Shown piece by piece: positions 1 to 64,000 of a stretch of DNA of 64,000 bases. Under the pieces are notes generated by a model. It did not search any database and was not told the DNA's origin. It saw only the letters and a list, made by a program, of their open reading frames with translations. How positions within the stretch are numbered: position 1 is the stretch's first letter; each line of letters opens with the position of its first letter. The position numbers were made by a program, and so were the translations under genes. Source of the stretch: [Phormidium] sp. LEGE 05292 (GTDB lineage Bacteria > Cyanobacteriota > Cyanobacteriia > Cyanobacteriales > Aerosakkonemataceae); NCBI RefSeq assembly GCF_015207735.1, contig NZ_JADEWG010000001.1, positions 1-64,000 on the forward strand. The letters are read 5' to 3'.

Positions 1-37
1 CCCTTGTCCCCTTGTCTCCTTGTCCCCTTGTCCCCCC
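1..37. repeat. Tandem CCCCTTGT-type short repeat
   Basis: Four to five near-identical 8-base units (CCCCTTGT / CTCCTTGT) run from the first base of the window. Short tandem repeats of this kind are common between genes in filamentous cyanobacteria. The left limit is not visible because the window starts inside it. Confidence 0.7.
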
Positions 38-108
38 ATCCGGTTAATTTTATTTGATGACCATGAATTAGCCCTGCCTTAATAAGGGGGGAACTCCGAA
101 AGAATTAA

Positions 109-231
109 TAACTAGCCACTTGCGTTAATAGCGAAGCTTGCGCTGGTTCCCCTCTTACAAAGGGGGGCGGAAGGGGGATCAAAAGGGGGAGCTAAGAAAG
201 AGCCAGACTTGTAACTAACAACTTGAGTTAA
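109..231. repeat. MITE-like dispersed element, copy 1
   Basis: The stretch ends in a 50-base block (181-230: GGGG-rich, then GCTAAGAAAGAG, then an AACTTGAGTTA end) that is nearly identical to 23103-23150. A related 19-base end, with two differences and in direct orientation, lies at 109-127. The GGGG/CCCC-rich middle is shared. Together with the second copy it looks like a small non-coding mobile repeat. The rest of 1-452 shows no gene. Confidence 0.55.
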
Positions 232-452
232 ATTACTCAAATAGGAGTAAGACTAAGCTATTTAATTAAAAAGCGTGTGTGTGTGTTTCAAGAAATAAAA
301 CTATTTAAAGTTTAGTAAACTAGTCGATCGTCACTGAGAAACAAATGCTACTTTATTAATTAAGGCACAGATCAAGTAGATCTTCATTCAATTTTCACAT
401 CTTGGTTTGGTTTCGAGCCTGTGCCTTCCTGCTCGATGCCGAGAGCAGCAGA

Positions 453-761
453 TTACCGGAATGATGTTTCATTTTTGAGAGTTATATTTGCGTTCAGTTT
501 GTTACTACTTGCTTGTTCTTGTAAGAACGCAAATCGATCGGTAAGTGTCTGTAAGTAACGGAGGTGATGCAAACCGAGAGTCCGGCCTGTTGCGAGTAAA
601 GTCCTTATTTTGGAGTTAAAGTTCTTTCTTTTTGGAAACTGTTCGTTATCAGTCGGTTCGTTTAATTCGACTGTTTGTAATCTCAATAACCCGCCTTGAG
701 CTACCAGTATTTTCCTTAGCGAGGCGGGTTTTGAGTTGGTTAGGGAATCTGTTTTTATCAT
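453..761 (-). CDS. Small hypothetical protein (doubtful)
   Basis: A 102-residue open frame, basic, with no signal peptide or membrane segment and no family I recognise. No clear Shine-Dalgarno sequence precedes its ATG at 761. A 9-bp inverted repeat (AACCCGCCT at 688-696 with AGGCGGGTT at 722-730) lies inside its first third, so this DNA could instead act as an RNA hairpin. The C-terminal half (RTLGLHHLRYLQTLTDRFAF) has protein-like amphipathic character, which is why it is listed. Coding status is uncertain. Confidence 0.3.
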   Translation of the reverse strand: MIKTDSLTNSKPASLRKILVAQGGLLRLQTVELNEPTDNEQFPKRKNFNSKIRTLLATGRTLGLHHLRYLQTLTDRFAFLQEQASSNKLNANITLKNETSFR

Positions 762-791
762 ATTATTGTGAATAATTAAATAATTAAAGCA

Positions 792-1628
792 TCAATTCTG
801 AGCAACTAAATTAATTACAGTAATTTCTGGGCGGCAAAACAATCGTCCAGGTAAGTAAGTTCCTAATCCTCGATTGACATAAAGCAAATTTTTTCCTACT
901 TGGTGTAAGCCTTGTGACCATTCCCAATGTCGAAATCTTTGGTAGGGTTTTTTCTTGGCGTAAGGCAACTTTTGACGCAAAGGTTGGGGGATGAAAGGAT
1001 GAATTTTTGGTAATAGTGCAGGGAGGGAGCCAATTTTAGGGATGATAATTTGACCGCCATGAGTATGACCAGATAATTGTAAATCGACGCGCCAAGATTG
1101 CAATTGCTCGGCAGTATCAGGATTATGAGATAAGACGATGCGGGGAATCCTAGCATCGATTTGTGGCATAACTGCGGCAGGATTAAATTGATGAGAACGG
1201 AGATCGGCAAATCCGACTATGGCTAATTCAGATCCGAAAGGATAAACAATTTGATTCCAGAGGACGTGAATATCAATACTAGCTAAGGCGCGAATAATTG
1301 TGGTTTTTGAGTGAGAAAAATAAAGGTCGTGGTTGCCTAAAACGGCGTAGATCCCAAAGCGACTTGTTAAATGTTTCAGTTGGAGTACTAGTTGATAAAT
1401 TGGGGCTGGATTGCTGGTAACATAGTCGCCTGTGAGAAATACTAAATCGGGTTGAATTTGATTGCTGGTAGCGATCGCTTTTTCTAACAAATCGTCTGAC
1501 AAGGAGAAACCGTCATAGTGAAAATCTGAAAGCTGGACGATTTTGATGCCGTGTAAGGATGGGGGTAAATTAGCGATCGGCACTGTTAATTTTTCTACCT
1601 TTAACCTTCCGGTAAGTAATCTGTGCAT
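792..1628 (-). CDS. Metallophosphoesterase, YkuE/YaeI-like
   Basis: A 278-residue calcineurin-like phosphoesterase. The dinuclear-metal motifs appear in order: LSDFHYD near residue 35, LTGDYV near 66, GNHD near 97, SHNPD near 167 and SGHTHGGQ near 186, then a C-terminal VNRGLG. This layout matches the YkuE/YaeI subgroup, which hydrolyses phosphodiesters, in some cases UDP-diacylglucosamine-type lipids. The exact substrate here cannot be read from sequence. There is no clear signal peptide, so it is probably cytoplasmic or membrane-associated. It stands alone, divergent from the pentapeptide-repeat gene; the 170-bp gap holds both promoters. Confidence 0.88.
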   Translation of the reverse strand: MHRLLTGRLKVEKLTVPIANLPPSLHGIKIVQLSDFHYDGFSLSDDLLEKAIATSNQIQPDLVFLTGDYVTSNPAPIYQLVLQLKHLTSRFGIYAVLGNHDLYFSHSKTTIIRALASIDIHVLWNQIVYPFGSELAIVGFADLRSHQFNPAAVMPQIDARIPRIVLSHNPDTAEQLQSWRVDLQLSGHTHGGQIIIPKIGSLPALLPKIHPFIPQPLRQKLPYAKKKPYQRFRHWEWSQGLHQVGKNLLYVNRGLGTYLPGRLFCRPEITVINLVAQN

Positions 1629-1797
1629 AAATTTATCTCTTTTATATTTAGATGTAACATAATCAAGACTCTACAGACAGGAGCTTGTCACCGGAAAAAG
1701 TCAAAATTACTTGAGCAAAAGACTTGTGTTAAACGCCTAGATTGAGCAAAATTCTGTTATGCAAAAAAGTTCCCATAATGTAGCTATCGATAAGCTT

Positions 1798-2574
1798 ATG
1801 AAATTCACTCCCATAGCTAGCGCCACTTTACTAACCACATTTACTCTAGCCAATCCCGCACTTGCGGCTAATCCCGAACATACCCGACAACTACTTGCCA
1901 CTAAACAATGCTCTCGATGCGATTTAACTGACGCTGGATTAGTCATGGCTAATCTAGTGGGTGCCGATTTGAGTGGTGCTGATTTAAGTCGGGCAAACCT
2001 CAGCCGTGCTAACCTGATGGGTGCCGATCTCAGGGGTGCTAACCTGATGGGTGCCAGTCTCAATGGTGCAAACCTCACAGGTGCTAACCTTAGTGGTGCT
2101 AATCTCGCTGCTGCTGATTTAAGAGATACTTTTTTATCTCAGGCAAATTTAGTCGGGACAACTTTAGTTAATGCTAATTTGCTGGGTGCAGTTGGATTAC
2201 CAAATTATACGGGTAATGCCGAAGATTTTTACCGCTGGGGAATGGCGGAAGCTGAGAGAGATAATCACCAAAGAGCTTTGGATCTACTCAACCAAGCTTT
2301 AGCGATGAAACCTGATTATGCCAACGCTTACTTAGGTCGGAGTATGGTGCAATTTAATCAGGGCGATCGCCTAGCAGCACTTGCTGATTCCAAAAAGGCA
2401 GCTGAACTCTACAATGCTCAAGGCGATCAAATGGGTGTTAAGGTCGCGCAACAAGTAACTGAGGGAATTGAACAACTAAACAAACCCAAAGAGCGCCGTC
2501 CCAGTTTTGGCGAAAATCTACTTGGCCTGCTTCAGGGTTTAGCAGGTTTAGCTCTTCAGATGGGGTATATCTAA
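1798..2574 (+). CDS. Exported pentapeptide-repeat / TPR protein
   Basis: The frame is open from 1759, but I place the start at the ATG at 1798. There it begins with a good Sec signal peptide ([15 protein letters not shown]..., cleavage after NPALA), giving 258 residues. A QCSRCDL segment leads into about 18 A(D/N)LxxA pentapeptide repeats (roughly residues 45-130), which fold as a right-handed quadrilateral beta-helix. Next come one to two tetratricopeptide repeats (about 145-205, motif [20 protein letters not shown]). The C-terminus is glycine- and leucine-rich. The likely place is the periplasm or thylakoid lumen, as a binding scaffold; no enzymatic motif is seen. The DNA of the repeat block is itself repetitive. 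Confidence 0.85.
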
Positions 2575-2806
2575 ATAGTATTGCTGAGGGAACAAGGAAC
2601 CAAAAATTTTTCTTTTTACTATTCTTTATTCTCTGTTCTCTAAGTTGTTCAATTTACTACCTAAGTGTGACTCTAATCACTTAATTCTGGGAGAAGAGTC
2701 ACAATTTTTTAGCGAGTTGAATCACTCTAATTAATATAGAAAAAACTGATAGTAATAATATCAACATTAGAGCGGTAATTTCACCACTCTTGGGGGGGAG
2801 TTATAA

Positions 2807-2998
2807 ATGTTAGAAAAATTTTTATTAGCAGCCACAGTTACTTTCGCGATACATTTTCTTTTACCTGCACATTCGTCAGAAGTTACTCAGAAGGACTGGC
2901 AACTTTACTCGTCAAGTAAGATAAGCACAGAACAGAGCAATTCAGTAGATAAACAATTGCTAGCTGAAATTTGGCAACCTATAGATTTTGGCCGCTAA
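2807..2998 (+). CDS. Small exported hypothetical protein
   Basis: A 63-residue ORF with a signal-peptide-like start (MLEKFLLAATVTFAIHFLLP, then AHSSE). A purine-rich GGGGGGGAG tract lies 8-10 bases before the ATG and can serve as a ribosome-binding site. The mature part would be only about 40 residues, polar, with no cysteine. No family is recognised. Its stop codon overlaps the stop of the cyclase gene on the other strand by 4 bp. The 232 bp before it (2575-2806) hold no other gene. Confidence 0.5.
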   Translation: MLEKFLLAATVTFAIHFLLPAHSSEVTQKDWQLYSSSKISTEQSNSVDKQLLAEIWQPIDFGR

Positions 2999-5019
2999 TT
3001 TTGCTTTTTACCTGTGAGCAGATAAGTTACCATTTCTCCTTTACCTTTAATAGAGATAGCACCCCGCTTTGTTAACTTGTACTTATCTTTTAGTAATTGG
3101 TATGTGGTAGTACTAACTTGAATTGCACCAGGAATACCTTGAGATTCCATGCGGCTAGCTGTGTTAACTGTATCACCCCATAAATCGTAACTAAATTTTT
3201 TAATTCCAATTACGCCAGCTACAACTGGGCCTGTATTCATACCAATTCTGAGGCTAAAGCTGGTACCAGCTTTGCTATTAAATTCAGCAATTTTTATGAG
3301 CATACCTAATGCCATTTCCGCAGCTGCTTCTGCATGATCGGGCCGAGAAGCAGGTAATCCAGCTACAGCCATGTAAGCATCACCAATGGTTTTTATTTTT
3401 TCTAAACCATGCTGTTCGGCTAAGAGATCGAACTCGGAGAATACTATATTCAAGTTTTCTACTAATTGTCGAGGAGATGTGTTAGCTGACAATTCAGTAA
3501 AACCTACTAAGTCAGCAAACAAAACTGTGACATTTTCAAAACTATCAGCGATCGTATTTTGTTCTAATTTTAATCTTTGGGCAATTGGTTCTGGGAGAAT
3601 ATTTAGTAATAGTTTTTCTGCTTGTTCTTGTTCATAACGCAGAGCTTCTTGAGCTACTTTACGCACTGTAATATCGGAAACTGTACCTTCATAATATAGC
3701 AATTTTCCGGTGGAATCACGCACTGCCCGTGCATTTTCGCTAATCCAAATTACTTTACCATCTTTGCGCCGGATTAAAGATTCAAACCCATAGACAGCAT
3801 GATGTTTTTCTATTTTATTAACAAATTCTTGGCGGCGCTTGGGATTGACATAAAGTTGCTCGGAAATATTATTCAGCATAGAAATTAATTCTGCTGGTGA
3901 ATCATAACCGTAAATTTTCGCTAAAGCAGGATTAGCACTAAGATAACGTCCAGAAGGTGTGGTTTGAAAAATTCCATCTACTGCATTTTCGACAATGCTG
4001 TGATATCTTTGTTCAGCTAATCTTAAGGCTTCTTCTGCACGTTTACGTTGAATTAGTGAACCTAATTGTGTAGCAACTGCATTAACTAATTCTAATAAGT
4101 TTAGTTCGGCTTTGGTAGGAGTTTTTTTGAAGAAAATTAAAATTGCTAAGACTTCATCAGCAAGTAAAATAGGAACGCCAAAACAACAATTTAATCCTAC
4201 TGCAAGAAGAATTTCTTGGCAAGAAAAAGTCTCCGATGATTCAGCACAAAGGTCTTCGATCCATTCTGGCTGTCGATTTATCCAAATTCTTCCAGGTAAT
4301 CCTACGTTTTCAGCAAATGTAAATTTTAAGCTTTTTTGTCTAAATATTTCTAAATTTGATTCACTGGCATACCAAGCTGGAGAGCATTCTAAGACTTGGT
4401 GCTCTTGATTAGGAATCCAAGCTTCACCAAAATCCCAACCTATTGTTTTGCAGATTAAATGTAGAATTACTTCAATAGCAGTGTCAAATTTTTCGGCGCG
4501 ACTAATGGCTTGAGTTGCTGCTAGTAAGAGGCGAATTTTGATTTCGGCTTTTTTGCGATCGCTAATTTCTGCTTGTAGCTGCTGATTTTTATATTCTAGT
4601 TGTTCAGATAATTTCTTTTGATTTAATTGATTGTTAATTCTTGCTAAAACTTCTTCTAATTGAAATGGTTTAGTAATATAATCAACTCCTCCCACTTCAA
4701 AGGCTTTGATTTTATCTATTACCTGATCCAAAGCACTAATAAAAATCACAGGGATTTTGCAAGTGTTAGGATTTGCTTTTAAAGCTTGACATACTTCATA
4801 ACCGTTCATCAACGGCATATTCACATCTAGTAAAATTAAATCTGGGGGAGACATTTCTGTTGCTTTTAAAGCAATTTGTCCGTTAATTGCTTTTCGCACA
4901 TAGTACCCTTGCCCAGTCAGCATGGTAGATAACAGTCGCAAGTTATCGGGGGTGTCATCAACGATCAGGATATTAGGTGCTGTTTGTGGATTTGATTGTG
5001 GCTTTTGTTGCTGATTCAT
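2995..5019 (-). CDS. Response regulator with GAF, PAS and class III nucleotidyl cyclase
   Basis: 674 residues. Order: receiver (15-135, phospho-acceptor D65 in LILLDVNMP), GAF (about 165-325), PAS (about 340-455, ending GTVSDITVRK), then a class III cyclase (about 475-670). In the cyclase the two metal aspartates lie in VLFADLVGFT and KTIGDAYMA. The substrate-selecting Lys is in EKIKTIGDAY and the Asp in YDLWGDTVNTASRM, which favours ATP and hence cAMP. The transition-state Asn/Arg are in NTASRM. It is the last gene of an eight-gene signalling block, 93 bp after the diguanylate cyclase gene. Its receiver-GAF half is a paralogue of that neighbour's. Phosphorylation by a kinase of the block is the likely input. 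Confidence 0.92.
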   Translation of the reverse strand: MNQQQKPQSNPQTAPNILIVDDTPDNLRLLSTMLTGQGYYVRKAINGQIALKATEMSPPDLILLDVNMPLMNGYEVCQALKANPNTCKIPVIFISALDQVIDKIKAFEVGGVDYITKPFQLEEVLARINNQLNQKKLSEQLEYKNQQLQAEISDRKKAEIKIRLLLAATQAISRAEKFDTAIEVILHLICKTIGWDFGEAWIPNQEHQVLECSPAWYASESNLEIFRQKSLKFTFAENVGLPGRIWINRQPEWIEDLCAESSETFSCQEILLAVGLNCCFGVPILLADEVLAILIFFKKTPTKAELNLLELVNAVATQLGSLIQRKRAEEALRLAEQRYHSIVENAVDGIFQTTPSGRYLSANPALAKIYGYDSPAELISMLNNISEQLYVNPKRRQEFVNKIEKHHAVYGFESLIRRKDGKVIWISENARAVRDSTGKLLYYEGTVSDITVRKVAQEALRYEQEQAEKLLLNILPEPIAQRLKLEQNTIADSFENVTVLFADLVGFTELSANTSPRQLVENLNIVFSEFDLLAEQHGLEKIKTIGDAYMAVAGLPASRPDHAEAAAEMALGMLIKIAEFNSKAGTSFSLRIGMNTGPVVAGVIGIKKFSYDLWGDTVNTASRMESQGIPGAIQVSTTTYQLLKDKYKLTKRGAISIKGKGEMVTYLLTGKKQN

Positions 5020-5112
5020 CAGAAGCGATCGATTATTCTTAATTTGCTCAGTAGGGAGTTTTAATTATTCTCTTAAATATGCCCCTGATTATAAGACTTT
5101 CTTTAATTTTGC

Positions 5113-6645
5113 TTAACTAAGCTCAACTAAATTGACTAAAACAATCTGATTTCTTCCTTGTTGTTTAGCTGAATAGAGTGCTTTATCAGTTATAGCAATT
5201 AAAATGTCAGGATTAACTTCTGGATTAGGAATAACAGTAGTAACTCCTAAACTTAGGGTAACAAATTGGTTCACAGTAGATTTACCATGAACGATTTTAA
5301 GAGCTTGCACTTTCTGTCTAATTGATTCTGCTACTTTTAGCGCACCATTAGCATCAGTGTTGGGCAAAATCACGGCAAATTCTTCACCTCCATATCTTGC
5401 TACTAAATCTGCTGGACGTTTAATACTTGTATTAATCGTTGTAGCTACCTGCTGTAAACAAAAATCTCCTACAAGGTGTCCATAAGTATCGTTGTAAAGT
5501 TTGAAAAAATCTACATCACATAAAATTAAAGATAAGGGTAATTGTTCCCGAAACATCTGTAACCATTCTATTCCTAAATATTCATCAAATAAACGACGAT
5601 TAGCAATTCCGGTTAAACCATCTACAGTCGCAAGTCGCTCTAGTTCCTGGTTAGCTTTTACTAAAGCGTCTTCGGTTCTTTTTAGCTGAATTAGTGAAGC
5701 TAATTGGGTAGCTACAACATGAACTAAATCAACTAATCTTGGTTCCAATGGGCTTAATTCTTTTTTATAAAAAGCCAAAACAGTTAAAACTCGATCGTTG
5801 ATTAAAATGGGAATTCCAAAAGCTGTTTTTAACCCCGCTTCTAGGGCAATTTTTTGTCTAGTAAAGTTAGGTTCGATTTCGGTTGAAATATCTTCTACCC
5901 ACTCAAAATTTTTTGATTTCCAAATTCTTCCTGCTAATCCATTACCAAAAGGCAATGTCAAAAATTTACTTTCTTCAATAAAATTTTTTAGATTTTTTTC
6001 CCTAGTATACCAACCACTACTATATTCTAATTTATTATTTTTATAATTAGGAATCCAAGCTTCTCCTAAATCCCAGCATATAGCTTGACAAACTTGCTTA
6101 AGAGTAACTTTTAGTGCATCATCAAAATCTACTGATTTACTAATTAATTGAGAGGTAGTAAATAAAAATCTAATTTCTTCTTCTACTTTCTGACGTTCAA
6201 TTATTTCTAACTGTAGTTGAGCATTTTGCTGATAAAGCTGCTTTTGTAGCTTATGAATAGTTAATTGATTTTCGACACGAGCTAATACTTCTTCCAATTG
6301 AAAAGGCTTTGTAATATAGTCTACTCCTCCGATTTGAAAGGCTTTGACTTTATCTAAAATTTCATCTAAAGCACTAATAAAAATCACGGGAATAAGACGA
6401 GTTGTTTCCGAAGACTTCAATTGTTTACAAACTTCGTAACCGTTGATTTCTGGCATATTTATATCTAGCAATATTAGGTCTGGTTGGCTTATTTGTACTC
6501 CTTTTAAAGCTAACTGACCGTTGATTGCTTTTCTTACATGATAACCTTGGGACATTAGCATATTGGACAAAAGTCGTAAGTTGTCCGGGGTATCATCAAC
6601 AATTAAAATATCTGCTTTATACTGAGTAGATTTTGATTTATTCAT
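5113..6645 (-). CDS. Response regulator with GAF and GGDEF diguanylate cyclase
   Basis: 510 residues. A receiver (D61 in LILLDINMP) is followed by a GAF domain with the same WIPN core as the adjacent nucleotidyl cyclase, then a GGDEF domain. The active-site motif is GGEEF at residues 419-423. An inhibitory I-site RPAD lies at 410-413, five residues upstream, so product feedback by c-di-GMP is expected. No EAL or HD-GYP partner is fused. The start overlaps the end of the upstream 1485-residue hybrid kinase by 8 bp, which implies translational coupling and suggests that this kinase is its phosphodonor. Confidence 0.93.
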   Translation of the reverse strand: MNKSKSTQYKADILIVDDTPDNLRLLSNMLMSQGYHVRKAINGQLALKGVQISQPDLILLDINMPEINGYEVCKQLKSSETTRLIPVIFISALDEILDKVKAFQIGGVDYITKPFQLEEVLARVENQLTIHKLQKQLYQQNAQLQLEIIERQKVEEEIRFLFTTSQLISKSVDFDDALKVTLKQVCQAICWDLGEAWIPNYKNNKLEYSSGWYTREKNLKNFIEESKFLTLPFGNGLAGRIWKSKNFEWVEDISTEIEPNFTRQKIALEAGLKTAFGIPILINDRVLTVLAFYKKELSPLEPRLVDLVHVVATQLASLIQLKRTEDALVKANQELERLATVDGLTGIANRRLFDEYLGIEWLQMFREQLPLSLILCDVDFFKLYNDTYGHLVGDFCLQQVATTINTSIKRPADLVARYGGEEFAVILPNTDANGALKVAESIRQKVQALKIVHGKSTVNQFVTLSLGVTTVIPNPEVNPDILIAITDKALYSAKQQGRNQIVLVNLVELS

Positions 6646-9600
6646 CAGGACATTCCCTGGTTATTTCGATAATTATATCCATGCGGAAGTTATCCACTAA
6701 GTCTATTAGAGCCTGCATAAGCTCAGAATGAGTTTCAGGTATTTGTTTAATCAGTTTACTTACTTCTAGGTCATTGATAGCGAGTGCTGCTCTGTGTAGT
6801 TTTGTTAACCATTCTTTCGACATGATATGTAAGTCATTTCGGTTAATAATTTTTGTTGCTACTGGATGAATAATGGGGGTAGATGATGAATCTTCTTGAG
6901 AAAGATAACGCAATCCTAAATGTTTAGCCATTTTTTCAAATAGCATTTCTTCCCGAAAAGGTTTGGGTAGAAAGTCGTCACATCCTGCTTTTAAGATAGC
7001 TGATTGTTGCTCTTGAAAGGCGCTAGCAGTGAGAGCAATAATCACGGTATCTTGACCTTTTGATTGAGATTTAATGTATTTAGTGGCTTCATAACCGTCC
7101 ATGACTGGCATTTGCATATCCATCCAGATTAAATGGGGTTGCCAATTTTCCCATAAAGTAATTGCTTGTTGACCGTTTTCAGCTTCGCGGATTTCAAATC
7201 CGAAAGGTGCGAGTAATTTGACTACTAATTGTCGATTTTCTTTAATATCTTCAACTATGAGGATACGGTAGATGGGTTGATTGGATTCTAAACCAATAAT
7301 TCGCTTTCTTGAAGAGATGGCATTTTGCTCAAGATGAGAAACTAGATGAGCGAGAATGTGGAATGTGAAGGTAGTTCCTTGACTCAGTTGGCTGCAAACT
7401 GTGATATCTCCTCCCATTAATCTGATGAATTGTTGACTAATTGGTAAACCTAAACCTGTTCCTTGTCCTGTCTGACGACCTGTTTGGGTTTGGACGAAGG
7501 GTTGAAATAAAGTTGAAAGTTCGTTGGGGGCAATTCCTGGGCCAGTATCTTGCACTATAAAGACGATTTTAGTTGTCGGGGTGGAAGAACTGTGATGAGT
7601 AGTTTCTGTTTCTGCTAAAAGAACTTGCAATTTGACAATGCCCGTGTGGGTAAATTTGATGGCGTTACCTAGTAAGTTCAGGAGAACTTGTCGTAATTTG
7701 CTTTCATCTGTTTGGATATATTCTGGTACTTGGGGAGCAATTTCAAATAGTAATTTTAATCCTTTGGAATTTGCTTTAAGTCGCAGTAGTTCTTCAATTG
7801 AATTGAGTAGTTCATGGAGGTTAAAAGGATTTTCGTTTAAGGTAACTTGTCCGGCTTCAATTTTTGCCATCGATAAAATATCGTTGATTAAATCGAGCAA
7901 ATGTTCGCCACTGCGATTAATAATTTCTGTATATTCTTGCTGTTCTATAGAGAGGGATGGAGTACGAGTCATGAGTTGACTAAACCCCAGGATGGCATTT
8001 AGAGGAGTACGCAATTCATGGCTCATTTTAGCAAGGAATTGACTTTTGGCTTTGTTAGCAGCGTCGGCAGCTTCTTTAGCTTTCATTAATTCTAAGGATT
8101 GTCTTTGGGTTTGTTCGAGTAATTCTGCTTGCTGTAAGGCGACTGTTAGTTGGGTGCCAATTTGTACTACTACGTCGATTTCTGCTTTTTGCCATTGTCG
8201 GGGGCTAGAATTTTGATAGTTTGCTAGTAATCCCCAGAGTTTATTGCCACAAAAAATCGGTACGGTGAGGTAAGCTTTAGCTTGAAATTGTTCTAATACA
8301 TGGATGTAGCATTGCTCAAAGTTGGCTTGATATATATCTGCTACTGCTAGATAGCTAGCACCACGAGTGTAAGCGCCACCTTGGGTATCTTGTAAATAAG
8401 TGTCTTCGACTATAATTGTAGGGGTACTCCATGTTTTAACAAGACATCTTTCCGAGTTTAAAGAATTAGTTGTGAGGTTGGGATTATCTTGATGTGATTT
8501 GATTAAAGAAACCCAACCACTAGCTACAGATTCAGCAACAAATTCGCCACTCCAGTCAGGGTTAAAGCGGTAAATGGCAACGCGATCGCAGTTGAGAACT
8601 TGCCGTAATTCTGAGGTGGTTGCTTTAAATATTGTTTCTAAGTTTAATGTTTGGCGGATTCTTTCGATGGCTTTGGCGATCGCTTTAGAGCGTTCGGCGC
8701 TTTCTCTTAATGCGGCTTCTGATTTCTGGCGTTCTGTGATATCAATTGCCATTGCTGCACCGCCAATTACTTGACCATCATTATCTACTAAAACTGTGTT
8801 ATACCATTGACAAATGATTCGTTTACCATCTTTTGTTATGTTTTCATTAATGTTATTTTTGTCGCCACCTTCTCGCATTAACTTTTTTAAAAAATTAGTG
8901 ATATATTCCCGTTGTTCTGGTGGCACTAATAATTGTAAAGCGTTAAAGTTTTTAATTTCTGTGAATTGATATCCAAAAATCGCTTCGGCGGCTGGATTCC
9001 AGGCAATTATTTCAAAGTTTTTATTCAATTCAATGATGGCTACTGGGGTTTGTTGGACAAAAAATGATAGCCTTTTTTGAGATTCTTTAAGTTTGGCTTC
9101 GGAAAGTTTGCGCTCGGTAATGTCAAATATTAAACCATGCCAAACAATGTCTCCGTTTGAGTGACATTCTGGTTTAGCAACTGCTTCTATCCATTTAATT
9201 CCTGATTGGGTAATTATTCTACCTTCCCAACGCCAAGGTTCTAAAGTTTGGCTGCAAATTTGGATGCTGTCATCGTGATTTTTGCGATCGTCGGGATGAA
9301 TTTTATTGAAAGCTAGTTCTAAATTTTCTAAAATTTGCTCTGGCTCTAATCCATAAATTTCTCGGCAAGCCGAACTAATATAAGTTAAATTAAAAGCACC
9401 ATCGGACTTTTGAATAATTTCGTAAATAATGCCTGGTACACTATCTGCTAATTTTTGAAATTTGGCTTCGCTTTGCTTTAAGGCTGCTTCGGTTTTTTTG
9501 CGATCGCTAATATCGGTTGCTGCACCAAGAATTTGTTCTGGTTTATCATCTGGGGTTCTACTGAAGACTATTTCTCGAGTAAATAGCCAACGCCATTCTT

Positions 9601-11095
9601 TGTTTTTGTGAAGAATTCGATATTCAAAATCAATGGCTTCACCATCTTTAATTGTTTCCAGTTTGCTAAACTGTGTTTTCATCATTTGGCGATCGTCTGG
9701 GTGAATCAGATTTAACCAATCTTTGCTTGGCACATTTTGTAATTCTTCTGGTGTATAACCAAGTATTTTAACTACTTCTGCATTAATATATATATTCTTT
9801 ATTTCTGGCAATTTATAAATATACAAAAGATTTGGGTTTGCATCTGTTATTGCTTGCAACCAACGTTGGCTTTTTTGCAATTGTTCTTCTATTTCTTTGC
9901 GTTGGGAAATATCTTTAACTATCCCGATAAAATACAGAGGATTACTCTGGGAATCTCGTACTAATGAAGTACTAATATTTATCCACTTAATTTGACCATC
10001 TTTCCGAACTAAATGTTTTTCTACCGAATATTTGTCAATTTTTCCTGCTAAAAGTTCATTGATATAATTTAAGCATCGATCTATTTCTTCTGCCAGAGTC
10101 CAGTGTTTCCAAGTGATTTGTAATAATTCGGATTCTGAATATCCACTAATTTGACAAAACTGTTGGTTAACTCGGATAAATTGTCCAGTGAGAGATACCT
10201 GAGTTATTCCTACTGCTGCTTGCTCAAAGATGGCGCGGAAACGTTCTTCACTGTCTCTGAGTGCTTCTTGTGCTTGTTTTTCTGAGGTTATATTCCGCAA
10301 TGTTATAGCTAAACCATCAGCTAATTTAACAGCTGTTATTTGCAACCATGCTTCGATATTTTCATAATCATAATAAATTTTAGTATTGAATGTTTCACCT
10401 GTTTCTACTACTTTTATATAAGCATCAAATAAGCCGCTTCTTTGATGACCAGGCAATTCTTTTAATAAATATTTGCCAACAATATCATCGGCAGTACGGT
10501 GGATAAGTTCTTCGGCACTTTTATTAAGTAAAAGATATTTAAAATCTATAATATTGCCTTGGGAATTGCGGACAGATGCTAAGGCAATTATTCCATCTAA
10601 AGAACTATTTAATATACTAGCTAAAAGAGATTCTGTTTCTTGTAGATGTTGATTTTGCCTTTGCAGTTGTATTTGCAGGCGTTTAATAGTGAGTTGGTTT
10701 TCTATGCGAGCTAATACTTCTTCTACTTGAAATGGTTTAGTAATATAATCTGTACCACCAACGCGAAAAGCTGTGACTTTTTCCGCAGTTTGGTCTAAGA
10801 CACTTAAGAAAATTACTGGTATATCTTTAGTTTGGGAATTTTCTTTAAGTTTCTGGCAAACTTCGTAGCCATTTATTTCTGGCATCATTATATCCAGAAG
10901 TATTAAATCTGGGGGAGAGGCGATCGCATAATTTAAGGCTAAGTGTCCAGAAATAGCTTTTTTAACGCTGTATCCTTCTCGACTAAGAACATCAGACAAG
11001 AAGCGGAGGTTACTAGGTTGATCGTCAACTACTAAGATTTCAGTCTTGGCATTTTCGGTTTTTCTTTGGTTATACTGATTTTCTGATGGCAACAT
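6638..11095 (-). CDS. Hybrid histidine kinase REC-PASx5-GAF-HisKA-HATPase-REC
   Basis: 1485 residues, no membrane segment. An N-terminal receiver is followed by five PAS domains, each but the first ending in a recognisable D-I-(T/S) linker helix. The GAF (about 840-1010) is of the phytochrome/cyanobacteriochrome sort, with Cys929 at the canonical bilin-attachment position (motif FEQCYIHVLEQF, the usual CH being CY). Then come HisKA (H-box MSHELRTPLNAI), HATPase_c with GTGLGLPIS, a second receiver (MDMQMPVMDGYEATK) and a 60-residue helical tail shared with three other kinases of the block. It may sense light or a small ligand. A 9-bp gap separates it from the upstream kinase gene and it overlaps the downstream diguanylate cyclase gene. 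Confidence 0.93.
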   Translation of the reverse strand: MLPSENQYNQRKTENAKTEILVVDDQPSNLRFLSDVLSREGYSVKKAISGHLALNYAIASPPDLILLDIMMPEINGYEVCQKLKENSQTKDIPVIFLSVLDQTAEKVTAFRVGGTDYITKPFQVEEVLARIENQLTIKRLQIQLQRQNQHLQETESLLASILNSSLDGIIALASVRNSQGNIIDFKYLLLNKSAEELIHRTADDIVGKYLLKELPGHQRSGLFDAYIKVVETGETFNTKIYYDYENIEAWLQITAVKLADGLAITLRNITSEKQAQEALRDSEERFRAIFEQAAVGITQVSLTGQFIRVNQQFCQISGYSESELLQITWKHWTLAEEIDRCLNYINELLAGKIDKYSVEKHLVRKDGQIKWINISTSLVRDSQSNPLYFIGIVKDISQRKEIEEQLQKSQRWLQAITDANPNLLYIYKLPEIKNIYINAEVVKILGYTPEELQNVPSKDWLNLIHPDDRQMMKTQFSKLETIKDGEAIDFEYRILHKNKEWRWLFTREIVFSRTPDDKPEQILGAATDISDRKKTEAALKQSEAKFQKLADSVPGIIYEIIQKSDGAFNLTYISSACREIYGLEPEQILENLELAFNKIHPDDRKNHDDSIQICSQTLEPWRWEGRIITQSGIKWIEAVAKPECHSNGDIVWHGLIFDITERKLSEAKLKESQKRLSFFVQQTPVAIIELNKNFEIIAWNPAAEAIFGYQFTEIKNFNALQLLVPPEQREYITNFLKKLMREGGDKNNINENITKDGKRIICQWYNTVLVDNDGQVIGGAAMAIDITERQKSEAALRESAERSKAIAKAIERIRQTLNLETIFKATTSELRQVLNCDRVAIYRFNPDWSGEFVAESVASGWVSLIKSHQDNPNLTTNSLNSERCLVKTWSTPTIIVEDTYLQDTQGGAYTRGASYLAVADIYQANFEQCYIHVLEQFQAKAYLTVPIFCGNKLWGLLANYQNSSPRQWQKAEIDVVVQIGTQLTVALQQAELLEQTQRQSLELMKAKEAADAANKAKSQFLAKMSHELRTPLNAILGFSQLMTRTPSLSIEQQEYTEIINRSGEHLLDLINDILSMAKIEAGQVTLNENPFNLHELLNSIEELLRLKANSKGLKLLFEIAPQVPEYIQTDESKLRQVLLNLLGNAIKFTHTGIVKLQVLLAETETTHHSSSTPTTKIVFIVQDTGPGIAPNELSTLFQPFVQTQTGRQTGQGTGLGLPISQQFIRLMGGDITVCSQLSQGTTFTFHILAHLVSHLEQNAISSRKRIIGLESNQPIYRILIVEDIKENRQLVVKLLAPFGFEIREAENGQQAITLWENWQPHLIWMDMQMPVMDGYEATKYIKSQSKGQDTVIIALTASAFQEQQSAILKAGCDDFLPKPFREEMLFEKMAKHLGLRYLSQEDSSSTPIIHPVATKIINRNDLHIMSKEWLTKLHRAALAINDLEVSKLIKQIPETHSELMQALIDLVDNFRMDIIIEITRECPDE

Positions 11096-11104
11096 ACCTT
11101 TGGG

Positions 11105-13081
11105 CTACTTTATGGCTGAGTTTGTTATACGAACTATTATGTCAAGCCGAAAATCATTAAGCAAATCCCTTAAAGCATCAGCAAGAGTTGCAGACTCAGC
11201 TGGTAATTGCTCAATTAACTGAAAAATTAACTCTTCATTCAGTTCAGTAGCTGCTTGATACAACTGCATTACCCAATTGTGAGGTACTTTAGCCAGTAAA
11301 GGTAAAAAGAATGAATCTGGCTTTTGGTTAACAGAATAACGCTTTCTATAAAAAACGTTGTTTATTTGAGGCAAATCTTCATAAAGATATAGTATTCCTA
11401 AGTACTGTGCAATTTTTTCAAATATTAATTTTTCGTCAAAAGGTTTGCGGACAAAATCATCACAGCCGATGGCTAAAAACTCTTCTTTTTTTTCTTCAAA
11501 AGCACTAGCAGTTAAAGCAATAATTATTGTGTGAGTTCTACAACATAAAGTGTCACACATGGAAAATTTGCGATCGCTAATTTCTAGTTGCGGCTCTGTT
11601 TTTTTCCTTTGCTTTTCCAAGTCTCTAATATATTTAGTAGCTTGAAAACCATCCATTACAGGCATTCGCGTATCCATCCAAATTAAGTGTGGTTGCCAAC
11701 TTGACCACAGGCTAATTGCTTGTTCACCATTTTCAACTTCTTGGACTTCAAAACCGATCGGCTGAAGTAGTTTAACTAACAACAAACGATTGTCCCGATT
11801 ATCATCAACTATTAAAATCCGACAGGGTGTTTGTGTTTGTTCTAATCCAATTACTCTTTGTCGTATTTGAGGCGTTATTTCCGCAGCATTTGCCAGTGAA
11901 GCTTTAATATCAAATTTAAAAGTTGTTCCTTTACCTAAAACACTACTAACACTAATATTTCCTCCTAAAATTTGCACAAATTTACGAGTAATTGTTAACC
12001 CCAAACCTGTTCCTTCAGCACTTTTTCTGCCTGATTCAGTTTGAATAAAAGCATTAAATAAACTATCAATTTCTTCTGGTGCGATGCCTACTCCAGTATC
12101 TTCAACTTCAAATTGAAGTTTGCATGATTGATCATTGAAACTAAAATCATTTTTACTAACAATATTGACGCGCAAAATAATACTTCCAAAATGAGTAAAT
12201 TTAATAGCATTACCGAGCAAATTAATTAAAGAGCTACGTAATTTTTTTTCATCAGTTTTGATATATTGAGGAATTTCTGGTGGGACTATTAACCTCATTT
12301 TTAATCTCTTTCTTTCAGCTTTGATTTGAAACATTTCCTCCAAACTATCTAAAAGCCTATACAAATCAAAGCTGCTTTCATCCAATGAAACCACTCCTGA
12401 TTCTATTTTAGACAATTCCAAAACATCATTAATTAATTCCAATAAATGTTCACCGCTACGATTAATAATTCTCAAGTTTTCTGTCTGATCGCTACTTAAC
12501 ATAGAGTCACGCATCATCACTTGAGTAAAACCCAAAATTGCATTCAGCGGAGTACGCAACTCATGACTCATATTGGCGAGGAATTCAGTTTTAGCATGAG
12601 AAGCTGCGGCGGCGGCTTCTTCTGCCTTTTTGCGTTCAACTATTTCTTCTTGTAATTGTTGATTTTGAGCAATTAATTGTTTTTGTAATCTCCGAATTGT
12701 TAATTGATGCTCAACTCTTGTTAAAACTTCTTCGACTTGAAATGGTTTAGTAACATAATCTACACCTCCAACCTGAAAAGCTTTGACTTTATCTAATACT
12801 TCATCAGAAGCACTAATAAAGATAACGGGGATTTCTGAAGTAGAAGCATCACTTTTAAGGTGTTCGCATACTTGATAGCCATTCATATCTGGCATTCTAA
12901 TATCCAATAAAATTAAATCCGGTTGAGCCGATCGCGCTGCTCTCAATGCCATTTTGCCATTAATTACTCCCCGAATTTTATATCCAGAATCGGTTAAAGT
13001 TGCCGACAGAACTTGTAAGTTTTCCGGGGTATCGTCAACAATTAAAATATTTCCTTTACTAATTATGTTAGAGTTGTCCAT
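11105..13081 (-). CDS. Hybrid histidine kinase REC-HisKA-HATPase-REC
   Basis: 658 residues, soluble. The N-terminal receiver (LILLDIRMPDMNGY) is joined by a coiled coil to HisKA (MSHELRTPLNAILGF), HATPase_c (GTGLGLTITRKF) and a C-terminal receiver (MDTRMPVMDGFQATK). That receiver carries an insertion of about 30 residues (EKQRKKTEPQLEISDRKFSM and following) between its alpha-3 and beta-4 regions, absent from its paralogues. It ends in the shared helical tail (LLNDFRLDIIVRIT). No PAS or GAF sensor is present, so the N-terminal receiver probably controls the kinase core and lets it sit inside a phosphorelay. 30 bp separate it from the upstream gene. Confidence 0.93.
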   Translation of the reverse strand: MDNSNIISKGNILIVDDTPENLQVLSATLTDSGYKIRGVINGKMALRAARSAQPDLILLDIRMPDMNGYQVCEHLKSDASTSEIPVIFISASDEVLDKVKAFQVGGVDYVTKPFQVEEVLTRVEHQLTIRRLQKQLIAQNQQLQEEIVERKKAEEAAAAASHAKTEFLANMSHELRTPLNAILGFTQVMMRDSMLSSDQTENLRIINRSGEHLLELINDVLELSKIESGVVSLDESSFDLYRLLDSLEEMFQIKAERKRLKMRLIVPPEIPQYIKTDEKKLRSSLINLLGNAIKFTHFGSIILRVNIVSKNDFSFNDQSCKLQFEVEDTGVGIAPEEIDSLFNAFIQTESGRKSAEGTGLGLTITRKFVQILGGNISVSSVLGKGTTFKFDIKASLANAAEITPQIRQRVIGLEQTQTPCRILIVDDNRDNRLLLVKLLQPIGFEVQEVENGEQAISLWSSWQPHLIWMDTRMPVMDGFQATKYIRDLEKQRKKTEPQLEISDRKFSMCDTLCCRTHTIIIALTASAFEEKKEEFLAIGCDDFVRKPFDEKLIFEKIAQYLGILYLYEDLPQINNVFYRKRYSVNQKPDSFFLPLLAKVPHNWVMQLYQAATELNEELIFQLIEQLPAESATLADALRDLLNDFRLDIIVRITNSAIK

Positions 13082-13111
13082 TATTTTAACAATTTGCTAT
13101 GTGGCTAATAA

Positions 13112-15457
13112 TTAACTTGCTTGGCTTTCTATTAAATCAATGATTTTATCACAACGGAAATTGTGAACTAAATTAGCAATTGTTCTGCTAATATAAGCAT
13201 ATTTCGGGGGAATTTGTTCGAGTAGTAAAAAAATTTCTTCATTATCTACAGCATCAGCAGCCTGATATAGTCGATCGATCCATTCTGGAGGCATTACCTG
13301 TAAGCACAAAGGCTCAAGATTATTACCTAAATTCATATTTCCCTTTAAAGCTTCTGCTTCAATTAATGAAGATTGTTTTTCTCCGTTGGTTAATGATGAA
13401 ATAGGTTGCTCATAAATATAACGCACTCCTAAATATTGAGCCATTTTTTCTAAAATTACCTGTTCCCGAAATGGTTTAGCAACAAAGTCATCGCAGCCTA
13501 TTGATAGGATAACAGAACGTTCTTCGTCAAAAGCACTGGCTGTTAAGGCAATAATTACAGTTGCTTGACCTTTTAAATGGTTTTTGATATGTTTAGTAGC
13601 TTCATAACCATCCATTACAGGCATTCGCATATCCATCCAAATTAACTGTGGTTCCCAACTTGACCACAATTCTACTGCTTGCTGACCATTTTCTGCTTCC
13701 TGCACAGAGAAGCCAAGGGATGCTAATAGTTTTACTAATAAAAGACGACTTTCTAAGCGATCGTCCACTACTAAGATACGATACTCAGGTTGTCCGGGTT
13801 CTATAGCAACTACTCGACAGTTTTCTTGAGTAGTTTGTACTAAATCTTTTTCAACTATATTAATGGCAATATTAAATTTAAAAATAGTACCCTTACCCAA
13901 GGTACTGCTAACAGTAATATCTCCTCCCATAAGTTGAATAAATTGACGGCTAATTGGTAAACCTAAACCAGTTCCTTCTTGCGATCGCCGACCTGTTTCA
14001 GTTTGCATAAATGGTTTAAACAAAGTATCGATTTCTTGAGGAGAAATTCCGGCTCCTGTATCTTCAATCTCAAAAAATAAATAATTTAATGAACGATCAT
14101 TTTCTTGATTTCCAGTTTCATCTGCTAATTTTACTCGCAGTGTCACCCCACCTTCCGATGTGAATTTAATGGCATTTCCCAGAAGATTAATTAACACTTG
14201 CCGTAATTTACTTTCATCAGTTTCTATGTATTGAGGTAAGTTCGGAGCAAAATCAAAAATTAATTGCAAAGCTTTTTTCTTAGCCTGTAGTTCCAACATT
14301 TCATCTAGACTCTTGAACAGGCGATACAGATCGAAAGTATTTTTATCTACTGTTACCCGTCCTACTTCAATTTTGGACATTTGTAAAATATTGTTGATTA
14401 GTTGGAGTAAATGTTCTCCACTGCGGTTGATAATTCCTAATTGTTCTTGTTGCTGAGGTTTTAAAGAAATATCGCGTAATAATAATTGAGTAAAGCCTAA
14501 AATAGCATTCAGAGGAGTTCGTAATTCATGGCTCATATTGGAGAGAAATTCACTTTTGGCACGGTTAGCTTTATCAGCTGCTTCTTTTGCTTGTTGTAAT
14601 GCTAATTCTGCTTGTTTGCGATCGGTGATATCCTGGCTAACGGAAATCACACAAGTTTCTCCGCTTACTTCAATAATTTCCGCTGCTAGTAATGCCGTTT
14701 TAATATCTCCGTCTTTGGTACGAAAATCAAACTCAAAATTGCGAATTCTGCTGTTTTGAGTTAACAATTCAAATAAGCGGGTACGATCGGATAAATTTAC
14801 CCATAAGTTTAATTCGATCGCTGTACTACCTATAATCTCTTTATTGCTATAACCAATCATTTGGCAAAAAGCATCATTTACTTCAATATGGCAACCGTCA
14901 CTGAGCCTGGTAATAGTAATGGGATTGGGAGATGAGCGAAAAGCTTTAGCAAACTTTTCCTCAGAAAGACGTAATGCTGTTGTGCGTTCTTCAACTATAC
15001 TTTCTAACTTGTGATTCATGCGCTGGAGTTGAGCATTTTGCTCTGCCAGCTGTTGTTCCAAAAAGTAGCTATGTACGGCTTCTTTAACTGTAAGTTTTAA
15101 ATCTTCTATTTGCCAAGGTTTGGCGATATAACGATACAATCTGGCATATTTAATTGCATTTCCCACTGCTTCTAAATCGGCTTGACCAGTGAGCATAATT
15201 TTGAGAGTATTGGGAATAATTTTATGAATTAATTTTAATAGTTCATCGCCTTTTAAATCAGGCATGATATAATCAGAAATAACCAAAGGAATTTGATAAT
15301 TATCTGCTAATAATTCTTCAATTAAATCTAAAGCATCAGACCCACATTCAGCAGTTTCAATCAGATAATCATTGCCTAATATTGCTTTTAGTTCTATTTT
15401 AAGACTATCTAAAATAGTTGTCTCATCATCAACACAGAGGATTATCGGTTTTTTCAT
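13112..15457 (-). CDS. Hybrid histidine kinase REC-PAS-HisKA-HATPase-REC
   Basis: 781 residues. The N-terminal receiver is of the LTGQA...KPW subtype (ISDYIMPDLKGDELL, IMLTGQADLEAV), the same subtype as the lone receiver encoded just upstream and unlike the other receivers of the block. A coiled coil, one PAS (about 170-285, VSQDITDRKQ), HisKA (MSHELRTPLNAILGF), HATPase_c (GTGLGLPISRQF), a second receiver (MDMRMPVMDGYEATK) and the shared C-terminal tail (LVHNFRCDKIIDLI) follow. It lies 73 bp after the lone receiver gene and 30 bp before the next kinase. It is probably part of the same transcript. Confidence 0.93.
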   Translation of the reverse strand: MKKPIILCVDDETTILDSLKIELKAILGNDYLIETAECGSDALDLIEELLADNYQIPLVISDYIMPDLKGDELLKLIHKIIPNTLKIMLTGQADLEAVGNAIKYARLYRYIAKPWQIEDLKLTVKEAVHSYFLEQQLAEQNAQLQRMNHKLESIVEERTTALRLSEEKFAKAFRSSPNPITITRLSDGCHIEVNDAFCQMIGYSNKEIIGSTAIELNLWVNLSDRTRLFELLTQNSRIRNFEFDFRTKDGDIKTALLAAEIIEVSGETCVISVSQDITDRKQAELALQQAKEAADKANRAKSEFLSNMSHELRTPLNAILGFTQLLLRDISLKPQQQEQLGIINRSGEHLLQLINNILQMSKIEVGRVTVDKNTFDLYRLFKSLDEMLELQAKKKALQLIFDFAPNLPQYIETDESKLRQVLINLLGNAIKFTSEGGVTLRVKLADETGNQENDRSLNYLFFEIEDTGAGISPQEIDTLFKPFMQTETGRRSQEGTGLGLPISRQFIQLMGGDITVSSTLGKGTIFKFNIAINIVEKDLVQTTQENCRVVAIEPGQPEYRILVVDDRLESRLLLVKLLASLGFSVQEAENGQQAVELWSSWEPQLIWMDMRMPVMDGYEATKHIKNHLKGQATVIIALTASAFDEERSVILSIGCDDFVAKPFREQVILEKMAQYLGVRYIYEQPISSLTNGEKQSSLIEAEALKGNMNLGNNLEPLCLQVMPPEWIDRLYQAADAVDNEEIFLLLEQIPPKYAYISRTIANLVHNFRCDKIIDLIESQAS

Positions 15458-15530
15458 ATTTACCCCATTTATAAATTTGCTTTTTTTTCATTATTTTAAA
15501 TTATGAAAGTAATTTTTGAATAACTTCAGC

Positions 15531-15926
15531 TTATAACCCTTCCAAGCCAGATTTTATTGTGGCAATTAATTCCTGACTACTCCAAGGTTTATATAAACAA
15601 TTGTGTAATGCAGCTTTTTCTTTGGCACGTTGAATTGCTGTTTCATCAGCTTGTCCTGTCAGCATAACTTTGATGATTTTGGGATATTTTTCATGCACAC
15701 GAATTAAGAATTCATCGCCTTTAATACCAGGCATCAACCAATCAGAGACAATTACTAAAATATCAGTTTCTTCTGATTGTAATTCATCAATAATTTCTAA
15801 GGCTTCGTCAGCACTTTCGGCTACCTCATAAACATAGGCATCGCCAAATTCCCTTTTCAGCTGAATTTTTAAGCTATTTAGTACTACTACTTCATCATCA
15901 ACACACAAAATTGCTGCTTTAGACAT
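15531..15926 (-). CDS. Single-domain response regulator (LTGQA-KPW receiver)
   Basis: 131 residues comprising one receiver domain: acidic pair VDDE, phospho-acceptor D62 in IVSDWLMPG, Thr in MLTGQAD and Lys in YKPW. It has no output domain, so it is likely a phosphate shuttle or an allosteric partner. Its closest relative in the window is the N-terminal receiver of the downstream 781-residue kinase. That pairing suggests either a split or duplicated module or an interaction between the two. It sits between the REC-kinase (48-bp gap upstream) and the hybrid kinase (73-bp gap downstream). Confidence 0.9.
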   Translation of the reverse strand: MSKAAILCVDDEVVVLNSLKIQLKREFGDAYVYEVAESADEALEIIDELQSEETDILVIVSDWLMPGIKGDEFLIRVHEKYPKIIKVMLTGQADETAIQRAKEKAALHNCLYKPWSSQELIATIKSGLEGL

Positions 15927-15974
15927 TAAACTTTACTCCTTAATTAGATTGAATTTTGCTATGTAAATTTGGGG

Positions 15975-17411
15975 TTAAGAGTTGGGATTTAATGGTAAAT
16001 TTACATTAAAAGTTGTTTTTCCTGGGACACTTTCTGCAAAAATTTTACCATCATGTTTTTGAATTATTTTTTGCACAATGTCCAGTCCCAAACCGCTACC
16101 TTCTCCTGGGGGTTTAGTAGTGAAAAATGGTTCAAATATTCTGGGCATTATGTCAGGAGGAATTCCCTTGCCGCTGTCAGTTATACTAACTAATAAGCTA
16201 TCACCTTGATGAGTGATGTTAATAGCTAAATGGCCTTTATAATCCATTGCCTGAATTGCATTATGAATTAAATTTGTCCAAACTTGGTTTAATTCATCAG
16301 GGTAACATAACAAGGATGGTAAATTAGGTTCATAATCTTTGGTAACTTCGATGCCATGTTTTAGTTGATTATTATAGAGAGTTAAAACTGTGTCTATACC
16401 TTCTGGAATTTGCGATCGCACTTTTTCTCCCGTATGATCGTAACGCGCATAATTTTTTAAAGCAAATACAACTTTTGCCGCTTTTTCTGTCGCTGTTCTA
16501 ATCGTATCTGTGCTTTTTTGAATACTGGCAATTTGGTAAGCTTTTTCTAATATTTGCGAGCCTTTTTCATCTTGAAATAGGGGAACTAAGCTTGATATGC
16601 GATCGTAAATCCCTAAATCAACTAAAGTATCGGCAATAGTATCAGCATTACTAATTTCTTTTGCCTCTAATTCTTTGATTAAGGATTTCTTTAACTGACG
16701 CTTTTCTTTACTAGATAAACTATTTTTTTGTTCGCTCGATCTGTGTAAAATTTCCCAGAAATATTGCTGATATTCCGGCATTAAAGAATTGAAAAAGTCA
16801 GGAAATTGCAATAAGTTCTCTTTCAAAAAATCAGCAATATTTTCTACTGATGAACGAATTGCACCCAAAGGAGTATTAATTTCATGGGCTATTCCTGCTA
16901 CAAGTTGTCCTAAAGCCGCCATTTTTTCGGATTGAATTAACTGTTCCTGAGTATTTTGTAACTGTTGGACAGTCATTTCTAAATCTTGGTTTTTAGTAAT
17001 AAGATTTTTTTCTAATTGACGAATTGCTAAATGCGTTTCCACTCGCATCAAAACTTCTTCTACTTGAAATGGTTTGGTGACATAATCTACACCCCCAACT
17101 TGAAATGCTTTTACTTTATCTAATACATCATCCAAAGCACTAATAAAGATTACAGGAATTTCCCGTGTTAATTCATTCTCTTTTAATTTTTCACAGACTT
17201 CATAGCCGTTCATTTTCGGCATATTAATATCCAGTAAAATTAAGTCTGGTGGTATAGCTTTAGCACCTGTCAAGGCTAGTTCACCATCCATGACAGGACG
17301 AACTTTATAACCATTTTCTGTTAACATTCCTACCAAAAGCCGTAAATTAGCTGGAGTATCATCAACAACTAAAATGTTAGCTTTATAATTTTTCTTTAAA
17401 TCAGGATTCAT
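15975..17411 (-). CDS. Response regulator-histidine kinase (REC-HisKA-HATPase)
   Basis: 478 residues. A receiver (LILLDINMPKMNGY) and coiled coil lead to an atypical HisKA with H-box GIAHEINTPLGAI. After this comes a long helical stretch (about 210-330) rich in charged residues, and a HATPase_c with SDSGKGIPP and GSGLGLDIV. The H-box is the HEIN-TP class rather than the HELRTP class of the other kinases in the block, so it is a distinct lineage. No C-terminal receiver or shared tail is present. It is 18 bp from the upstream CACHE kinase gene, which makes a pair likely: a membrane sensor and a cytosolic kinase. Confidence 0.92.
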   Translation of the reverse strand: MNPDLKKNYKANILVVDDTPANLRLLVGMLTENGYKVRPVMDGELALTGAKAIPPDLILLDINMPKMNGYEVCEKLKENELTREIPVIFISALDDVLDKVKAFQVGGVDYVTKPFQVEEVLMRVETHLAIRQLEKNLITKNQDLEMTVQQLQNTQEQLIQSEKMAALGQLVAGIAHEINTPLGAIRSSVENIADFLKENLLQFPDFFNSLMPEYQQYFWEILHRSSEQKNSLSSKEKRQLKKSLIKELEAKEISNADTIADTLVDLGIYDRISSLVPLFQDEKGSQILEKAYQIASIQKSTDTIRTATEKAAKVVFALKNYARYDHTGEKVRSQIPEGIDTVLTLYNNQLKHGIEVTKDYEPNLPSLLCYPDELNQVWTNLIHNAIQAMDYKGHLAINITHQGDSLLVSITDSGKGIPPDIMPRIFEPFFTTKPPGEGSGLGLDIVQKIIQKHDGKIFAESVPGKTTFNVNLPLNPNS

Positions 17412-17429
17412 CGCTACTAATACTCCTCC

Positions 17430-20207
17430 TTAATCTACTGCTATTAAGTGCAAAATTTTTTCATAATTAAAATTATCTATATAATTCTTGATTGATTTGG
17501 CTACATCGGGATTATACTGATAAATTTCTCTAATTATGAGTTCGGCTGATTCTACATCAATATTGATGACTGCTTCTTTTAAATTAACTAGTAATGATTC
17601 AGGTATATTTTGGAAATCAGTCGCAGTCAATACAGTGTTATTAACTTCCGACAATGAAGGTGTATCATCGCTTTTATCCTCATAGATATAGCGTACTCCA
17701 ATATGTCTATTCATGATGTCAAAAATTTCTGCTTCCCGAAATGGTTTACGCAAAAAGTCATCGCAACCTGCTGATAAAACAATTGTTCTTTCTTCTTCAA
17801 AAACACTAGCAGTGACCGCAATTATTGCGGTAGATTGACCTTTTTTGGTTGCTTTAATCTGCTTGGTAGCAGTGTAGCCATCCATGACTGGCATTCGCAT
17901 ATCCATCAAAATTAAATGTGGTTCCCATTTTTCCCATATTGCGATCGCTTCCTCACCATTACCAGCTTCCTGCAATTCAAAACCCAAGGGATTTAACAAT
18001 TTAACTAATAGTTGACGATTTAATGCTTTATCATCAACAATTAAAATTCGATAATTGGGTTGATTTGGTTCCAAGGCAATCACTTGGCGAGTAGGCTTAT
18101 AAGTGGGAACTTCCGCAGTATCAACCATTTGAGCTTGGACATAAAATTTAAAATTTGCTCCTTTACCAACTTGGGAATTAACGCTCATTTCACCATCCAT
18201 TAATTGCACAAATTGTTGGCTAATCACTAAGCCTAAGCCTGTTCCTTCTTGTGAATCTTTTCCACTTTTAGTTTGGACAAAAGCTGTAAATAGATTTACT
18301 AATTCCTCTGGTGCTATACCAGAACCAGTATCTTCAACCTCAAAGTAAATTTTTATTTTTTGTTCATCATTAGTTGTGGTTTTTTGCTCAATGTATTGCC
18401 AATTAGTATTATCTAATGACACCCTAACTGACACACCACCCTCTTGAGTGAATTTTAGTGCATTATTTAGCAGATTAATTAAAATTTGACGTAACTTTAC
18501 CTCATCAGTACGAATATACTGGGGTAAATTCGGATGAAGCTCAAACACTAAATATAAATTTTTATCGTCAGCCTTCAGGTAAAACATATCTTCTAAATCG
18601 TTAAGCAAACGATGAAGGTCAAAGTTTTTTTCGTTTAAAGTCACTCGTCCAGCTTCAATTTTAGATAAATCCAAAATATTATTAATTAGAGTTAACAAAT
18701 GTTCCCCACTCCGCATAATAATACCAATGTTTTCTCTTTGATCGGAACTCAACGTTTTCTGGCGATTAATAATTTGGGAAAATCCTAAAATTGCATTTAA
18801 AGGTGTTCTTAATTCATGACTCATATTAGCAAGGAATGTACTTTTTGCTTGATTAGCAATTTCAGCTACTTCTTTAGCTTTAACTAATTCCTCTGTACGT
18901 TCTGCTACTCGTTGTTCTAATTTTGTAAATGATTCTTGTAGTTGTTCTGCCATTGAATTAAAAGATTTAGCTAATTCTCCTAATTCATCAGAACGTTTTA
19001 CTTCTATGGTTTTTTCCCAATCACCTTTAGCAATATCTTTAGCCGCTGTATTTAAACGCAAAATTGGTTTAGTCACCCAACGAGCAGTTAAAATACCAGT
19101 AATTATAGCTAGTCCTAAAGCTGCTAAACATAAGAAAATTGTCATGCGGCTATTAGCATTAATTTGTTCCATAAAATCTGCTTCTGGAACTACCACCATA
19201 ATCAACCAATCTAAACCTTTACCATCCTGAAATGGCAAAATTTTTACGAACTGCTGCTTACCATTGACAGTAAAATTGACTTGTTGAGGAGATTGAATTT
19301 GCTTGAATGTTTTCAAACGATTGAATAAATAATGAGCTGTTGCTTGAGTTAATAAGTTACTGCTATCTTCGGCTTTAATTAATTTTCTAGTGTTGTCTGG
19401 CTGAATGCGAAAAGGTTTTTCTTCTGTAGAAGTTGCTAGGAGAGTGCCATTTCTTTCGATAATAAATGCTTGTCCAGTTTTGCCAATTTTTAAACTGTTG
19501 AGAAAGTTCCCAATATGATCTAAACGTATAGCTGTATGTATTACTCCTTCTAACTGATTTCCTTGGGGGTTGTAAACTGGTTCAGTGCCACTAATTAGTA
19601 ATGTTGGCTCTAAAATAGAAATAAAAACATCACTCCAAGTTGGTTTACCTGCTTTGACTGCGTTTTGATACCAAAACCAATTACGGGGATCAAAATCTCC
19701 CTTAGTCATGGCAGCAACAGAAGTACGATCGCCCTTGTCATTAGTATGATAAGAAATAAAATTATTATTAACCTTAGTTCCTGCTATATTCATCATCAAA
19801 TTACCATTAGACATTCTTTCTCCAGAACGATACTCTCCTTTGGCATTAGCTACAGCAGTAAAATTAATGTAAGGATATAATTGAACTTGATGCCAAAGAA
19901 ACTTTTCCCAAGCATCCATTTCTGTCATATTTAAATAGCCCATTTTAATCATATTGAGCTTATTTTTATTGATGATATGCGGAGTTCCTACATAAACTTG
20001 AAGATTTTGCTTAACTCGATCGCCAACTTCACTCATTAATTGACTAGCTAAGACATTTACTGCTTGTTGACCATTTCTAAAAGAAAGATATCCTACTATT
20101 CCCACCGTTCCTAAAATTTGCAACACAAAAGGAACTATTAACACAGTTCTTAAAGGAACTCTTCCCCCAGCTTTGCCCATCCAGCGATCGATCGATTGAA
20201 TTAACAT
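17430..20207 (-). CDS. Membrane hybrid histidine kinase CACHE-HAMP-HisKA-HATPase-REC
   Basis: 925 residues and the only clear membrane receptor of the block. A transmembrane helix (about 18-38), an extracytoplasmic dCACHE-type sensor (about 45-345, with a FWYQNAVKAGKPTWSDVF core typical of small-ligand binders) and a second helix (about 353-375) lead to HAMP. HisKA (MSHELRTPLNAILGF), HATPase_c (GTGLGLVISQQF), a receiver (MDMRMPVMDGYTATK) and the shared tail (YIDNFNYEKILHLI) follow. It is the first gene of the eight-gene run, so extracellular solute sensing may head the pathway. The 246-bp upstream gap should contain the main promoter. Confidence 0.93.
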   Translation of the reverse strand: MLIQSIDRWMGKAGGRVPLRTVLIVPFVLQILGTVGIVGYLSFRNGQQAVNVLASQLMSEVGDRVKQNLQVYVGTPHIINKNKLNMIKMGYLNMTEMDAWEKFLWHQVQLYPYINFTAVANAKGEYRSGERMSNGNLMMNIAGTKVNNNFISYHTNDKGDRTSVAAMTKGDFDPRNWFWYQNAVKAGKPTWSDVFISILEPTLLISGTEPVYNPQGNQLEGVIHTAIRLDHIGNFLNSLKIGKTGQAFIIERNGTLLATSTEEKPFRIQPDNTRKLIKAEDSSNLLTQATAHYLFNRLKTFKQIQSPQQVNFTVNGKQQFVKILPFQDGKGLDWLIMVVVPEADFMEQINANSRMTIFLCLAALGLAIITGILTARWVTKPILRLNTAAKDIAKGDWEKTIEVKRSDELGELAKSFNSMAEQLQESFTKLEQRVAERTEELVKAKEVAEIANQAKSTFLANMSHELRTPLNAILGFSQIINRQKTLSSDQRENIGIIMRSGEHLLTLINNILDLSKIEAGRVTLNEKNFDLHRLLNDLEDMFYLKADDKNLYLVFELHPNLPQYIRTDEVKLRQILINLLNNALKFTQEGGVSVRVSLDNTNWQYIEQKTTTNDEQKIKIYFEVEDTGSGIAPEELVNLFTAFVQTKSGKDSQEGTGLGLVISQQFVQLMDGEMSVNSQVGKGANFKFYVQAQMVDTAEVPTYKPTRQVIALEPNQPNYRILIVDDKALNRQLLVKLLNPLGFELQEAGNGEEAIAIWEKWEPHLILMDMRMPVMDGYTATKQIKATKKGQSTAIIAVTASVFEEERTIVLSAGCDDFLRKPFREAEIFDIMNRHIGVRYIYEDKSDDTPSLSEVNNTVLTATDFQNIPESLLVNLKEAVINIDVESAELIIREIYQYNPDVAKSIKNYIDNFNYEKILHLIAVD

Positions 20208-20400
20208 ACTTGATTAACTGCTCTTTAATTTATTAAGCAAAAATGAAATTAATTATTATCCTAAATTGGCATTAGTTTCTCTGTTTTTGGTCAAGAGAAA
20301 TCTAAAAAACTTAGTTAAATTATATTGTACTGAATTTTCGTTAAATTTAGATAAATAAACTTTAGCTTCACATCCGATGCTAGGATACTAAAGATATAGC

Positions 20401-20422
20401 ACCAAAAAGCTTACCTTTTGGT
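20401..20422. terminator. Possible hairpin downstream of the HtrA/LuxR operon
   Basis: ACCAAAA at 20401-20407 pairs with TTTTGGT at 20416-20422, about 30 bp past the stop of the LuxR-type gene. It is short, with no long T-run, so it is a weak candidate. The remaining DNA up to 20207 is AT-rich and presumably holds the promoter of the signalling block. Confidence 0.3.
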
Positions 20423-20453
20423 ACTCTAGGGAAATGTTCATTAGTATACTAAC

Positions 20454-21098
20454 TTATAATAAAATCAGCCCTTGACGAGCGCCTAAAATTACCGCCTCAG
20501 TGCGGCTAGAAGCATTGAGCTTACTAAAAATTGAGGCAATGTGAAATTTCACTGTATGTTCAGAAATACCTAGCCGACGAGCAATAGTTTTATTCCCCAA
20601 ACCTTCAGCCAACATGGTTAAAACTTCAATCTCGCGACTAGTTAAAGGATGATTTAATTTAGTAGGTATAGGTTGAGTATTTGTAGGTAAAATTGATACC
20701 AAAGAATCTAATATATCTGGATGTAAAACTGTTAACCCAGTTGCCGTTGCTATAATTGCCTGAATAATTTCTTCAGCCGTCGCCTCAATGGGTAAAACGC
20801 CACGTACCCCAAAACGCAAAATTTCCGCCAAAGATACAATTTGCCAATTATTGACTAACAAAACGATCGCTAAATTAGCCAACTCTGGTTCCAAAGAAAA
20901 TAGAGTCGGAACCCCATCATTTTCCGACTCATCCCACTCCCATAACAATACATCCGGCTGAAGTTGCATCACCTGTTGCGCCAAAGAATCTGAACTAGAG
21001 AAACTGCCCACTACATCCAAATTAGAATTAGTAGTAATCAGCGCCTCCAGTCCAGCCCGCATAACTACAGAGTTTGCAACTACCAAAACGCGAATCAC
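20454..21098 (-). CDS. NarL/LuxR-type regulator with degenerate receiver
   Basis: I choose the GTG at 21098: it overlaps the stop of the upstream protease gene as GTGA, the classic coupled arrangement, giving 214 residues. An ATG 30 bp further upstream lies inside the protease coding end. The N-terminal domain has a receiver fold, but the acidic pair is replaced (VLVVANS). The expected phospho-acceptor region reads LLWEWDE and the usual Lys is missing (GVLPIEA). The C-terminal LuxR helix-turn-helix is intact (LTSREIEVLTMLAEG, HTVKFHIASIFSKL). It is therefore probably a phosphorylation-independent DNA-binding regulator. Coupling to two HtrA-like proteases suggests it responds to, or controls, protein-quality or redox stress; that is inference. 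Confidence 0.88.
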   Translation of the reverse strand: MIRVLVVANSVVMRAGLEALITTNSNLDVVGSFSSSDSLAQQVMQLQPDVLLWEWDESENDGVPTLFSLEPELANLAIVLLVNNWQIVSLAEILRFGVRGVLPIEATAEEIIQAIIATATGLTVLHPDILDSLVSILPTNTQPIPTKLNHPLTSREIEVLTMLAEGLGNKTIARRLGISEHTVKFHIASIFSKLNASSRTEAVILGARQGLILL

Positions 21099-21961
21099 GC
21101 TGCCTCCGCCGAAGAAACTCTGCTGCATAACACTACATCCGCTACCATTTGCCTATGATCACGCTGGAAATTTAGCGTTAGTCCATCACCAACATGAGAA
21201 TTTTCCAAAATCCGAAATAACTCATTTGGTTTGTGAAAAGGAATTCCTCTAACACCAGTTAACACATCGCCAACTTGCAGTTTCGCAACTTCTGCCGGAC
21301 TTCCCGCCACCACTTCAGTAATTAACAACCCAAAACCAGGTCTAGAATTAAAAGCAACTAAAACAGGTTGCAAAGTCACACCCAAATAAGGACGGGCTGG
21401 GTAATTACTCAAAAATTGTTGCACCACATTGCTAGGGACAGCAAACCCTCGACCATTCACAATCATGGTGTTAATTCCTATTACCTGACCTTGCACATTT
21501 GCTAAAGGCCCACCAGAATTTCCCGGTGCGAGTTTAATATCTGCTTGTATCCAATTGCGCCGACTAAATTCAGTTGTACCAACACTGTGAATAATCCCCG
21601 TAGTTACTGCGCCCATTAATCCCAAAGGATTACCAACTGCTAATACTAATTCCCCAACTCGGAGGTTTTCTGAATCTCCTATTTGTGCTGCTGGCAGGTC
21701 TGTAGCATCTACTTTTAATGCTACTAAATCTCGCTGCGAATTTCTAGCAGTAATAGTTGCCATTAAAACTCTGCCATCAGCAAGTTCTACTTCTGTATTT
21801 CCCCTTCGGCTAACAACATGATCGTTAGTAATGATGACTCCATCACTACTCCAAATTACCCCAGAACCAACACCCCTTTTCCTGCCGCGAACTTGCACAT
21901 TTGAACGTCGCAATTCTTCCGTTATTTCTGTTAATTCCGCAGCTAAATTTGCCCAAATCAT
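21095..21961 (-). CDS. HtrA-like trypsin/PDZ protease without signal peptide (A)
   Basis: The frame opens at 22036, but its first 25 residues (containing DRQDACPTGW) are encoded by a dispersed repeat. The ATG at 21961 is preceded by AAGGAAAA and gives 288 residues (MIWANLAAEL...). A trypsin-like domain has His in ITNDHVV, Asp in SQRDLVALKV and Ser in APGNSGGPL, so the triad is complete. One PDZ domain follows (GLLITEVVAGSPAEVAKLQV). There is no signal peptide, unlike DegP/HhoA, so it is probably cytoplasmic. It lies 75 bp after protease B and is coupled to the LuxR-type gene. Confidence 0.88.
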   Translation of the reverse strand: MIWANLAAELTEITEELRRSNVQVRGRKRGVGSGVIWSSDGVIITNDHVVSRRGNTEVELADGRVLMATITARNSQRDLVALKVDATDLPAAQIGDSENLRVGELVLAVGNPLGLMGAVTTGIIHSVGTTEFSRRNWIQADIKLAPGNSGGPLANVQGQVIGINTMIVNGRGFAVPSNVVQQFLSNYPARPYLGVTLQPVLVAFNSRPGFGLLITEVVAGSPAEVAKLQVGDVLTGVRGIPFHKPNELFRILENSHVGDGLTLNFQRDHRQMVADVVLCSRVSSAEAA

Positions 21962-21994
21962 CTCTATTTTCCTTGTTAATTCTAAATGTGAAAA

Positions 21995-22033
21995 TCCCCA
22001 TCCCGTAGGACAGGCATCTTGCCTGTCAGTCCC
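21995..22033. repeat. Dispersed palindromic repeat (ACAGGCATCTTGCCTGT type), copy 1
   Basis: A 39-base element centred on the near-palindrome ACAGGCATCTTGCCTGT with flanking CCCGTAGG. A second copy in opposite orientation is at 55281-55320. When read through, it yields the spurious peptide DRQDACPTGW seen at misannotated cyanobacterial N-termini. Here it occupies most of the spacer between the two protease genes. Confidence 0.75.
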
Positions 22034-22036
22034 CAA

Positions 22037-22960
22037 TTATTCCTTTTCTCCGACAATAATTGTGATTTGGGTTAAAGTGCCACCGCGAATAATTTGAGCG
22101 TTTAAAGGTTTGCCTACTCTTTCGGGATCGAGCATGGCGTGAACATCGCTGACATCATTAATTGGTTTGTCATTTAGCGCCACCAAAATATCACCTATTA
22201 ATATTCCTGCTTTATCTGCGGGTGCATCTGGTTCAACGCTAACAATAATTACTCCGCCAATTCCAGAAATATTTAATTGTTTTCGCAGTGCTTGAGGCAA
22301 TTGTATGGGTTGCATTCCTAAACCTAAATAACCTGGTTTGATGCGTTTTCCGGTTAATATTTGCTCAACTACTCGGTTGACTGTGGAAGTAGGAATCGTT
22401 AAGACTAATTGCCGAGGGCCAGCAGTATTAATGCCAACAACTTTTCCTTGGGCATTAACTAATGAACCGCCAGAAAAACCGGGATAAAGCATTACTGAAG
22501 GACGAATAAATTGGTCTATTTTGCCTCCATGCCAAGTGCGCCAAGTGCCGCCTAAAGTGCTAATTACTCCTAAACTGGCACTAATGCCGCTTTCTGGGAA
22601 ACGTGCGATCGCTAACACCATTTCTCCTACTCTTAATTCTGTACTATTGCTTAAATTTGCTGTGGGTAAAGCGTCGGTTTCTGCTAATCGCAGTAATGCT
22701 AAATCAGTGCCGGAGTCGCGCCCAATTAAAGTTGCGGTAATTGTGCGATCGTCTGACAAAGTAACAGTAATATCTTCTTCTCTATTAATAGTATGATCTG
22801 CTGTGACCACAATTCCCGATCGCCAATGCACACCCGCAGAAGACATCCGCCTGCGTCCATTCACTGCCACTACAGAACGCCCCGACTGTTCCACAATATC
22901 CGCCAAATTGTTTGAGAGTTGTTGTAATAAATTCCCACTCTCTGTTGCTGAATTTACCAT
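22037..22960 (-). CDS. HtrA-like trypsin/PDZ protease without signal peptide (B)
   Basis: The frame is open to 23017; I choose the ATG at 22960 (MVNSATESGNLLQQL), preceded by AAAGGAATG, giving 307 residues. The triad is present: His in VVTADHTI, Asp in SGTDLALLRL, Ser in YPGFSGGSL. A C-terminal PDZ domain contains VIIVSVEPDAPADKAGI. The oxyanion loop reads GFSGGS rather than GNSGGP, and the LA-loop is short, so specificity probably differs from protease A. It lacks a signal peptide and so is predicted soluble and cytoplasmic. It is first in a three-gene operon with protease A and the LuxR-type regulator. Confidence 0.87.
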   Translation of the reverse strand: MVNSATESGNLLQQLSNNLADIVEQSGRSVVAVNGRRRMSSAGVHWRSGIVVTADHTINREEDITVTLSDDRTITATLIGRDSGTDLALLRLAETDALPTANLSNSTELRVGEMVLAIARFPESGISASLGVISTLGGTWRTWHGGKIDQFIRPSVMLYPGFSGGSLVNAQGKVVGINTAGPRQLVLTIPTSTVNRVVEQILTGKRIKPGYLGLGMQPIQLPQALRKQLNISGIGGVIIVSVEPDAPADKAGILIGDILVALNDKPINDVSDVHAMLDPERVGKPLNAQIIRGGTLTQITIIVGEKE

Positions 22961-23053
22961 ATCATTCCTTTGATATCGCTTATTTCTAGAATGCAGAATT
23001 ATCCCCTTGTGCGACATCGGATAAATGGCGAGTTACTTACCTAGAAAAATGGC

Positions 23054-23153
23054 TAGTAACTCAAGTTGCTAGTTATTAATTCTTTCTTGTTCCCCCTTTG
23101 AGTAAGGGGGGCTAAGAAAGAGTCAGACTTGTAACTAGCAACTTGAGTTACTA
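23054..23153. repeat. MITE-like dispersed element, copy 2, with perfect 22-bp terminal inverted repeats
   Basis: The ends at 23054-23075 and 23132-23153 are exact inverted repeats of 22 bp. Between them lie CCCCCTTTG...AAGGGGGG and GCTAAGAAAGAG. The right-hand 50 bases match 181-230. The total is 100 bp with no coding capacity. It lies between the protease operon promoter and the 3' end of the next kinase gene. Confidence 0.75.
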
Positions 23154-23165
23154 TACAATTTACTC

Positions 23166-25706
23166 TTATTTCCCCAACGGCAAAATCACTGTAAAAGTCG
23201 TCCCCACCCCTACTTCACTCTTCAAATTAATACTCCCGCCATGCAACTCTACACACTTTTTCACCACCACAAGTCCTAGCCCCGTTCCTGGAATATTCCG
23301 CACATTTTTCCCGCGATGAAACGGTTCAAATAACTGTTTTTGATCCGCTTCAGAAATGCCAATTCCTCGGTCGCGAATTCGCAAAACAGTATTATTTCCA
23401 TCACACTCTAAACTAAAATAAATGTTGCTACCTTGGGGAGAATATTTAATTGCATTAGAAAGCAGATTTGATAAAATTGACTTGAGCAATCTTTCATCTA
23501 AATAAGCGCGACTACATTCCCCAACACATCCAAACCTAATTTGATGATTTGCCCCTTGACTTAAACGTATTTCTTCGATAACATTCAAACAAAAACTTTC
23601 TAAATTTAAAACCTGTGGCTTAAATTCTAATTTTCCAGTTTCAGCACGATTAATAGTTAATATATCATCCAATAACTGAATCATCGTTTTTACAGAAGAT
23701 TGGATTCTGTTTAAATTCCGGGTAATTTTATCATTTTGATTCCCTTGAGTACTGCTGTTTTCTAAAAGTTGCGCTGCGGCTAGAATTGTACTTAAAGGGG
23801 TGCGAAATTCATGGGATGCCATTGAAAAAAAGCGCACTTTTAAAGCACTAATTTCTTTCTCTTTTTCCAAGGCGAGGCGAATTTCATCTAAACGTTTGCG
23901 TTCAGTAATATCGCGAGAATTGACAAAAATTCTGGTAGTTTCCGCATGGTCTACAAACTTCTGACTAATCGCTTCAAAAATTCGCCAAGTTCCGTCTTTG
24001 TGACGACGACGAAATTCGATCGATAACCCAGTTCCCGGATTTTGAATTGTGTTAGTAAAAGTTCGTAAAGCGTTGCTAACATCATCTGGGTGAATATATT
24101 CAAAAATGTTCTTTCCCACTAAGTCAGCAGAGGCGTAACTTAAAACTTTTTCAACTGATGGACTTTCGTAACTGATAATACCATCGGCATCAATAATGGT
24201 GATAATATCTAAAGCATTTTCGATTAAAGAGCGGAATCTTTCTTCACTTCTTCGTAAAGCTTCTTCCGCCTCTTTTCTTTCAGTAATATCTCGTTGGACA
24301 GAGATCCAATGTGTGTACCAACCAGTTTTATCTGCAACAGGAACAACACTAAATTCTACCCAAAATTCTGAACCATCTTTGCGATAATTAATTACTTCAA
24401 TTGTGACTGATTCCCAACGAGAAAGTGCTTCTCTAACTTTCTTTAATTCGGCGGGATCAGTTTTTGCCCCTTGGAGAATTCGGGGGGTTTTTCCTAACAC
24501 TTCTTCTAATGTATAACCAGTCATGCTGGTAAATGCTTTGTTAGCATAAAGAATCCGAGGCCCAGGTTCATCAATTGGCGCAGCTTCGGTGATTAAAACG
24601 GCATCATTTGTGTTAATAACCACTGACTGAAGTAGACGTAATTGTTCTTCTTGGCGTTTTTGTTCGGTGATGTCAGCAACTACGGCTACTAAACCATTAA
24701 CGTTTCCTTCGCTATCTTTTAAAGGTGCAGCAGAAAAGCTAATATCTATTGGTGTTCCGTCTTTTTTCTGTCGGCGTAATTCGCCTGTATAATGAATTGT
24801 TCCTTGCAAAACGCTTTGTTTTAATGATCGGAATTCTTCGATTTTATCTTCGGGAACTATGGGATTAGGCCGATCGCTAATTTCCGCCTCTGTCCACCCA
24901 AAAATTCTTTCCGCTGCTGGATTCCAAATGTTCACGTTACCATTTAAATCTAAGGTAAAAATGGCGCGTGGAGATGCAAAAATTAAGGCTTGTAAAGTAT
25001 GATTTGTGTGGCGCAAAGCTTCATTGGCTAATGCTAATTCTTCGGTACGTTGTTGCACGCGAATTTCTAAGTCGGCGTTGAGTTCTTGCAATTGTTCGTA
25101 AAGTTCTGATTGTTGAATTGCGATCGCTACTTGTGTCGCTAATTGTTTCATTAATTCTACTTCTGATGCTTCCCATTGTCGCGGACTGCTACAATGATGA
25201 GCAATGAGTAATCCCCAAAGGTTTTCTCCTTGTAAAATCGGAACTACTAACTTTGCTTTCACACCGAATTGTTTGACAAATTCTATTAAGCAAGGTTCGA
25301 TGTCTGATTTTTCAATATCAGTAATGGCGCGAGTTTTGCCTTTTGAATAAGCTTGATGATACTCTTGGGGAAATACTTCTTCAGGAAATGATTGTCCTAA
25401 AATTAAGGGCCATTCTGGTAATACTGTTTCGGTAATTGCTGTACCTGTTCCATCTGGCCAAAGGCGATAAATCAGTACGCGATCGCATCCCAAAAATTGT
25501 CGAACTTCGGCTACAGTTGTCACTAATACTTCTTCTAAGTTTAATGATTCCCGAATATGATGGGCAATTTGGGTAACTAATCTCTCTCTTTCTGTTTGTT
25601 GGCGGAGAACTATTTCTGTTTGTTGGCGTTTGGTAATTTCTTGGTTTAATAGGTAATATGCTGTCAGTAAAATTAGAATGTTAATTGTGAGGATGATTAA
25701 AAGCAT
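23166..25706 (-). CDS. Membrane-anchored GAF-PASx3 histidine kinase
   Basis: 846 residues. A single N-terminal membrane helix (residues 2-19) is followed by a coiled coil and a GAF domain (about 45-205) related to cyanobacteriochromes. Cys139 is at the bilin-attachment site (DIEPCLIEFVKQF, Leu instead of His) with the LWGLLIAHHC signature. Three PAS domains (about 240-610), HisKA (MASHEFRTPLSTI) and HATPase_c (GTGLGLVVVKKC) come next. There is no receiver. The HEFRTP box groups it with typical cyanobacterial orthodox kinases. Whether the GAF binds a bilin is unknown. It ends 12 bp from a MITE-like repeat and is not obviously in an operon. The pec genes lie upstream in the same direction, beyond a 380-bp gap. 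Confidence 0.92.
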   Translation of the reverse strand: MLLIILTINILILLTAYYLLNQEITKRQQTEIVLRQQTERERLVTQIAHHIRESLNLEEVLVTTVAEVRQFLGCDRVLIYRLWPDGTGTAITETVLPEWPLILGQSFPEEVFPQEYHQAYSKGKTRAITDIEKSDIEPCLIEFVKQFGVKAKLVVPILQGENLWGLLIAHHCSSPRQWEASEVELMKQLATQVAIAIQQSELYEQLQELNADLEIRVQQRTEELALANEALRHTNHTLQALIFASPRAIFTLDLNGNVNIWNPAAERIFGWTEAEISDRPNPIVPEDKIEEFRSLKQSVLQGTIHYTGELRRQKKDGTPIDISFSAAPLKDSEGNVNGLVAVVADITEQKRQEEQLRLLQSVVINTNDAVLITEAAPIDEPGPRILYANKAFTSMTGYTLEEVLGKTPRILQGAKTDPAELKKVREALSRWESVTIEVINYRKDGSEFWVEFSVVPVADKTGWYTHWISVQRDITERKEAEEALRRSEERFRSLIENALDIITIIDADGIISYESPSVEKVLSYASADLVGKNIFEYIHPDDVSNALRTFTNTIQNPGTGLSIEFRRRHKDGTWRIFEAISQKFVDHAETTRIFVNSRDITERKRLDEIRLALEKEKEISALKVRFFSMASHEFRTPLSTILAAAQLLENSSTQGNQNDKITRNLNRIQSSVKTMIQLLDDILTINRAETGKLEFKPQVLNLESFCLNVIEEIRLSQGANHQIRFGCVGECSRAYLDERLLKSILSNLLSNAIKYSPQGSNIYFSLECDGNNTVLRIRDRGIGISEADQKQLFEPFHRGKNVRNIPGTGLGLVVVKKCVELHGGSINLKSEVGVGTTFTVILPLGK

Positions 25707-25737
25707 TTTGGGTGAAGTTGATAGATTTTATTATTAA

Positions 25738-25773
25738 AACCGCAGAGATGCAGAGACGCAGAGACGCAGAGGA
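25738..25773. repeat. CAGAGACG-type tandem repeat
   Basis: Degenerate units GCAGAGA(T/C) are repeated about four times. The rest of 25707-26086 holds a related ACGCAGATAAACGCAGATG segment at 26064-26083 and no gene. A similar GCAGATAAACGCAGATAA stretch lies at 60315-60332. Confidence 0.65.
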
Positions 25774-26086
25774 AAGAAAGAGTGATAAAAAATTATCTGT
25801 GCTCATCTGCGTACTAAAAGAGAAATCCGGCAAAAACAGTTAACATCTATATACTATCTGTGCCTATTTGTCGTAAAAACTCCTAGATTTTGGATTGTTT
25901 TCAATAGGTTAATTTTATAATACAAAATTCCCACCCCAAAAAGGAGTGGGATAATTCATTGTCACTTCACCAATTCCAGGCGTGTAGGAGTTTAACGTAG
26001 GCGATAGAAGCTAAGGGGAAAGATATTTAAACCGCAGATGTAGGCTTAGCCTTTTCGTAGAGTACGCAGATAAACGCAGATGAATT

Positions 26087-27421
26087 TTAGGTGTTAATTT
26101 CAATTCTAGCAGATTGCCAATTTTCTAAGGCGGTTTGACAACGTAATCTGACAATTTGATCGGTTTGTTGACCTAATGATTGTTCTAAAATTTTCTGAGT
26201 TTCTGGGGTAGCAATTTGTTGTAAGGAGACGATCGCTGCATAGCGTAATGCCCAATCTTCGACGTTAGATAATGCCCAATTCAGTTTTTCTATGCAACGA
26301 TCGATCGCAGAAATATCGTTTGTTGTGCTGCCGATTTTTCCTAATCCTCTCGCTGCCATTCTTCGCACGCTTCCTTGACAGTGATTGGCTACTTCTATTC
26401 CTACAACTTCGATTAATAAATCGAGGGCGCGAATATCAGCAATTCGAGCTAATGCTTGGATAATAAAACCTTGAACTCCGTGATCTTTACAAGTTAAAAA
26501 AGCAGCGATCAAAGGTTCTACTGTTTCGGTTCCTCTTTGTACTAATGATTCTACTACTGTTGATGAAATGCCTGGATGATTATAGTACAATTTTTCAATT
26601 AAAAAGGCGATCGCTTCCTCATTATTTACAGTAGCTTCCCGATTTTCCGGTAGTAACAATCGATCGATAGCACCCAACAACAAACTTTTTTCTGGTAAAG
26701 ATGTTCCATTCTCTGCTTCTTCTGCAAGCAATGCTTCTAAAATGCGCTTCAAATTCAACAGCTTTAAACTATCAGCAACTTTTGCAGAAATTATCGCTTC
26801 TGCTGCGGTTAAATGTCCGATCGCACCCAAATCAAAAGCAGCTGCCCACCGCAAATATACATTCTCATGACTGAGATTTTGGATCAACCTTTCTATATAT
26901 TGCGGTTCCTGTGTCAATAAATAAAGATATCTCGCTGCGGCACATTGCACCCTCTCCGATCTATCCCGTAAAAAAGGTTCAACTAAAGCCCGTGCTTCCC
27001 ATGCTTGTAAAGTTCCTAAAGCTTCAATTATTGCTTCGTAAGGTTGCGGGGAATTGGATTTTAAAAGACTAATTAAAGCCGGAATTGCTTGTCGATCGCC
27101 AATCGCTGCGATCGCTTGTACCACAGCTTCCCTTAAATTCAAATCTTCACAATCTAAAGCTGTTAATAAATCAGGTAAAGCTTGGGTATTTTTTAACTGT
27201 CCTAAAGCCCTCGCCGCTTGTCTTCTTAAAGGATATCCACCCTGTTTAGTACGATACCGTTCATCCCGCAAAGCTTCACATAAAAAAGGACAAGCTTCCT
27301 GTATTTTATTTTTACCTAACCACCAAGCAGCATAATAACGAGTTTGATTATCATCTCCTGTTAAAGCTGCGATCGCACTTTTTGCCGAATTAATTGGTTC
27401 TGTCGAGTAAGTAGCAGTCAT
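26087..27421 (-). CDS. pecEF: Fused PecE-PecF phycoviolobilin lyase-isomerase
   Basis: 444 residues of HEAT-like repeats. Residues 1 to about 255 read as PecE (RYYAAWWLGKNKIQEAC, GGYPLRRQAARALGQL, LLNLKRILEALL). A linker of about 30 residues follows, and residues from about 285 read as PecF (VEPLIAAF, VGIEVANHCQGSVRRMAARG). The isomerase motif NHCQG, with its essential His and Cys, is intact near residue 345; the next residue is Ser where Asn is usual. PecE/PecF normally act as two separate proteins that attach phycocyanobilin to PecA Cys84 and isomerise it to phycoviolobilin. Here one chain should do both, as in the PecE-PecF-like fusion RpcG of marine Synechococcus. It is last in pecB-pecA-pecC-pecEF, 179 bp after pecC. 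Confidence 0.88.
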   Translation of the reverse strand: MTATYSTEPINSAKSAIAALTGDDNQTRYYAAWWLGKNKIQEACPFLCEALRDERYRTKQGGYPLRRQAARALGQLKNTQALPDLLTALDCEDLNLREAVVQAIAAIGDRQAIPALISLLKSNSPQPYEAIIEALGTLQAWEARALVEPFLRDRSERVQCAAARYLYLLTQEPQYIERLIQNLSHENVYLRWAAAFDLGAIGHLTAAEAIISAKVADSLKLLNLKRILEALLAEEAENGTSLPEKSLLLGAIDRLLLPENREATVNNEEAIAFLIEKLYYNHPGISSTVVESLVQRGTETVEPLIAAFLTCKDHGVQGFIIQALARIADIRALDLLIEVVGIEVANHCQGSVRRMAARGLGKIGSTTNDISAIDRCIEKLNWALSNVEDWALRYAAIVSLQQIATPETQKILEQSLGQQTDQIVRLRCQTALENWQSARIEINT

Positions 27422-27443
27422 AAAAATTGTTGATTATTATTAG

Positions 27444-27600
27444 GGACTAGGGACTAGGGATTGGGTATTGGGAAATTTTTTTTACCTGAAATTTGGGTTT
27501 TCAGTTATTAATGATATCTAGATAAGGGAAAAGGAACATCCCAATCACCCATTACCTATCACCAATTCCCAGTCCCCAGTCCCCAGTCCCCAATCACCAA
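27444..27600. repeat. GGGACTA / CAGTCCC tandem repeats between pecC and pecEF
   Basis: Repeated GGGACTAG units at 27444-27465 and repeated CCCAGTC units at 27568-27590 flank an AT-rich middle. The two tracts are opposite in sense and could pair in the transcript. The same heptamer family recurs at 48834-48850 and 60358-60385. No gene is present in the gap. Confidence 0.6.
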
Positions 27601-28440
27601 TTACTGAGCAGGTGTAATGCTGACAATTTTGCCGCCCCGCTTATGAATTTCTTGGAATTTTTCTGACAATTGATCGAAGGGTACAGAATAGACTTGGCGA
27701 CTGCGACGCACTGCAACTTTTGTACCAACTCCGCCCACAATTACTTCTACCAAATATACGCGAGCATCTCCTCTGGTGGGAGCACTACGTAAAGTCCCCG
27801 CACTGCTAGCAATACTTCTGGTAGTAACTGTTGGTGGAGTAATACCATTTGCCAAATTCATGGAAATTCGCATCCGCAGTTTGGAATCTTTGCCTCCATA
27901 CTGAGCATTATCGCTATTTCCATTTCCCCGATATAGGCTAAACAAACGGTTAAAGCCTACGGTTTTTTGTCCGGCAATTGATTTAAATCCCCGATAATAA
28001 GGAACGGTATAATCACCAAAAGCAGAGTCATATTCTGGGCTATAAATGTAAGAATCTATTTCTGCTTCGTAGCCCTGAGAAGCATAAATATCAACGTGAT
28101 ACGCAATCTCTGATTGATCGTAAGGAGCGCGTCCCAATAAGTGCTTATAATTCAATTCGATGAACCGCACTTGGGATTTATTGTAGAAAAAGCGCTCTTT
28201 GTAAAATTCCGATTTAGCTAAAATTGCAATAAATTGCCGCACATTAATGCTGCCATTTCTTAACAAAGCTTCGGCGCTAGAAAATACACCACTGGTGTAA
28301 ACTCTTTCCCGTCCGAAAACGTGCTCGTAAGCAGCGCGAAAAACTTGTTGCAACTCATCTTCTGTCCAATTGCGACGCAGTTCAAATTTCTTACCAACTG
28401 CGCCGCTAATGCCTAAGCGATCTTCCGTTAAAAGACTCAT
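27601..28440 (-). CDS. pecC: Phycoerythrocyanin rod linker PecC
   Basis: 279 residues, the usual length for PecC. The N-terminal phycobilisome linker domain (about 18-150, core [14 protein letters not shown] and [10 protein letters not shown]) sits inside the phycobiliprotein hexamer. A Ser/Thr-rich hinge (about 195-220) leads to a C-terminal CpcD-like cap (about 225-277, [20 protein letters not shown]). It links phycoerythrocyanin hexamers to the distal end of phycobilisome rods. It follows pecA after 273 bp that are filled with inverted and tandem repeats. Confidence 0.93.
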
Positions 28441-28468
28441 GTTTTATGCTCCATTAAAAAACGTTTTT

Positions 28469-28575
28469 GTCATTGGTCAATTGTCATTTGTCTTTTGTGA
28501 TTTGTCATTTTTAATTAATTGTGGATTAATCACTAATGACAAACAACTAATGACAAATAACTAATGACCAATGAC
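28469..28575. repeat. Long imperfect inverted repeat between pecA and pecC
   Basis: 28469-28490 (GTCATTGGTCAATTG...) pairs with 28554-28575 (...AATGACCAATGAC), continued inward by further GTCATTTG / CAAATGAC-like units. Transcribed as RNA it forms a long hairpin between pecA and pecC and could act as a processing site or attenuator that keeps linker expression below that of the subunits. It belongs to the common TTGTCATTTGTC dispersed repeats. Confidence 0.65.
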
Positions 28576-28659
28576 TAAGAACGAGTTAGTGCAGTGACAG
28601 GAGGAGCGAGTTTTGCAGATAATTTCTTGGTTAAGAGACAAGGATCGAGGCTAAAAACC

Positions 28660-28707
28660 TTCTTTCCTTCTTTCCTTCTGCCTTCTGCCTTCTGCCTTCT
28701 GCCTTTT
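28660..28707. repeat. CCTTCTG heptamer tandem repeat
   Basis: Units CCTTCTT and CCTTCTG are repeated about six times directly after pecA. A shorter array of the same heptamer lies at 29319-29340 directly after pecB. These are typical cyanobacterial short tandemly repeated repetitive sequences. Confidence 0.75.
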
Positions 28708-28713
28708 TTTGTG

Positions 28714-29202
28714 CTAGCTTAGTGCGTTGATGGCGTAGTTGAGGTAAATGTTGGCTTCACCTGCGGCATCACCAGACAAACCATGATTATCACGAACGAA
28801 TTCTAATGCTGCAACATACCAGCTGGGAGACAATCCCAAAGCAGCGTTGAATTCTTTCACACCTGCTAATACATATTCATCGAGTGGCCCTGTACCACCG
28901 ACAACACAGCAGTAGCTAATGGTACGCAGGTAGTGGTCAATATCCCGTACACACTTGTTTTTGCCTTCTTGGGTAGAAGCATATTGTGGCCCTTGCATTT
29001 GGGTGGTGTAAGGGAACTTTTGATACACATGGTTAGCAGCTGCTTCTGCCCACTTTTTGCCATTATTGTTAAATGCTTTGGCAGCTTCTAGTCCAGCACG
29101 GGCACGGTTAAAGCGACCGAAAATCGCTTGCACTTCGGTGTTGCTGAGGTAAGCGCCACGAGAATCTGCTGCTGCAATTGCTTCTGTGATCGGGGTTTTC
29201 AT
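28714..29202 (-). CDS. pecA: Phycoerythrocyanin alpha subunit
   Basis: 162 residues, globin-like phycobiliprotein. Cys84 ([14 protein letters not shown]) is the chromophore site, where phycoviolobilin is attached by PecE/PecF. The segment [20 protein letters not shown] and the SYCCVVGG stretch distinguish it from CpcA, whose equivalent lacks the tandem cysteines and the KKW motif. It pairs with PecB to form (alpha-beta)6 hexamers at rod tips that absorb green-yellow light. A GAGGAGAAG ribosome site precedes the ATG. It lies 139 bp after pecB. Confidence 0.94.
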
Positions 29203-29341
29203 GATATCTTTCTTCTCCTCAATGCTTTGATTAAGCTGTGGTGTAATCTGAGGTGTGTAACTTAAATTCGATTCATTGTGCAGGATGGCAGATGAAAAAG
29301 GCTAATAAACCTTTCCTTACCTTCTGCCTTCTGCCTTCTTA

Positions 29342-29860
29342 CTAGGCAACTGCGCCAGCAGCTCGATCGAAATAACCAGCCAATTCTGACATTATGGCGC
29401 TGCAATCTCCTTTGGTAATTCCATTGGAATCGTTAGCAATTTGAATTGCCGCATCTTTCATTTTTTGGATGCCTTTAGCAACAGTACCACCAGGAGTTCC
29501 TAAAGCTTGATAGGTTTCGCGCAAACCATTTAAGCAACGGTCATCCATTGCGCTGGCATCGCCCGCTAGTACTGAGTAGGTGACATAGCGTAAAATGAAT
29601 CCTAAGTCACGAATGCAAGCAGCTTGGTTGCGGTTGTGGAAGCAAGCACCACCAGGGCCAAATACTTGGGGTTCTTCTGCAACTAATGCGCGATAAGCAT
29701 TAGCGGTGATGGTGGAAGCGTTGCTGGTGAGGCGGTTAACTACGTCCAAGCGCTTGTTGCTTTCGGCAACCATGTTGGACAAAGCATTTACTTGATCGTC
29801 GCTTAGGTAAGCACCTTTCTTATCAGCTTGATCAACTACTCTGGAGAAAGCGTCGAGCAT
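29342..29860 (-). CDS. pecB: Phycoerythrocyanin beta subunit
   Basis: 172 residues with both phycocyanobilin cysteines in place: Cys82 ([11 protein letters not shown]) and Cys153 (KGDCSAIM). Residue 72, methylated Asn in CpcB, is Ala here (PGGACFH), in line with a PecB rather than CpcB identity. [20 protein letters not shown] is the family core. AGGAGA precedes the ATG. It is first in the pecB-pecA-pecC-pecEF unit; the promoter lies in 29861-30170, shared with the divergent OmpR-type regulator. No cpc gene adjoins, unlike the pec-cpc arrangement known from some Nostocales. Confidence 0.94.
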
Positions 29861-30176
29861 TTTTTTTAATCTCCTAAGTTGCTTAGGTTTTATAAATTGC
29901 GGCTGTCAAAATTTCAGCTTGAGTAGAACCTTACCTTCCGAAAGTAAAAAAATTGGTGAGGAAACGGTAAAGAAATCGGAAAGATTGTAACGAATTGAGT
30001 AATTTGTTACAAACGGAAACAAAGACTTGAGTTAATATTACAAGTTTTTGTAAAAAATCTTAACTTTTATTGCGAATGTTTAGCCAAAATAATGTCCACC
30101 AAAGAAGGTAAGATTTTCTCAACTGCCGAACTCTTGCTGCCAAAAGGTTATTAATTTTGGCGAAAAATTTGTGCTT
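29861..30176. promoter_or_regulatory. Divergent promoter region pecB / OmpR-type regulator
   Basis: A 310-bp AT-rich region between divergent genes. It contains no ORF. I cannot assign -35/-10 boxes with confidence. A purine tract CTTAGGAGATT lies 8-18 bases before pecB and is its ribosome-binding site. Confidence 0.5.
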
Positions 30177-30854
30177 ATGAGGATTCTTCTGGTTGAAGAT
30201 GATTTGCGCCTTGCGGAAACGTTAGCAGAAGCACTGACCGATCAGCGCTATGTTGTTGATGTGGTGAGTGATGGGGAATCAGGATGGGAACAAGTCAAGG
30301 TACTCAATTATGACTTGATGCTTTTAGATTTGATGTTGCCAGAGTTGGATGGGGTGAGTCTTTGTCAGCGTTTGCGATCGCACGGTTACAGTATGCCTGT
30401 ACTCATGCTCACCGCTTGTGATACCGTCACAGATAAAATCAATGGCTTAGATGCTGGTGCAGATGATTACGTTGTTAAACCTGTAGATTTAGGCGAATTA
30501 TTTGCCAGAGTTCGCGCTTTATTGCGGCGAGGAAATTCCTGTTCAGCTCCAATTTTAGAATGGGGAAATCTGCGTTTAGATCCGAGTACTTACGAAGTGA
30601 GTTATGGAGATAAACCCCTACATTTAACTCCTAAAGAATACAGCTTGTTAGAATTATTGCTCAGAAGTGGTCGGCGTGTTCTCAGTCGCAGCGTGATCAT
30701 TGAACACATTTGGTCTTTGGAAGCACCCCCAGAAGAAGATACAGTGAAAGTGCATATTAGGAGTTTGCGGCAAAAATTAAAAGCTGCGGGTGCGCCAGAT
30801 AATTTAATCGAAACAGTTCACAGCATGGGTTATCGTTTGCGACAATTAACCTAA
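30177..30854 (+). CDS. OmpR/PhoB-family response regulator
   Basis: A GTG at 30171 is in frame, but the ATG at 30177 (MRILLVEDD) fits the family, giving 225 residues. The receiver has an intact acidic pair, phospho-acceptor D51 (LMLLDLMLP), Thr (MLTAC) and Lys (VVKPVD). A winged-helix domain follows (about 125-223, HLTPKEYSLLELLL and DTVKVHIRSLRQKL). It is a functional two-component activator or repressor of the RppA/NrsR-like cyanobacterial type. No cognate kinase is adjacent. Its position back to back with pecB makes the pec promoter a plausible target, by inference. Confidence 0.9.
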   Translation: MRILLVEDDLRLAETLAEALTDQRYVVDVVSDGESGWEQVKVLNYDLMLLDLMLPELDGVSLCQRLRSHGYSMPVLMLTACDTVTDKINGLDAGADDYVVKPVDLGELFARVRALLRRGNSCSAPILEWGNLRLDPSTYEVSYGDKPLHLTPKEYSLLELLLRSGRRVLSRSVIIEHIWSLEAPPEEDTVKVHIRSLRQKLKAAGAPDNLIETVHSMGYRLRQLT

Positions 30855-31054
30855 ATTTATTAAATATTCCAGAATTAGCAACCGCAAATAATCTAGCATC
30901 CGAATATAAGCTTTAGTTTTTCTGTATTCTTCATTTGTTGTCTAATAGAATTTAGCGATCGCTAAAACATCCAATACTCGCATAGTTTTTAATTGCTCAA
31001 TTGCTTCCTGTTCATTTTAACTGTATTTACTTTATATAAGCACAAGTTTATAGT

Positions 31055-32350
31055 CTAATTAAAACTGTGCTTAATAAAAGATACATCGACTGCACCAAAA
31101 TTTGTTACCAAAGCCACATTTAAATTTTCCAAAGATTGCACTAACCACCGTAAATCTTCTACTGTTTGCGATTCATAGTAACTAAATAAGATAGAAAATC
31201 TTCTTTCTAAAAGTGGCTTAACTTTGTTGGAGAGCAAAGCTATTTTTAGTAATAGTCCGATCGTTCGACGGGGGCCAAGATTAGCCACCAAATCGAGAAA
31301 TAAATAATAGTTGGGATTGGCGGGACTTTCTACCAAAAAGTTGAATAGTTCGCTACAAGTCTGCATAATTAAAACTTCATTTAATTTTTGGGAATCTTTG
31401 TCTGAAAATAAGTTTTTTAAATGCTGGTGAAGTCGATTATTAAATTGATGCTTGCCATATTTCGGCTCGACAGAATCAATTAGATAATCGTACAAGTATG
31501 ATTTAAACCCTCGGTAATTTTTATGTTGGCTAGCTTGAGAAAGAAAATCCTGAGCTAAGTCGCGATAAGTGTAAGAGTCTTTGACTTTACCAACAAATTC
31601 TTGGAGAGCAAGGTAAAGTTTTTCATCAGTTAATAAAGTAGGATTTTTCATCGGTTTGATGATTTTATCTCCAATTTCTGAATCAATTTGCTTAGCGGTT
31701 TTCACTTGTCTTAAAAGGTAAAGTGTATATTGAGAAAGACTAATTTCAATTTGTTTTTGTCTCTGTTTCTGAATTTCCTGAACTGTTTGTTTTTGCAAGG
31801 AAGGACTTTCTACATCAAGCAAACAATGATCGTATAAAAACGGATAGCGAGAAATTAACTGACCTAACGGATATTTCGCTTCTTGATTAACTGTGACAAT
31901 TCGGGGAGTCAATGCGGGAACTAAACGTCGTAAGATTTTGTACTCTTCACTTTGAGTAAAGTTAGAGGTTAATTCTTGCAAACGTTGCACTAGGCGAGAA
32001 CGGCTAGCAATTCCCGTAAATCTAGAGGATGAATTTTCAAATAGTTCTATTAATTCGCCGATCGCATTTTTACTTTTTGGCTGCATTTGCCAACGATTGA
32101 TTAAAATGTAGCAGCAACGGCTAATAATATAATTGAATTGTTGCTGACTTTCTAAATTAACAATTATTTTATATAAAGCTTCCTCAATATCCCTTTCTGG
32201 ATAACCAATGCCATCAATAAATAATTGGTGGAAGCGTTCGATAATTTCTGCTGATTGTTCATTTTGAACACAGTTAATTAGATGATCGTAAATTATTTGC
32301 TCATTGCTGTTTTTCATTTGATGATTATTCTTATTTTTGACTAATTCCAT
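31055..32350 (-). CDS. Conserved cyanobacterial protein of unknown function
   Basis: 431 residues, predicted soluble and nearly all alpha-helical, with segments such as RCCYILINRWQMQPKSKNAI and DLVANLGPRRTIGLLLKIAL that look conserved rather than random. I do not recognise a characterised family. It has no signal peptide, membrane helix or catalytic motif, and its alternating leucine-rich helices resemble an alpha-solenoid scaffold. It stands alone: a 200-bp gap separates it from the OmpR-type gene and about 775 bp from the next gene. The start could also be the ATG 11 codons in (MKNSNEQ). Confidence 0.75.
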   Translation of the reverse strand: MELVKNKNNHQMKNSNEQIIYDHLINCVQNEQSAEIIERFHQLFIDGIGYPERDIEEALYKIIVNLESQQQFNYIISRCCYILINRWQMQPKSKNAIGELIELFENSSSRFTGIASRSRLVQRLQELTSNFTQSEEYKILRRLVPALTPRIVTVNQEAKYPLGQLISRYPFLYDHCLLDVESPSLQKQTVQEIQKQRQKQIEISLSQYTLYLLRQVKTAKQIDSEIGDKIIKPMKNPTLLTDEKLYLALQEFVGKVKDSYTYRDLAQDFLSQASQHKNYRGFKSYLYDYLIDSVEPKYGKHQFNNRLHQHLKNLFSDKDSQKLNEVLIMQTCSELFNFLVESPANPNYYLFLDLVANLGPRRTIGLLLKIALLSNKVKPLLERRFSILFSYYESQTVEDLRWLVQSLENLNVALVTNFGAVDVSFIKHSFN

Positions 32351-32613
32351 GTTCTCTATTGACTATTAAAAATTGATCTTTTTGGGGACTGAATTCTGTT
32401 TTGTCACCTGAAAAAAAATTTTTTGTTTTGCACCCTTAATAAATGCGACTTATTCAGACGAGCTAAAGCTAGCTGAAAAATTCAGCAGGATAAAATTACG
32501 ATTTTTTTCATTTTTCCTGAGCTAGTTGTAGATGCGTAGATTAACTATTAAATGACCCTGGTGTTTTACCGCAAAACTTGAACTAATTTTATTTTTGATG
32601 ACTGTCCTTTGGT

Positions 32614-32638
32614 AAAACTTACTAATTTAGTAAGTTTT
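32614..32638. promoter_or_regulatory. Perfect 25-base palindrome in a 775-bp gene-free gap
   Basis: AAAACTTACTAA at 32614-32625 and TTAGTAAGTTTT at 32627-32638 are perfect inverted repeats separated by one base, so it is more like a protein-binding operator than an RNA hairpin. The whole gap 32351-33125 otherwise shows no gene. A strong AAGGAGGAG purine box at 32862-32870 is followed by an in-frame stop within about 13 codons. Confidence 0.4.
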
Positions 32639-33125
32639 ATGGAACGAATTTAAGTTTTACTAGAGTTTGAGCTATTTTGCAAGAATCGTCACGAATTGGT
32701 TGCCAATCCTTTGATTTATCCTGCTTTTGTCTGCCAATAATTATACAAGTTTTGACAACTTTTTTGTGAAGTATATTTCATTTTTTCATCTAAAATCAGG
32801 TATTTAATGCGTCTTTGAAATAACAATAACATCTATTTGACTGTTCTGCCAAGAAATATATTAAGGAGGAGCGACAATTTTCCCTTTATCTGACAACTGC
32901 AATACTTTGAGGTAATCATTAACCAAGCACTCTTAAGTTTATTTCACCGATCGCCAACTTTAAAAATACGTAAACGAGAAATTGATAAGGTACAAATTTT
33001 ACTGAAACAACCCTTATTGAAAATTATGAAGAATATGTAATTTTAAATTAAAAAAGTTGTAAAATTTACGATATCTCCTGAATAATGAAGAAAATTCTTT
33101 CTTAGACAGCGAATTAGGAGCATTT

Positions 33126-33410
33126 ATGTCACTCATAGAACTAATTGTTTTGTTGGTAATTGCGGCGATTTGTGGCAGTCTTGGACAAACATTAGTTGGT
33201 TACTCGGCTGGGGGCTGTTTAGCATCCATAATTGTCGGTATTATCGGAGCTTACATTGGGCTGTGGGTAGCAAAGGAATTTCATTTGCCTGTTTTTTATG
33301 CTTTAAATATTGGGGGTAAACCTTTTCCGATAATTTGGTCTGTTATTGGTTCAGCAATTTTTGCAGTTGTGCTGGGTCTAATTAATAAATTACTGAGAGG
33401 AAATAGGTAA
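33126..33410 (+). CDS. GlsB/YeaQ/YmgE-family membrane protein
   Basis: 94 residues with three hydrophobic segments (about 4-20, 28-48, 66-88) and the family's glycine-rich core (GQTLVGYSAGGCLASIIVGI, GAYIGLWVA). TAGGAG lies 6 bases before the ATG. The family (transglycosylase-associated / GlsB) is stress-induced in many bacteria, but its molecular role is unsettled. It is 66 bp before the carboxypeptidase gene in the same direction, so cotranscription is possible. Confidence 0.85.
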   Translation: MSLIELIVLLVIAAICGSLGQTLVGYSAGGCLASIIVGIIGAYIGLWVAKEFHLPVFYALNIGGKPFPIIWSVIGSAIFAVVLGLINKLLRGNR

Positions 33411-33476
33411 TTGGATTTGAAGTATGTTTTGCTAAGTTGCGTCAAACTATAATCAATAACGATACAATACCCAACC

Positions 33477-35000
33477 ATGCAAACTCTGCAAAAGATAGAA
33501 CCGAAACTCCAAGAGCTAAAAACTCGCCTGATTGAAATTAAAGATATTGAATCAGCTGCCGCTGTTTTGTACTGGGATCAGGCGACTTATATGCCTCCTG
33601 GAGGTGCAGCCGCCAGAGGTAGGCAAATAGCAACTCTCAGACAAATCGCCCATGAAAAGTTTACCGATCCGGCTATTGGCGAATTGTTAGAAAATTTACG
33701 TCCTTATGAAGAAAGTCTTTCATACAATTCGGATGAAGCAAGTTTAATCCGGGTGACTCGGCGTTTGTACGATCGCGCCCTGCAAGTACCCGCCCAATTT
33801 ATGGCAAAATTCTCTTTACATCGGGCACAGTCTTATGGCGCATGGGCGAAAGCACGACCGGAAAATAACTTTGCGGCTGTACAACCATATTTAGAAAAAA
33901 CCCTCGAATTGTCTCAGGAATATGCTAACTTTTTTCCCGGTTATGAACATATTGCCGATCCGTTAATTGATGGGGTTGATTATGGGATGAAAGCGGCTGG
34001 TTTGCGATCGCTTTTTGCCCAACTACGCCAAGAACTTGTTCCCATCGTCGAAACTATTACTTCCCAAACTCCCGCTGATGATTCTTGTTTACAGCAACAT
34101 TTTCCTGAAGCAGAACAAATTGCTTTTAGTCTCAAAGTAATTGAAAAAATCGGTTACGATCTTCACCGAGGAAGACAGGATAAAACCTTACATCCCTTCA
34201 TGACTAGCTTTTCCATTGGTGATGTGAGAATTACCACTCGCGTTTACGAAAATCACCTTGGTCAAGCATTATTTAGTGCAATTCATGAAACTGGTCATGC
34301 GATGTATGAACAGGGGATTAATTCAGAATTTGAAGGTACACCTTTAGCTGACGGTACATCTTCGGGAGTGCATGAAAGTCAATCTCGATTGTGGGAAAAT
34401 TTAGTGGGGAGAAGTCGCGGATTTTGGCAATATTTTTATCCGCAATTACAAGAATTTTTTCCTAATCAATTAGGTAATGTTTCTCTAGAAAGATTTTATC
34501 GAGCAATTAATAAAGTAGAGCGATCGCTAATTCGTACCGACTCCGACGAAGTTACTTACAATCTTCATGTAATGATTCGGTTTGATTTAGAATTAGCCAT
34601 GTTAGAAGGGAAACTTGCTGTCAAAGACCTTCCTGAAGCTTGGAACGATCGCTACAAATCTGACTTAGGAATTGTTCCTCCTAATAATAGCCAAGGCGTG
34701 ATGCAAGACGTACATTGGTACACAGGCAGGATTGGCGGAATGTTCCAATGCTATACTTTAGGTAACATTATGAGTTCCCAATTTTTTGCCGCAGCACTCA
34801 AAGCCCATCCAGAAATTTCGACTCAAATTCAGCAGGGTAATTTTAGTACTCTCCTCAATTGGTTACAAAAAAATATCTACGATCATGGTTCCAAATATAC
34901 CACTGCTGAATTAATTCAACGAGTAACTGGTAGCAGCTTGAGCATTGAACCATTTATTAGTTACATCCGTAACAAATACGGCGAAATTTACAACTTATAG
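33477..35000 (+). CDS. M32 metallocarboxypeptidase (carboxypeptidase Taq type)
   Basis: 507 residues, typical for family M32. The zinc motif HETGH is at residues 270-274 (AIHETGHAMYEQG). The downstream ESQSRLWENLVGRS supplies the third zinc ligand, and the R-Y/GRIGGMFQCYTLG region is also family-typical. It removes C-terminal residues (not Pro) from peptides in the cytoplasm, as part of protein turnover. It follows the GlsB-type gene by 66 bp and precedes sucrose synthase by 173 bp. Confidence 0.93.
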   Translation: MQTLQKIEPKLQELKTRLIEIKDIESAAAVLYWDQATYMPPGGAAARGRQIATLRQIAHEKFTDPAIGELLENLRPYEESLSYNSDEASLIRVTRRLYDRALQVPAQFMAKFSLHRAQSYGAWAKARPENNFAAVQPYLEKTLELSQEYANFFPGYEHIADPLIDGVDYGMKAAGLRSLFAQLRQELVPIVETITSQTPADDSCLQQHFPEAEQIAFSLKVIEKIGYDLHRGRQDKTLHPFMTSFSIGDVRITTRVYENHLGQALFSAIHETGHAMYEQGINSEFEGTPLADGTSSGVHESQSRLWENLVGRSRGFWQYFYPQLQEFFPNQLGNVSLERFYRAINKVERSLIRTDSDEVTYNLHVMIRFDLELAMLEGKLAVKDLPEAWNDRYKSDLGIVPPNNSQGVMQDVHWYTGRIGGMFQCYTLGNIMSSQFFAAALKAHPEISTQIQQGNFSTLLNWLQKNIYDHGSKYTTAELIQRVTGSSLSIEPFISYIRNKYGEIYNL

Positions 35001-35173
35001 GATAAAGTTGAGTGGTATCAGCATTCGGTTAAAAAATTTACGTTTAAGCTTATAAATTGTGACTTGAATGCTTTTACCCTTAACTTTCTTTCAACATTAA
35101 TCATACTTACGATACATGAATTGCCCGTAACAATATGTGGCTTAATAAAAGAAGTAAGTTAAAGGAAGGTACT

Positions 35174-37594
35174 ATGTCCGATCTACTCCATGCGGTAATT
35201 AATAGTGAAGAAAAAACTGATTTACGGCATTTTATCAGCGATTTGCGTCATCAAGAAAAACGATATTTACTCCGCAATGATATTCTGAATAGTTTTGTTA
35301 ATTACTGCATTAATTACCAAAAATCTTCGGAATTTCAAGAACACTCAAATTTTGGTAAACTGATATATTATACTCAAGAGATTATTATTGAAGATGGTAG
35401 CCTTTGCTTAATAATTCGTCCCAAAATTGCCTCCCAAGAAGTTTATCGACTCACAGAAGATTTTAAAATTCAACCCCTGACCGTACAGGAATTGCTGGAT
35501 GTACGAGACTTACTGGTTAACCATTTTCATCCCAATGAAGGGGACATATTTGAAATTGATTTCGGCCCTTTTTACGACTATTCTCCCACAATTCGCGATC
35601 CGAAAAATATCGGCAAAGGAGTACAATTCCTAAACCGTTTCCTTTCTAGTAAATTATTGCAAGATTCGCAAAAATGGTTAGAAGCTTTATATAAATTTCT
35701 CAGCTTACATTCCTACAATAATTTACAACTACTAATTAACGATCGCATTAAATCCCAGCAAGAACTTTCCGATCGCGTCAAGCAAGGATTAAAATTTGTT
35801 AGTAATCGTCCAACCAATGAACCCTACGAACAATTCCGCTATGAATTACAAGCAATGGGATTTGAACCAGGTTGGGGAAATACAGCTAATAGAGTGCGAG
35901 AAACTTTGTCCTTGCTTGATGAATTAATTGATTCTCCAGATCCGCAAACTTTGGAAGCATTTATTTCTCGCATTCCCATGATTTTTCGTGTGGTTTTAGT
36001 TTCGCCTCACGGATGGTTTGGACAAGAAGGCGTTTTAGGTCGTCCAGACACAGGAGGACAGGTAGTTTATGTGCTTGACCAAGCAAAAAGTTTAGAACAA
36101 GATTTACAAGAACATATATCATTAACCGGATTAGATGTTTTGGGTGTGCAATCAAAAGTAATTATTCTCACCCGCTTAATTCCTAATAGTGATGGCACTC
36201 GTTCTAATCAACGTTTGGAGAAAGTTCACGGGACAGAAAACGCTTGGATTTTGCGCGTACCTTTCCGGGAATATAACCCGAATATTACTCACAATTGGAT
36301 TTCGCGATTTGAAATTTGGCCTTATTTAGAAACTTACGCTATAGATGCAGAAAGAGAACTTTTGGCAGAGTTTCAAGGACGACCAGATTTTATTGTCGGT
36401 AACTATTCAGATGGTAATTTAGTAGCTTTCTTGTTGTCCAGACGGTTGAAAGTCACTCAATGTAATATTGCTCATGCTTTGGAAAAATCTAAGTATTTAT
36501 TTAGCAATCTTTACTGGCAAGAATCAGACGATAAATATCATTTTTCTTTGCAATTTACTGCTGATTTAATTGCTATGAATGCTGCGAATTTCATCATCAG
36601 TAGCACTTATCAAGAAATTGTGGGGACACCGGATAGTGTGGGACAGTATGAGTCTTACAAATGTTTCACGATGCCCGAACTTTATCATGTGGTGAATGGC
36701 ATTGAATTGTTTAGTCCAAAATTTAATGTAGTACCGCCTGGGGTGAATGAAAATGTTTATTTACCTTATAACCTTGAAGAAGAAAGAATTCCTAGCGATC
36801 GCGACCGACTAGAACAAATGTTATTCATTCAAGAAGACCCCGAACATATTTTTGGCAAATTGGACGATCCTAGCAAGCGTCCGTTGTTTTCAATGGCGCG
36901 TCTTGACCGAATTAAAAATATGACTGGTTTAGCAGAATGCTTTGGCAAAAGTCAAGCTTTACAAGAACGTTATAACCTCATTTTAATTGCAGGTAAATTG
37001 CAGGTTGAAGATTCGGACGATAATGAGGAAAAAGACGAAATTGAAAAGCTTTACCGCATTATTGAAGAACACAATCTCTACGGTAAAATTCGTTGGTTAG
37101 GTGTGCGTTTACCGAAGAATGATTCAGGAGAAATTTATCGGATAATTGCCGATCGCCAAGGCATTTTTGTTCAACCTGCTTTGTTTGAAGCTTTCGGTTT
37201 AACTATCTTAGAAGCAATGATTTCGGGATTACCAACTTTTGCAACTCAATTTGGTGGGCCATTAGAAATTATTCAAGACAAAGTAAACGGGTTTTATATT
37301 AACCCAACCAACTTAGAAGAAACCGCAGAGAAAATTATGGAGTTTATCTCTAATTGCGATCAAAACTCAAGGTATTGGGAGGAAATTTCTCAGCGAGGAA
37401 TAGAACGGGTTTATAGCACCTACACTTGGAAAATACACACTAACAAATTGTTATCTTTGGCGCGGATTTATGGCTTTTGGAACTTTACTTCTCAGGAAAA
37501 CCGAGAAGATTTGTTACGATATTTAGAATCTTTGTTCTATCTGCTTTATAAACCAAGAGCACAACGTTTGTTAGAACAACATAATCACTCATAA
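35174..37594 (+). CDS. susA: Sucrose synthase
   Basis: The frame is open from 35135, but the ATG at 35174 (MSDLLHAVINSEEK) is preceded by AAAGGAAGG and gives 806 residues, exactly the cyanobacterial SusA length. The N-terminal regulatory domain (about 1-260) and GT4 glycosyltransferase core follow (HGWFGQEGVLGRPDTGGQVV; C-terminal EAFGLTILEAMISGLPTFAT with the E-x7-E nucleotide-sugar motif). It reversibly makes UDP- or ADP-glucose and fructose from sucrose, mainly cleaving sucrose to feed polysaccharide or diazotrophic metabolism. It is monocistronic as far as the sequence shows; HIP1 sites lie directly after the stop. Confidence 0.95.
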   Translation: MSDLLHAVINSEEKTDLRHFISDLRHQEKRYLLRNDILNSFVNYCINYQKSSEFQEHSNFGKLIYYTQEIIIEDGSLCLIIRPKIASQEVYRLTEDFKIQPLTVQELLDVRDLLVNHFHPNEGDIFEIDFGPFYDYSPTIRDPKNIGKGVQFLNRFLSSKLLQDSQKWLEALYKFLSLHSYNNLQLLINDRIKSQQELSDRVKQGLKFVSNRPTNEPYEQFRYELQAMGFEPGWGNTANRVRETLSLLDELIDSPDPQTLEAFISRIPMIFRVVLVSPHGWFGQEGVLGRPDTGGQVVYVLDQAKSLEQDLQEHISLTGLDVLGVQSKVIILTRLIPNSDGTRSNQRLEKVHGTENAWILRVPFREYNPNITHNWISRFEIWPYLETYAIDAERELLAEFQGRPDFIVGNYSDGNLVAFLLSRRLKVTQCNIAHALEKSKYLFSNLYWQESDDKYHFSLQFTADLIAMNAANFIISSTYQEIVGTPDSVGQYESYKCFTMPELYHVVNGIELFSPKFNVVPPGVNENVYLPYNLEEERIPSDRDRLEQMLFIQEDPEHIFGKLDDPSKRPLFSMARLDRIKNMTGLAECFGKSQALQERYNLILIAGKLQVEDSDDNEEKDEIEKLYRIIEEHNLYGKIRWLGVRLPKNDSGEIYRIIADRQGIFVQPALFEAFGLTILEAMISGLPTFATQFGGPLEIIQDKVNGFYINPTNLEETAEKIMEFISNCDQNSRYWEEISQRGIERVYSTYTWKIHTNKLLSLARIYGFWNFTSQENREDLLRYLESLFYLLYKPRAQRLLEQHNHS

Positions 37595-37787
37595 AAATAG
37601 CGATCGCTAGGTGGACAGCGAAGCGATCGCTAAATGAACAGTAACCTTGACACAGTATGTTGATGTTTCCCAAATACAGCAAGAACTGTATTTCAACAAT
37701 TACAAATTAACCTGTGATTGATTAATGTTGACTTACCCAAAAGGGCGATCAATAATTAAAATCAATTTGATTTAGTGCCTTTCAATC

Positions 37788-37975
37788 TTTTGAACTGACA
37801 ATTCCATCAATTAGCAAATTTCAATATTTTTGGAAGTTTTTAACAGTAGCTTCCGTTTTTGCCCAAAGATGTCATCGCTCGTCACAGGATAATCAAATAT
37901 ATTCCAACGTTCTTGCCAGAAAGTAACATAATAATCTCTGCTACCATGACTTAAAGTTGGGAAAAAACTGGCTTA
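37788..37975 (-). pseudogene. Decayed second peptidoglycan-binding domain of the adjacent mini-gene
   Basis: Reading on past the stop of the 69-residue gene, the minus strand still encodes recognisable remains of the second domain found intact in the 148-residue paralogue. GSRDYYVTFWQERWNIFDYP matches STGYYVTLLQDRLNVIGYP. After a frameshift, TEATVKNFQKY then stop then NLLIDGIV matches TEAAVKMFQKAQGLVVDGIV. Several stops and at least two frame changes show that it is dead. The rest of 37595-37787 holds HIP1 sites and no gene. Confidence 0.8.
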
Positions 37976-38185
37976 CTAAGAAAGCAAAGCATTCCAAGTT
38001 TTTGGCCCAACAACTCCGTCTACTGCTAAACCGTGACTCTTTTGAAATTGCTTAACTGCTGCTACAGTATGTGGCCCAAAATCTCCGTCAACTTTTAAAG
38101 AGTAACCTTTTTTATTGAGGAGTTGTTGTAAGTATTTTACATCGTTGCCTTTGCTGCCTGAACTGATAACTGGTCTAGATGGCAT
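37976..38185 (-). CDS. Single peptidoglycan-binding-domain mini-protein (truncated paralogue)
   Basis: 69 residues, essentially one PG_binding_1 domain (GSKGNDVKYLQQLLNKKGYS, KVDGDFGPHTVAAVKQFQ, DGVVGPKTWNALL). No signal peptide or catalytic domain. It is the first half of a former two-domain gene, whose second half is decayed downstream. The retained half is uninterrupted and keeps the shared leader and start, so it may still be expressed. It is a member of a four-gene tandem array on the minus strand. Confidence 0.82.
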   Translation of the reverse strand: MPSRPVISSGSKGNDVKYLQQLLNKKGYSLKVDGDFGPHTVAAVKQFQKSHGLAVDGVVGPKTWNALLS

Positions 38186-38283
38186 TTTATTTACTCCAGA
38201 AATTGAATGTTTGTTTCTACATTTCTAAATTAACTCTTATGGAGTAAAATATGCAGTACCCCCAAGGGTAGTTTACCTAAAAA
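38186..38283 (-). promoter_or_regulatory. Conserved leader, array copy A
   Basis: This ~95-bp leader is shared by all four mini-genes. It has an operator-like TACCC-N4-GGGTA at 38257-38270, directly joined to a conserved GTACTGCATATTT. An AGAAA.GTAGAAACAAACATTCAATTTC block follows, then GGAG about 8 bases before the ATG. Conservation of non-coding DNA at this level implies a common promoter or regulator. Confidence 0.6.
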
Positions 38284-38301
38284 CTATTAATAGCTTTAAA
38301 T

Positions 38302-38343
38302 AAAAAAATAGCGATATCTCCCTTTAAGAGCGATCGCTATTGT
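38302..38343 (-). terminator. HIP1-containing hairpin after the 148-residue mini-gene
   Basis: An imperfect inverted repeat (AAAAATAGCGATATCT with AGAGCGATCGCTATT) lies 65-105 bp past the stop, with A/T-rich flanks. It is related to the perfect hairpin at 39467-39511. Confidence 0.5.
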
Positions 38344-38407
38344 TGGTTATGAACTAATCGAAAATAACTTAGAATTACTGATAACAATCGGGATTAATTA
38401 GTGAAAA

Positions 38408-38854
38408 TTAATAATCGATCGCGTAGAGTTCACTCCAAGTATATTTTCCGACAATTCCATCAACTACCAAACCTTGAGCTTTTTGGAACATTTTTACAGC
38501 TGCTTCTGTTTTTTCTCCAAAGATGCCATCGATCTTCAAAGGATAACCGATTACATTTAGGCGATCTTGCAACAAAGTCACATAATAACCTGTGCTATCA
38601 CGACGTAATATTGGGTATTTACTTGGCTCGTCAGGAAGCAAAGCATTCCAAGTTTTCTCGCCAACAATTCCGTCTACTGTTAAATCGCGACTCTGTTGAA
38701 ATTTCTTAACCGCAGCTTCAGTAAGTTTGCCAAAATCTCCGTCAACCTTTAAGGAATAACCATAAGAATTGAGGATTTCTTGGAGGAATTTAACATCATC
38801 ACCTTTGCTACCTTTACTCAAAGTTGGTAAAGAACATTCACATTGAACTTGCAT
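38408..38854 (-). CDS. Two-domain peptidoglycan-binding mini-protein
   Basis: 148 residues, two PG_binding_1 domains in tandem (about 10-70 and 78-145; cores KGDDVKFLQEILNSYGYS / FGKLTEAAVKKFQ and STGYYVTLLQDRLNVIGYP / FGEKTEAAVKMFQ). No catalytic domain and no signal peptide. The N-terminus holds two cysteines (QCECSL). Domains of this type usually target enzymes to cell-wall glycan; as stand-alone proteins their role is unknown. It is probably the intact form from which the neighbouring 69-residue gene decayed. Confidence 0.85.
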   Translation of the reverse strand: MQVQCECSLPTLSKGSKGDDVKFLQEILNSYGYSLKVDGDFGKLTEAAVKKFQQSRDLTVDGIVGEKTWNALLPDEPSKYPILRRDSTGYYVTLLQDRLNVIGYPLKIDGIFGEKTEAAVKMFQKAQGLVVDGIVGKYTWSELYAIDY

Positions 38855-38950
38855 TTTATTGACTCCAAAGATTAAATGTTTGTGTCTACATCTCTAAAGT
38901 AACTTTCCCCTATTGAAATATGCAGTACCCACTAGTGTAATTTACCTATT
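38855..38950 (-). promoter_or_regulatory. Conserved leader, array copy B
   Basis: The same leader as the other copies, with the palindrome at 38926-38939 (TACCC-N4-GTGTA, one mismatch in the second half), the GTACTGCATATTT box and the ACAAACATTTAAT block. Confidence 0.55.
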
Positions 38951-38982
38951 TAGCTAATTCAAACCATTGATTAATTTAGATA

Positions 38983-39024
38983 AAAAACAGCGATCTCTCT
39001 TCAAGAAGAGCGATCGCCATTTTC
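38983..39024 (-). terminator. HIP1-containing hairpin after the 85-residue mini-gene
   Basis: AAAACAGCGATCTCTCTT pairs, with three mismatches, with AAGAGCGATCGCCATTTT about 60 bp past the stop. Confidence 0.5.
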
Positions 39025-39080
39025 AAGTCTTATCTAATTAATAAATCGATTAATCGAAAGTAACCCAAAGGGATGAATTA

Positions 39081-39338
39081 TCAGTAAGCGAGTTTTAAAA
39101 TAGCATCGCCTAAAGCACGCCAAGTTTTTGGCCCAACGATACCATCAACTTTCAAACCGTGAGCTTTTTGGAAGTTTTTGACAGCAGATTCAGTCTCAGC
39201 ATTGAACTGGGCATCGAAGTGATCCTTCTGATATTTAATAGCAATCAGAACTTGCTGTAAAAAGCGCACTGCTTCACCAGAAGTACCCTTTTGCAAAACG
39301 GGCATATTGATTGTTGTAGCTTGCGTAGTGGATTCCAT
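39081..39338 (-). CDS. Single peptidoglycan-binding-domain mini-protein
   Basis: 85 residues: a Thr-rich N-terminus (MESTTQATTINMPVL) and one PG_binding_1 domain (TSGEAVRFLQQVLIAIKYQ, FNAETESAVKNFQKAHGLKV, DGIVGPKTWRALG). It is closest to the 87-residue gene next in the array, with a near-identical C-terminus (RALG(D/E)AILKL). No secretion signal is seen. It has its own conserved leader and a terminator-like hairpin on each side, so each array unit may be transcribed alone. Confidence 0.85.
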   Translation of the reverse strand: MESTTQATTINMPVLQKGTSGEAVRFLQQVLIAIKYQKDHFDAQFNAETESAVKNFQKAHGLKVDGIVGPKTWRALGDAILKLAY

Positions 39339-39437
39339 TTTTTTGACTCCAGAAATTGAATGTTTGTTTCTACATTTCCAAAGTAATTATTCTGGAGCAA
39401 AATATGCAGTACCCGCTAGGGTAATTTATCTATTTAG
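39339..39437 (-). promoter_or_regulatory. Conserved leader, array copy C
   Basis: The shared leader with a perfect TACCC-N4-GGGTA at 39410-39423, the adjoining GTACTGCATATTT box and a GGAG ribosome site close to the ATG. Confidence 0.6.
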
Positions 39438-39466
39438 CTAATTTAAATCCTTAATTACTTGAGATA

Positions 39467-39511
39467 AAAAAATAGCGATCGCTAGCAGTTGGAGAGCGAT
39501 CGCTATTTTTT
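39467..39511 (-). terminator. Perfect HIP1 hairpin terminator
   Basis: AAAAAATAGCGATCGCT (39467-39483) and AGCGATCGCTATTTTTT (39495-39511) form a perfect 17-bp stem with an 11-base loop, ending in a T-run in either direction. It lies 53-97 bp past the 87-residue mini-gene, a convincing bidirectional intrinsic terminator built around GCGATCGC. Confidence 0.7.
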
Positions 39512-39563
39512 CTTGTTATCTAGTTAAGGAATCGATTAATCGAAAGTAACTCAAAAGAATAAA

Positions 39564-39827
39564 TTAGCAGCAGGTGAGTTTTAAAATAGCTTCGCCTAAA
39601 GCACGCCAAGTTTTTGGTCCAACTATACCATCATCTGCCAAATCACCCTCTGCTTGGAAGTTTTTGACAACTTTTTGAGTTTCAGTTCCGAAGACTGCAT
39701 CAAAGGAAATCTGATATCCAAGAGCAATCAGGACTTGCTGTAAAAAGCGCACTGCTTCACCAGAAGTACCAATTTTTAAAACAGGCAAGGAGATATTGAT
39801 TGTTGTTGTTTCGTTAGTGGTTTGCAT
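39564..39827 (-). CDS. Single peptidoglycan-binding-domain mini-protein
   Basis: 87 residues: a Thr-rich N-terminus (MQTTNETTTINISLPVL), then one PG_binding_1 domain (TSGEAVRFLQQVLIALGYQI, FGTETQKVVKNFQ, DGIVGPKTWRALG), ending in CC. It is the most upstream member of the minus-strand array. The usual GL(A/K)VDG stretch is DLADDG here. Function is unknown; a cell-wall interaction is the family expectation. Confidence 0.84.
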   Translation of the reverse strand: MQTTNETTTINISLPVLKIGTSGEAVRFLQQVLIALGYQISFDAVFGTETQKVVKNFQAEGDLADDGIVGPKTWRALGEAILKLTCC

Positions 39828-39920
39828 TTTGTTTACTCTAGAAATTGAATGTTTGTTTCTACATTTCTAAAGTAATTATTCTGGGGGTAAATATGCAGTA
39901 CCCCGTTAGGGTAAACTTGA
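39828..39920 (-). promoter_or_regulatory. Conserved leader, array copy D
   Basis: The shared leader; here the palindrome is TACCC-N5-GGGTA at 39899-39913. The homology ends at about 39915, which defines the outer limit of the duplicated unit. Confidence 0.58.
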
Positions 39921-40005
39921 AAATTCTCAGTTACTAACAGAATATTGACTCAAATTCCTACACGAAACCAAAGCGATATTCGTTACAACAAACGTTTTCT
40001 AGTTC

Positions 40006-40061
40006 GTTGTGACGACTTCAGTCGTTCTCTTGAGAAAATAAACGACTGAAGTCGTTACAAC
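40006..40061 (-). repeat. ACGACTGAAGTCGT-type inverted repeat after cax
   Basis: Two 21-base arms (40006-40026 and 40041-40061) pair at 20 of 21 positions around a 14-base loop. They end 20 bp past the antiporter stop, so the hairpin can terminate that transcript. Single arms of the same family recur at 46424-46447 and 51600-51622. Confidence 0.7.
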
Positions 40062-40080
40062 AGACGATTACAACAGAGGG

Positions 40081-41208
40081 TTAACCGATGCCTTCAATTA
40101 CGGGATGGAAGTAGAAAGCTATGCCTAAAACTGTGTAAGCTGCTAATAGTAAAGTTCCTTCCAACCAGTTCGATCGCCCATCCGAACTAATGGAATTAGC
40201 AATTAACACAGCTACAGCTACAGCTACTAACTCAAATGGATTAAAATCTAAATCCATTGGTTGACCCAATATAAAACCAGCTAAAACTAATACAGGTGCG
40301 ACAAACAAAGCAATTTGTAAACTTGAACCTACGGCAACGGAAACGGAAAGATCCATTTTATTTTTCATTGCCACAGTAACAGCTGTAGCGTGTTCCGCAG
40401 CGTTACCAACAATGGGAACAATGATTACACCAGTGAACAAAGCTGTTAATCCTAAACTTTCGGTTGCTACTTCCAAAGAATCAACTAAAAGTTCTGATTC
40501 CACTGCTACCATCAAAGTGCAAGCTAATAGTATGCCAATCCATAAAGGTAAGTTTACTTTACCACCTGATTCTTCATCAGCAAGATTTGATTCGGCTAAT
40601 GCTTCTAACTCTTCGGACTCTACATCTGCTACACCTGCATCGTAGAGATAAGAGTGGGTACGCATAGAAAACAGCAAAGTCAATCCGTAAACTATGATTA
40701 AGACGATCGCCACTGCGCTAGAAAGAGTTTGCATTGTAGCTTCAGAAATTCCTGGGGAGGTGTAATTTACCATTGTGGGCAATAACATGGCAATTACAGC
40801 TAAATTCATAGAAGAAGCGTTAACACGAGCAACTATCGGCTGAAATTCTTGCTCTTTGTAACGTAACCCTCCTAAAAGCATGGAAAGCCCCATGACTAAA
40901 AGCAAGTTTCCAATAATTGAACCTGTAATGCTGGCTTTCACCACATCAATAATTCCAGCCTTCAGCGCCACCAAGCCGATAATTAGTTCCGTAGCATTAC
41001 CAAAAGTAGCATTTAACAACCCCCCCAAGGAAGGGCCAAGAACTACGGCAATTTCTTCTGTGGCAGTTCCCATCCAAGCTGCCAAGGGCAAAATTGCTAA
41101 AGCTGAGGTGATGAATATTACAGTTTCACCCCAATGAAGGAAGTGTGCGGCAATGGAAATCGGGATGAAAATTAAAAGGGCTAGGAAAATTTTATCTTTA
41201 CTCAACAT
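40081..41208 (-). CDS. cax: Ca2+/H+ antiporter, CaCA superfamily CAX
   Basis: 375 residues, about 11 membrane helices in two inverted halves. The alpha-repeat motifs are both present: GGLLNATFGNATELIIGL (about 62-79) and VPIVGNAAEHATAVTVAM in the second half. An acidic loop (VESEELEALAESNLADEESG) lies between the halves, as in other bacterial CAX proteins. It exports Ca2+ in exchange for protons and contributes to salt and alkaline tolerance in cyanobacteria. It is monocistronic, between the mini-gene array and the GH57 gene. Confidence 0.93.
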   Translation of the reverse strand: MLSKDKIFLALLIFIPISIAAHFLHWGETVIFITSALAILPLAAWMGTATEEIAVVLGPSLGGLLNATFGNATELIIGLVALKAGIIDVVKASITGSIIGNLLLVMGLSMLLGGLRYKEQEFQPIVARVNASSMNLAVIAMLLPTMVNYTSPGISEATMQTLSSAVAIVLIIVYGLTLLFSMRTHSYLYDAGVADVESEELEALAESNLADEESGGKVNLPLWIGILLACTLMVAVESELLVDSLEVATESLGLTALFTGVIIVPIVGNAAEHATAVTVAMKNKMDLSVSVAVGSSLQIALFVAPVLVLAGFILGQPMDLDFNPFELVAVAVAVLIANSISSDGRSNWLEGTLLLAAYTVLGIAFYFHPVIEGIG

Positions 41209-41647
41209 TTAGTTTTCCGTGTTTTGGTTCATTACGTATTATGCACAAGGTTAGAAAAGTATAAAACTAAAGCAGCTAATAAAATCCTTCTTTGGATGTA
41301 AAGCGTAGCGGTAATAGTAAAAAATTATTTATTTTATTTACTAAATTTGGGAATTCTTAATTTAAATTTTTAATTGTAGTTAATTTTCATTAATTATTGT
41401 GGAACAATTCTAAATTTTAGGTTTTAATCGAGAAAGATAAAAGAAAATACCTACCCTCGGTGTCATGCTTTTATTTCCAAAGTAAAAGATCGTATGTAGT
41501 AAGGTTCTCGATCGCTACGGATTACGTCAACTATCTATTAGTCTTTGATCCCCAGCTATAGCCAAAAAATACCGACCTGAAAGGCGAAAAGCCAATCCCA
41601 AGGCGGTTTGACAAGCTGTTTAACCTTTCAAATTGGACTTAGTACTT
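41209..41647. other. Gene-free region upstream of the GH57 gene
   Basis: About 440 bp between divergent genes, AT-rich to 41440. No ORF, tRNA or strong repeat is seen. It should hold the promoters of cax and the GH57 gene. Confidence 0.5.
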
Positions 41648-44290
41648 ATGACTGCTTTCGCAGATTTACCAACTTCCCTCACTGGGAAAACTGATAACAT
41701 CACGGCATTAACAACTGATAATCAATCGGGGATCGATCCCCAACAAATTACCGGAGTTTTTGTCACGGTTCACGGACATTTCTATCAGCCACCAAGGGAA
41801 AATCCTTATTTGGATGCGATCGAAAGACAACCAAGTGCATCACCTTTTCATGATTGGAATGAACGAATTCACCACGAGTGCTATCGTCCCAATGCCTTCG
41901 CAAGGGTATTAAATGACAAGGGAGAACTAGTGGGGATCATTAATAACTATGAATACATGAGTTTTAATATTGGGCCTACACTCATGTCATGGTTAGAAAA
42001 ATATGATTTAGAAGTTTACCAAAGAATTTTAGAAGCAGACCGGAAAAGTTGCGATCGCCTAAACGGACATGGAAATGCGATCGCCCAAGTTTACAACCAC
42101 ATCATCATGCCTTTGGCGAACACTAGGGACAAATACACCCAAATTCGCTGGGGCAAAGAAGACTTCCGTTCCCGCTTTAACCGCGATCCCGAAGGAATGT
42201 GGTTAGCGGAAACCGCCGTAGATTATGCTACCTTAGAAGCGGTAATTGCTGAGGGCATTCGCTTCTTAATTTTGGCACCTTCCCAAGCCCAACGTTGCCG
42301 ACCTTTACCCACAGCCGAACAACCGGAATCAGAGTGGTTAGAAGTGGGAGGGGCACAAATCGATCCCACCCGACCTTACCGTTGTTTTCTGCCCGGAACT
42401 GACAAATTTATCGATATTTTCTTCTACGACGGCCCAATCTCCAGAGATATGGGCTTTAATGATGTGCTCAATAGTTCCCATAACTTAGCGGGACGAATCG
42501 GCATGGCAATCCAAGGGGATCGTCGTCCCGCCCAATTAATTTCTGCTGCTACCGATGGCGAAACTTTTGGACATCACAAGCATGGCACAGAAAAATGTCT
42601 AGCTTATGCTTTTACCAGCGAGTTTGCCAGTCGGGGTTGGCAAGTTACCAACTTCGCCCATTATTTAAGCTTGAATCCCCCCGCTTGGGAAGTGGAACTA
42701 AAACCTGTGACTGCTTGGAGTTGTAGTCACGGGGTCGATCGCTGGCAAGAAGACTGCGGTTGTGGTGGTGGTGGCGGATGGCACCAAAAATGGCGGCGAC
42801 CTTTGCGGGATGCGTTAGATTGGTTACGCGATCGCTTGATTGAAGTTTACGAGGAAGTGGGACGGAAGTATTTCCTCGATCCTTGGCAAGCTAGGGATGA
42901 GTATATTAAGGTGATTCGCGATCGATCTGCTGCTAATGTCGAACATTTCTTAATTAGACATCAATCGCGAAAACTTCAATCCGCAGAAAGAATTGATGCT
43001 TTGCGTTTGTTAGAAATGCAGCGTCATGCTTTGCTAATGTACACCAGTTGCGGTTGGTTTTTTGAAGAAATCTCTCGCCCCGAAGGTGTGCAAATTCTCC
43101 GCTATGCTTCCCGCGCCTTAGAATTAGCTGGAGAAGTGGCAGGTGTACATTTAGAAAAAGAGTTTGTCGATCGTCTCGCCCTCGCCTCCAGCAACGTCGA
43201 TACTTTCCGCAACGGCGATGAAGTTTACCGTCAGTTAGTAGTTTCTGCACAGGTTAACTTCCAACAAGTCGCTGCACATTATGCCATTTCTTCTCTGTTT
43301 ACCACTTATCAACCCGAACATCGCGTCTATTGTTACACCGCTAATCAAGTAGATTACCAATTGCAACGCATGGGGCCGTTAACTTTAGCAGTAGGTCGAT
43401 TGCAATTGGTGTCAGAAATTACTTGGGAAAGTGCGGATTTAACCTTTGCAGTGTTGCATTTAGGCGGTTGGGATTTCCACTGTTGTATTAAGCGATTTAC
43501 TACCCGTCGCACTTATACGCAAATGAAAGAGCAATTATTTGATGTTTTGCAACAGGCAAGTGCGGCACAAGTAATTTTAGCAATGGTTAAATTGTTTGGC
43601 GATCAAAACTTTAATTTAGAGAATTTGTTTGCTGAAGAACGCCATCGGATTATGCGTTTATTAACGCAAGAAACTTTGGTGCGGTTGGATCAACTTTATA
43701 CCCAAGTTTATCGGGATAATTTTGGTGTATTGCGGGCATTTCATCGGGATGAGTTGCAAGTACCGCAAGAGTTACAAGTAGCAGCGGAAATTGCTTTGAG
43801 TAATCGGGCGATTGTGACAATGCGATCGCTAGAACAAGTAATCAGCGATTCAACTTTTGACGATCCATTAGTGGGATTAGCAGAAATAGGCGAGTTGGAA
43901 GCAGTTGCGATCGAAGCTAACAGTATGGGTTGTCAGCTGAAAATCCGCGAAGGTAAGCAAATGATGGAACGGTTGATTTTGCGATCGCTTTGGCATCTGT
44001 TACATGATGCTAATCCCACCACAATGGAAGCAGAGATTCATCGTTTAGAACGCATGGTTGATGTTAGCTATCGGCTGAATCTTGGCTTGTCTTTAGACCG
44101 GGCACAGGAAATCTTTGCTAATGCTTTGTCGAAGCAAATTATGCCTAACTTAGTTCCGGTAAGCGCGGTTTTGGATGGGGGAAAAGGCGACCGATCTCCT
44201 GCTTGGGAATTAACCCAAATGCGTCCATTAATTCGCTTAGCTGAAAAACTCAAAGTTGACATCGACTTTTGGGTAAGTCAGTTACTTTAA
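41648..44290 (+). CDS. GH57-type glycoside hydrolase with DUF3536
   Basis: An in-frame TTG at 41633 exists, but the ATG at 41648 (MTAFADLPTS) is preferred, giving 880 residues. The N-terminal catalytic barrel resembles GH57 (VTVHGHFYQPPRENPYLD, GMWLAETAVDYATLEAVIAE, TDGETFGHHKHGTEK with the probable acid Asp/Glu). The C-terminal half matches DUF3536. Relatives act on alpha-glucans and are found next to glycogen genes; the substrate here is not known. Its last 28 codons (WELTQMRPLIRLAEKLKVDI...) have an orphan near-copy about 2.1 kb downstream. Confidence 0.88.
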   Translation: MTAFADLPTSLTGKTDNITALTTDNQSGIDPQQITGVFVTVHGHFYQPPRENPYLDAIERQPSASPFHDWNERIHHECYRPNAFARVLNDKGELVGIINNYEYMSFNIGPTLMSWLEKYDLEVYQRILEADRKSCDRLNGHGNAIAQVYNHIIMPLANTRDKYTQIRWGKEDFRSRFNRDPEGMWLAETAVDYATLEAVIAEGIRFLILAPSQAQRCRPLPTAEQPESEWLEVGGAQIDPTRPYRCFLPGTDKFIDIFFYDGPISRDMGFNDVLNSSHNLAGRIGMAIQGDRRPAQLISAATDGETFGHHKHGTEKCLAYAFTSEFASRGWQVTNFAHYLSLNPPAWEVELKPVTAWSCSHGVDRWQEDCGCGGGGGWHQKWRRPLRDALDWLRDRLIEVYEEVGRKYFLDPWQARDEYIKVIRDRSAANVEHFLIRHQSRKLQSAERIDALRLLEMQRHALLMYTSCGWFFEEISRPEGVQILRYASRALELAGEVAGVHLEKEFVDRLALASSNVDTFRNGDEVYRQLVVSAQVNFQQVAAHYAISSLFTTYQPEHRVYCYTANQVDYQLQRMGPLTLAVGRLQLVSEITWESADLTFAVLHLGGWDFHCCIKRFTTRRTYTQMKEQLFDVLQQASAAQVILAMVKLFGDQNFNLENLFAEERHRIMRLLTQETLVRLDQLYTQVYRDNFGVLRAFHRDELQVPQELQVAAEIALSNRAIVTMRSLEQVISDSTFDDPLVGLAEIGELEAVAIEANSMGCQLKIREGKQMMERLILRSLWHLLHDANPTTMEAEIHRLERMVDVSYRLNLGLSLDRAQEIFANALSKQIMPNLVPVSAVLDGGKGDRSPAWELTQMRPLIRLAEKLKVDIDFWVSQLL

Positions 44291-44303
44291 TTTGGGGAAT
44301 CTA

Positions 44304-44334
44304 GATCTCCGACTTTTAGAAGAAGTCGGAGATC
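44304..44334. repeat. Hairpin after the GH57 gene
   Basis: GATCTCCGACTT and AAGTCGGAGATC form a perfect 12-bp stem with a 7-base loop 14 bp past the stop. No T-run follows, so it is a transcript-end stabiliser or dispersed palindrome rather than a classic terminator. Confidence 0.6.
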
Positions 44335-44411
44335 GGGAACTTCAAGGAAGCTAGATGATAGTTTTGGATTATCTCTAAAACTACAGTAGAGCCAACTGGA
44401 GAAAGTATCGA

Positions 44412-45215
44412 ATGCTAAAGTTAAACACCCACAAAATCAGCCCCGAACAAGTAGAAGCTTTTGCGCGAGACGGCGTTATTTGCGTCAAAAATGTTTTGGA
44501 TGACATCTGGGTGGAACGGATGCGAACAGCGGTTGACAAGAATGTATTAATTGCTGGCCCTTTGGAAAAGAAAGGTGTGCCAAGACCAGAAGGCCGTGTA
44601 GAGCATACTAGTAGTTTATGGCTGGTTGATACTGATTTCCGTGCTTTAGCTTTTGAATCTCCTCTGGCAGCCCTTGCTGCTCAAGTTTTGCAATCAGAAA
44701 AACTCAACTTTTTGACTGACGGCTTCTTTGTGAAACAGCCGAAGGCTACTAGCCGTGTTGGTTGGCACAATGACCTACCTTACTGGCCGATACAAGGTTG
44801 GCAGTGTTGTAAAATTTGGTTGGCTTTAGATAAAGCCAACCAAGAAAATGGTCGATTAGAGTACATCAAATCCTCACATTTATGGAACAAAGAGCTCTGT
44901 GAAGGATCGAACCCCTCATGGTTTATGGAGCCAGAACCTCACGAAATTCTCTCCTGGGATATGGAGCCTGGAGATTGCTTGGTTCATCATTTTTTGACTA
45001 TTCATCATTCAGTAACCAATGTATCTTCTAATTCAAGACGTGCAGTGGTAACTAATTGGACAGGCGATGATGTTACTTACTATAATCGCCCCAATGCTTG
45101 GCCTTTTATTAATCTCGATCGAATCGATCTACCAGAATTTAATTCATTTAAAACTAAAAAAGATGGTGAACCGATCGACTGTGATATTTTTCCAAGAGTT
45201 GAACTGCGTCGCTAG
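44412..45215 (+). CDS. Phytanoyl-CoA dioxygenase-like Fe(II)/2-oxoglutarate oxygenase, MysH candidate
   Basis: 267 residues of the PhyH fold. The iron ligands are His119 and Asp121 (GWHNDLPYW) and His198 or His199 (TIHHSV). The 2-oxoglutarate Arg is in NSRRAVVTNW. A PhyH-type oxygenase, MysH, is known to convert mycosporine-like amino acids to palythines and is encoded with mys genes in some cyanobacteria. This gene lies about 1.5 kb before mysA, which makes MysH a reasonable hypothesis, though other PhyH substrates are possible. It sits in a segment bracketed by GH57 3'-end copies and converges with the glycosyltransferase gene. Confidence 0.8.
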   Translation: MLKLNTHKISPEQVEAFARDGVICVKNVLDDIWVERMRTAVDKNVLIAGPLEKKGVPRPEGRVEHTSSLWLVDTDFRALAFESPLAALAAQVLQSEKLNFLTDGFFVKQPKATSRVGWHNDLPYWPIQGWQCCKIWLALDKANQENGRLEYIKSSHLWNKELCEGSNPSWFMEPEPHEILSWDMEPGDCLVHHFLTIHHSVTNVSSNSRRAVVTNWTGDDVTYYNRPNAWPFINLDRIDLPEFNSFKTKKDGEPIDCDIFPRVELRR

Positions 45216-45300
45216 TTAAGCATTTTACAAGTCGTTACAGAAATTAAAACTCGGTTATTGCGAGCATTCGTAGCAAACATTTAGGTATTGCATATACTAC

Positions 45301-46212
45301 TTAGGATGTAATCCTATCAAGTTCATCAAGAACATTGTTATCTATATTAAGGTCAAATTTCCGAGCAAAATGAGCAGATGATGCCAGCAATTTTGGCAAG
45401 TCTTCTATGAGTAATGTCTTGGGATGACAACCTCCACTAGACCAATCAATATAGCGCAAACGATCGTTTTTTAGTTTCAAGTGAGGTGCGTTAGCAAGTA
45501 TAGTCTGAAAATATGATTCGTCTGTGTATTTCAGCGTTTTATAGTACTCGGTTAACACATTTTTATGACTGTGAAAATCGATAATGTACTTAGCAGCTTT
45601 ACTATTGGCACAAAACCATTGACTTCCACTGAAACAAGCAAGTTTTTTGGAAAAAGGAAGGAAAGGTTTTGTTAATAGCGGATGTTCTAAGCATATTTCT
45701 AAATTTAGATGCGTCAAGTATTTTTTGGAAAAATTGAAAGCCAACGACTTTGTACAGTATCGTTGATATGAATTTTTTAGCCATAACATATTAGGTTCTA
45801 AGTCAGACTTATAAATTTCATAAGTAATTTGCTCATATTGAATATAAGCATCATAAGAATTTGTAGTCAAATCGTCTAATATTTGCTTTGCAGTTTTAAT
45901 TGGATAATCTGCGCCACTCAGTAATACAAACCAATCCGGTGCATCTGCTGCCTCGTACATTAGTTTAAGTGCTTGTACTGTAGCTTCTACAAGCGAAAAA
46001 GCTCCCCATTCAGTCTTTACGTGAGGTCGGACAAATAAGACATTTTTTGACAGAGTATCTACAGATAGATCGCATTTAGCAAAATCATGATGACAAACAA
46101 TTAACGGATAATTAAACATCCTATTTAACGTATTTATCAGCCTGTATATTTGTAGAGGTTTATTATGAGTTAGTAAAACAAACCCGATCGAATTTTGAGG
46201 AAAATTAGACAT
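45301..46212 (-). CDS. GT14-like (core-2/I-branching) glycosyltransferase
   Basis: 303 residues, no membrane anchor. The Branch-family landmarks are visible: FVLLTHNKP at the start, FVLLSGADYPIKT, SGSQWFCANSKAAKYI, TDESYFQTIL and LRYIDWSSGGCHPKTL. The family transfers GlcNAc or xylose in eukaryotes; bacterial members mostly decorate polysaccharides or secondary products. Its position between the MysH candidate and mysA suggests it may glycosylate an MAA, as glycosylated MAAs exist in Nostoc; this is speculative. It is encoded on the opposite strand to both neighbours, so it has its own promoter. Confidence 0.85.
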   Translation of the reverse strand: MSNFPQNSIGFVLLTHNKPLQIYRLINTLNRMFNYPLIVCHHDFAKCDLSVDTLSKNVLFVRPHVKTEWGAFSLVEATVQALKLMYEAADAPDWFVLLSGADYPIKTAKQILDDLTTNSYDAYIQYEQITYEIYKSDLEPNMLWLKNSYQRYCTKSLAFNFSKKYLTHLNLEICLEHPLLTKPFLPFSKKLACFSGSQWFCANSKAAKYIIDFHSHKNVLTEYYKTLKYTDESYFQTILANAPHLKLKNDRLRYIDWSSGGCHPKTLLIEDLPKLLASSAHFARKFDLNIDNNVLDELDRITS

Positions 46213-46307
46213 TTATTTTAGTGAACATTCCGCATCACACTGATTTTTTTTAACAAAAAGCTGATTTTATGTCAATAAGCCATATTAATTAAATTAGTTT
46301 TAGATGC

Positions 46308-46411
46308 GGGGAACAGCGATCGCCCGGTTGGGAATTAACCCGAATGCGTCCTTTAATTAGCTTAGCTGAAAAACTCAAAGTTGATATCAATTTTTGGGTA
46401 ACTCAGTTAGT
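46308..46411 (+). pseudogene. Orphan copy of the GH57 gene's 3' end
   Basis: 46328-46409 matches 44203-44284 at 75 of 82 bases, and the frame reads RSPGWELTRMRPLISLAEKL then KVDINFWVTQLV, the C-terminus of the GH57/DUF3536 protein. There is no start codon or upstream gene body. The native stop is lost (TTACTTTAA became TTAGTAACA). Either a remnant of an old tandem duplication or the far border of an inserted segment. Confidence 0.88.
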
Positions 46412-46423
46412 AACAATAGGGGG

Positions 46424-46447
46424 TAAACGACTGAAGTCGTCACAACG
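46424..46447. repeat. ACGACTGAAGTCGT palindrome
   Basis: AACGACTGAAGTCGTCACAAC-like single unit, same family as 40041-40061 and 51600-51622. It lies in the gene-free gap between the GH57-tail remnant and mysA. Confidence 0.65.
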
Positions 46448-46580
46448 AACTTTCATCAGAAACTTAATTGTTATTTATTAACAATAAATTAATTGTTATC
46501 TTGCTTACTAGAAAGTGTAACAGTTTTGAATAGATACAATATGTCTACCTTAACTTAGACAAAAAAATAGGCTTTGTCAA

Positions 46581-46596
46581 TAAGTAACATTACTTA
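46581..46596. promoter_or_regulatory. Palindrome upstream of mysA
   Basis: TAAGTAA-CA-TTACTTA is a perfect inverted repeat about 175 bp before mysA, in the AT-rich DNA that must hold the mys promoter. It could be an operator; no regulator is assigned. The remaining gap to 46768 is AT-rich with an imperfect CAGCAGCAGCTTGTTGCTG hairpin at 46706-46724. Confidence 0.35.
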
Positions 46597-46768
46597 ACAT
46601 ATTATTAATACATACTCATTTAAAGATATATAAAATCCCTCTTAAGGCTATTTAAAAAAGTTATTTTAATGTTATAAAGTAAGAGAAAGCGTCGTTTGAG
46701 AGTGAACAGCAGCAGCTTGTTGCTGTCTTAATTGGCATCGCAAAATCTTTCTTATAAAAATAGCAATC

Positions 46769-48004
46769 ATGAGTATCGTCGAAACCAAACTCGAAGTAAC
46801 TGATAGTGCATTTCATGTGGCAAGTTACGAAAAGATTGAGTACAGTCTCGTTTATGTAAATGGAGTTTTCGATTCACAAAACTCTGAAATTGCAGACAGT
46901 TACCAAAAATTTGGACGTTGCCTAGCAGTTGTAGATGCCAATGTAAATCGATTGGATGGACAAAAAATTCAATCCTATTTCCAACACTACAACATCGATT
47001 TAACTGTATTTTCGCTCTCCATCCCAGAACTAGAAAAAAATCTGATAACGATGGAGAAAATTATCGATGCTTTCGCAGAATTTGGCTTACTGCGTAAAGA
47101 ACCAGTTTTAGTAATTGGTGGTGGTTTAATTACTGATGTTGCAGGTTTAGCTTGTGCGGTTTATCGTCGCAGCAGTAATTATATTCGCATTCCAACTACT
47201 TTGATTGGGTTAATTGATGCGAGTGTAGCGATAAAAGTAGCAGTGAATCATAGGAAACTAAAAAACCGCTTGGGTGCTTACCATGCCTCCCAAAAAGTAA
47301 TCCTGGATTTCTCATTTTTGGAGACTTTGCCAACGGCTCAAGTTCGCAACGGCATGGCAGAATTAGTGAAAATTGCTGTTGTTTCTCAAGCAGAAGTTTT
47401 TGAATTGTTGGAGAAGTATGGCGAAAAATTGTTGCATAGTCATTTCGGCTATCTTGGTGACAATTCCGAACTGCAAGAAATCGGTCAAAAAATTAATCAT
47501 CTGGCAATTAAACAAATGCTGGAATTGGAAGTTTCCAACTTGCATGAGTTAGATTTAGACCGAGTGATTGCTTACGGACATACTTGGAGTCCGACTTTAG
47601 AATTAACGCCTCGCATCCCTTTGTATCACGGTCATGCTGTTAATATTGATATGGCGTTATCGGCAACAATTGCAGCGAATCGGGGTTATATTACGACTGG
47701 GGAACGCGATCGCATTCTCCAACTCATGAGTAGTTTGGGTTTAGCACTGGATCATCCCCTGCTGGAAATCGATCTGTTATGGCGTGCTACTGAGTCTATT
47801 AGTTTAACTAGGGATGGTCAACTACGCGCCGCTATGCCAAAACCGATCGGTACTTGTTTCTTTGTCAACGACTTGACTCGCGAAGAACTAGAAGCAGCAG
47901 TAGCAGATCACAAGCAGATTTGCGCTACTTATCCTCGCGCAGGTGCAGGTGTTGACGCTTATGTGCAAACTGAAGAACCGGAATTGATCGGGAGTCGGGG
48001 ATGA
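46769..48004 (+). CDS. mysA: Demethyl-4-deoxygadusol synthase
   Basis: 411 residues, sugar-phosphate cyclase superfamily (dehydroquinate synthase-like). The NAD-binding motif [12 protein letters not shown], zinc ligands in [17 protein letters not shown] and HGHAVN, and the C-terminal extension with [10 protein letters not shown] are all as in the MysA/DDGS group rather than AroB. It converts sedoheptulose 7-phosphate to demethyl-4-deoxygadusol, the first step of MAA synthesis. Its stop overlaps the mysB start (ATGA), so the two are translationally coupled. Confidence 0.94.
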
Positions 48005-48834
48005 GTGATAGTTTATTGAAAGGCGATCGAGCAAGACCTGTCACACCTTTAGGCATTTTGGTAGAAAAGCTGGAAAAAATCGTCAAAATGGCTGAAACAG
48101 CGACGATTCCCACTGAAATTAACAACGCTCTGCAACAAGCATATCAACTAGCCGCTGGCATCGATCCGTATTTAGAAGAAGTGACGACCCAAGAATCTCC
48201 TGCTTTGGCGCAGTTGGCGAAACAGACACGCGAAGAACCTTGGAGTAAACACTTTAGCGATCGCGCCACTGTGCGACAGTTAGAACAGGAAATGCTTTCG
48301 GGACATATTGAAGGACAAACTTTAAAGATGTTTGTCTATATGACTGGCGCAAAAAACATTTTAGAAATTGGAATGTTTACCGGATATTCGGCGCTAGCAA
48401 TGGCGGAAGCATTACCAGAAAATGGGCGAGTTATTGCTTGTGAAGTTGATGAATATGTAGCTAATTTCGCCAAAAGTTGCTTTCAAGAATCACCTCACGG
48501 CAGTAAAATTTCTGTGGAAGTCGCCCCAGCTTTACAAACTTTGGAAAAATTAGCCGCAGTAGGAGAATCCTTTGATTTGGTGTTTATTGATGCCGATAAA
48601 AAGGAATATGTGGATTATTTCAAACTGCTGCTAGATAAGGGTTTGTTGGCAGAAAATGGGTTTATTTGTGTTGATAATACGTTGCTTCAAGGGGAACCTT
48701 ATTTACCTGCGGAAAAACGTAGTCCTAATGGAGAAGCGATCGCACAATTTAACCACATTGTTGCCCAAGATCCCAGAGTTGAACAAGTTTTGCTACCTTT
48801 GCGAGACGGTTTAACTATTATTAGGCGAGTTTAG
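48001..48834 (+). CDS. mysB: MAA O-methyltransferase
   Basis: 277 residues, class I SAM-dependent O-methyltransferase of the caffeoyl-CoA type. The SAM motif [19 protein letters not shown], metal-site [13 protein letters not shown] and ICVDNTLL motifs are present. It methylates demethyl-4-deoxygadusol to 4-deoxygadusol. The start overlaps mysA by 4 bp. An N-terminal extension of about 70 residues precedes the methyltransferase fold, as in other MysB proteins. Confidence 0.94.
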
Positions 48835-48862
48835 GGACTGGGGACTGGGTATTGGGGAAAGA

Positions 48863-48937
48863 TCGATCGGGATTTAATGATTTACATGATGCTCAGGATT
48901 AATCAAGAAATCTGGTAAATCCGTAAATCCCGATCGA
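48863..48937. repeat. Inverted repeat between mysB and mysC
   Basis: TCGATCGGGATTTA (48863-48876) and TAAATCCCGATCGA (48924-48937) are perfect 14-bp arms around a 47-base loop. In the transcript this hairpin lies just before mysC and may tune its expression. GGGACTGG repeats precede it at 48834-48850. Confidence 0.6.
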
Positions 48938-48961
48938 GTTTCCCTGCTGTAATATAAATAG

Positions 48962-50320
48962 ATGAGTAATGATATGAAAGAGCGAATTTTTGCGGTGTTG
49001 CAAAATTTAGGGACTTTGGCACTTTTGGCGATCGCATTTCCCTTTAATTTGACTATTGTATTAGCAGCATTATTAGGGAATTTGATTAGTCAACCTTGGC
49101 AAAAGTCAAGAGTGAAAAACCCGAATCCCAAAAATATTATGCTGACTGGTGGGAAGATGACAAAGGCGCTGCAACTGGCGCGATCGTTTCACGCGGCTGG
49201 ACATCGGGTGGTATTAATTGAAACTCATAAATATTGGTTAGTTGGTCATCGTTTTTCTAATGCGGTCGATCGCTTTTATACTATTCCCTCACCGTCAAAA
49301 GATCCAGAAGGTTATACTCAAGCTTTATTAGCGATCGCTAAACAAGAAAATATCGATGTTTATGTTCCAGTTTGTAGTCCGATCCAAAGTTATTATGACT
49401 CTTTAGCTAAACCAATTTTATCAGGTTGTTGTGAAGTTTTTCACTGCGATGCTGATGTGACAAAAATGCTGGATGATAAGTTTGCTTTTGCCGAAAAAGC
49501 GCGATCGTTCGGTTTATCTGTTCCCAAAACTTTTTTGATTACTAACCCAGAAGAAGTGCTAAATTTCGACTTTTCCCAAGAAAAACGAAAGTATATTTTA
49601 AAAAGTATTGCTTACGATTCGGTGCATCGCTTAGACATGACTAAATTCCCAATGGAAACTAGGGAAAAAATGGCGAATCATGTTCGCAGTCTACCAATTA
49701 GTAAAGACAACCCTTGGATTATGCAAGAGTTCATTCCAGGGAAAGAGTATTGCACTCACAGCACAGTAAGAAATGGCGAATTAAGGGTACATTGCTGCTG
49801 CGAATCTTCAGCTTTTCAAGTAAATTATGAAAATGTGGATAATCGGAAAATTTTTGCATGGGTGAGTCATTTTTTCCGGGAATGCAAATTAACAGGACAA
49901 ATTTCCTTTGATTTTATTGAAGCGGAAGATGGAACGGTTTATGCGATCGAATGTAATCCCCGGACTCACTCAGCAATCACCATGTTTTACAATCATCCTA
50001 AATTGGCAGATGCTTATTTAAATGATGAGTCAGATTCCGATTATCCTTTGCAACCTTTAGCTAATAGTAAACCAACTTATTGGTTGTATCATGAAATTTG
50101 GCGATTGACGGGGGTAAGGTCGATCGCTCAACTAAAAACCAGATTAAACATTATCTTACGTGGTAAAGATGCCATCTTTCAATTTAACGACCCCCTACCA
50201 TTTTTCATGGTACCTCATTGGCAAATCACCTTATTATTGCTGAAAAACTTGCAAAAACTTAAAGGTTGGATCAGGATAGATTTTAACATTGGTAAACTCG
50301 TTGAAATCGGTGGAGACTAA
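48962..50320 (+). CDS. mysC: ATP-grasp mycosporine-glycine synthase
   Basis: 452 residues. An N-terminal hydrophobic segment (about 14-36) precedes an ATP-grasp fold: MLTGGKMTKALQLARSFHAA, KSIAYDSVHRLD, WIMQEFIPGKEYCTHS, and metal ligands in SFDFIEAEDG and AIECNPRTHSA. It ligates glycine to 4-deoxygadusol to give mycosporine-glycine. It is 127 bp after mysB in the same direction. The length and the hydrophobic N-terminus agree with other MysC proteins. Confidence 0.93.
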   Translation: MSNDMKERIFAVLQNLGTLALLAIAFPFNLTIVLAALLGNLISQPWQKSRVKNPNPKNIMLTGGKMTKALQLARSFHAAGHRVVLIETHKYWLVGHRFSNAVDRFYTIPSPSKDPEGYTQALLAIAKQENIDVYVPVCSPIQSYYDSLAKPILSGCCEVFHCDADVTKMLDDKFAFAEKARSFGLSVPKTFLITNPEEVLNFDFSQEKRKYILKSIAYDSVHRLDMTKFPMETREKMANHVRSLPISKDNPWIMQEFIPGKEYCTHSTVRNGELRVHCCCESSAFQVNYENVDNRKIFAWVSHFFRECKLTGQISFDFIEAEDGTVYAIECNPRTHSAITMFYNHPKLADAYLNDESDSDYPLQPLANSKPTYWLYHEIWRLTGVRSIAQLKTRLNIILRGKDAIFQFNDPLPFFMVPHWQITLLLLKNLQKLKGWIRIDFNIGKLVEIGGD

Positions 50321-50363
50321 ACTCAGATATTGCTCCAGTAAGGAGGTAGAACCTCCCAAAACC

Positions 50364-50392
50364 TCGTTCCCAGGTTCAACCTGGGAACGAGA
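50364..50392. repeat. CTCGTTCCCAGG palindrome
   Basis: CTCGTTCCCAGG-TTCAA-CCTGGGAACGAG is a perfect 12-bp hairpin between the convergent mysC and mysD, placed to act as a bidirectional transcript end. It belongs to a widespread cyanobacterial palindrome family. Confidence 0.75.
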
Positions 50393-50435
50393 AATAGAGG
50401 CTCCGCTCAGGAGTTCAAGATCTCAGTAAAGGTAC

Positions 50436-50480
50436 GTTGTTGCGCTTTATCACTAAAGTTTATCGCTGAAGCGCAACAAC
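50436..50480. repeat. GTTGTTGCGCTT inverted repeat
   Basis: GTTGTTGCGCTT and AAGCGCAACAAC arms enclose a 21-base loop, ending 6 bp from the mysD stop. A single arm recurs at 63770-63781. Confidence 0.7.
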
Positions 50481-50485
50481 TTACT

Positions 50486-51499
50486 TTATGTTTCATCGAT
50501 CGCTGTTTTTAATAACTCCTTTACAGGAATTCCTGCTGCTTTTGCCATACAGGGAATCACACTTTTAGTAGCAAAAGAACAATACAAACCAGCTTCTAAA
50601 AACCAAGGTTCTCCATTTGGATCGATGCGAAAATCAAATAAACTATAGTGACGACAACCTAAAGCTTGATGACACTTTTTAGCTACTTGTTGAACTTTTT
50701 CGGTGAGGGGATCGTTAGGGTCTACAATCCAAGATTTGATGTTATCTTTAGCAGCAAAAAGCAAGTTGCCATCATCTGTTAGTTGGAGTTTATCGGCATG
50801 GTTGCGAATGGGTTTTTTCTCAGAGTCTACCAGATACTCTTCCAAGGGTAAACCTACTAGTTCCCCATCTTTAACAATGATGCCACATCTGACTTCTCGA
50901 CCAAGTTCGATGAATTCTTCAACTATGACTTCCGAATCATATTCAAATGCTTTTTTCAAGGCAGCATCATATTCACTAACATCTTTAACTAATACTACCC
51001 CTAAAGAATTGTCAGAAGTTGTAGGTTTAACGACTGCTGGAGGTAGAATTGTGGGAACATCTCCTTGGCGAAGCAGTTCTCCACGAGGTACTTTTACTCC
51101 TGCTGCGGCGACAATTGCTTTGGTTCTTGCTTTGTGGGCTGCGATCGCCATAACATCAGGAGTATTCCCAATGTAAGGAATTTTCAGCAAGTCGAATAAA
51201 CCTCGGTAATAAGTCATTCCCGGAAGACAAAACATTTGTGGTAAAACCAGGTGAATGTTTTGCGCTGTGATAAATTCGATCGCCTCAAACAAAGTCATCG
51301 GTTTGGCGACAGCGATATCTTCTAAACTGAGAGAAGCAGGAAATCGCCAATTGCGATCGGGTGTAATATATGCAATTAGAAAGTCATAGCATGGATCTGC
51401 TGTTGCTGTGAGACAATCTTGAGCATAAAGGCGGGACAAATCACAGTAAAAATCATTTTCAGCAGACCCAACTAAATGAAGAATACGCAGCGATCGCAT
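50486..51499 (-). CDS. mysD: D-Ala-D-Ala ligase-like MAA synthase
   Basis: 337 residues, ATP-grasp of the D-Ala-D-Ala ligase group. The N-terminal LRILHLVGSAENDFYCDL, PYIGNTPDVMAIAAHKARTK, SDNSLGVVLVK, VIVEEFIELGREVRCG and the C-terminal DFRIDPNGEPWFLEAG are the MysD/DdlB signature. It condenses a second amino acid (Ser, Thr or others) with mycosporine-glycine to give shinorine, porphyra-334 and similar imines. Unusually it faces mysABC, so it needs its own promoter and could be expressed separately, changing the ratio of mono- to di-substituted MAAs. Confidence 0.92.
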   Translation of the reverse strand: MRSLRILHLVGSAENDFYCDLSRLYAQDCLTATADPCYDFLIAYITPDRNWRFPASLSLEDIAVAKPMTLFEAIEFITAQNIHLVLPQMFCLPGMTYYRGLFDLLKIPYIGNTPDVMAIAAHKARTKAIVAAAGVKVPRGELLRQGDVPTILPPAVVKPTTSDNSLGVVLVKDVSEYDAALKKAFEYDSEVIVEEFIELGREVRCGIIVKDGELVGLPLEEYLVDSEKKPIRNHADKLQLTDDGNLLFAAKDNIKSWIVDPNDPLTEKVQQVAKKCHQALGCRHYSLFDFRIDPNGEPWFLEAGLYCSFATKSVIPCMAKAAGIPVKELLKTAIDET

Positions 51500-51545
51500 G
51501 ACTCATTTTTTATATGATATTACAATTATATTTTAATAGTTCTAT

Positions 51546-51598
51546 CAGTCAACAGTTAACTTTTTAGACCATAATTGATAGCTGATAACTGTTGACTG
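51546..51598. repeat. CAGTCAACAGTTA inverted repeat
   Basis: Perfect 13-bp arms at 51546-51558 and 51586-51598 in the mysD upstream region; an ACGACTGAAGTCG unit follows directly at 51600-51622. Both are dispersed-repeat families. Confidence 0.7.
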
Positions 51599-51626
51599 TA
51601 AACGACTGAAGTCGGCACAACCTACC

Positions 51627-52067
51627 TTAAAAAGAGTAAACTCTTCCAGTTTCATCAATATAAACTGACCTGTCTTCGTCTGCGGGATTAGTTGCTAAAC
51701 GAATGCGAACAAAGAGTTGATTTTGTTGAGGGTCAGTACTGTAGTCAAATGCCAATATTTGTGGAGAATAAATATTAACATTAACAATATCTTGAACTTG
51801 ATTAATGCTTCCTGCTGTAAAACTACTTGTGCCGTTTGGAGGCAAATTTCCCGCTGCACTACGACCTAAACTATAATTAACAGGAAAACCAGATTGATTC
51901 AAAATAGTGATTTTAATCGGTTGTTTTGGGTCAATCTGTGCTTGAGGTTGCCAGAAACCTGTCGAAAAAGTGTTTGCACCTGTTTTAGGTTGAGAAAAAA
52001 CAGCATTAGGAATTGTTACACTGATGCTGGTAAGTAGTACCAAAGCAGTTAAAAATCTTATTTTCAT
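51627..52067 (-). CDS. Exported hypothetical protein
   Basis: 146 residues with a clear Sec signal peptide (MKIRFLTALVLLTSISVTI, cleavage near AVFSQ). The mature domain is about 120 residues, beta-rich, with KITILNQSGFPVNYSLG and SVYIDETGRVY, and no cysteine pair. It looks like a small periplasmic or extracellular beta-sandwich. I do not recognise a named family. It is probably transcribed alone, on the same strand as miaB and mysD. Confidence 0.7.
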   Translation of the reverse strand: MKIRFLTALVLLTSISVTIPNAVFSQPKTGANTFSTGFWQPQAQIDPKQPIKITILNQSGFPVNYSLGRSAAGNLPPNGTSSFTAGSINQVQDIVNVNIYSPQILAFDYSTDPQQNQLFVRIRLATNPADEDRSVYIDETGRVYSF

Positions 52068-52202
52068 CTTTACCTTTCTTTACCAATTGTGCTTAATATT
52101 TAAATTTTGGTAGTTCATTTTAATAGTATGCTTACTGTGAAGAATTTTTGTTTTTTATACTAAAAATTTTTAGATTTGGGAATTGATAATCGCAGATAAA
52201 AC

Positions 52203-52232
52203 TGTAGAGACGTTGTATACAACGTCTCTACA
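52203..52232. repeat. TGTAGAGACGTTG palindrome, copy 1
   Basis: A perfect 30-base palindrome (TGTAGAGACGTTGTA and its complement) 19 bp past the miaB stop. Copy 2 is inside a kinase gene at 58023-58058. Confidence 0.8.
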
Positions 52233-52250
52233 AAACTAATCAGGTAATTT

Positions 52251-53624
52251 TCAGACTGTTAAGCATTCAACGGGAGAGGGTTGAAAAATTCTTTCTCCAG
52301 TTAAACTAAAGGCGCGGACTTCGGTAATTTTGACTTTGACTATTTGACCTTTTAATTCGCTGATATTGCCAGGGAAAAAGGTCAAACGATTTCCGCGAGT
52401 TCTTCCCATTACTTGAGTTAAATCTTTGGGATTTTGGTCTTCGACTAAGACTTCTTCGATGCGGTTTTGGTAGCGTTGCGATCGCTCAAATGCTTTAATA
52501 GAAACCAAGTGATTTAAACGTTGCAATCTATCCGCTTTCACCTCTTCCGAAAGTTGATTTGACCACACAGCCGCAGGCGTACCCGGACGCGGAGAATAAG
52601 CAGCAGTATTTAATAAATCAAAACCAATCTCTTCTACTAATTTCAACGTATTTTCAAACTGTGCTTCCGTTTCCCCAGGAAAACCGACAATCGCATCCGC
52701 ACTAATCGCCGCATCTGGCATATAACTCCGAATTGTATTAATAATTCGGCGGTATTTTTCCTGAGTATAACCCCTAGCCATTGCCTTGAGAATTTCGTTA
52801 TCTCCTGATTGAAAAGGAATGTGGAAATGTTCGCAAACTTTTGGCAATTCCGCACAAGCTTTGATCAATCTTTCGGTAAAATAACGAGGGTGAGAAGTAG
52901 CAAAACGAATCCGTTCAATACCAGGAACATCATGAATAAAATACAGCAAATCTGTTAGTGTGTGTTTGTGTCTTCCTTCCGGTGTCACTCCTGGTAAATC
53001 TCGACCGTAAGCATCGATATTTTGACCGAGTAAAGTTATCTCTGTATAACCCTGACTTGCTAACTCTTCAACTTCCCGACGAATCGCTTCAGGAGTGCGA
53101 GATTGTTCCACACCTCGCACATTGGGAACAACACAATAAGTGCAACGTTCATTGCAACCATAAATCACATTCACCCAAGCAGTAACAGCACTATCACGCC
53201 GAGGCTTGGTGATATCTTCCATAATATGAACAGCTTCGGTAGCAACTACTTGATTGCCATTAAAAACTTGTTCCAATAAATCTTCTAAACGGTTAGCGTG
53301 TTGCGGCCCCATTACTAAGTCTAATTCAGGCACGCGCCGCAGTAAAGCTTCACCTTCTTGTTGCGCCACACAACCTGCAACAATTAATGTTAAATCCGGT
53401 TGTTCTAGTTTGCGTTTCGCCTGTCTTCCCAGATAAGAATAAACTTTTTGTTCGGCATTATCCCGAATTGTACAGGTATTGTAGAGAATCAGACTAGCAT
53501 CATTAGGATCTTCCGACCACTCAAAACCCATATCTTCCAAGATACCAGCCATGCGTTCCGAGTCGGCTTTATTCATCTGACAGCCGAAGGTGGTAATGTG
53601 ATAGCGACGGGGAGTAGTGGTCAT
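52251..53624 (-). CDS. miaB: tRNA-2-methylthio-N6-dimethylallyladenosine synthase
   Basis: 457 residues, radical SAM methylthiotransferase. The N-terminal UPF0004 domain has its three auxiliary-cluster cysteines ([25 protein letters not shown]). The radical SAM motif is [13 protein letters not shown], and a C-terminal TRAM domain follows (about 385-450). It adds a methylthio group to i6A37 of tRNAs that read UNN codons. Single gene between the small exported protein and the retropepsin-like gene. Confidence 0.95.
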
Positions 53625-53738
53625 GGTTCAGTTACGCAAAAAGTTAAATATAAATGACAAACTCTTATAAATTATAGATTTTTGTGATTTGTTTTGGCGA
53701 GTTTAGGCGTTAATTTAAAAGTAAAGGGTTTTCTCATC

Positions 53739-54365
53739 TTATAAATTGACTACTTCCCGCCAAGTAAAAACGATTTGCTCATCCGCTTGACGAAACTCAA
53801 TATTAAACTTATCAAATACAACTTCTCTGCCCAAAAGCATAACATCTGCCGTATTATTTTGTAACCATGCCACTGGAGCCATAAAAGTATGTCCATCAAT
53901 AGTCATTTCAACCCTACGTAAAACATACTCTACGCTTCCGCCTATTGCTTGTCCTACTAATATTTCCTCGCCATCAGCCAAAGCATAGCCTAAATCTTGA
54001 CCAGCTTTGCTAGAAATTACGCTAAAATCTGCACCTGAATCAACTACCATATTTGTATTTATAACCAACTCATTATGCTTTAGAGTCACTGGATAATCAG
54101 GCGACCATTCATGACGGCTGACTGTGCGAAAATAAATTGGTAAAATCACAATAGAGCCAGTAAAACCAGGAACTAAATAAATTAAATAAATCTCTCCAGA
54201 AGCGTCTGCTTTCTCAATAACTTCGCGCAGATTTTCACCATGAGTAATAATTCCGTTAGTATTATATGCCACATATTGATGAGCATATTTTTTAAAGAGT
54301 TGCCGATTTCGATTTAACCATTTTACGATTTCCCGACCTTCTTCGGGAGAGGGTGTTTTGCTCAT
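53739..54365 (-). CDS. DUF5678 plus retropepsin-like aspartic protease
   Basis: The frame is open to 54494, but the ATG at 54365 (MSKTPSPEEGREIV) gives a sensible N-terminus and 208 residues. Residues 15-65 resemble DUF5678 (YAHQYVAYNTNGIITHGENL). The rest is a single retropepsin-like half with catalytic VVDSGADFSVIS (D-S-G) and the hydrophobic flap-side strand DVMLLGREVVFDKF. Such proteins act as dimers. The role is unknown, possibly regulatory proteolysis. It lies just downstream of a decayed HTH gene on the same strand, so it may be a former toxin-antitoxin-like neighbourhood. Confidence 0.75.
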   Translation of the reverse strand: MSKTPSPEEGREIVKWLNRNRQLFKKYAHQYVAYNTNGIITHGENLREVIEKADASGEIYLIYLVPGFTGSIVILPIYFRTVSRHEWSPDYPVTLKHNELVINTNMVVDSGADFSVISSKAGQDLGYALADGEEILVGQAIGGSVEYVLRRVEMTIDGHTFMAPVAWLQNNTADVMLLGREVVFDKFNIEFRQADEQIVFTWREVVNL

Positions 54366-54490
54366 AGATTTTACCGTTGATGAAGTGATAGTAGCGATCG
54401 CACAAATCCCCTTATGATATAATTCAAGTTTAGCAATTATGTATTTGGTTGATAAAGTGGCGATCGCTTTTCCACATCTACCTCTGAAAA

Positions 54491-54640
54491 TCAAGAAATT
54501 TCTATGGTAATTTTTTTTCCTAAAGCATGGGCATATCTTGCTAGAGTAGAAATGCCAACATTTTCTCCATGATTCTCTATTCTAGAGCTTAGGGAGAAAT
54601 ATCTATCTAATGACTGATAAATAAGATTTCCACGCGATCT
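54491..54640 (-). pseudogene. Remnant of an XRE-type HTH antitoxin/regulator
   Basis: The minus strand reads FSLSSRIENHGENVGIST then LARYAHALGKKITIEIS and stop, the end of an XRE helix-turn-helix (compare the usual SxSRIENGEN..S..TLARYA.ALG). No start codon and no first helices are found upstream in frame, so only the C-terminal part survives. Confidence 0.6.
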
Positions 54641-54746
54641 AGTTTTTGAAGAAAACTAGAGAACAGGAGTTTAGTTTGTAAGCAAGATAGTTACATCCGA
54701 CTACATAGTTGGATACTGAACATTTAGCAGAAACGAGGATATTAAG

Positions 54747-55229
54747 ATGACTCTAAACCAGCAAGGAATAGTCATGATGCCTCAAGAAGGCGATGTGGTG
54801 ACAGTTGTCGGTGATATTGTCACTTTTAAGGCATTGGGGCAGAATACTCAGGGACAATATGCCCTGATTGAGATTGTATGTAATCCAGAGGTGGGCACGC
54901 CCCCCCATATTCATAGCCGTGAAGATGAAGCGTTTTACATTCTTGAGGGTGAAGTTGAGTTTCGCTTAGATGACCAAACTATTTTGGCGACACCCGGTAC
55001 ATTCTTGCATTCTCCCAAGGGACAAAAACACAGCTTCAAAAATACTGGAACGACGCAAGCGCGAATGTTATGTTGGGTAACACCTGCTGGTTTGGAAATG
55101 TTCTTTGCTGAAGTTGGCAGACCTGTAACCGATCCATTGAATCTACCTGTGCCCGATCAGGCTGCGATCGACAAACTGCTAGCGACTGCACCAAAGTATG
55201 GGCTGACAATCTTACCCCCCGAAGCATAA
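54747..55229 (+). CDS. Single-domain cupin protein
   Basis: 160 residues with one cupin barrel. Motif 1 is PPHIHSREDEAFYILEGEVE (metal-binding His, His, Glu) and motif 2 is GTFLHSPKGQKHSFKN (His). C-terminal GLEMFFAEVGRPV. It is probably a metal-dependent dioxygenase, isomerase or binding protein; the substrate cannot be inferred. It stands alone, divergent from the retropepsin-like gene. Confidence 0.85.
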   Translation: MTLNQQGIVMMPQEGDVVTVVGDIVTFKALGQNTQGQYALIEIVCNPEVGTPPHIHSREDEAFYILEGEVEFRLDDQTILATPGTFLHSPKGQKHSFKNTGTTQARMLCWVTPAGLEMFFAEVGRPVTDPLNLPVPDQAAIDKLLATAPKYGLTILPPEA

Positions 55230-55280
55230 AGTGGCTCTCCCTTACTTTTGGTGGAAAACCCTGATTTTAGGGACTCTTGA

Positions 55281-55320
55281 CTGGGGATAACAGGCAAGAT
55301 ACCTGTCCTACGGGACTGGG
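55281..55320. repeat. ACAGGCAAGAT...CCTGT dispersed repeat, copy 2
   Basis: Same family as 21995-22033, in the other orientation (ACAGGCAAGATACCTGT followed by CCTACGGGA). It lies in the 314-bp gene-free gap 55230-55543 after the cupin gene. Confidence 0.7.
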
Positions 55321-55543
55321 ATTCCTGATAAATCAAGGATTTCACAAAACAATAAAGTTTATTTATCACCAGAAGTACAGGAGAGCCAAATTGTGATTCC
55401 TCTGTTTCCCCTCTCTCTTCTCTTTGCGTCCTATAGCGCTATCGCGCATGGCTTCGCTAGCGCGTTCTTTGCGGTTTAAAAAAAGTCGATCGCAACGTCT
55501 ACTTAAATATTACCCAGTTTAATTAACTCTATTTTCAACAAAA

Positions 55544-58500
55544 TTAACCATTAAAATGAAGTGTAAAATAAAAAGTGCTGCCTTCGTTTAACACACTTTG
55601 TACCCAAATTTTGCCGCCGTGCTGTTCAATAATACTACGACAAATAGACAACCCTAAGCCAGTGCCGCCTTTTTCACGAGAATCTGAAACATTGACTTGT
55701 TGAAATTGTTCAAAAATACTTTCTAGCTTATCCTCTGGAATGCCTCGACCTTGGTCTTGGACTGAGAAAAGCGCGACGAATGGAAGCTCTTTTTCAGTTA
55801 ATAAATCATTAGGAATAACTTCGGCGCTGATAGTAATTGTTGAATTTGGTGGAGAGAATTTAATGGCATTACTGAGGAGATTGGTTATTGTTTGAACGAT
55901 CGCATCAGCATCAGCCCAAACTTCTAGCGCACAGGGGATGATAGACAGAGTAATCTGGTTTTGTTCCGCTTGAGTTCGCATTACATCAACTGATTGCTGG
56001 ATTAACTCAGCCACAGCACATTGCTGGAAGTTGAACTTTGTTTGTCCTGATTCCAAGCGGCGCAAATCGAGAATATCATTGACTAAGCGCACTAGACGCT
56101 CGCTTTGTCTAGCAGCAATGTCAATCATATTCTTCATCTTTTCCGGTTTTTTATCAAAAATGCCCGCAGCAACCAAACCCAGAGCACCGCGAATTGAAGT
56201 TAAAGGGGTTCTGAGTTCATGACTGACTATGGAAATAAACTCTTGTTTCATCTGGTCAATTTTGCGTCTTTCGGTAATATCTTCCACAGTCCCAACGAAC
56301 AGAATCACCGTTCCATCACTTGACTTGATTGGTGCAGTTCGCACTTGGGTATAACAGATTTTTCCTTGACGATCTTGGTAGCGCACTTCGTTAAATATGC
56401 CTTCCTTACCTGCGGCTACTACCTCTGACCAATATTGAAACACCCATTGGCGATCGTCAGGATGGATAAATTCTTTCCAACCATCCCCCAATGCTTCCTC
56501 AGCTGATGCACCGATAATCTGTTGATAGAGGGGATTGGTATAGATAGTTTTGCCTGCAATGTCGCTGAGGAAAATGCCAATGGGAGAGAACTCACTCAAC
56601 GATCGGAATGTTTCTTCACTTTGTCGCAAAGCTGCTTCGGCTTGTTTGCGGAAGGTAATGTCATTGTTAATTTCTAGGATTTTAATCGGTCTACCCATCG
56701 CGTCTTTTTGCAATACCCAACGGCTAGCAACGGTTATGGATTGATGATTTCGATGTTGATGTACTAGTTCTCCTTCCCAGTAGCCTTGGTCAAATAATTG
56801 GGCTTGAATCTCTGTTAATGGTTGAGTAAATTGGGTTTTTAATAGAGTATGAGTTTCCTTTCCCAAGGCTTCGGCTGGAGTCCAACCATACATTTGTTGG
56901 GCTCCTTGGTTCCAGAAAGTAATTACCCAATTCAAATCGCAGGTCATGATTGTGTCATGTGCCAAATCTAGCAATTGTGCTTTTTCTGATAACAGGAATT
57001 GAGTATGTTGCTGTTCAAGTAAAGCTTCCAGTAATCGATCGTTTATTTGATTCAATTGGACAGTTCGTTTAAATACTCTTTGCTCAAGTTCAGCATTTAG
57101 TTGTTGTAAAGCAAGTTCGGCTTGTTTGCGCTGGGAAATATCAACAGAAAAAACGATAATGCCACCAATTTCACCTGTAGCAGTATGCCAAGGATGAATC
57201 TCCCAGAAGAGCCATTGCTGCGATCCATTTGCCCGGACAAACAAATCTTCTTCAGATTTCTCGATCGCCCCTGCCAAACAACGTTGATGAATCTGTCGCC
57301 AACGTTCGGGAATGTCGGGAAAGATCTCGTAGTGCGATCGACCAATCAGAGATTCCACCGCACCAAGGTTATATTCATCTACCCAACGCTGACTTGCCAT
57401 TATATAGCGCATATCCCGATCCAACATCGCAATCCCAGCAGGCGCACACTGGGCAAATAACCGCAGGAGAGCTTCGCTTTGTTTGCGTTGTGCCAGTTCC
57501 GTTTGCACTTGTTCCCACAAAGTAGATTGCCCAAGCGCGACGCTGACTTGGGCTGCTAACTGCTGCAAAAGGTTGATTTCTGAATCTTGCCACTGACGCG
57601 GTGCGGCACAGTGATGGGCTGCGAGTAACCCCCACAATCGATCGCCCTCGATTACGGGAACGACTAAGTTTGCCCTGACTTGTAAATTTGCCAGAAATTC
57701 AACGTGACAGGGACTAATGCCGGAATTATAAATATCAGATTTAGCTGTAACTAAGCCTTGTTTAAAAGGTTCGACATACTCTTCGCCAATGCAAGGGTCG
57801 TAAATCTGGAGTGGTAAAATCGGCATCCATTCATCTGCCACCGACTCAACTACAGTCGTTCCTCCCCAGCCAGGAGAAAATCGAAAAATTATGACGCGAT
57901 CGGTTTTGAGATATTCTCGCACTTCATCTACTGTGGTTTGCAGAATATCTTGTAAATTGAGAGAATTCCGTATGCGTTGGGTGCTTTCTGACACTAACCG
58001 CTGTTGTTCAAATTGGTGTCGCAGCTGTAGAGACGTTGCTTGCAACGTCTCTACAGCTTGTTTTCTGGCATCGATCGCCATAATCGTTCCCGACATTCGC
58101 ACAGGTTGCCCTTGTAGGTTATAAAAGGCTTTTCCCCGTCCTTCAACCCAGTGAATGCTACCATCTGCCCAGACAATTCGGAACTCATGATTGTAGGAAG
58201 TGTGGTTTTTTAAGGATTGGTCGATCGCCTGATTTAATCCTTGTCGATCGTCAGGATAAAGAGAACTATCAAAGGTTTCATATCTCCCATCAAAACTACC
58301 AGGCGCTAAACCAAATAACTGTTCGTGTTCTGGCGACCAAATAATTTTCCCCGTCACCATATCCCAATCCCACATCCCCATTTGTGCAGCATTTAAGGCA
58401 GTTTGTAGGCGTTGGGCACTTTCTTCCTGGAATTTATGGCTTAGTCGTTCAACTTTGTGTTTGCTTGCCTTTAAATTTGCACTCAGGAGATTGATAATTA

Positions 58501-58789
58501 AGGCAACGAAGGTAAAAATTCCTAACCGTAGCAGATCGTCAAAAACAGGTGTCCATTGGTAGATTGGGGGAATCAAGAAGTAGTCGATCGCCAGCACTGA
58601 CAAAACAACAGATACAATACCGGGATAAATGCCCCCATACCAGGTACTCACAATCACAGCAACGAAGAAAAACGCCCCCAGCGTCCCAGTCATTAACGGC
58701 TTTAACCAGATTGTCAGCAGCAGAGCGATTCCTGTGGACGCGATAGCCACTAGGTAGGGCAGTAACTTGTGATACCCTCTAAATTTCAT
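55544..58789 (-). CDS. Membrane sensor kinase with two-cysteine cyanobacteriochrome-like GAF
   Basis: 1081 residues. A DUF4118/KdpD-like four-helix membrane region (about 10-110) is followed by PAS (about 135-242) and a GAF (about 268-430). In the GAF, Cys361-His362 (GISPCHVEFL) is the canonical bilin site, and Cys333 in D331-P-C-I matches the DXCF second cysteine, 28 residues upstream. Three PAS domains (about 455-840), HisKA (VSHELRTPLTSI) and HATPase_c (GTGLGLSICRSI) follow. No receiver. Residues about 244-256 (AVETLQATSLQ) are encoded by a dispersed palindrome inserted in frame. It is probably a light sensor, if the GAF binds a bilin. Confidence 0.9.
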   Translation of the reverse strand: MKFRGYHKLLPYLVAIASTGIALLLTIWLKPLMTGTLGAFFFVAVIVSTWYGGIYPGIVSVVLSVLAIDYFLIPPIYQWTPVFDDLLRLGIFTFVALIINLLSANLKASKHKVERLSHKFQEESAQRLQTALNAAQMGMWDWDMVTGKIIWSPEHEQLFGLAPGSFDGRYETFDSSLYPDDRQGLNQAIDQSLKNHTSYNHEFRIVWADGSIHWVEGRGKAFYNLQGQPVRMSGTIMAIDARKQAVETLQATSLQLRHQFEQQRLVSESTQRIRNSLNLQDILQTTVDEVREYLKTDRVIIFRFSPGWGGTTVVESVADEWMPILPLQIYDPCIGEEYVEPFKQGLVTAKSDIYNSGISPCHVEFLANLQVRANLVVPVIEGDRLWGLLAAHHCAAPRQWQDSEINLLQQLAAQVSVALGQSTLWEQVQTELAQRKQSEALLRLFAQCAPAGIAMLDRDMRYIMASQRWVDEYNLGAVESLIGRSHYEIFPDIPERWRQIHQRCLAGAIEKSEEDLFVRANGSQQWLFWEIHPWHTATGEIGGIIVFSVDISQRKQAELALQQLNAELEQRVFKRTVQLNQINDRLLEALLEQQHTQFLLSEKAQLLDLAHDTIMTCDLNWVITFWNQGAQQMYGWTPAEALGKETHTLLKTQFTQPLTEIQAQLFDQGYWEGELVHQHRNHQSITVASRWVLQKDAMGRPIKILEINNDITFRKQAEAALRQSEETFRSLSEFSPIGIFLSDIAGKTIYTNPLYQQIIGASAEEALGDGWKEFIHPDDRQWVFQYWSEVVAAGKEGIFNEVRYQDRQGKICYTQVRTAPIKSSDGTVILFVGTVEDITERRKIDQMKQEFISIVSHELRTPLTSIRGALGLVAAGIFDKKPEKMKNMIDIAARQSERLVRLVNDILDLRRLESGQTKFNFQQCAVAELIQQSVDVMRTQAEQNQITLSIIPCALEVWADADAIVQTITNLLSNAIKFSPPNSTITISAEVIPNDLLTEKELPFVALFSVQDQGRGIPEDKLESIFEQFQQVNVSDSREKGGTGLGLSICRSIIEQHGGKIWVQSVLNEGSTFYFTLHFNG
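58023..58058. repeat. TGTAGAGACGTTGC palindrome, copy 2, inside a coding sequence
   Basis: A perfect 36-base inverted repeat (17-bp arms, TT centre) of the family at 52203-52232. It lies wholly inside the kinase gene, in frame, encoding part of the linker between the first PAS and the GAF domain. Confidence 0.85.
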
Positions 58790-58878
58790 CCTGCTTTCTC
58801 TGGTATGGTAATTTTCCAGCTTTTCAGCAATTTTGCTACTACTGTTATTGATCGATTATACCAGGAGATCTACTTCAA

Positions 58879-59280
58879 ATGAAAGAAATAAAAATTTTTC
58901 TCTGTTTCGCTCTTTTCCTATTAATACCTCTAACCGGGCAAAGAGAAAACAAAGCTTTAGCTCATCAATCTTTCTTGATGACACAAGCTACTAATAATGA
59001 AAGCGAAAAAGTAATAAATTTAGTGTGGCGACTTCCAGAAGTACAGCAAAAAGCGGCAGAAATCAGGAGGTTATCAAAGGGCAAAGTAAGCGTTAAATTA
59101 ATGTTAGAAAGTACACCTACTAAAACCGAACCTTACTATACAGTCAGAGTTTTTGAAGATAATCCCGATCGCATTGTCACACTTTATTGGTTTCGCGTTA
59201 ATATGCCAGAAGAAAAGATTACCGTGCAAGATGAAATCACAGGGGAATACATTTCTTTAGAACAATGGCGAAAAAAATGA
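58879..59280 (+). CDS. Exported hypothetical protein
   Basis: 133 residues with a signal peptide (MKEIKIFLCFALFLLIPLTG, cleavage near ALAHQ). The mature domain of about 100 residues contains VWRLPEVQQKAAEIRRLSKG and YYTVRVFEDNPDRIVTLYWF, suggesting a small alpha/beta periplasmic protein. I do not recognise a named family. Its stop overlaps the ATG of the MDR oxidoreductase gene as ATGA, so the two form an operon. Confidence 0.75.
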   Translation: MKEIKIFLCFALFLLIPLTGQRENKALAHQSFLMTQATNNESEKVINLVWRLPEVQQKAAEIRRLSKGKVSVKLMLESTPTKTEPYYTVRVFEDNPDRIVTLYWFRVNMPEEKITVQDEITGEYISLEQWRKK

Positions 59281-60290
59281 AAGTAGTCGAGATACAAAAT
59301 AACTTTGGGTTAGATGCTTTGATGGTGTGCGATCGTCAAATCCCCACACCTAGTATAGGACAAGTCTTAATAAAATTACGCGCCGCTTCCCTAAATTATC
59401 GAGACTTATTAGTAGTGCAAGGTCGTTATAATCCCAAACAAAAATTACCCTTAATTCCCCTTTCCGACGGAGTAGGAGAAATAGTTGCGGTAGGCGAGGG
59501 AGTAACGCGAGTCAAAGTAGGCGAAAGAGTTGCTAGTATCTTCTTTCAAAAATGGTTAGCGGGAAAACCATCAAAAGAAGTATTTCGCTCAACTTTAGGT
59601 AGTCCTGTAGATGGCGTATTAGCAGAATACATTGTGTTAGATGAAAATGGAGTAATTTCAGTTCCGCAACATCTTTCCGACATCGAAGCTGCTACTTTAC
59701 CTTGTGCTGCTGTTACTGCTTGGAATGCTTTAATAACTGGTGGTAATTTGAAAGCTGGAGACACTGTACTTTTGCAAGGTACTGGTGGTGTTTCGCTGTT
59801 CGCTTTGCAGTTTGCGAAAATGTCTGGTGCGCGAGTAATTATCATTTCCAGCAGTGATGAAAAGTTACAAAAAGCGTTAGATTTAGGTGCAACTGATGGG
59901 ATTAATTACAAAGTAAATCCTAATTGGGAAGAACAGGTTTATCAATTAACAAATGGTGAAGGTGTTGACTATGTAGTAGAAGTCGGAGGTGCGGGTACTT
60001 TACCTAAATCTTTCCGCGCCGTTTCTGTGGGTGGACATATTAGTTTAATTGGTGTTCTCACGGGTACAACATCGGAAGTTAACCATCTACCTGTTGTGCA
60101 TAAAGCTGTTACAGTTCAAGGTGTTTATGTTGGTTCCCGTGAGATGTTTGAACAGATGAATCGGGCGATCGAATTACATGGAATTAAACCAATTGTCGAT
60201 CGCACTTTTCACTTTACCGAAGCCAGGGAAGCTTTAGAATATTTGGCAAGTGGGGCGCATTTTGGTAAAGTTTGTCTGAGTTTTGACTAA
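59277..60290 (+). CDS. MDR-family NAD(P)-dependent oxidoreductase
   Basis: An ATG at 59265 is in frame, but the ATG at 59277 overlaps the preceding stop as ATGA and starts with MKVVEIQNN, giving 337 residues. GroES-like N-terminal domain (SLNYRDLLVVQGRY) and Rossmann domain (VLLQGTGGVSLFALQFAK). The catalytic zinc ligands of alcohol dehydrogenases are not retained, so it belongs to the quinone reductase / enoyl reductase-like side of the superfamily. The substrate is unknown. It is cotranscribed with the small exported protein. Confidence 0.88.
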   Translation: MKVVEIQNNFGLDALMVCDRQIPTPSIGQVLIKLRAASLNYRDLLVVQGRYNPKQKLPLIPLSDGVGEIVAVGEGVTRVKVGERVASIFFQKWLAGKPSKEVFRSTLGSPVDGVLAEYIVLDENGVISVPQHLSDIEAATLPCAAVTAWNALITGGNLKAGDTVLLQGTGGVSLFALQFAKMSGARVIIISSSDEKLQKALDLGATDGINYKVNPNWEEQVYQLTNGEGVDYVVEVGGAGTLPKSFRAVSVGGHISLIGVLTGTTSEVNHLPVVHKAVTVQGVYVGSREMFEQMNRAIELHGIKPIVDRTFHFTEAREALEYLASGAHFGKVCLSFD

Positions 60291-60388
60291 TTTTGAATTT
60301 TTCACCGCAGATGAAAGCAGATAAACGCAGATAAAGAAGCATCAAAAATACTCTTCCCCAGCCCCCAATCCCCAGTCCCTAGTCCCCG

Positions 60389-61822
60389 TTAACCTGCTTT
60401 CCAAGTACCATGAAATCCCATCGGTACAACGCTGGGTAATCCTAGTTTACACACTGGTTCATCGTCTAATCTTTCGCTATCAAATACCCAAACTTCGCTT
60501 TGATTATTGTTGCCATCATAGACAACTGTTAACACCCAAGATTGATTAGGATTTAGGGAATCTGGAGCATAAATTGGTTCTACAGGATAGTGATTTTCGC
60601 CTAAGTTTGCTTCTTGGAGGTTGTTTGTTTTGTGGTCAAAACGTGCGATCGTACTATATATTTCCCTAGTAGTATCCGAATTTTTGCCATGCAAAGACAT
60701 GAAAGTGTAGCGAGAAAATTCGCCGACATTTTCCTGGGGTACAATGGGAAATTCACCATCTCGATCGAGCAATTCTTCACTAGATTTTACTTTAGCAGTT
60801 TGCGGATCGAGACGCACTTGCCACAAGGTTGATTTAGCAGGAAGTTGAATTTCTCCTGTTGGTAATTGTTTGAGACGTTGATTAGTTTGAAAATCTTGAT
60901 AACGAAAGAAATCAATGACAATTTCTCCGTTATTATCTACATAACCATTGCTAAAATGCCATTGATACCAAGGTTCTGCTACACTTTTACTTACTAAGGA
61001 TAAGGTTGTGCGATCGAAAATTAAAATCTCTGTTCCTAACTGCGGTTTCCATTCCATAGCATCGCTAAAACTCTCTAAACCAAAAACTGTTGGTAACAAA
61101 TTTATTCGCACTGGCGGAATGAAAAATATTAAATATTTCCCAGCCATGACAAAATCATGAACTAAAGGAACTCCACTCACAGTGGAACTAGATTTTTGCT
61201 GGATTTTACCAGTTGAATTACTCTGATAAATATTCAGAGTTGAATCCTTTCCCAGCGTCACGCCAAAATTAAAAATTTCTCCCGTTTTAGCATCACATTT
61301 TGGATGAGCAGAAAAAGATAAATTATCACCTAAAGCAGATAAATCATCTAAACCTTGAGTTTGCAAAGTTTCTAAATTTAAAGCATGAGGTTTTCCGCCT
61401 TCCCATAATGCTAAAAGCTTATCTGGTAATGCCAAAACTGAAGTATTAGCAGCATTTTTGACTGGTTTAATCCACTGATTCCAAAAAGGCCCAGGCGCAG
61501 TCATGCCATAATTAGGATAGAGGTATTTATTTGCTTTTGATTCTGCTAAATATCCAGCAGTTTGCACATAGCGATAAATTCCTGTAGCACCATTATCGCT
61601 AAATTTTACAGCTAAAATTGCGCCATCACCATCAAACCAATGACCAACTTTTTCGCCACCACGCTCCAATCTAGCAGGGCCATTACGATAGAGTGTACCA
61701 CGCAGACCTTCGGGAATTTTACCTGCAATAATTGACAAAGGAGTTAAGGGAAATTCCTTTGCTGGTTGGGAAATCGCATTTGCCCAAGCTTTACGAGTTG
61801 TGGGTTTAGTAATTGTTGTCAT
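60389..61822 (-). CDS. Carotenoid cleavage oxygenase
   Basis: 477 residues, seven-bladed propeller of the RPE65/CCD family. The four iron-binding histidines are visible in FSAHPKCD, PLVHDFVM, WYQWHFSNG and GFHGTW, and second-shell acids are present. YRNGPARLERGG and WFDGDGAI are family signatures. The length matches cyanobacterial apocarotenoid or carotenoid 15,15'/9,10 oxygenases; which bond it cleaves cannot be read. GGGACTA-type repeats flank its 3' end (60358-60385). It is divergent from the MscS gene. Confidence 0.92.
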   Translation of the reverse strand: MTTITKPTTRKAWANAISQPAKEFPLTPLSIIAGKIPEGLRGTLYRNGPARLERGGEKVGHWFDGDGAILAVKFSDNGATGIYRYVQTAGYLAESKANKYLYPNYGMTAPGPFWNQWIKPVKNAANTSVLALPDKLLALWEGGKPHALNLETLQTQGLDDLSALGDNLSFSAHPKCDAKTGEIFNFGVTLGKDSTLNIYQSNSTGKIQQKSSSTVSGVPLVHDFVMAGKYLIFFIPPVRINLLPTVFGLESFSDAMEWKPQLGTEILIFDRTTLSLVSKSVAEPWYQWHFSNGYVDNNGEIVIDFFRYQDFQTNQRLKQLPTGEIQLPAKSTLWQVRLDPQTAKVKSSEELLDRDGEFPIVPQENVGEFSRYTFMSLHGKNSDTTREIYSTIARFDHKTNNLQEANLGENHYPVEPIYAPDSLNPNQSWVLTVVYDGNNNQSEVWVFDSERLDDEPVCKLGLPSVVPMGFHGTWKAG

Positions 61823-62000
61823 CTTTCGTAAGTATGAGAGAGTGATAATTTTGAAATTTAAGTTTGCTTTTTTGCCAACCTGTTAAGTAATAATTGTAGC
61901 TAAAAAGTATCTTTGGAGGTATGACTAAGAAGCAATCTCATAGTTAAAATGTTTTTTAGTAGTATTGTGCATAAAAATAAAGATTTTTGTTTGTGTGTTT

Positions 62001-62891
62001 ATGAATGCCTTGTATCAACAAGTAAGACAAAGCCTGTTAAAATTAATTAGTTATGCCATTGAAGCTTTACCAGCTTTTCTGGCGGCGATTATTGTTCTTT
62101 GTTTAACTAACTATGTTGCTAATTTGGTAAGAGAGATAGTAAAAAAGATTGGAGTACGTGCTGTTAAGAGTTTATCTTTGCGATCGCTCTTCATCCAAAC
62201 CAGCTATGTTACAGTTTGGGTAATTGGTATTCTGGTCGCTTCTGTAATTGTTTTTCCTGATTTACGCTTAGGAGATTTAATCGGTTTACTAGGGTTAAGT
62301 TCGGTCGCATTTGGTTTTGCTTTTCAAGATATATTCAAAAATTTTTTAGCAGGAATATTGCTATTATTGCAAGAACCTTTCCGCATTGGCGATCAAATAA
62401 TTGTCCAAGATTATGAAGGTACAGTACAAGATATTGCTATTCGTTCTACACAAATTGTCACCTATCAAGGAGAAATAGTCGTAATACCAAATGCTGTTTT
62501 ATTTACTAATCCAGTACAAGTATTAACCGCCCAACGTCAGCGTCGCACAGATTTACAAATAGGCATTGACTACAATACAGATTTACGTTCAGCTATAGAT
62601 GTTTTACTGCAAGCTGTATTAGATATCGAGGGTGTTTTAGCTGAACCAAAACCCGAAGTTGATGGAATAGGTTTTGGGGAAAGTTCGATCGATTTTGTAG
62701 TACGCTATTGGACTTTACCCCAAAAAATCCACGTTCGCCGCACTAGAACTAAAGTAATAATTGCCTTAAAAGAAGCGTGCGATAAAGCAGGAATTAATAT
62801 TCCTTATCCTATCCGCACGCTTTACTATAATGACCAAGAAAAATATAACGATAACGCTGCTATTTTCAAAGGTAGAAAAGCTAGTGAGTGA
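62001..62891 (+). CDS. Small-conductance mechanosensitive channel, MscS family
   Basis: A TTG at 61965 is in frame, but the ATG at 62001 (MNALYQQVRQSLLKL) is the normal start, giving 296 residues. Three membrane helices (about 20-42, 62-85, 90-122). The pore helix has GLSSVAFGFAFQDIFKNFLAG, followed by a cytoplasmic beta-domain (FRIGDQIIVQDYEGTVQDI, VVIPNAVLFTNPV). It releases solutes on hypo-osmotic shock. It is monocistronic; its stop faces the Rpn-type pseudogene 18 bp away. Confidence 0.92.
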   Translation: MNALYQQVRQSLLKLISYAIEALPAFLAAIIVLCLTNYVANLVREIVKKIGVRAVKSLSLRSLFIQTSYVTVWVIGILVASVIVFPDLRLGDLIGLLGLSSVAFGFAFQDIFKNFLAGILLLLQEPFRIGDQIIVQDYEGTVQDIAIRSTQIVTYQGEIVVIPNAVLFTNPVQVLTAQRQRRTDLQIGIDYNTDLRSAIDVLLQAVLDIEGVLAEPKPEVDGIGFGESSIDFVVRYWTLPQKIHVRRTRTKVIIALKEACDKAGINIPYPIRTLYYNDQEKYNDNAAIFKGRKASE

Positions 62892-62908
62892 ACAATTACT
62901 GAGTAAGA

Positions 62909-63714
62909 TTAGTTAGTTTGATTCTCAGATGCTTGCTGCACTTGTTCCACTGTCAATTCAAGTGCTTGGGCGATTTGTTCAACAGTTAAACCCAGTGCTA
63001 ATAAACGGGGTACTGCTGCGAATTTAGCTATCATTTCACCTTCCTCTACACCCTCTTCCTTGATGCTTTGGTAAATTCTTGTTTGTTTGAATTCGGTTTC
63101 GGTAAAGTTAAACATTTGGCGGATTTCCTCCCTGCTTAATTGAGTGAATTTGTAAACTAAGATTGTTTCTATTAATTCTAGAATTTCTCGCTTGGTTGTG
63201 GTATCTGTAATTTGTTCTCGCGCTTGAGAGATTAATTCCCTGGCGCTGGTAACTGCTGTTTCCTCCCTTTCAATTATTAATTGTACAATTCTCAATCCGA
63301 AAGTGTTGTTTGCTGCTTCTCCTAATTCATCTAAATAGATGCGTTGTACTTGGGGAGTGGAAAGCAAACTTTGATATGGTATTGTGTCAAATGTTTCTAT
63401 ACTGCGAGTGGGATAAACTACTACCGCACGCCAAAGATTTACGGTTTCGTTTTGGCGGAGATAAAGGAAGATTTCGGAGAATAAGCGGCGGTAAAATGTT
63501 GTATCTGGTTGGAATTGGACTTCAGTGAAATATACTGTTTCTGCGTTGGTGTTGGAAACGGGGATGAATACGCCATCTATTCGGAAGGCGGTTTGTTTGA
63601 TTTCAACTGAGACGAATTGATAGGTGTTGATATCGATGTTTGGTTGTCCGATTAATTCAAAAAAGATGCGGGGAAGGTTTTGAATAGGCGGTAGAATATT
63701 GAGTCGGTTTTCAC
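62909..63714 (-). pseudogene. Frameshifted Rpn/DUF2887-type PD-(D/E)XK nuclease
   Basis: The frame from a GTG at 63714 reads KTDSIFYRLFKTF then breaks at about 63668-63672. One base is missing where family members read FPGIFFELIG (CCCGCATC for CCCGGCATC). After the shift the protein continues to its stop at 62909. It includes the nuclease core FRIDGVFIPVS and VYFTEVQFQ (Asp and Glu-x-Gln), PQVQRIYLDELG and a C-terminal helical EEGEMIAKF tail. Only the last 152 codons form an annotated-size ORF, from a TTG. Single-base error or true decay cannot be told apart. Confidence 0.82.
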
Positions 63715-63759
63715 GTTGGTTTTGCTTTTTGGCGTTGAGGTGGAATTTTAGTATTTTAG

Positions 63760-63790
63760 TGTAGCGTTAAAGCGCAACAACCTACCTTTT
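63760..63790. repeat. AAGCGCAACAAC dispersed repeat arm
   Basis: Carries AAGCGCAACAAC followed by CTACC, the same family as the inverted repeat at 50436-50480. It lies in the 85-bp gap between the Rpn pseudogene and the DegT-type gene. Confidence 0.5.
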
Positions 63791-63799
63791 TTAGTTTGT

Positions 63800-64000
63800 C
63801 TATGGTTGGTGAATTGCTAATATTTCCTTAATCACTCTGTCTAAATCTTCTCTGGTTAAATTAGAACCTGAAGGTAAACAAATACCATGATTAAATAAAT
63901 CTTCTGATACCGCACCACCGAAATATTCACAATCAGCAAATACAGGCTGTAAATGCAAAGGTTTCCAAACTGGACGCGCTTCGATTTGCTGTTTGGCAAG
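63800..64000 (-). CDS. DegT/DnrJ/EryC1-family aminotransferase, 3' end only
   Basis: The last 66 codons of a gene whose start lies beyond the right edge. The reading ARPVWKPLHLQPVF, then EYFGGAVSEDLFNHGICLPS, GSNLTREDLDRVIKEIL and stop is the C-terminal region of PLP-dependent sugar aminotransferases (perosamine or QuiNAc/bacillosamine pathway type). It suggests that a surface polysaccharide locus continues to the right of the window. Confidence 0.85.
   Translation of the reverse strand, partial: LAKQQIEARPVWKPLHLQPVFADCEYFGGAVSEDLFNHGICLPSGSNLTREDLDRVIKEILAIHQP

Follow-up and report, generated by a model that had tools for sequence, protein, structure and literature searches.

The window analysed here, a stretch of 64,000 nucleotides from [Phormidium] sp. 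LEGE 05292, raises the question of why the 3' end of a GH57/DUF3536 gene recurs within a cluster of genes for the biosynthesis of mycosporine-like amino acids (MAAs), which act as sunscreens. The intact gene (41633-44290, forward strand; 885 aa; PF12055, E 5.5e-128; PF03065, E 4.9e-16) forms the left border of the locus, and its protein shares 94% amino acid identity with the counterpart in the sister species (G006). According to the first-pass annotation, the last ~82 bp of this gene are repeated in direct orientation at 46328-46409 without a gene body. This repeat was confirmed, with 75 of 82 positions identical to 44203-44284, and the similarity extends further: a repeat search gave 106 nt at 85% identity (44192-44297 and 46317-46422), and BLAST aligned 44168-44284 with 46297-46409, both on the forward strand, over 118 columns at 85% identity with a 4-bp gap (E 2.2e-30). 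Self-comparison of the window (E 1e-6, at least 40 bp) revealed no further repeat from 40 kb on. The downstream copy (46297-46409), referred to here as the remnant, lies at the seam between a mysH-mysJ and a mysABC module. In frame it reads RSPGWELTRMRPLISLAEKLKVDINFWVTQLV, is 81% identical to the GH57 C-terminus and contains no stop up to 46449, the end of the translated stretch.

The remnant resembles the GH57 gene of this genus in particular. Among the sequences compared, the motifs KVDI-FWV and RSP-WELT-MRPLI are shared only by the remnant and the GH57 proteins of the window and G006, with S replacing P of the second motif in G006. A search over 195 genomes, of which the best three candidates each were considered, recovered GH57 ends only in G000 and G006 besides the window. 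Within the genome itself, the gene end was found at two places only; the other seven of the nine matches cover just the hairpin repeat behind GH57 (best 40 of 45 candidates in both cases). An origin of the remnant from a second, distant GH57 paralogue is unsupported, since the genome holds a single GH57 match (E 1e-40) and the tail is genus-specific among the sequences compared. Alignment of the two copies over 96 sites reveals 12 differences, and in a three-way comparison of these sites the odd one out is the remnant at 10, the window gene at 1 and the G006 gene at 3; at 4-fold sites, the window species and G006 differ by 24%. This pattern fits a tail brought in from a donor strain and a decayed host copy alike. 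Between the GH57 genes of the window and G006, synonymous divergence is uneven (p 0.032 by permutation, with a change point at 41951), but it shows no edge near the 3' end and does not delimit a clean replacement tract.

Comparison with relatives defines what was added at this locus. Directly behind the intact gene stands a hairpin with a perfect 12-bp stem (44304-44334), which aligns to the hairpin behind GH57 in G006 and constitutes the last native sequence on the left side; related palindromes occur elsewhere in the genome. The following segment of about 7.2 kb (44335-51497), comprising mysH-mysJ-[GH57 tail]-mysA-mysB-mysC-mysD, is missing from G006, where the order is GH57-hairpin-(AACTCATTTT...)-orf146-miaB with no mys gene in between. 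The native right border gene, orf146 (51627-52067, reverse strand), adjoins GH57 without mys genes in four of nine family relatives (G006, G007, G008, G009). None of the nine other family genomes matched mysA (E 1e-100), mysD (E 1e-80) or the GT14 gene (E 1e-50), and PhyH proteins in four of them are distant relatives with 24-32% identity; these searches covered mysA, mysD, GT14 and PhyH. The claim that the copies bracket an acquired module of 2 kb next to a resident MAA cluster thus needs correction: the PhyH and GT14 genes are indeed enclosed, look acquired and are followed by a tail copy that marks a recombination seam, but the DNA absent from G006 is the whole mysH-mysJ-mysABC-mysD block. 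A relative in which a single GH57 end abuts mysA, as the first-pass annotation had envisaged, was not encountered in G006, whose GH57 gene and hairpin run into orf146 and miaB instead. Intermediates carrying GH57-mysABC or GH57-mysH-mysJ alone were not found either, in a genus sample of one other genome. At the right junction (51498-51506), an imperfect 9-bp similarity links the mysD start region of relatives to the native flank: the window has ATGAGTCAT, the flank in G006 is ATGAGTTAT, and the commonest form in relatives, read on the mysD strand (10 of 29 mysD loci), is ATGAATCAT, which matches the G006 flank at 7 of 9 positions. This microhomology could have arisen by chance.

The two bracketed genes point to Nostoc-type genomes as their closest relatives. 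The PhyH oxygenase gene (44412-45215, forward strand; PF05721, E 4e-31) has an intact ORF, and its product carries in the alignment an HxD motif at residues 119-121, which we take to bind iron. It is at most 85% identical to proteins of Nostoc-type genomes, and in the mysH tree it stands beside, not within, a supported Nostoc subclade. The GT14 glycosyltransferase gene (Core-2/I-branching; 45301-46212, reverse strand; PF02485, E 3.8e-25) is likewise intact; of the 22 loci with the closest mysH, nine contain a full-length relative, with 80-83% identity in seven and 71-72% in two. In Nostoc-type loci the two genes are also convergent, and the pair is colinear at the DNA level (44399-46214 against locus L083, 81%); no GH57 gene or GH57 tail was found near these pairs. 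The distribution of GT14 relatives extends beyond Nostoc-type genomes, with 58-66% identity observed in G081, G129 and G156; these three genomes do not appear among the 34 mysA matches. By homology and position, the predicted oxygenase is MysH-like and the glycosyltransferase MysJ-like, both putative MAA tailoring enzymes: the former combines the PhyH domain and HxD motif with close relatives inside mys clusters, and the latter is assigned by its Core-2/I-branching domain and mys cluster location.

The core genes lie adjacent to each other with open frames, as expected of an MAA cluster: mysA (46769-48004; sugar phosphate cyclase, DHQ-synthase-like; PF01761; 82% to G069), mysB (48001-48834; O-methyltransferase; PF01596, E 9.9e-55; 83% to G069, G119 and G056) and mysC (48962-50320; ATP-grasp ligase; NF005315, E 1.3e-163; 85% to G119) on the forward strand, and mysD (50486-51499; D-Ala-D-Ala ligase-like; PF07478) on the reverse strand. 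The mysA tree places the window with G069, G119 and G056 (SH-aLRT 97) and the mysC tree with G119 (SH-aLRT 99). AU tests, run on two sets per gene chosen after inspection of the trees, rejected a grouping of the window with Nostoc-type rows each time for mysC (p 3e-4 and 7e-5); for mysA they rejected it with one set (p 6e-5) but not with the other (p 0.19). On this evidence, mysABC groups with lineages other than the Nostoc type, less firmly so for mysA. The mysD gene, 85% identical to G119 and at most 84% to Nostoc-type loci, may descend from either side. Around mysA of G119, G069 and G056 (13.8-19 kb each), neither mysH nor GT14 gave a match. Base composition (0.40 for mysABC and 0.42 for mysH, close to the flanks at 0.385 and 0.425, with lower values of 0.34 for GT14 and 0.30 for the seam) is uninformative on the origin of the mys genes, and a promoter and terminator scan detected 20 and 6 elements, compared with 20.5 and 6.0 in shuffled sequences.

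The sister species presents an empty site, the host locus is single, the two modules differ in their nearest relatives, and a tail that resembles only this genus among the sequences compared separates them. Here, we favour, with slightly better than even confidence, a complete MAA cluster built by horizontal transfer behind GH57, in which the extra tail is a recombination scar between two modules. The mysABC-mysD genes would have been placed behind GH57 first, their right end joined through the imperfect microhomology at the mysD start codon. DNA of a related strain carrying GH57-hairpin-mysH-mysJ may then have recombined homologously within GH57 on the left, its right end joining illegitimately into the old GH57 tail. 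Such homology-facilitated illegitimate recombination, anchored in GH57, would leave a complete GH57 gene in front and ~118 bp of old tail behind the new genes; the two steps may also have come in the opposite order. Of the borders, the right one shows the microhomology and the seam at ~46296 looks illegitimate; the homologous crossover within GH57 was not located. Several observations speak against this reading: the mysA set that the AU test did not reject, the ambivalent mysD, the place of mysH beside the Nostoc subclade, the GH57 divergence profile, and the failure to find intermediates. Because the tail at the seam resembles only this genus among the sequences compared, it was probably in this lineage that the modules came together, and the scar argues that tailoring genes (mysH, mysJ) and core genes met there. 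The event looks like ordinary gene transfer involving no new mobile element.

Other origins of the second tail have to be weighed against this assembly. The one we regard as possible, if rather doubtful, assumes that the cluster or mysHJ was end-joined and ~118 bp were copied from the nearby GH57 end to fill the seam, or that a circle with a short GH57 end integrated by a single crossover. The short, 5'-truncated remnant lies ~2 kb from its likely template, and 10 unique changes in 96 sites suit decay that began later than the separation from G006; for E. coli, incoming DNA that circularises and integrates by a single crossover is documented (PMC3240628). Such a course presupposes either additional templating or a circle that left no trace, and does not by itself explain why the patch sits between differently related modules, save as seam filler. 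Tandem duplication of a unit of GH57 end and cargo, its second copy later overwritten by mysABC, would account for two directly oriented tails ~2.1 kb apart. This suggestion of the first-pass annotation is improbable: the seam (46213-46296 and 46452-46768) retains no mysH or mysJ trace, with just two window matches of 18-20 bp at chance level, and the 195-genome search, with three candidates considered per genome, provided no parallel.

Even less credence can be given to the other proposal made there, site-specific integration of mysH-mysJ behind GH57, in which the two tails would represent attL and attR. Direct repeats at a gene's 3' end that bracket two genes are what drew attention to it. 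This att-site interpretation fails because the native hairpin stands behind the intact left copy, opposite to the outcome of attB/attP recombination, and because no recombinase or integrase was found among the insert ORFs scanned (the six mys genes out of seven ORFs of at least 100 aa; the seventh, at 50703-51176, lies opposite mysD) or the checked neighbour ORFs. In addition, native flanking sequence does not follow the far copy but is met again only from 51498 on, the copies are not near-identical, and the same gene pair occurs in Nostoc-type genomes with no GH57 tail nearby. As evidence against a bracketed module, the first-pass annotation had named cargo genes outside repeats in relatives, which Nostoc-type loci do show (PMC11378024), together with a second full GH57 gene, which no relative showed here; half of that refuting observation is therefore present.

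For the favoured two-module assembly, precedents for the mechanism are offered by PMC5361080 and PMC3240628. The former describes T6SS clusters of Vibrio cholerae in which effector 3' ends have been displaced and immunity genes orphaned, relics that are put down to homology-facilitated illegitimate recombination; there too, genes are added behind a conserved anchor and the old 3' end is moved downstream as a relic. In contrast to these effector-immunity pairs, the window contains biosynthetic genes, one scar only and a complete anchor gene. A still more tentative idea, which we hold unlikely as it stands, is that the GH57 3' end serves as a repeated landing place at which transfers between related strains stack MAA modules stepwise. 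If so, each new module would push the old gene end downstream, as in T6SS effector-immunity arrays, and the core MAA pathway would have gained (glyco)palythine synthesis at its existing site. MysH proteins elsewhere are known to convert a Gly-bearing MAA to a palythine (PMC10510106). The products predicted by homology for the present cluster are palythine-type MAAs, which may be glycosylated. With its empty site, two modules and host-genus scar between them, the locus offers a readable case of sunscreen cluster assembly.

The MAA cluster of Nostoc sp. UHCC 0302, ordered mysABCJ1D1G1H, shares the core genes and the dioxygenase MysH with the window, and its MysJ, a homologue of beta-1,6-N-acetylglucosaminyltransferase, has its counterpart here in the Core-2/I-branching GT14 gene (PMC11378024). 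The window cluster differs in lacking mysG, in its order (H+ J- A+ B+ C+ D-, with the GH57 tail between J and A) and in mysC and, less firmly, mysA of non-Nostoc type. Among the complete genomes screened in that study, MysJ was restricted to Nostoc; the window places a MysJ-like gene in the MAA cluster of a genome whose family label (f1) is other than that of Nostoc-type genomes (f33, which we take from the mysA tree to be the Nostoc family). Nostoc sp. HK-01 has a plasmid, classed as mobilizable (AP018319.1), on which mysH likewise accompanies mysA, mysB, mysC and mysD, and which suggests a possible route of spread; however, it has no GT14 match at E 1e-30, and its 18.8-kb stretch contains neither GH57 nor a GH57 tail. 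In PMC8600333, mycosporine is confined to the reference list. The dispersed palindromic repeat immediately behind the remnant (46424-46451) recurs at no fewer than 48 other places (E 0.001, best 40 of 112 candidates), with more copies within 40001-40061 and at 51598-51621. Additionally, two GT4 genes lie on other contigs, with 55% and 50% identity to a GT4 gene from a Nostoc MAA locus.

The GH57/DUF3536 gene (41633-44290) is followed in the window by genes for a PhyH-domain protein (44412-45215) and a Core-2/I-branching (GT14) enzyme (45301-46212), then by mysA, mysB, mysC and, in reverse orientation, mysD. In the closest relative among the genomes compared, a sister species of the same genus (G006) whose GH57 is 94% identical, the order is GH57, a hairpin, and then directly sequence matching the window from 51498, on to orf146 and miaB. 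Because the hairpin there runs straight into this sequence, the window has about 7.2 kb that is missing from G006, beginning just past the hairpin (44335) and ending with the mysD start codon (51497). The window's lineage more probably gained this segment than G006 lost it, since three further family relatives (G007, G008, G009) also have GH57 adjoining orf146 with no mys gene between; the remaining five have neither orf146 beside GH57 nor a mys gene in the stretch examined around it. Searches across genomes used mysA, mysD, GT14 and PhyH: mysA (E 1e-100), mysD (E 1e-80) and GT14 (E 1e-50) were found in none of the nine other family genomes, and distant PhyH relatives in four (best E 1e-10, 24-32% identity). 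The first-pass annotation had proposed an acquired 2-kb oxygenase-glycosyltransferase module at 44203-46409 beside the mycosporine-like amino acid (MAA) cluster. Acquisition is borne out, but the limits of the finding should be re-set to 44335-51497, the segment absent from G006; nor was the cluster a resident beside an acquired pair, as G006 lacks mysA to mysD as well.

The PhyH protein shares 77-85% identity with proteins of 22 loci (L083-L104) from Nostoc and allied genera, 21 of which carry further mys genes on the fetched stretch. For Nostoc sp. UHCC 0302, a cluster mysABCJ1D1G1H is described, in which MysH is a dioxygenase homologue with a role in making palythine. Its MysJ1, homologous to beta-1,6-N-acetylglucosaminyltransferase, is presumed to add a pentose, with no activity seen in E. 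coli (PMC11378024). Given these relatives and this description, the two genes bracketed by the repeat are identified, by homology and position, as putative MAA tailoring genes, mysH and mysJ. The HxD motif, with a role in iron binding, is conserved in the window's MysH.

The two parts of the cluster have different relatives. A full-length GT14 gene convergent to mysH is present in 9/22 loci (L083, L084, L086, L087, L088, L092, L093, L096, L103), with partial matches in L090 and L102; in L086 (Nostoc sp. NMS9), a DDE transposase gene (9047-10195) lies between the two. In Nostoc sp. JL34, the pair including its spacer matches as a single DNA block (44399-46214, 81%). Neither GH57 nor its tail turned up in the 25 loci searched (L083-L107). 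The window's mysA and mysB show 80-83% identity to those of three genomes of other families (G069, G119, G056; family labels f12 and f22), against 65-75% to the loci L083-L103 carrying them, and mysC is 85% identical to that of G119. In quick trees, computed without bootstrap, mysA groups with these three genomes (SH-aLRT 97) and mysC with G119 (SH-aLRT 99); mysD showed no clear grouping. Grouping with Nostoc-type rows was evaluated by AU test in two constrained sets, chosen after the trees had been seen. Each was rejected for mysC (p-AU 3e-4 and 7e-5), while for mysA the outcome was split, with one set rejected (6e-5) and the second not (0.19). The 13.8-19 kb examined around mysA of G119, G069 and G056 contain no match to mysH or GT14, and these genomes are not among the matches listed in the mysH and GT14 genome searches. 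A Nostoc sp. HK-01 plasmid typed as mobilizable (AP018319.1, MOBV) carries mysD, mysH, mysC, mysB and mysA; such a plasmid would be one possible vehicle.

Between the mysHJ and mysABC blocks lies a second GH57 3' end without a gene body. The 82-bp repeat described earlier, with 75 positions identical, was recovered, and similarity extends beyond it (44168-44284 versus 46297-46409; 118 aligned columns, 85%, E 2.2e-30). This remnant is open in the GH57 frame for 32 residues, with 81% identity to the GH57 C-terminus. In a search of the 7.5-Mb genome that scored the best 40 of 45 initial candidates, the gene end occurs at only two places; the other seven matches of that search correspond to the hairpin behind GH57. 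In a self-comparison of the 64 kb (E 1e-6, at least 40 bp), all remaining repeat pairs fall within 0-23.2 kb or 37.8-39.9 kb, where they resemble paralogues and locally repeated sequence. Those at 37797-39914 surround a peptidoglycan-binding ORF, and their matches are arranged differently in G006.

The tail shares residues with GH57 of the window and G006 that the other relatives compared do not have, so that, as far as sampled, it derives from this genus. Over 96 bp, the odd one out is the remnant at 10 sites, the window GH57 at 1 and G006 at 3, and all three differ at 1. Divergence at first and second codon positions, counted over few sites, is 9% between remnant and window gene and 3% between the intact genes of window and G006, as would be expected of a disused fragment. 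The presence of a host-genus tail within the cluster speaks for assembly of the two modules in this lineage rather than import of a ready-made block; alternatively, the patch may have been inserted later into such a block.

At the left junction, the intact GH57 has kept its native hairpin (44304-44334, with a perfect stem of 12 bp) directly behind it. Integration at the GH57 3' end would put native downstream sequence behind the far copy; instead, the hairpin is behind the near copy, and the far copy borders a dispersed 26-bp repeat and then mysA, which contradicts the integrative-element reading proposed at first. This palindromic repeat (core AACGACTGAAGTCGTC) lies at 40001-40061, 46424-46451 and 51598-51621, with copies near both ends of mysABC-mysD, recurs at no fewer than 48 further genomic sites and forms a run at 67-base spacing on contig C165. 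At the right join, relatives most often have ATGA-ATC before the mysD start codon, in the form ATGAATCATG in 10 of 29 loci and as other variants in the rest; the empty flank of G006 reads AAAATGAGTTAT, and the window AAAATGAGTC-ATG. The usual upstream stretch of mysD appears replaced by host sequence at this join, with a candidate imperfect 9-bp microhomology that could be chance. A sigma-70-like promoter match (11/12) lies in the host flank upstream of mysD (51525-51552, minus strand), in a region where such matches are not above shuffles in number; since it faces mysD, this gene may have been driven by host sequence since the join.

Joining in this lineage is best fitted by homology-facilitated illegitimate recombination, described as having one end of the incoming DNA homologous and the other joined illegitimately (PMC3240628), with the steps inferred. 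The same idea is put forward for T6SS clusters of Vibrio, in which incoming modules displace immunity genes and older gene ends downstream, in events rare relative to ordinary recombination (PMC5361080); here, GH57 would take the role of homology anchor for the incoming DNA. A homologous crossover inside GH57 was looked for and no location was found, and no intermediate arrangement was found among the genomes compared. The remnant is a genuine scar that is useful as a marker, though what it marks is horizontal assembly of the ordinary kind.

Additionally, window positions 54492-58871, encoding a cupin and a PAS/GAF histidine kinase, form a second stretch with no DNA match in the compared G006 stretch. 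On contigs separate from the MAA cluster, the window's own genome carries two GT4 genes (C15:18803-19990 and C9:7906-9102) with 55% and 50% identity to the GT4 gene of a Nostoc MAA locus, which by family and place is MysG-like.
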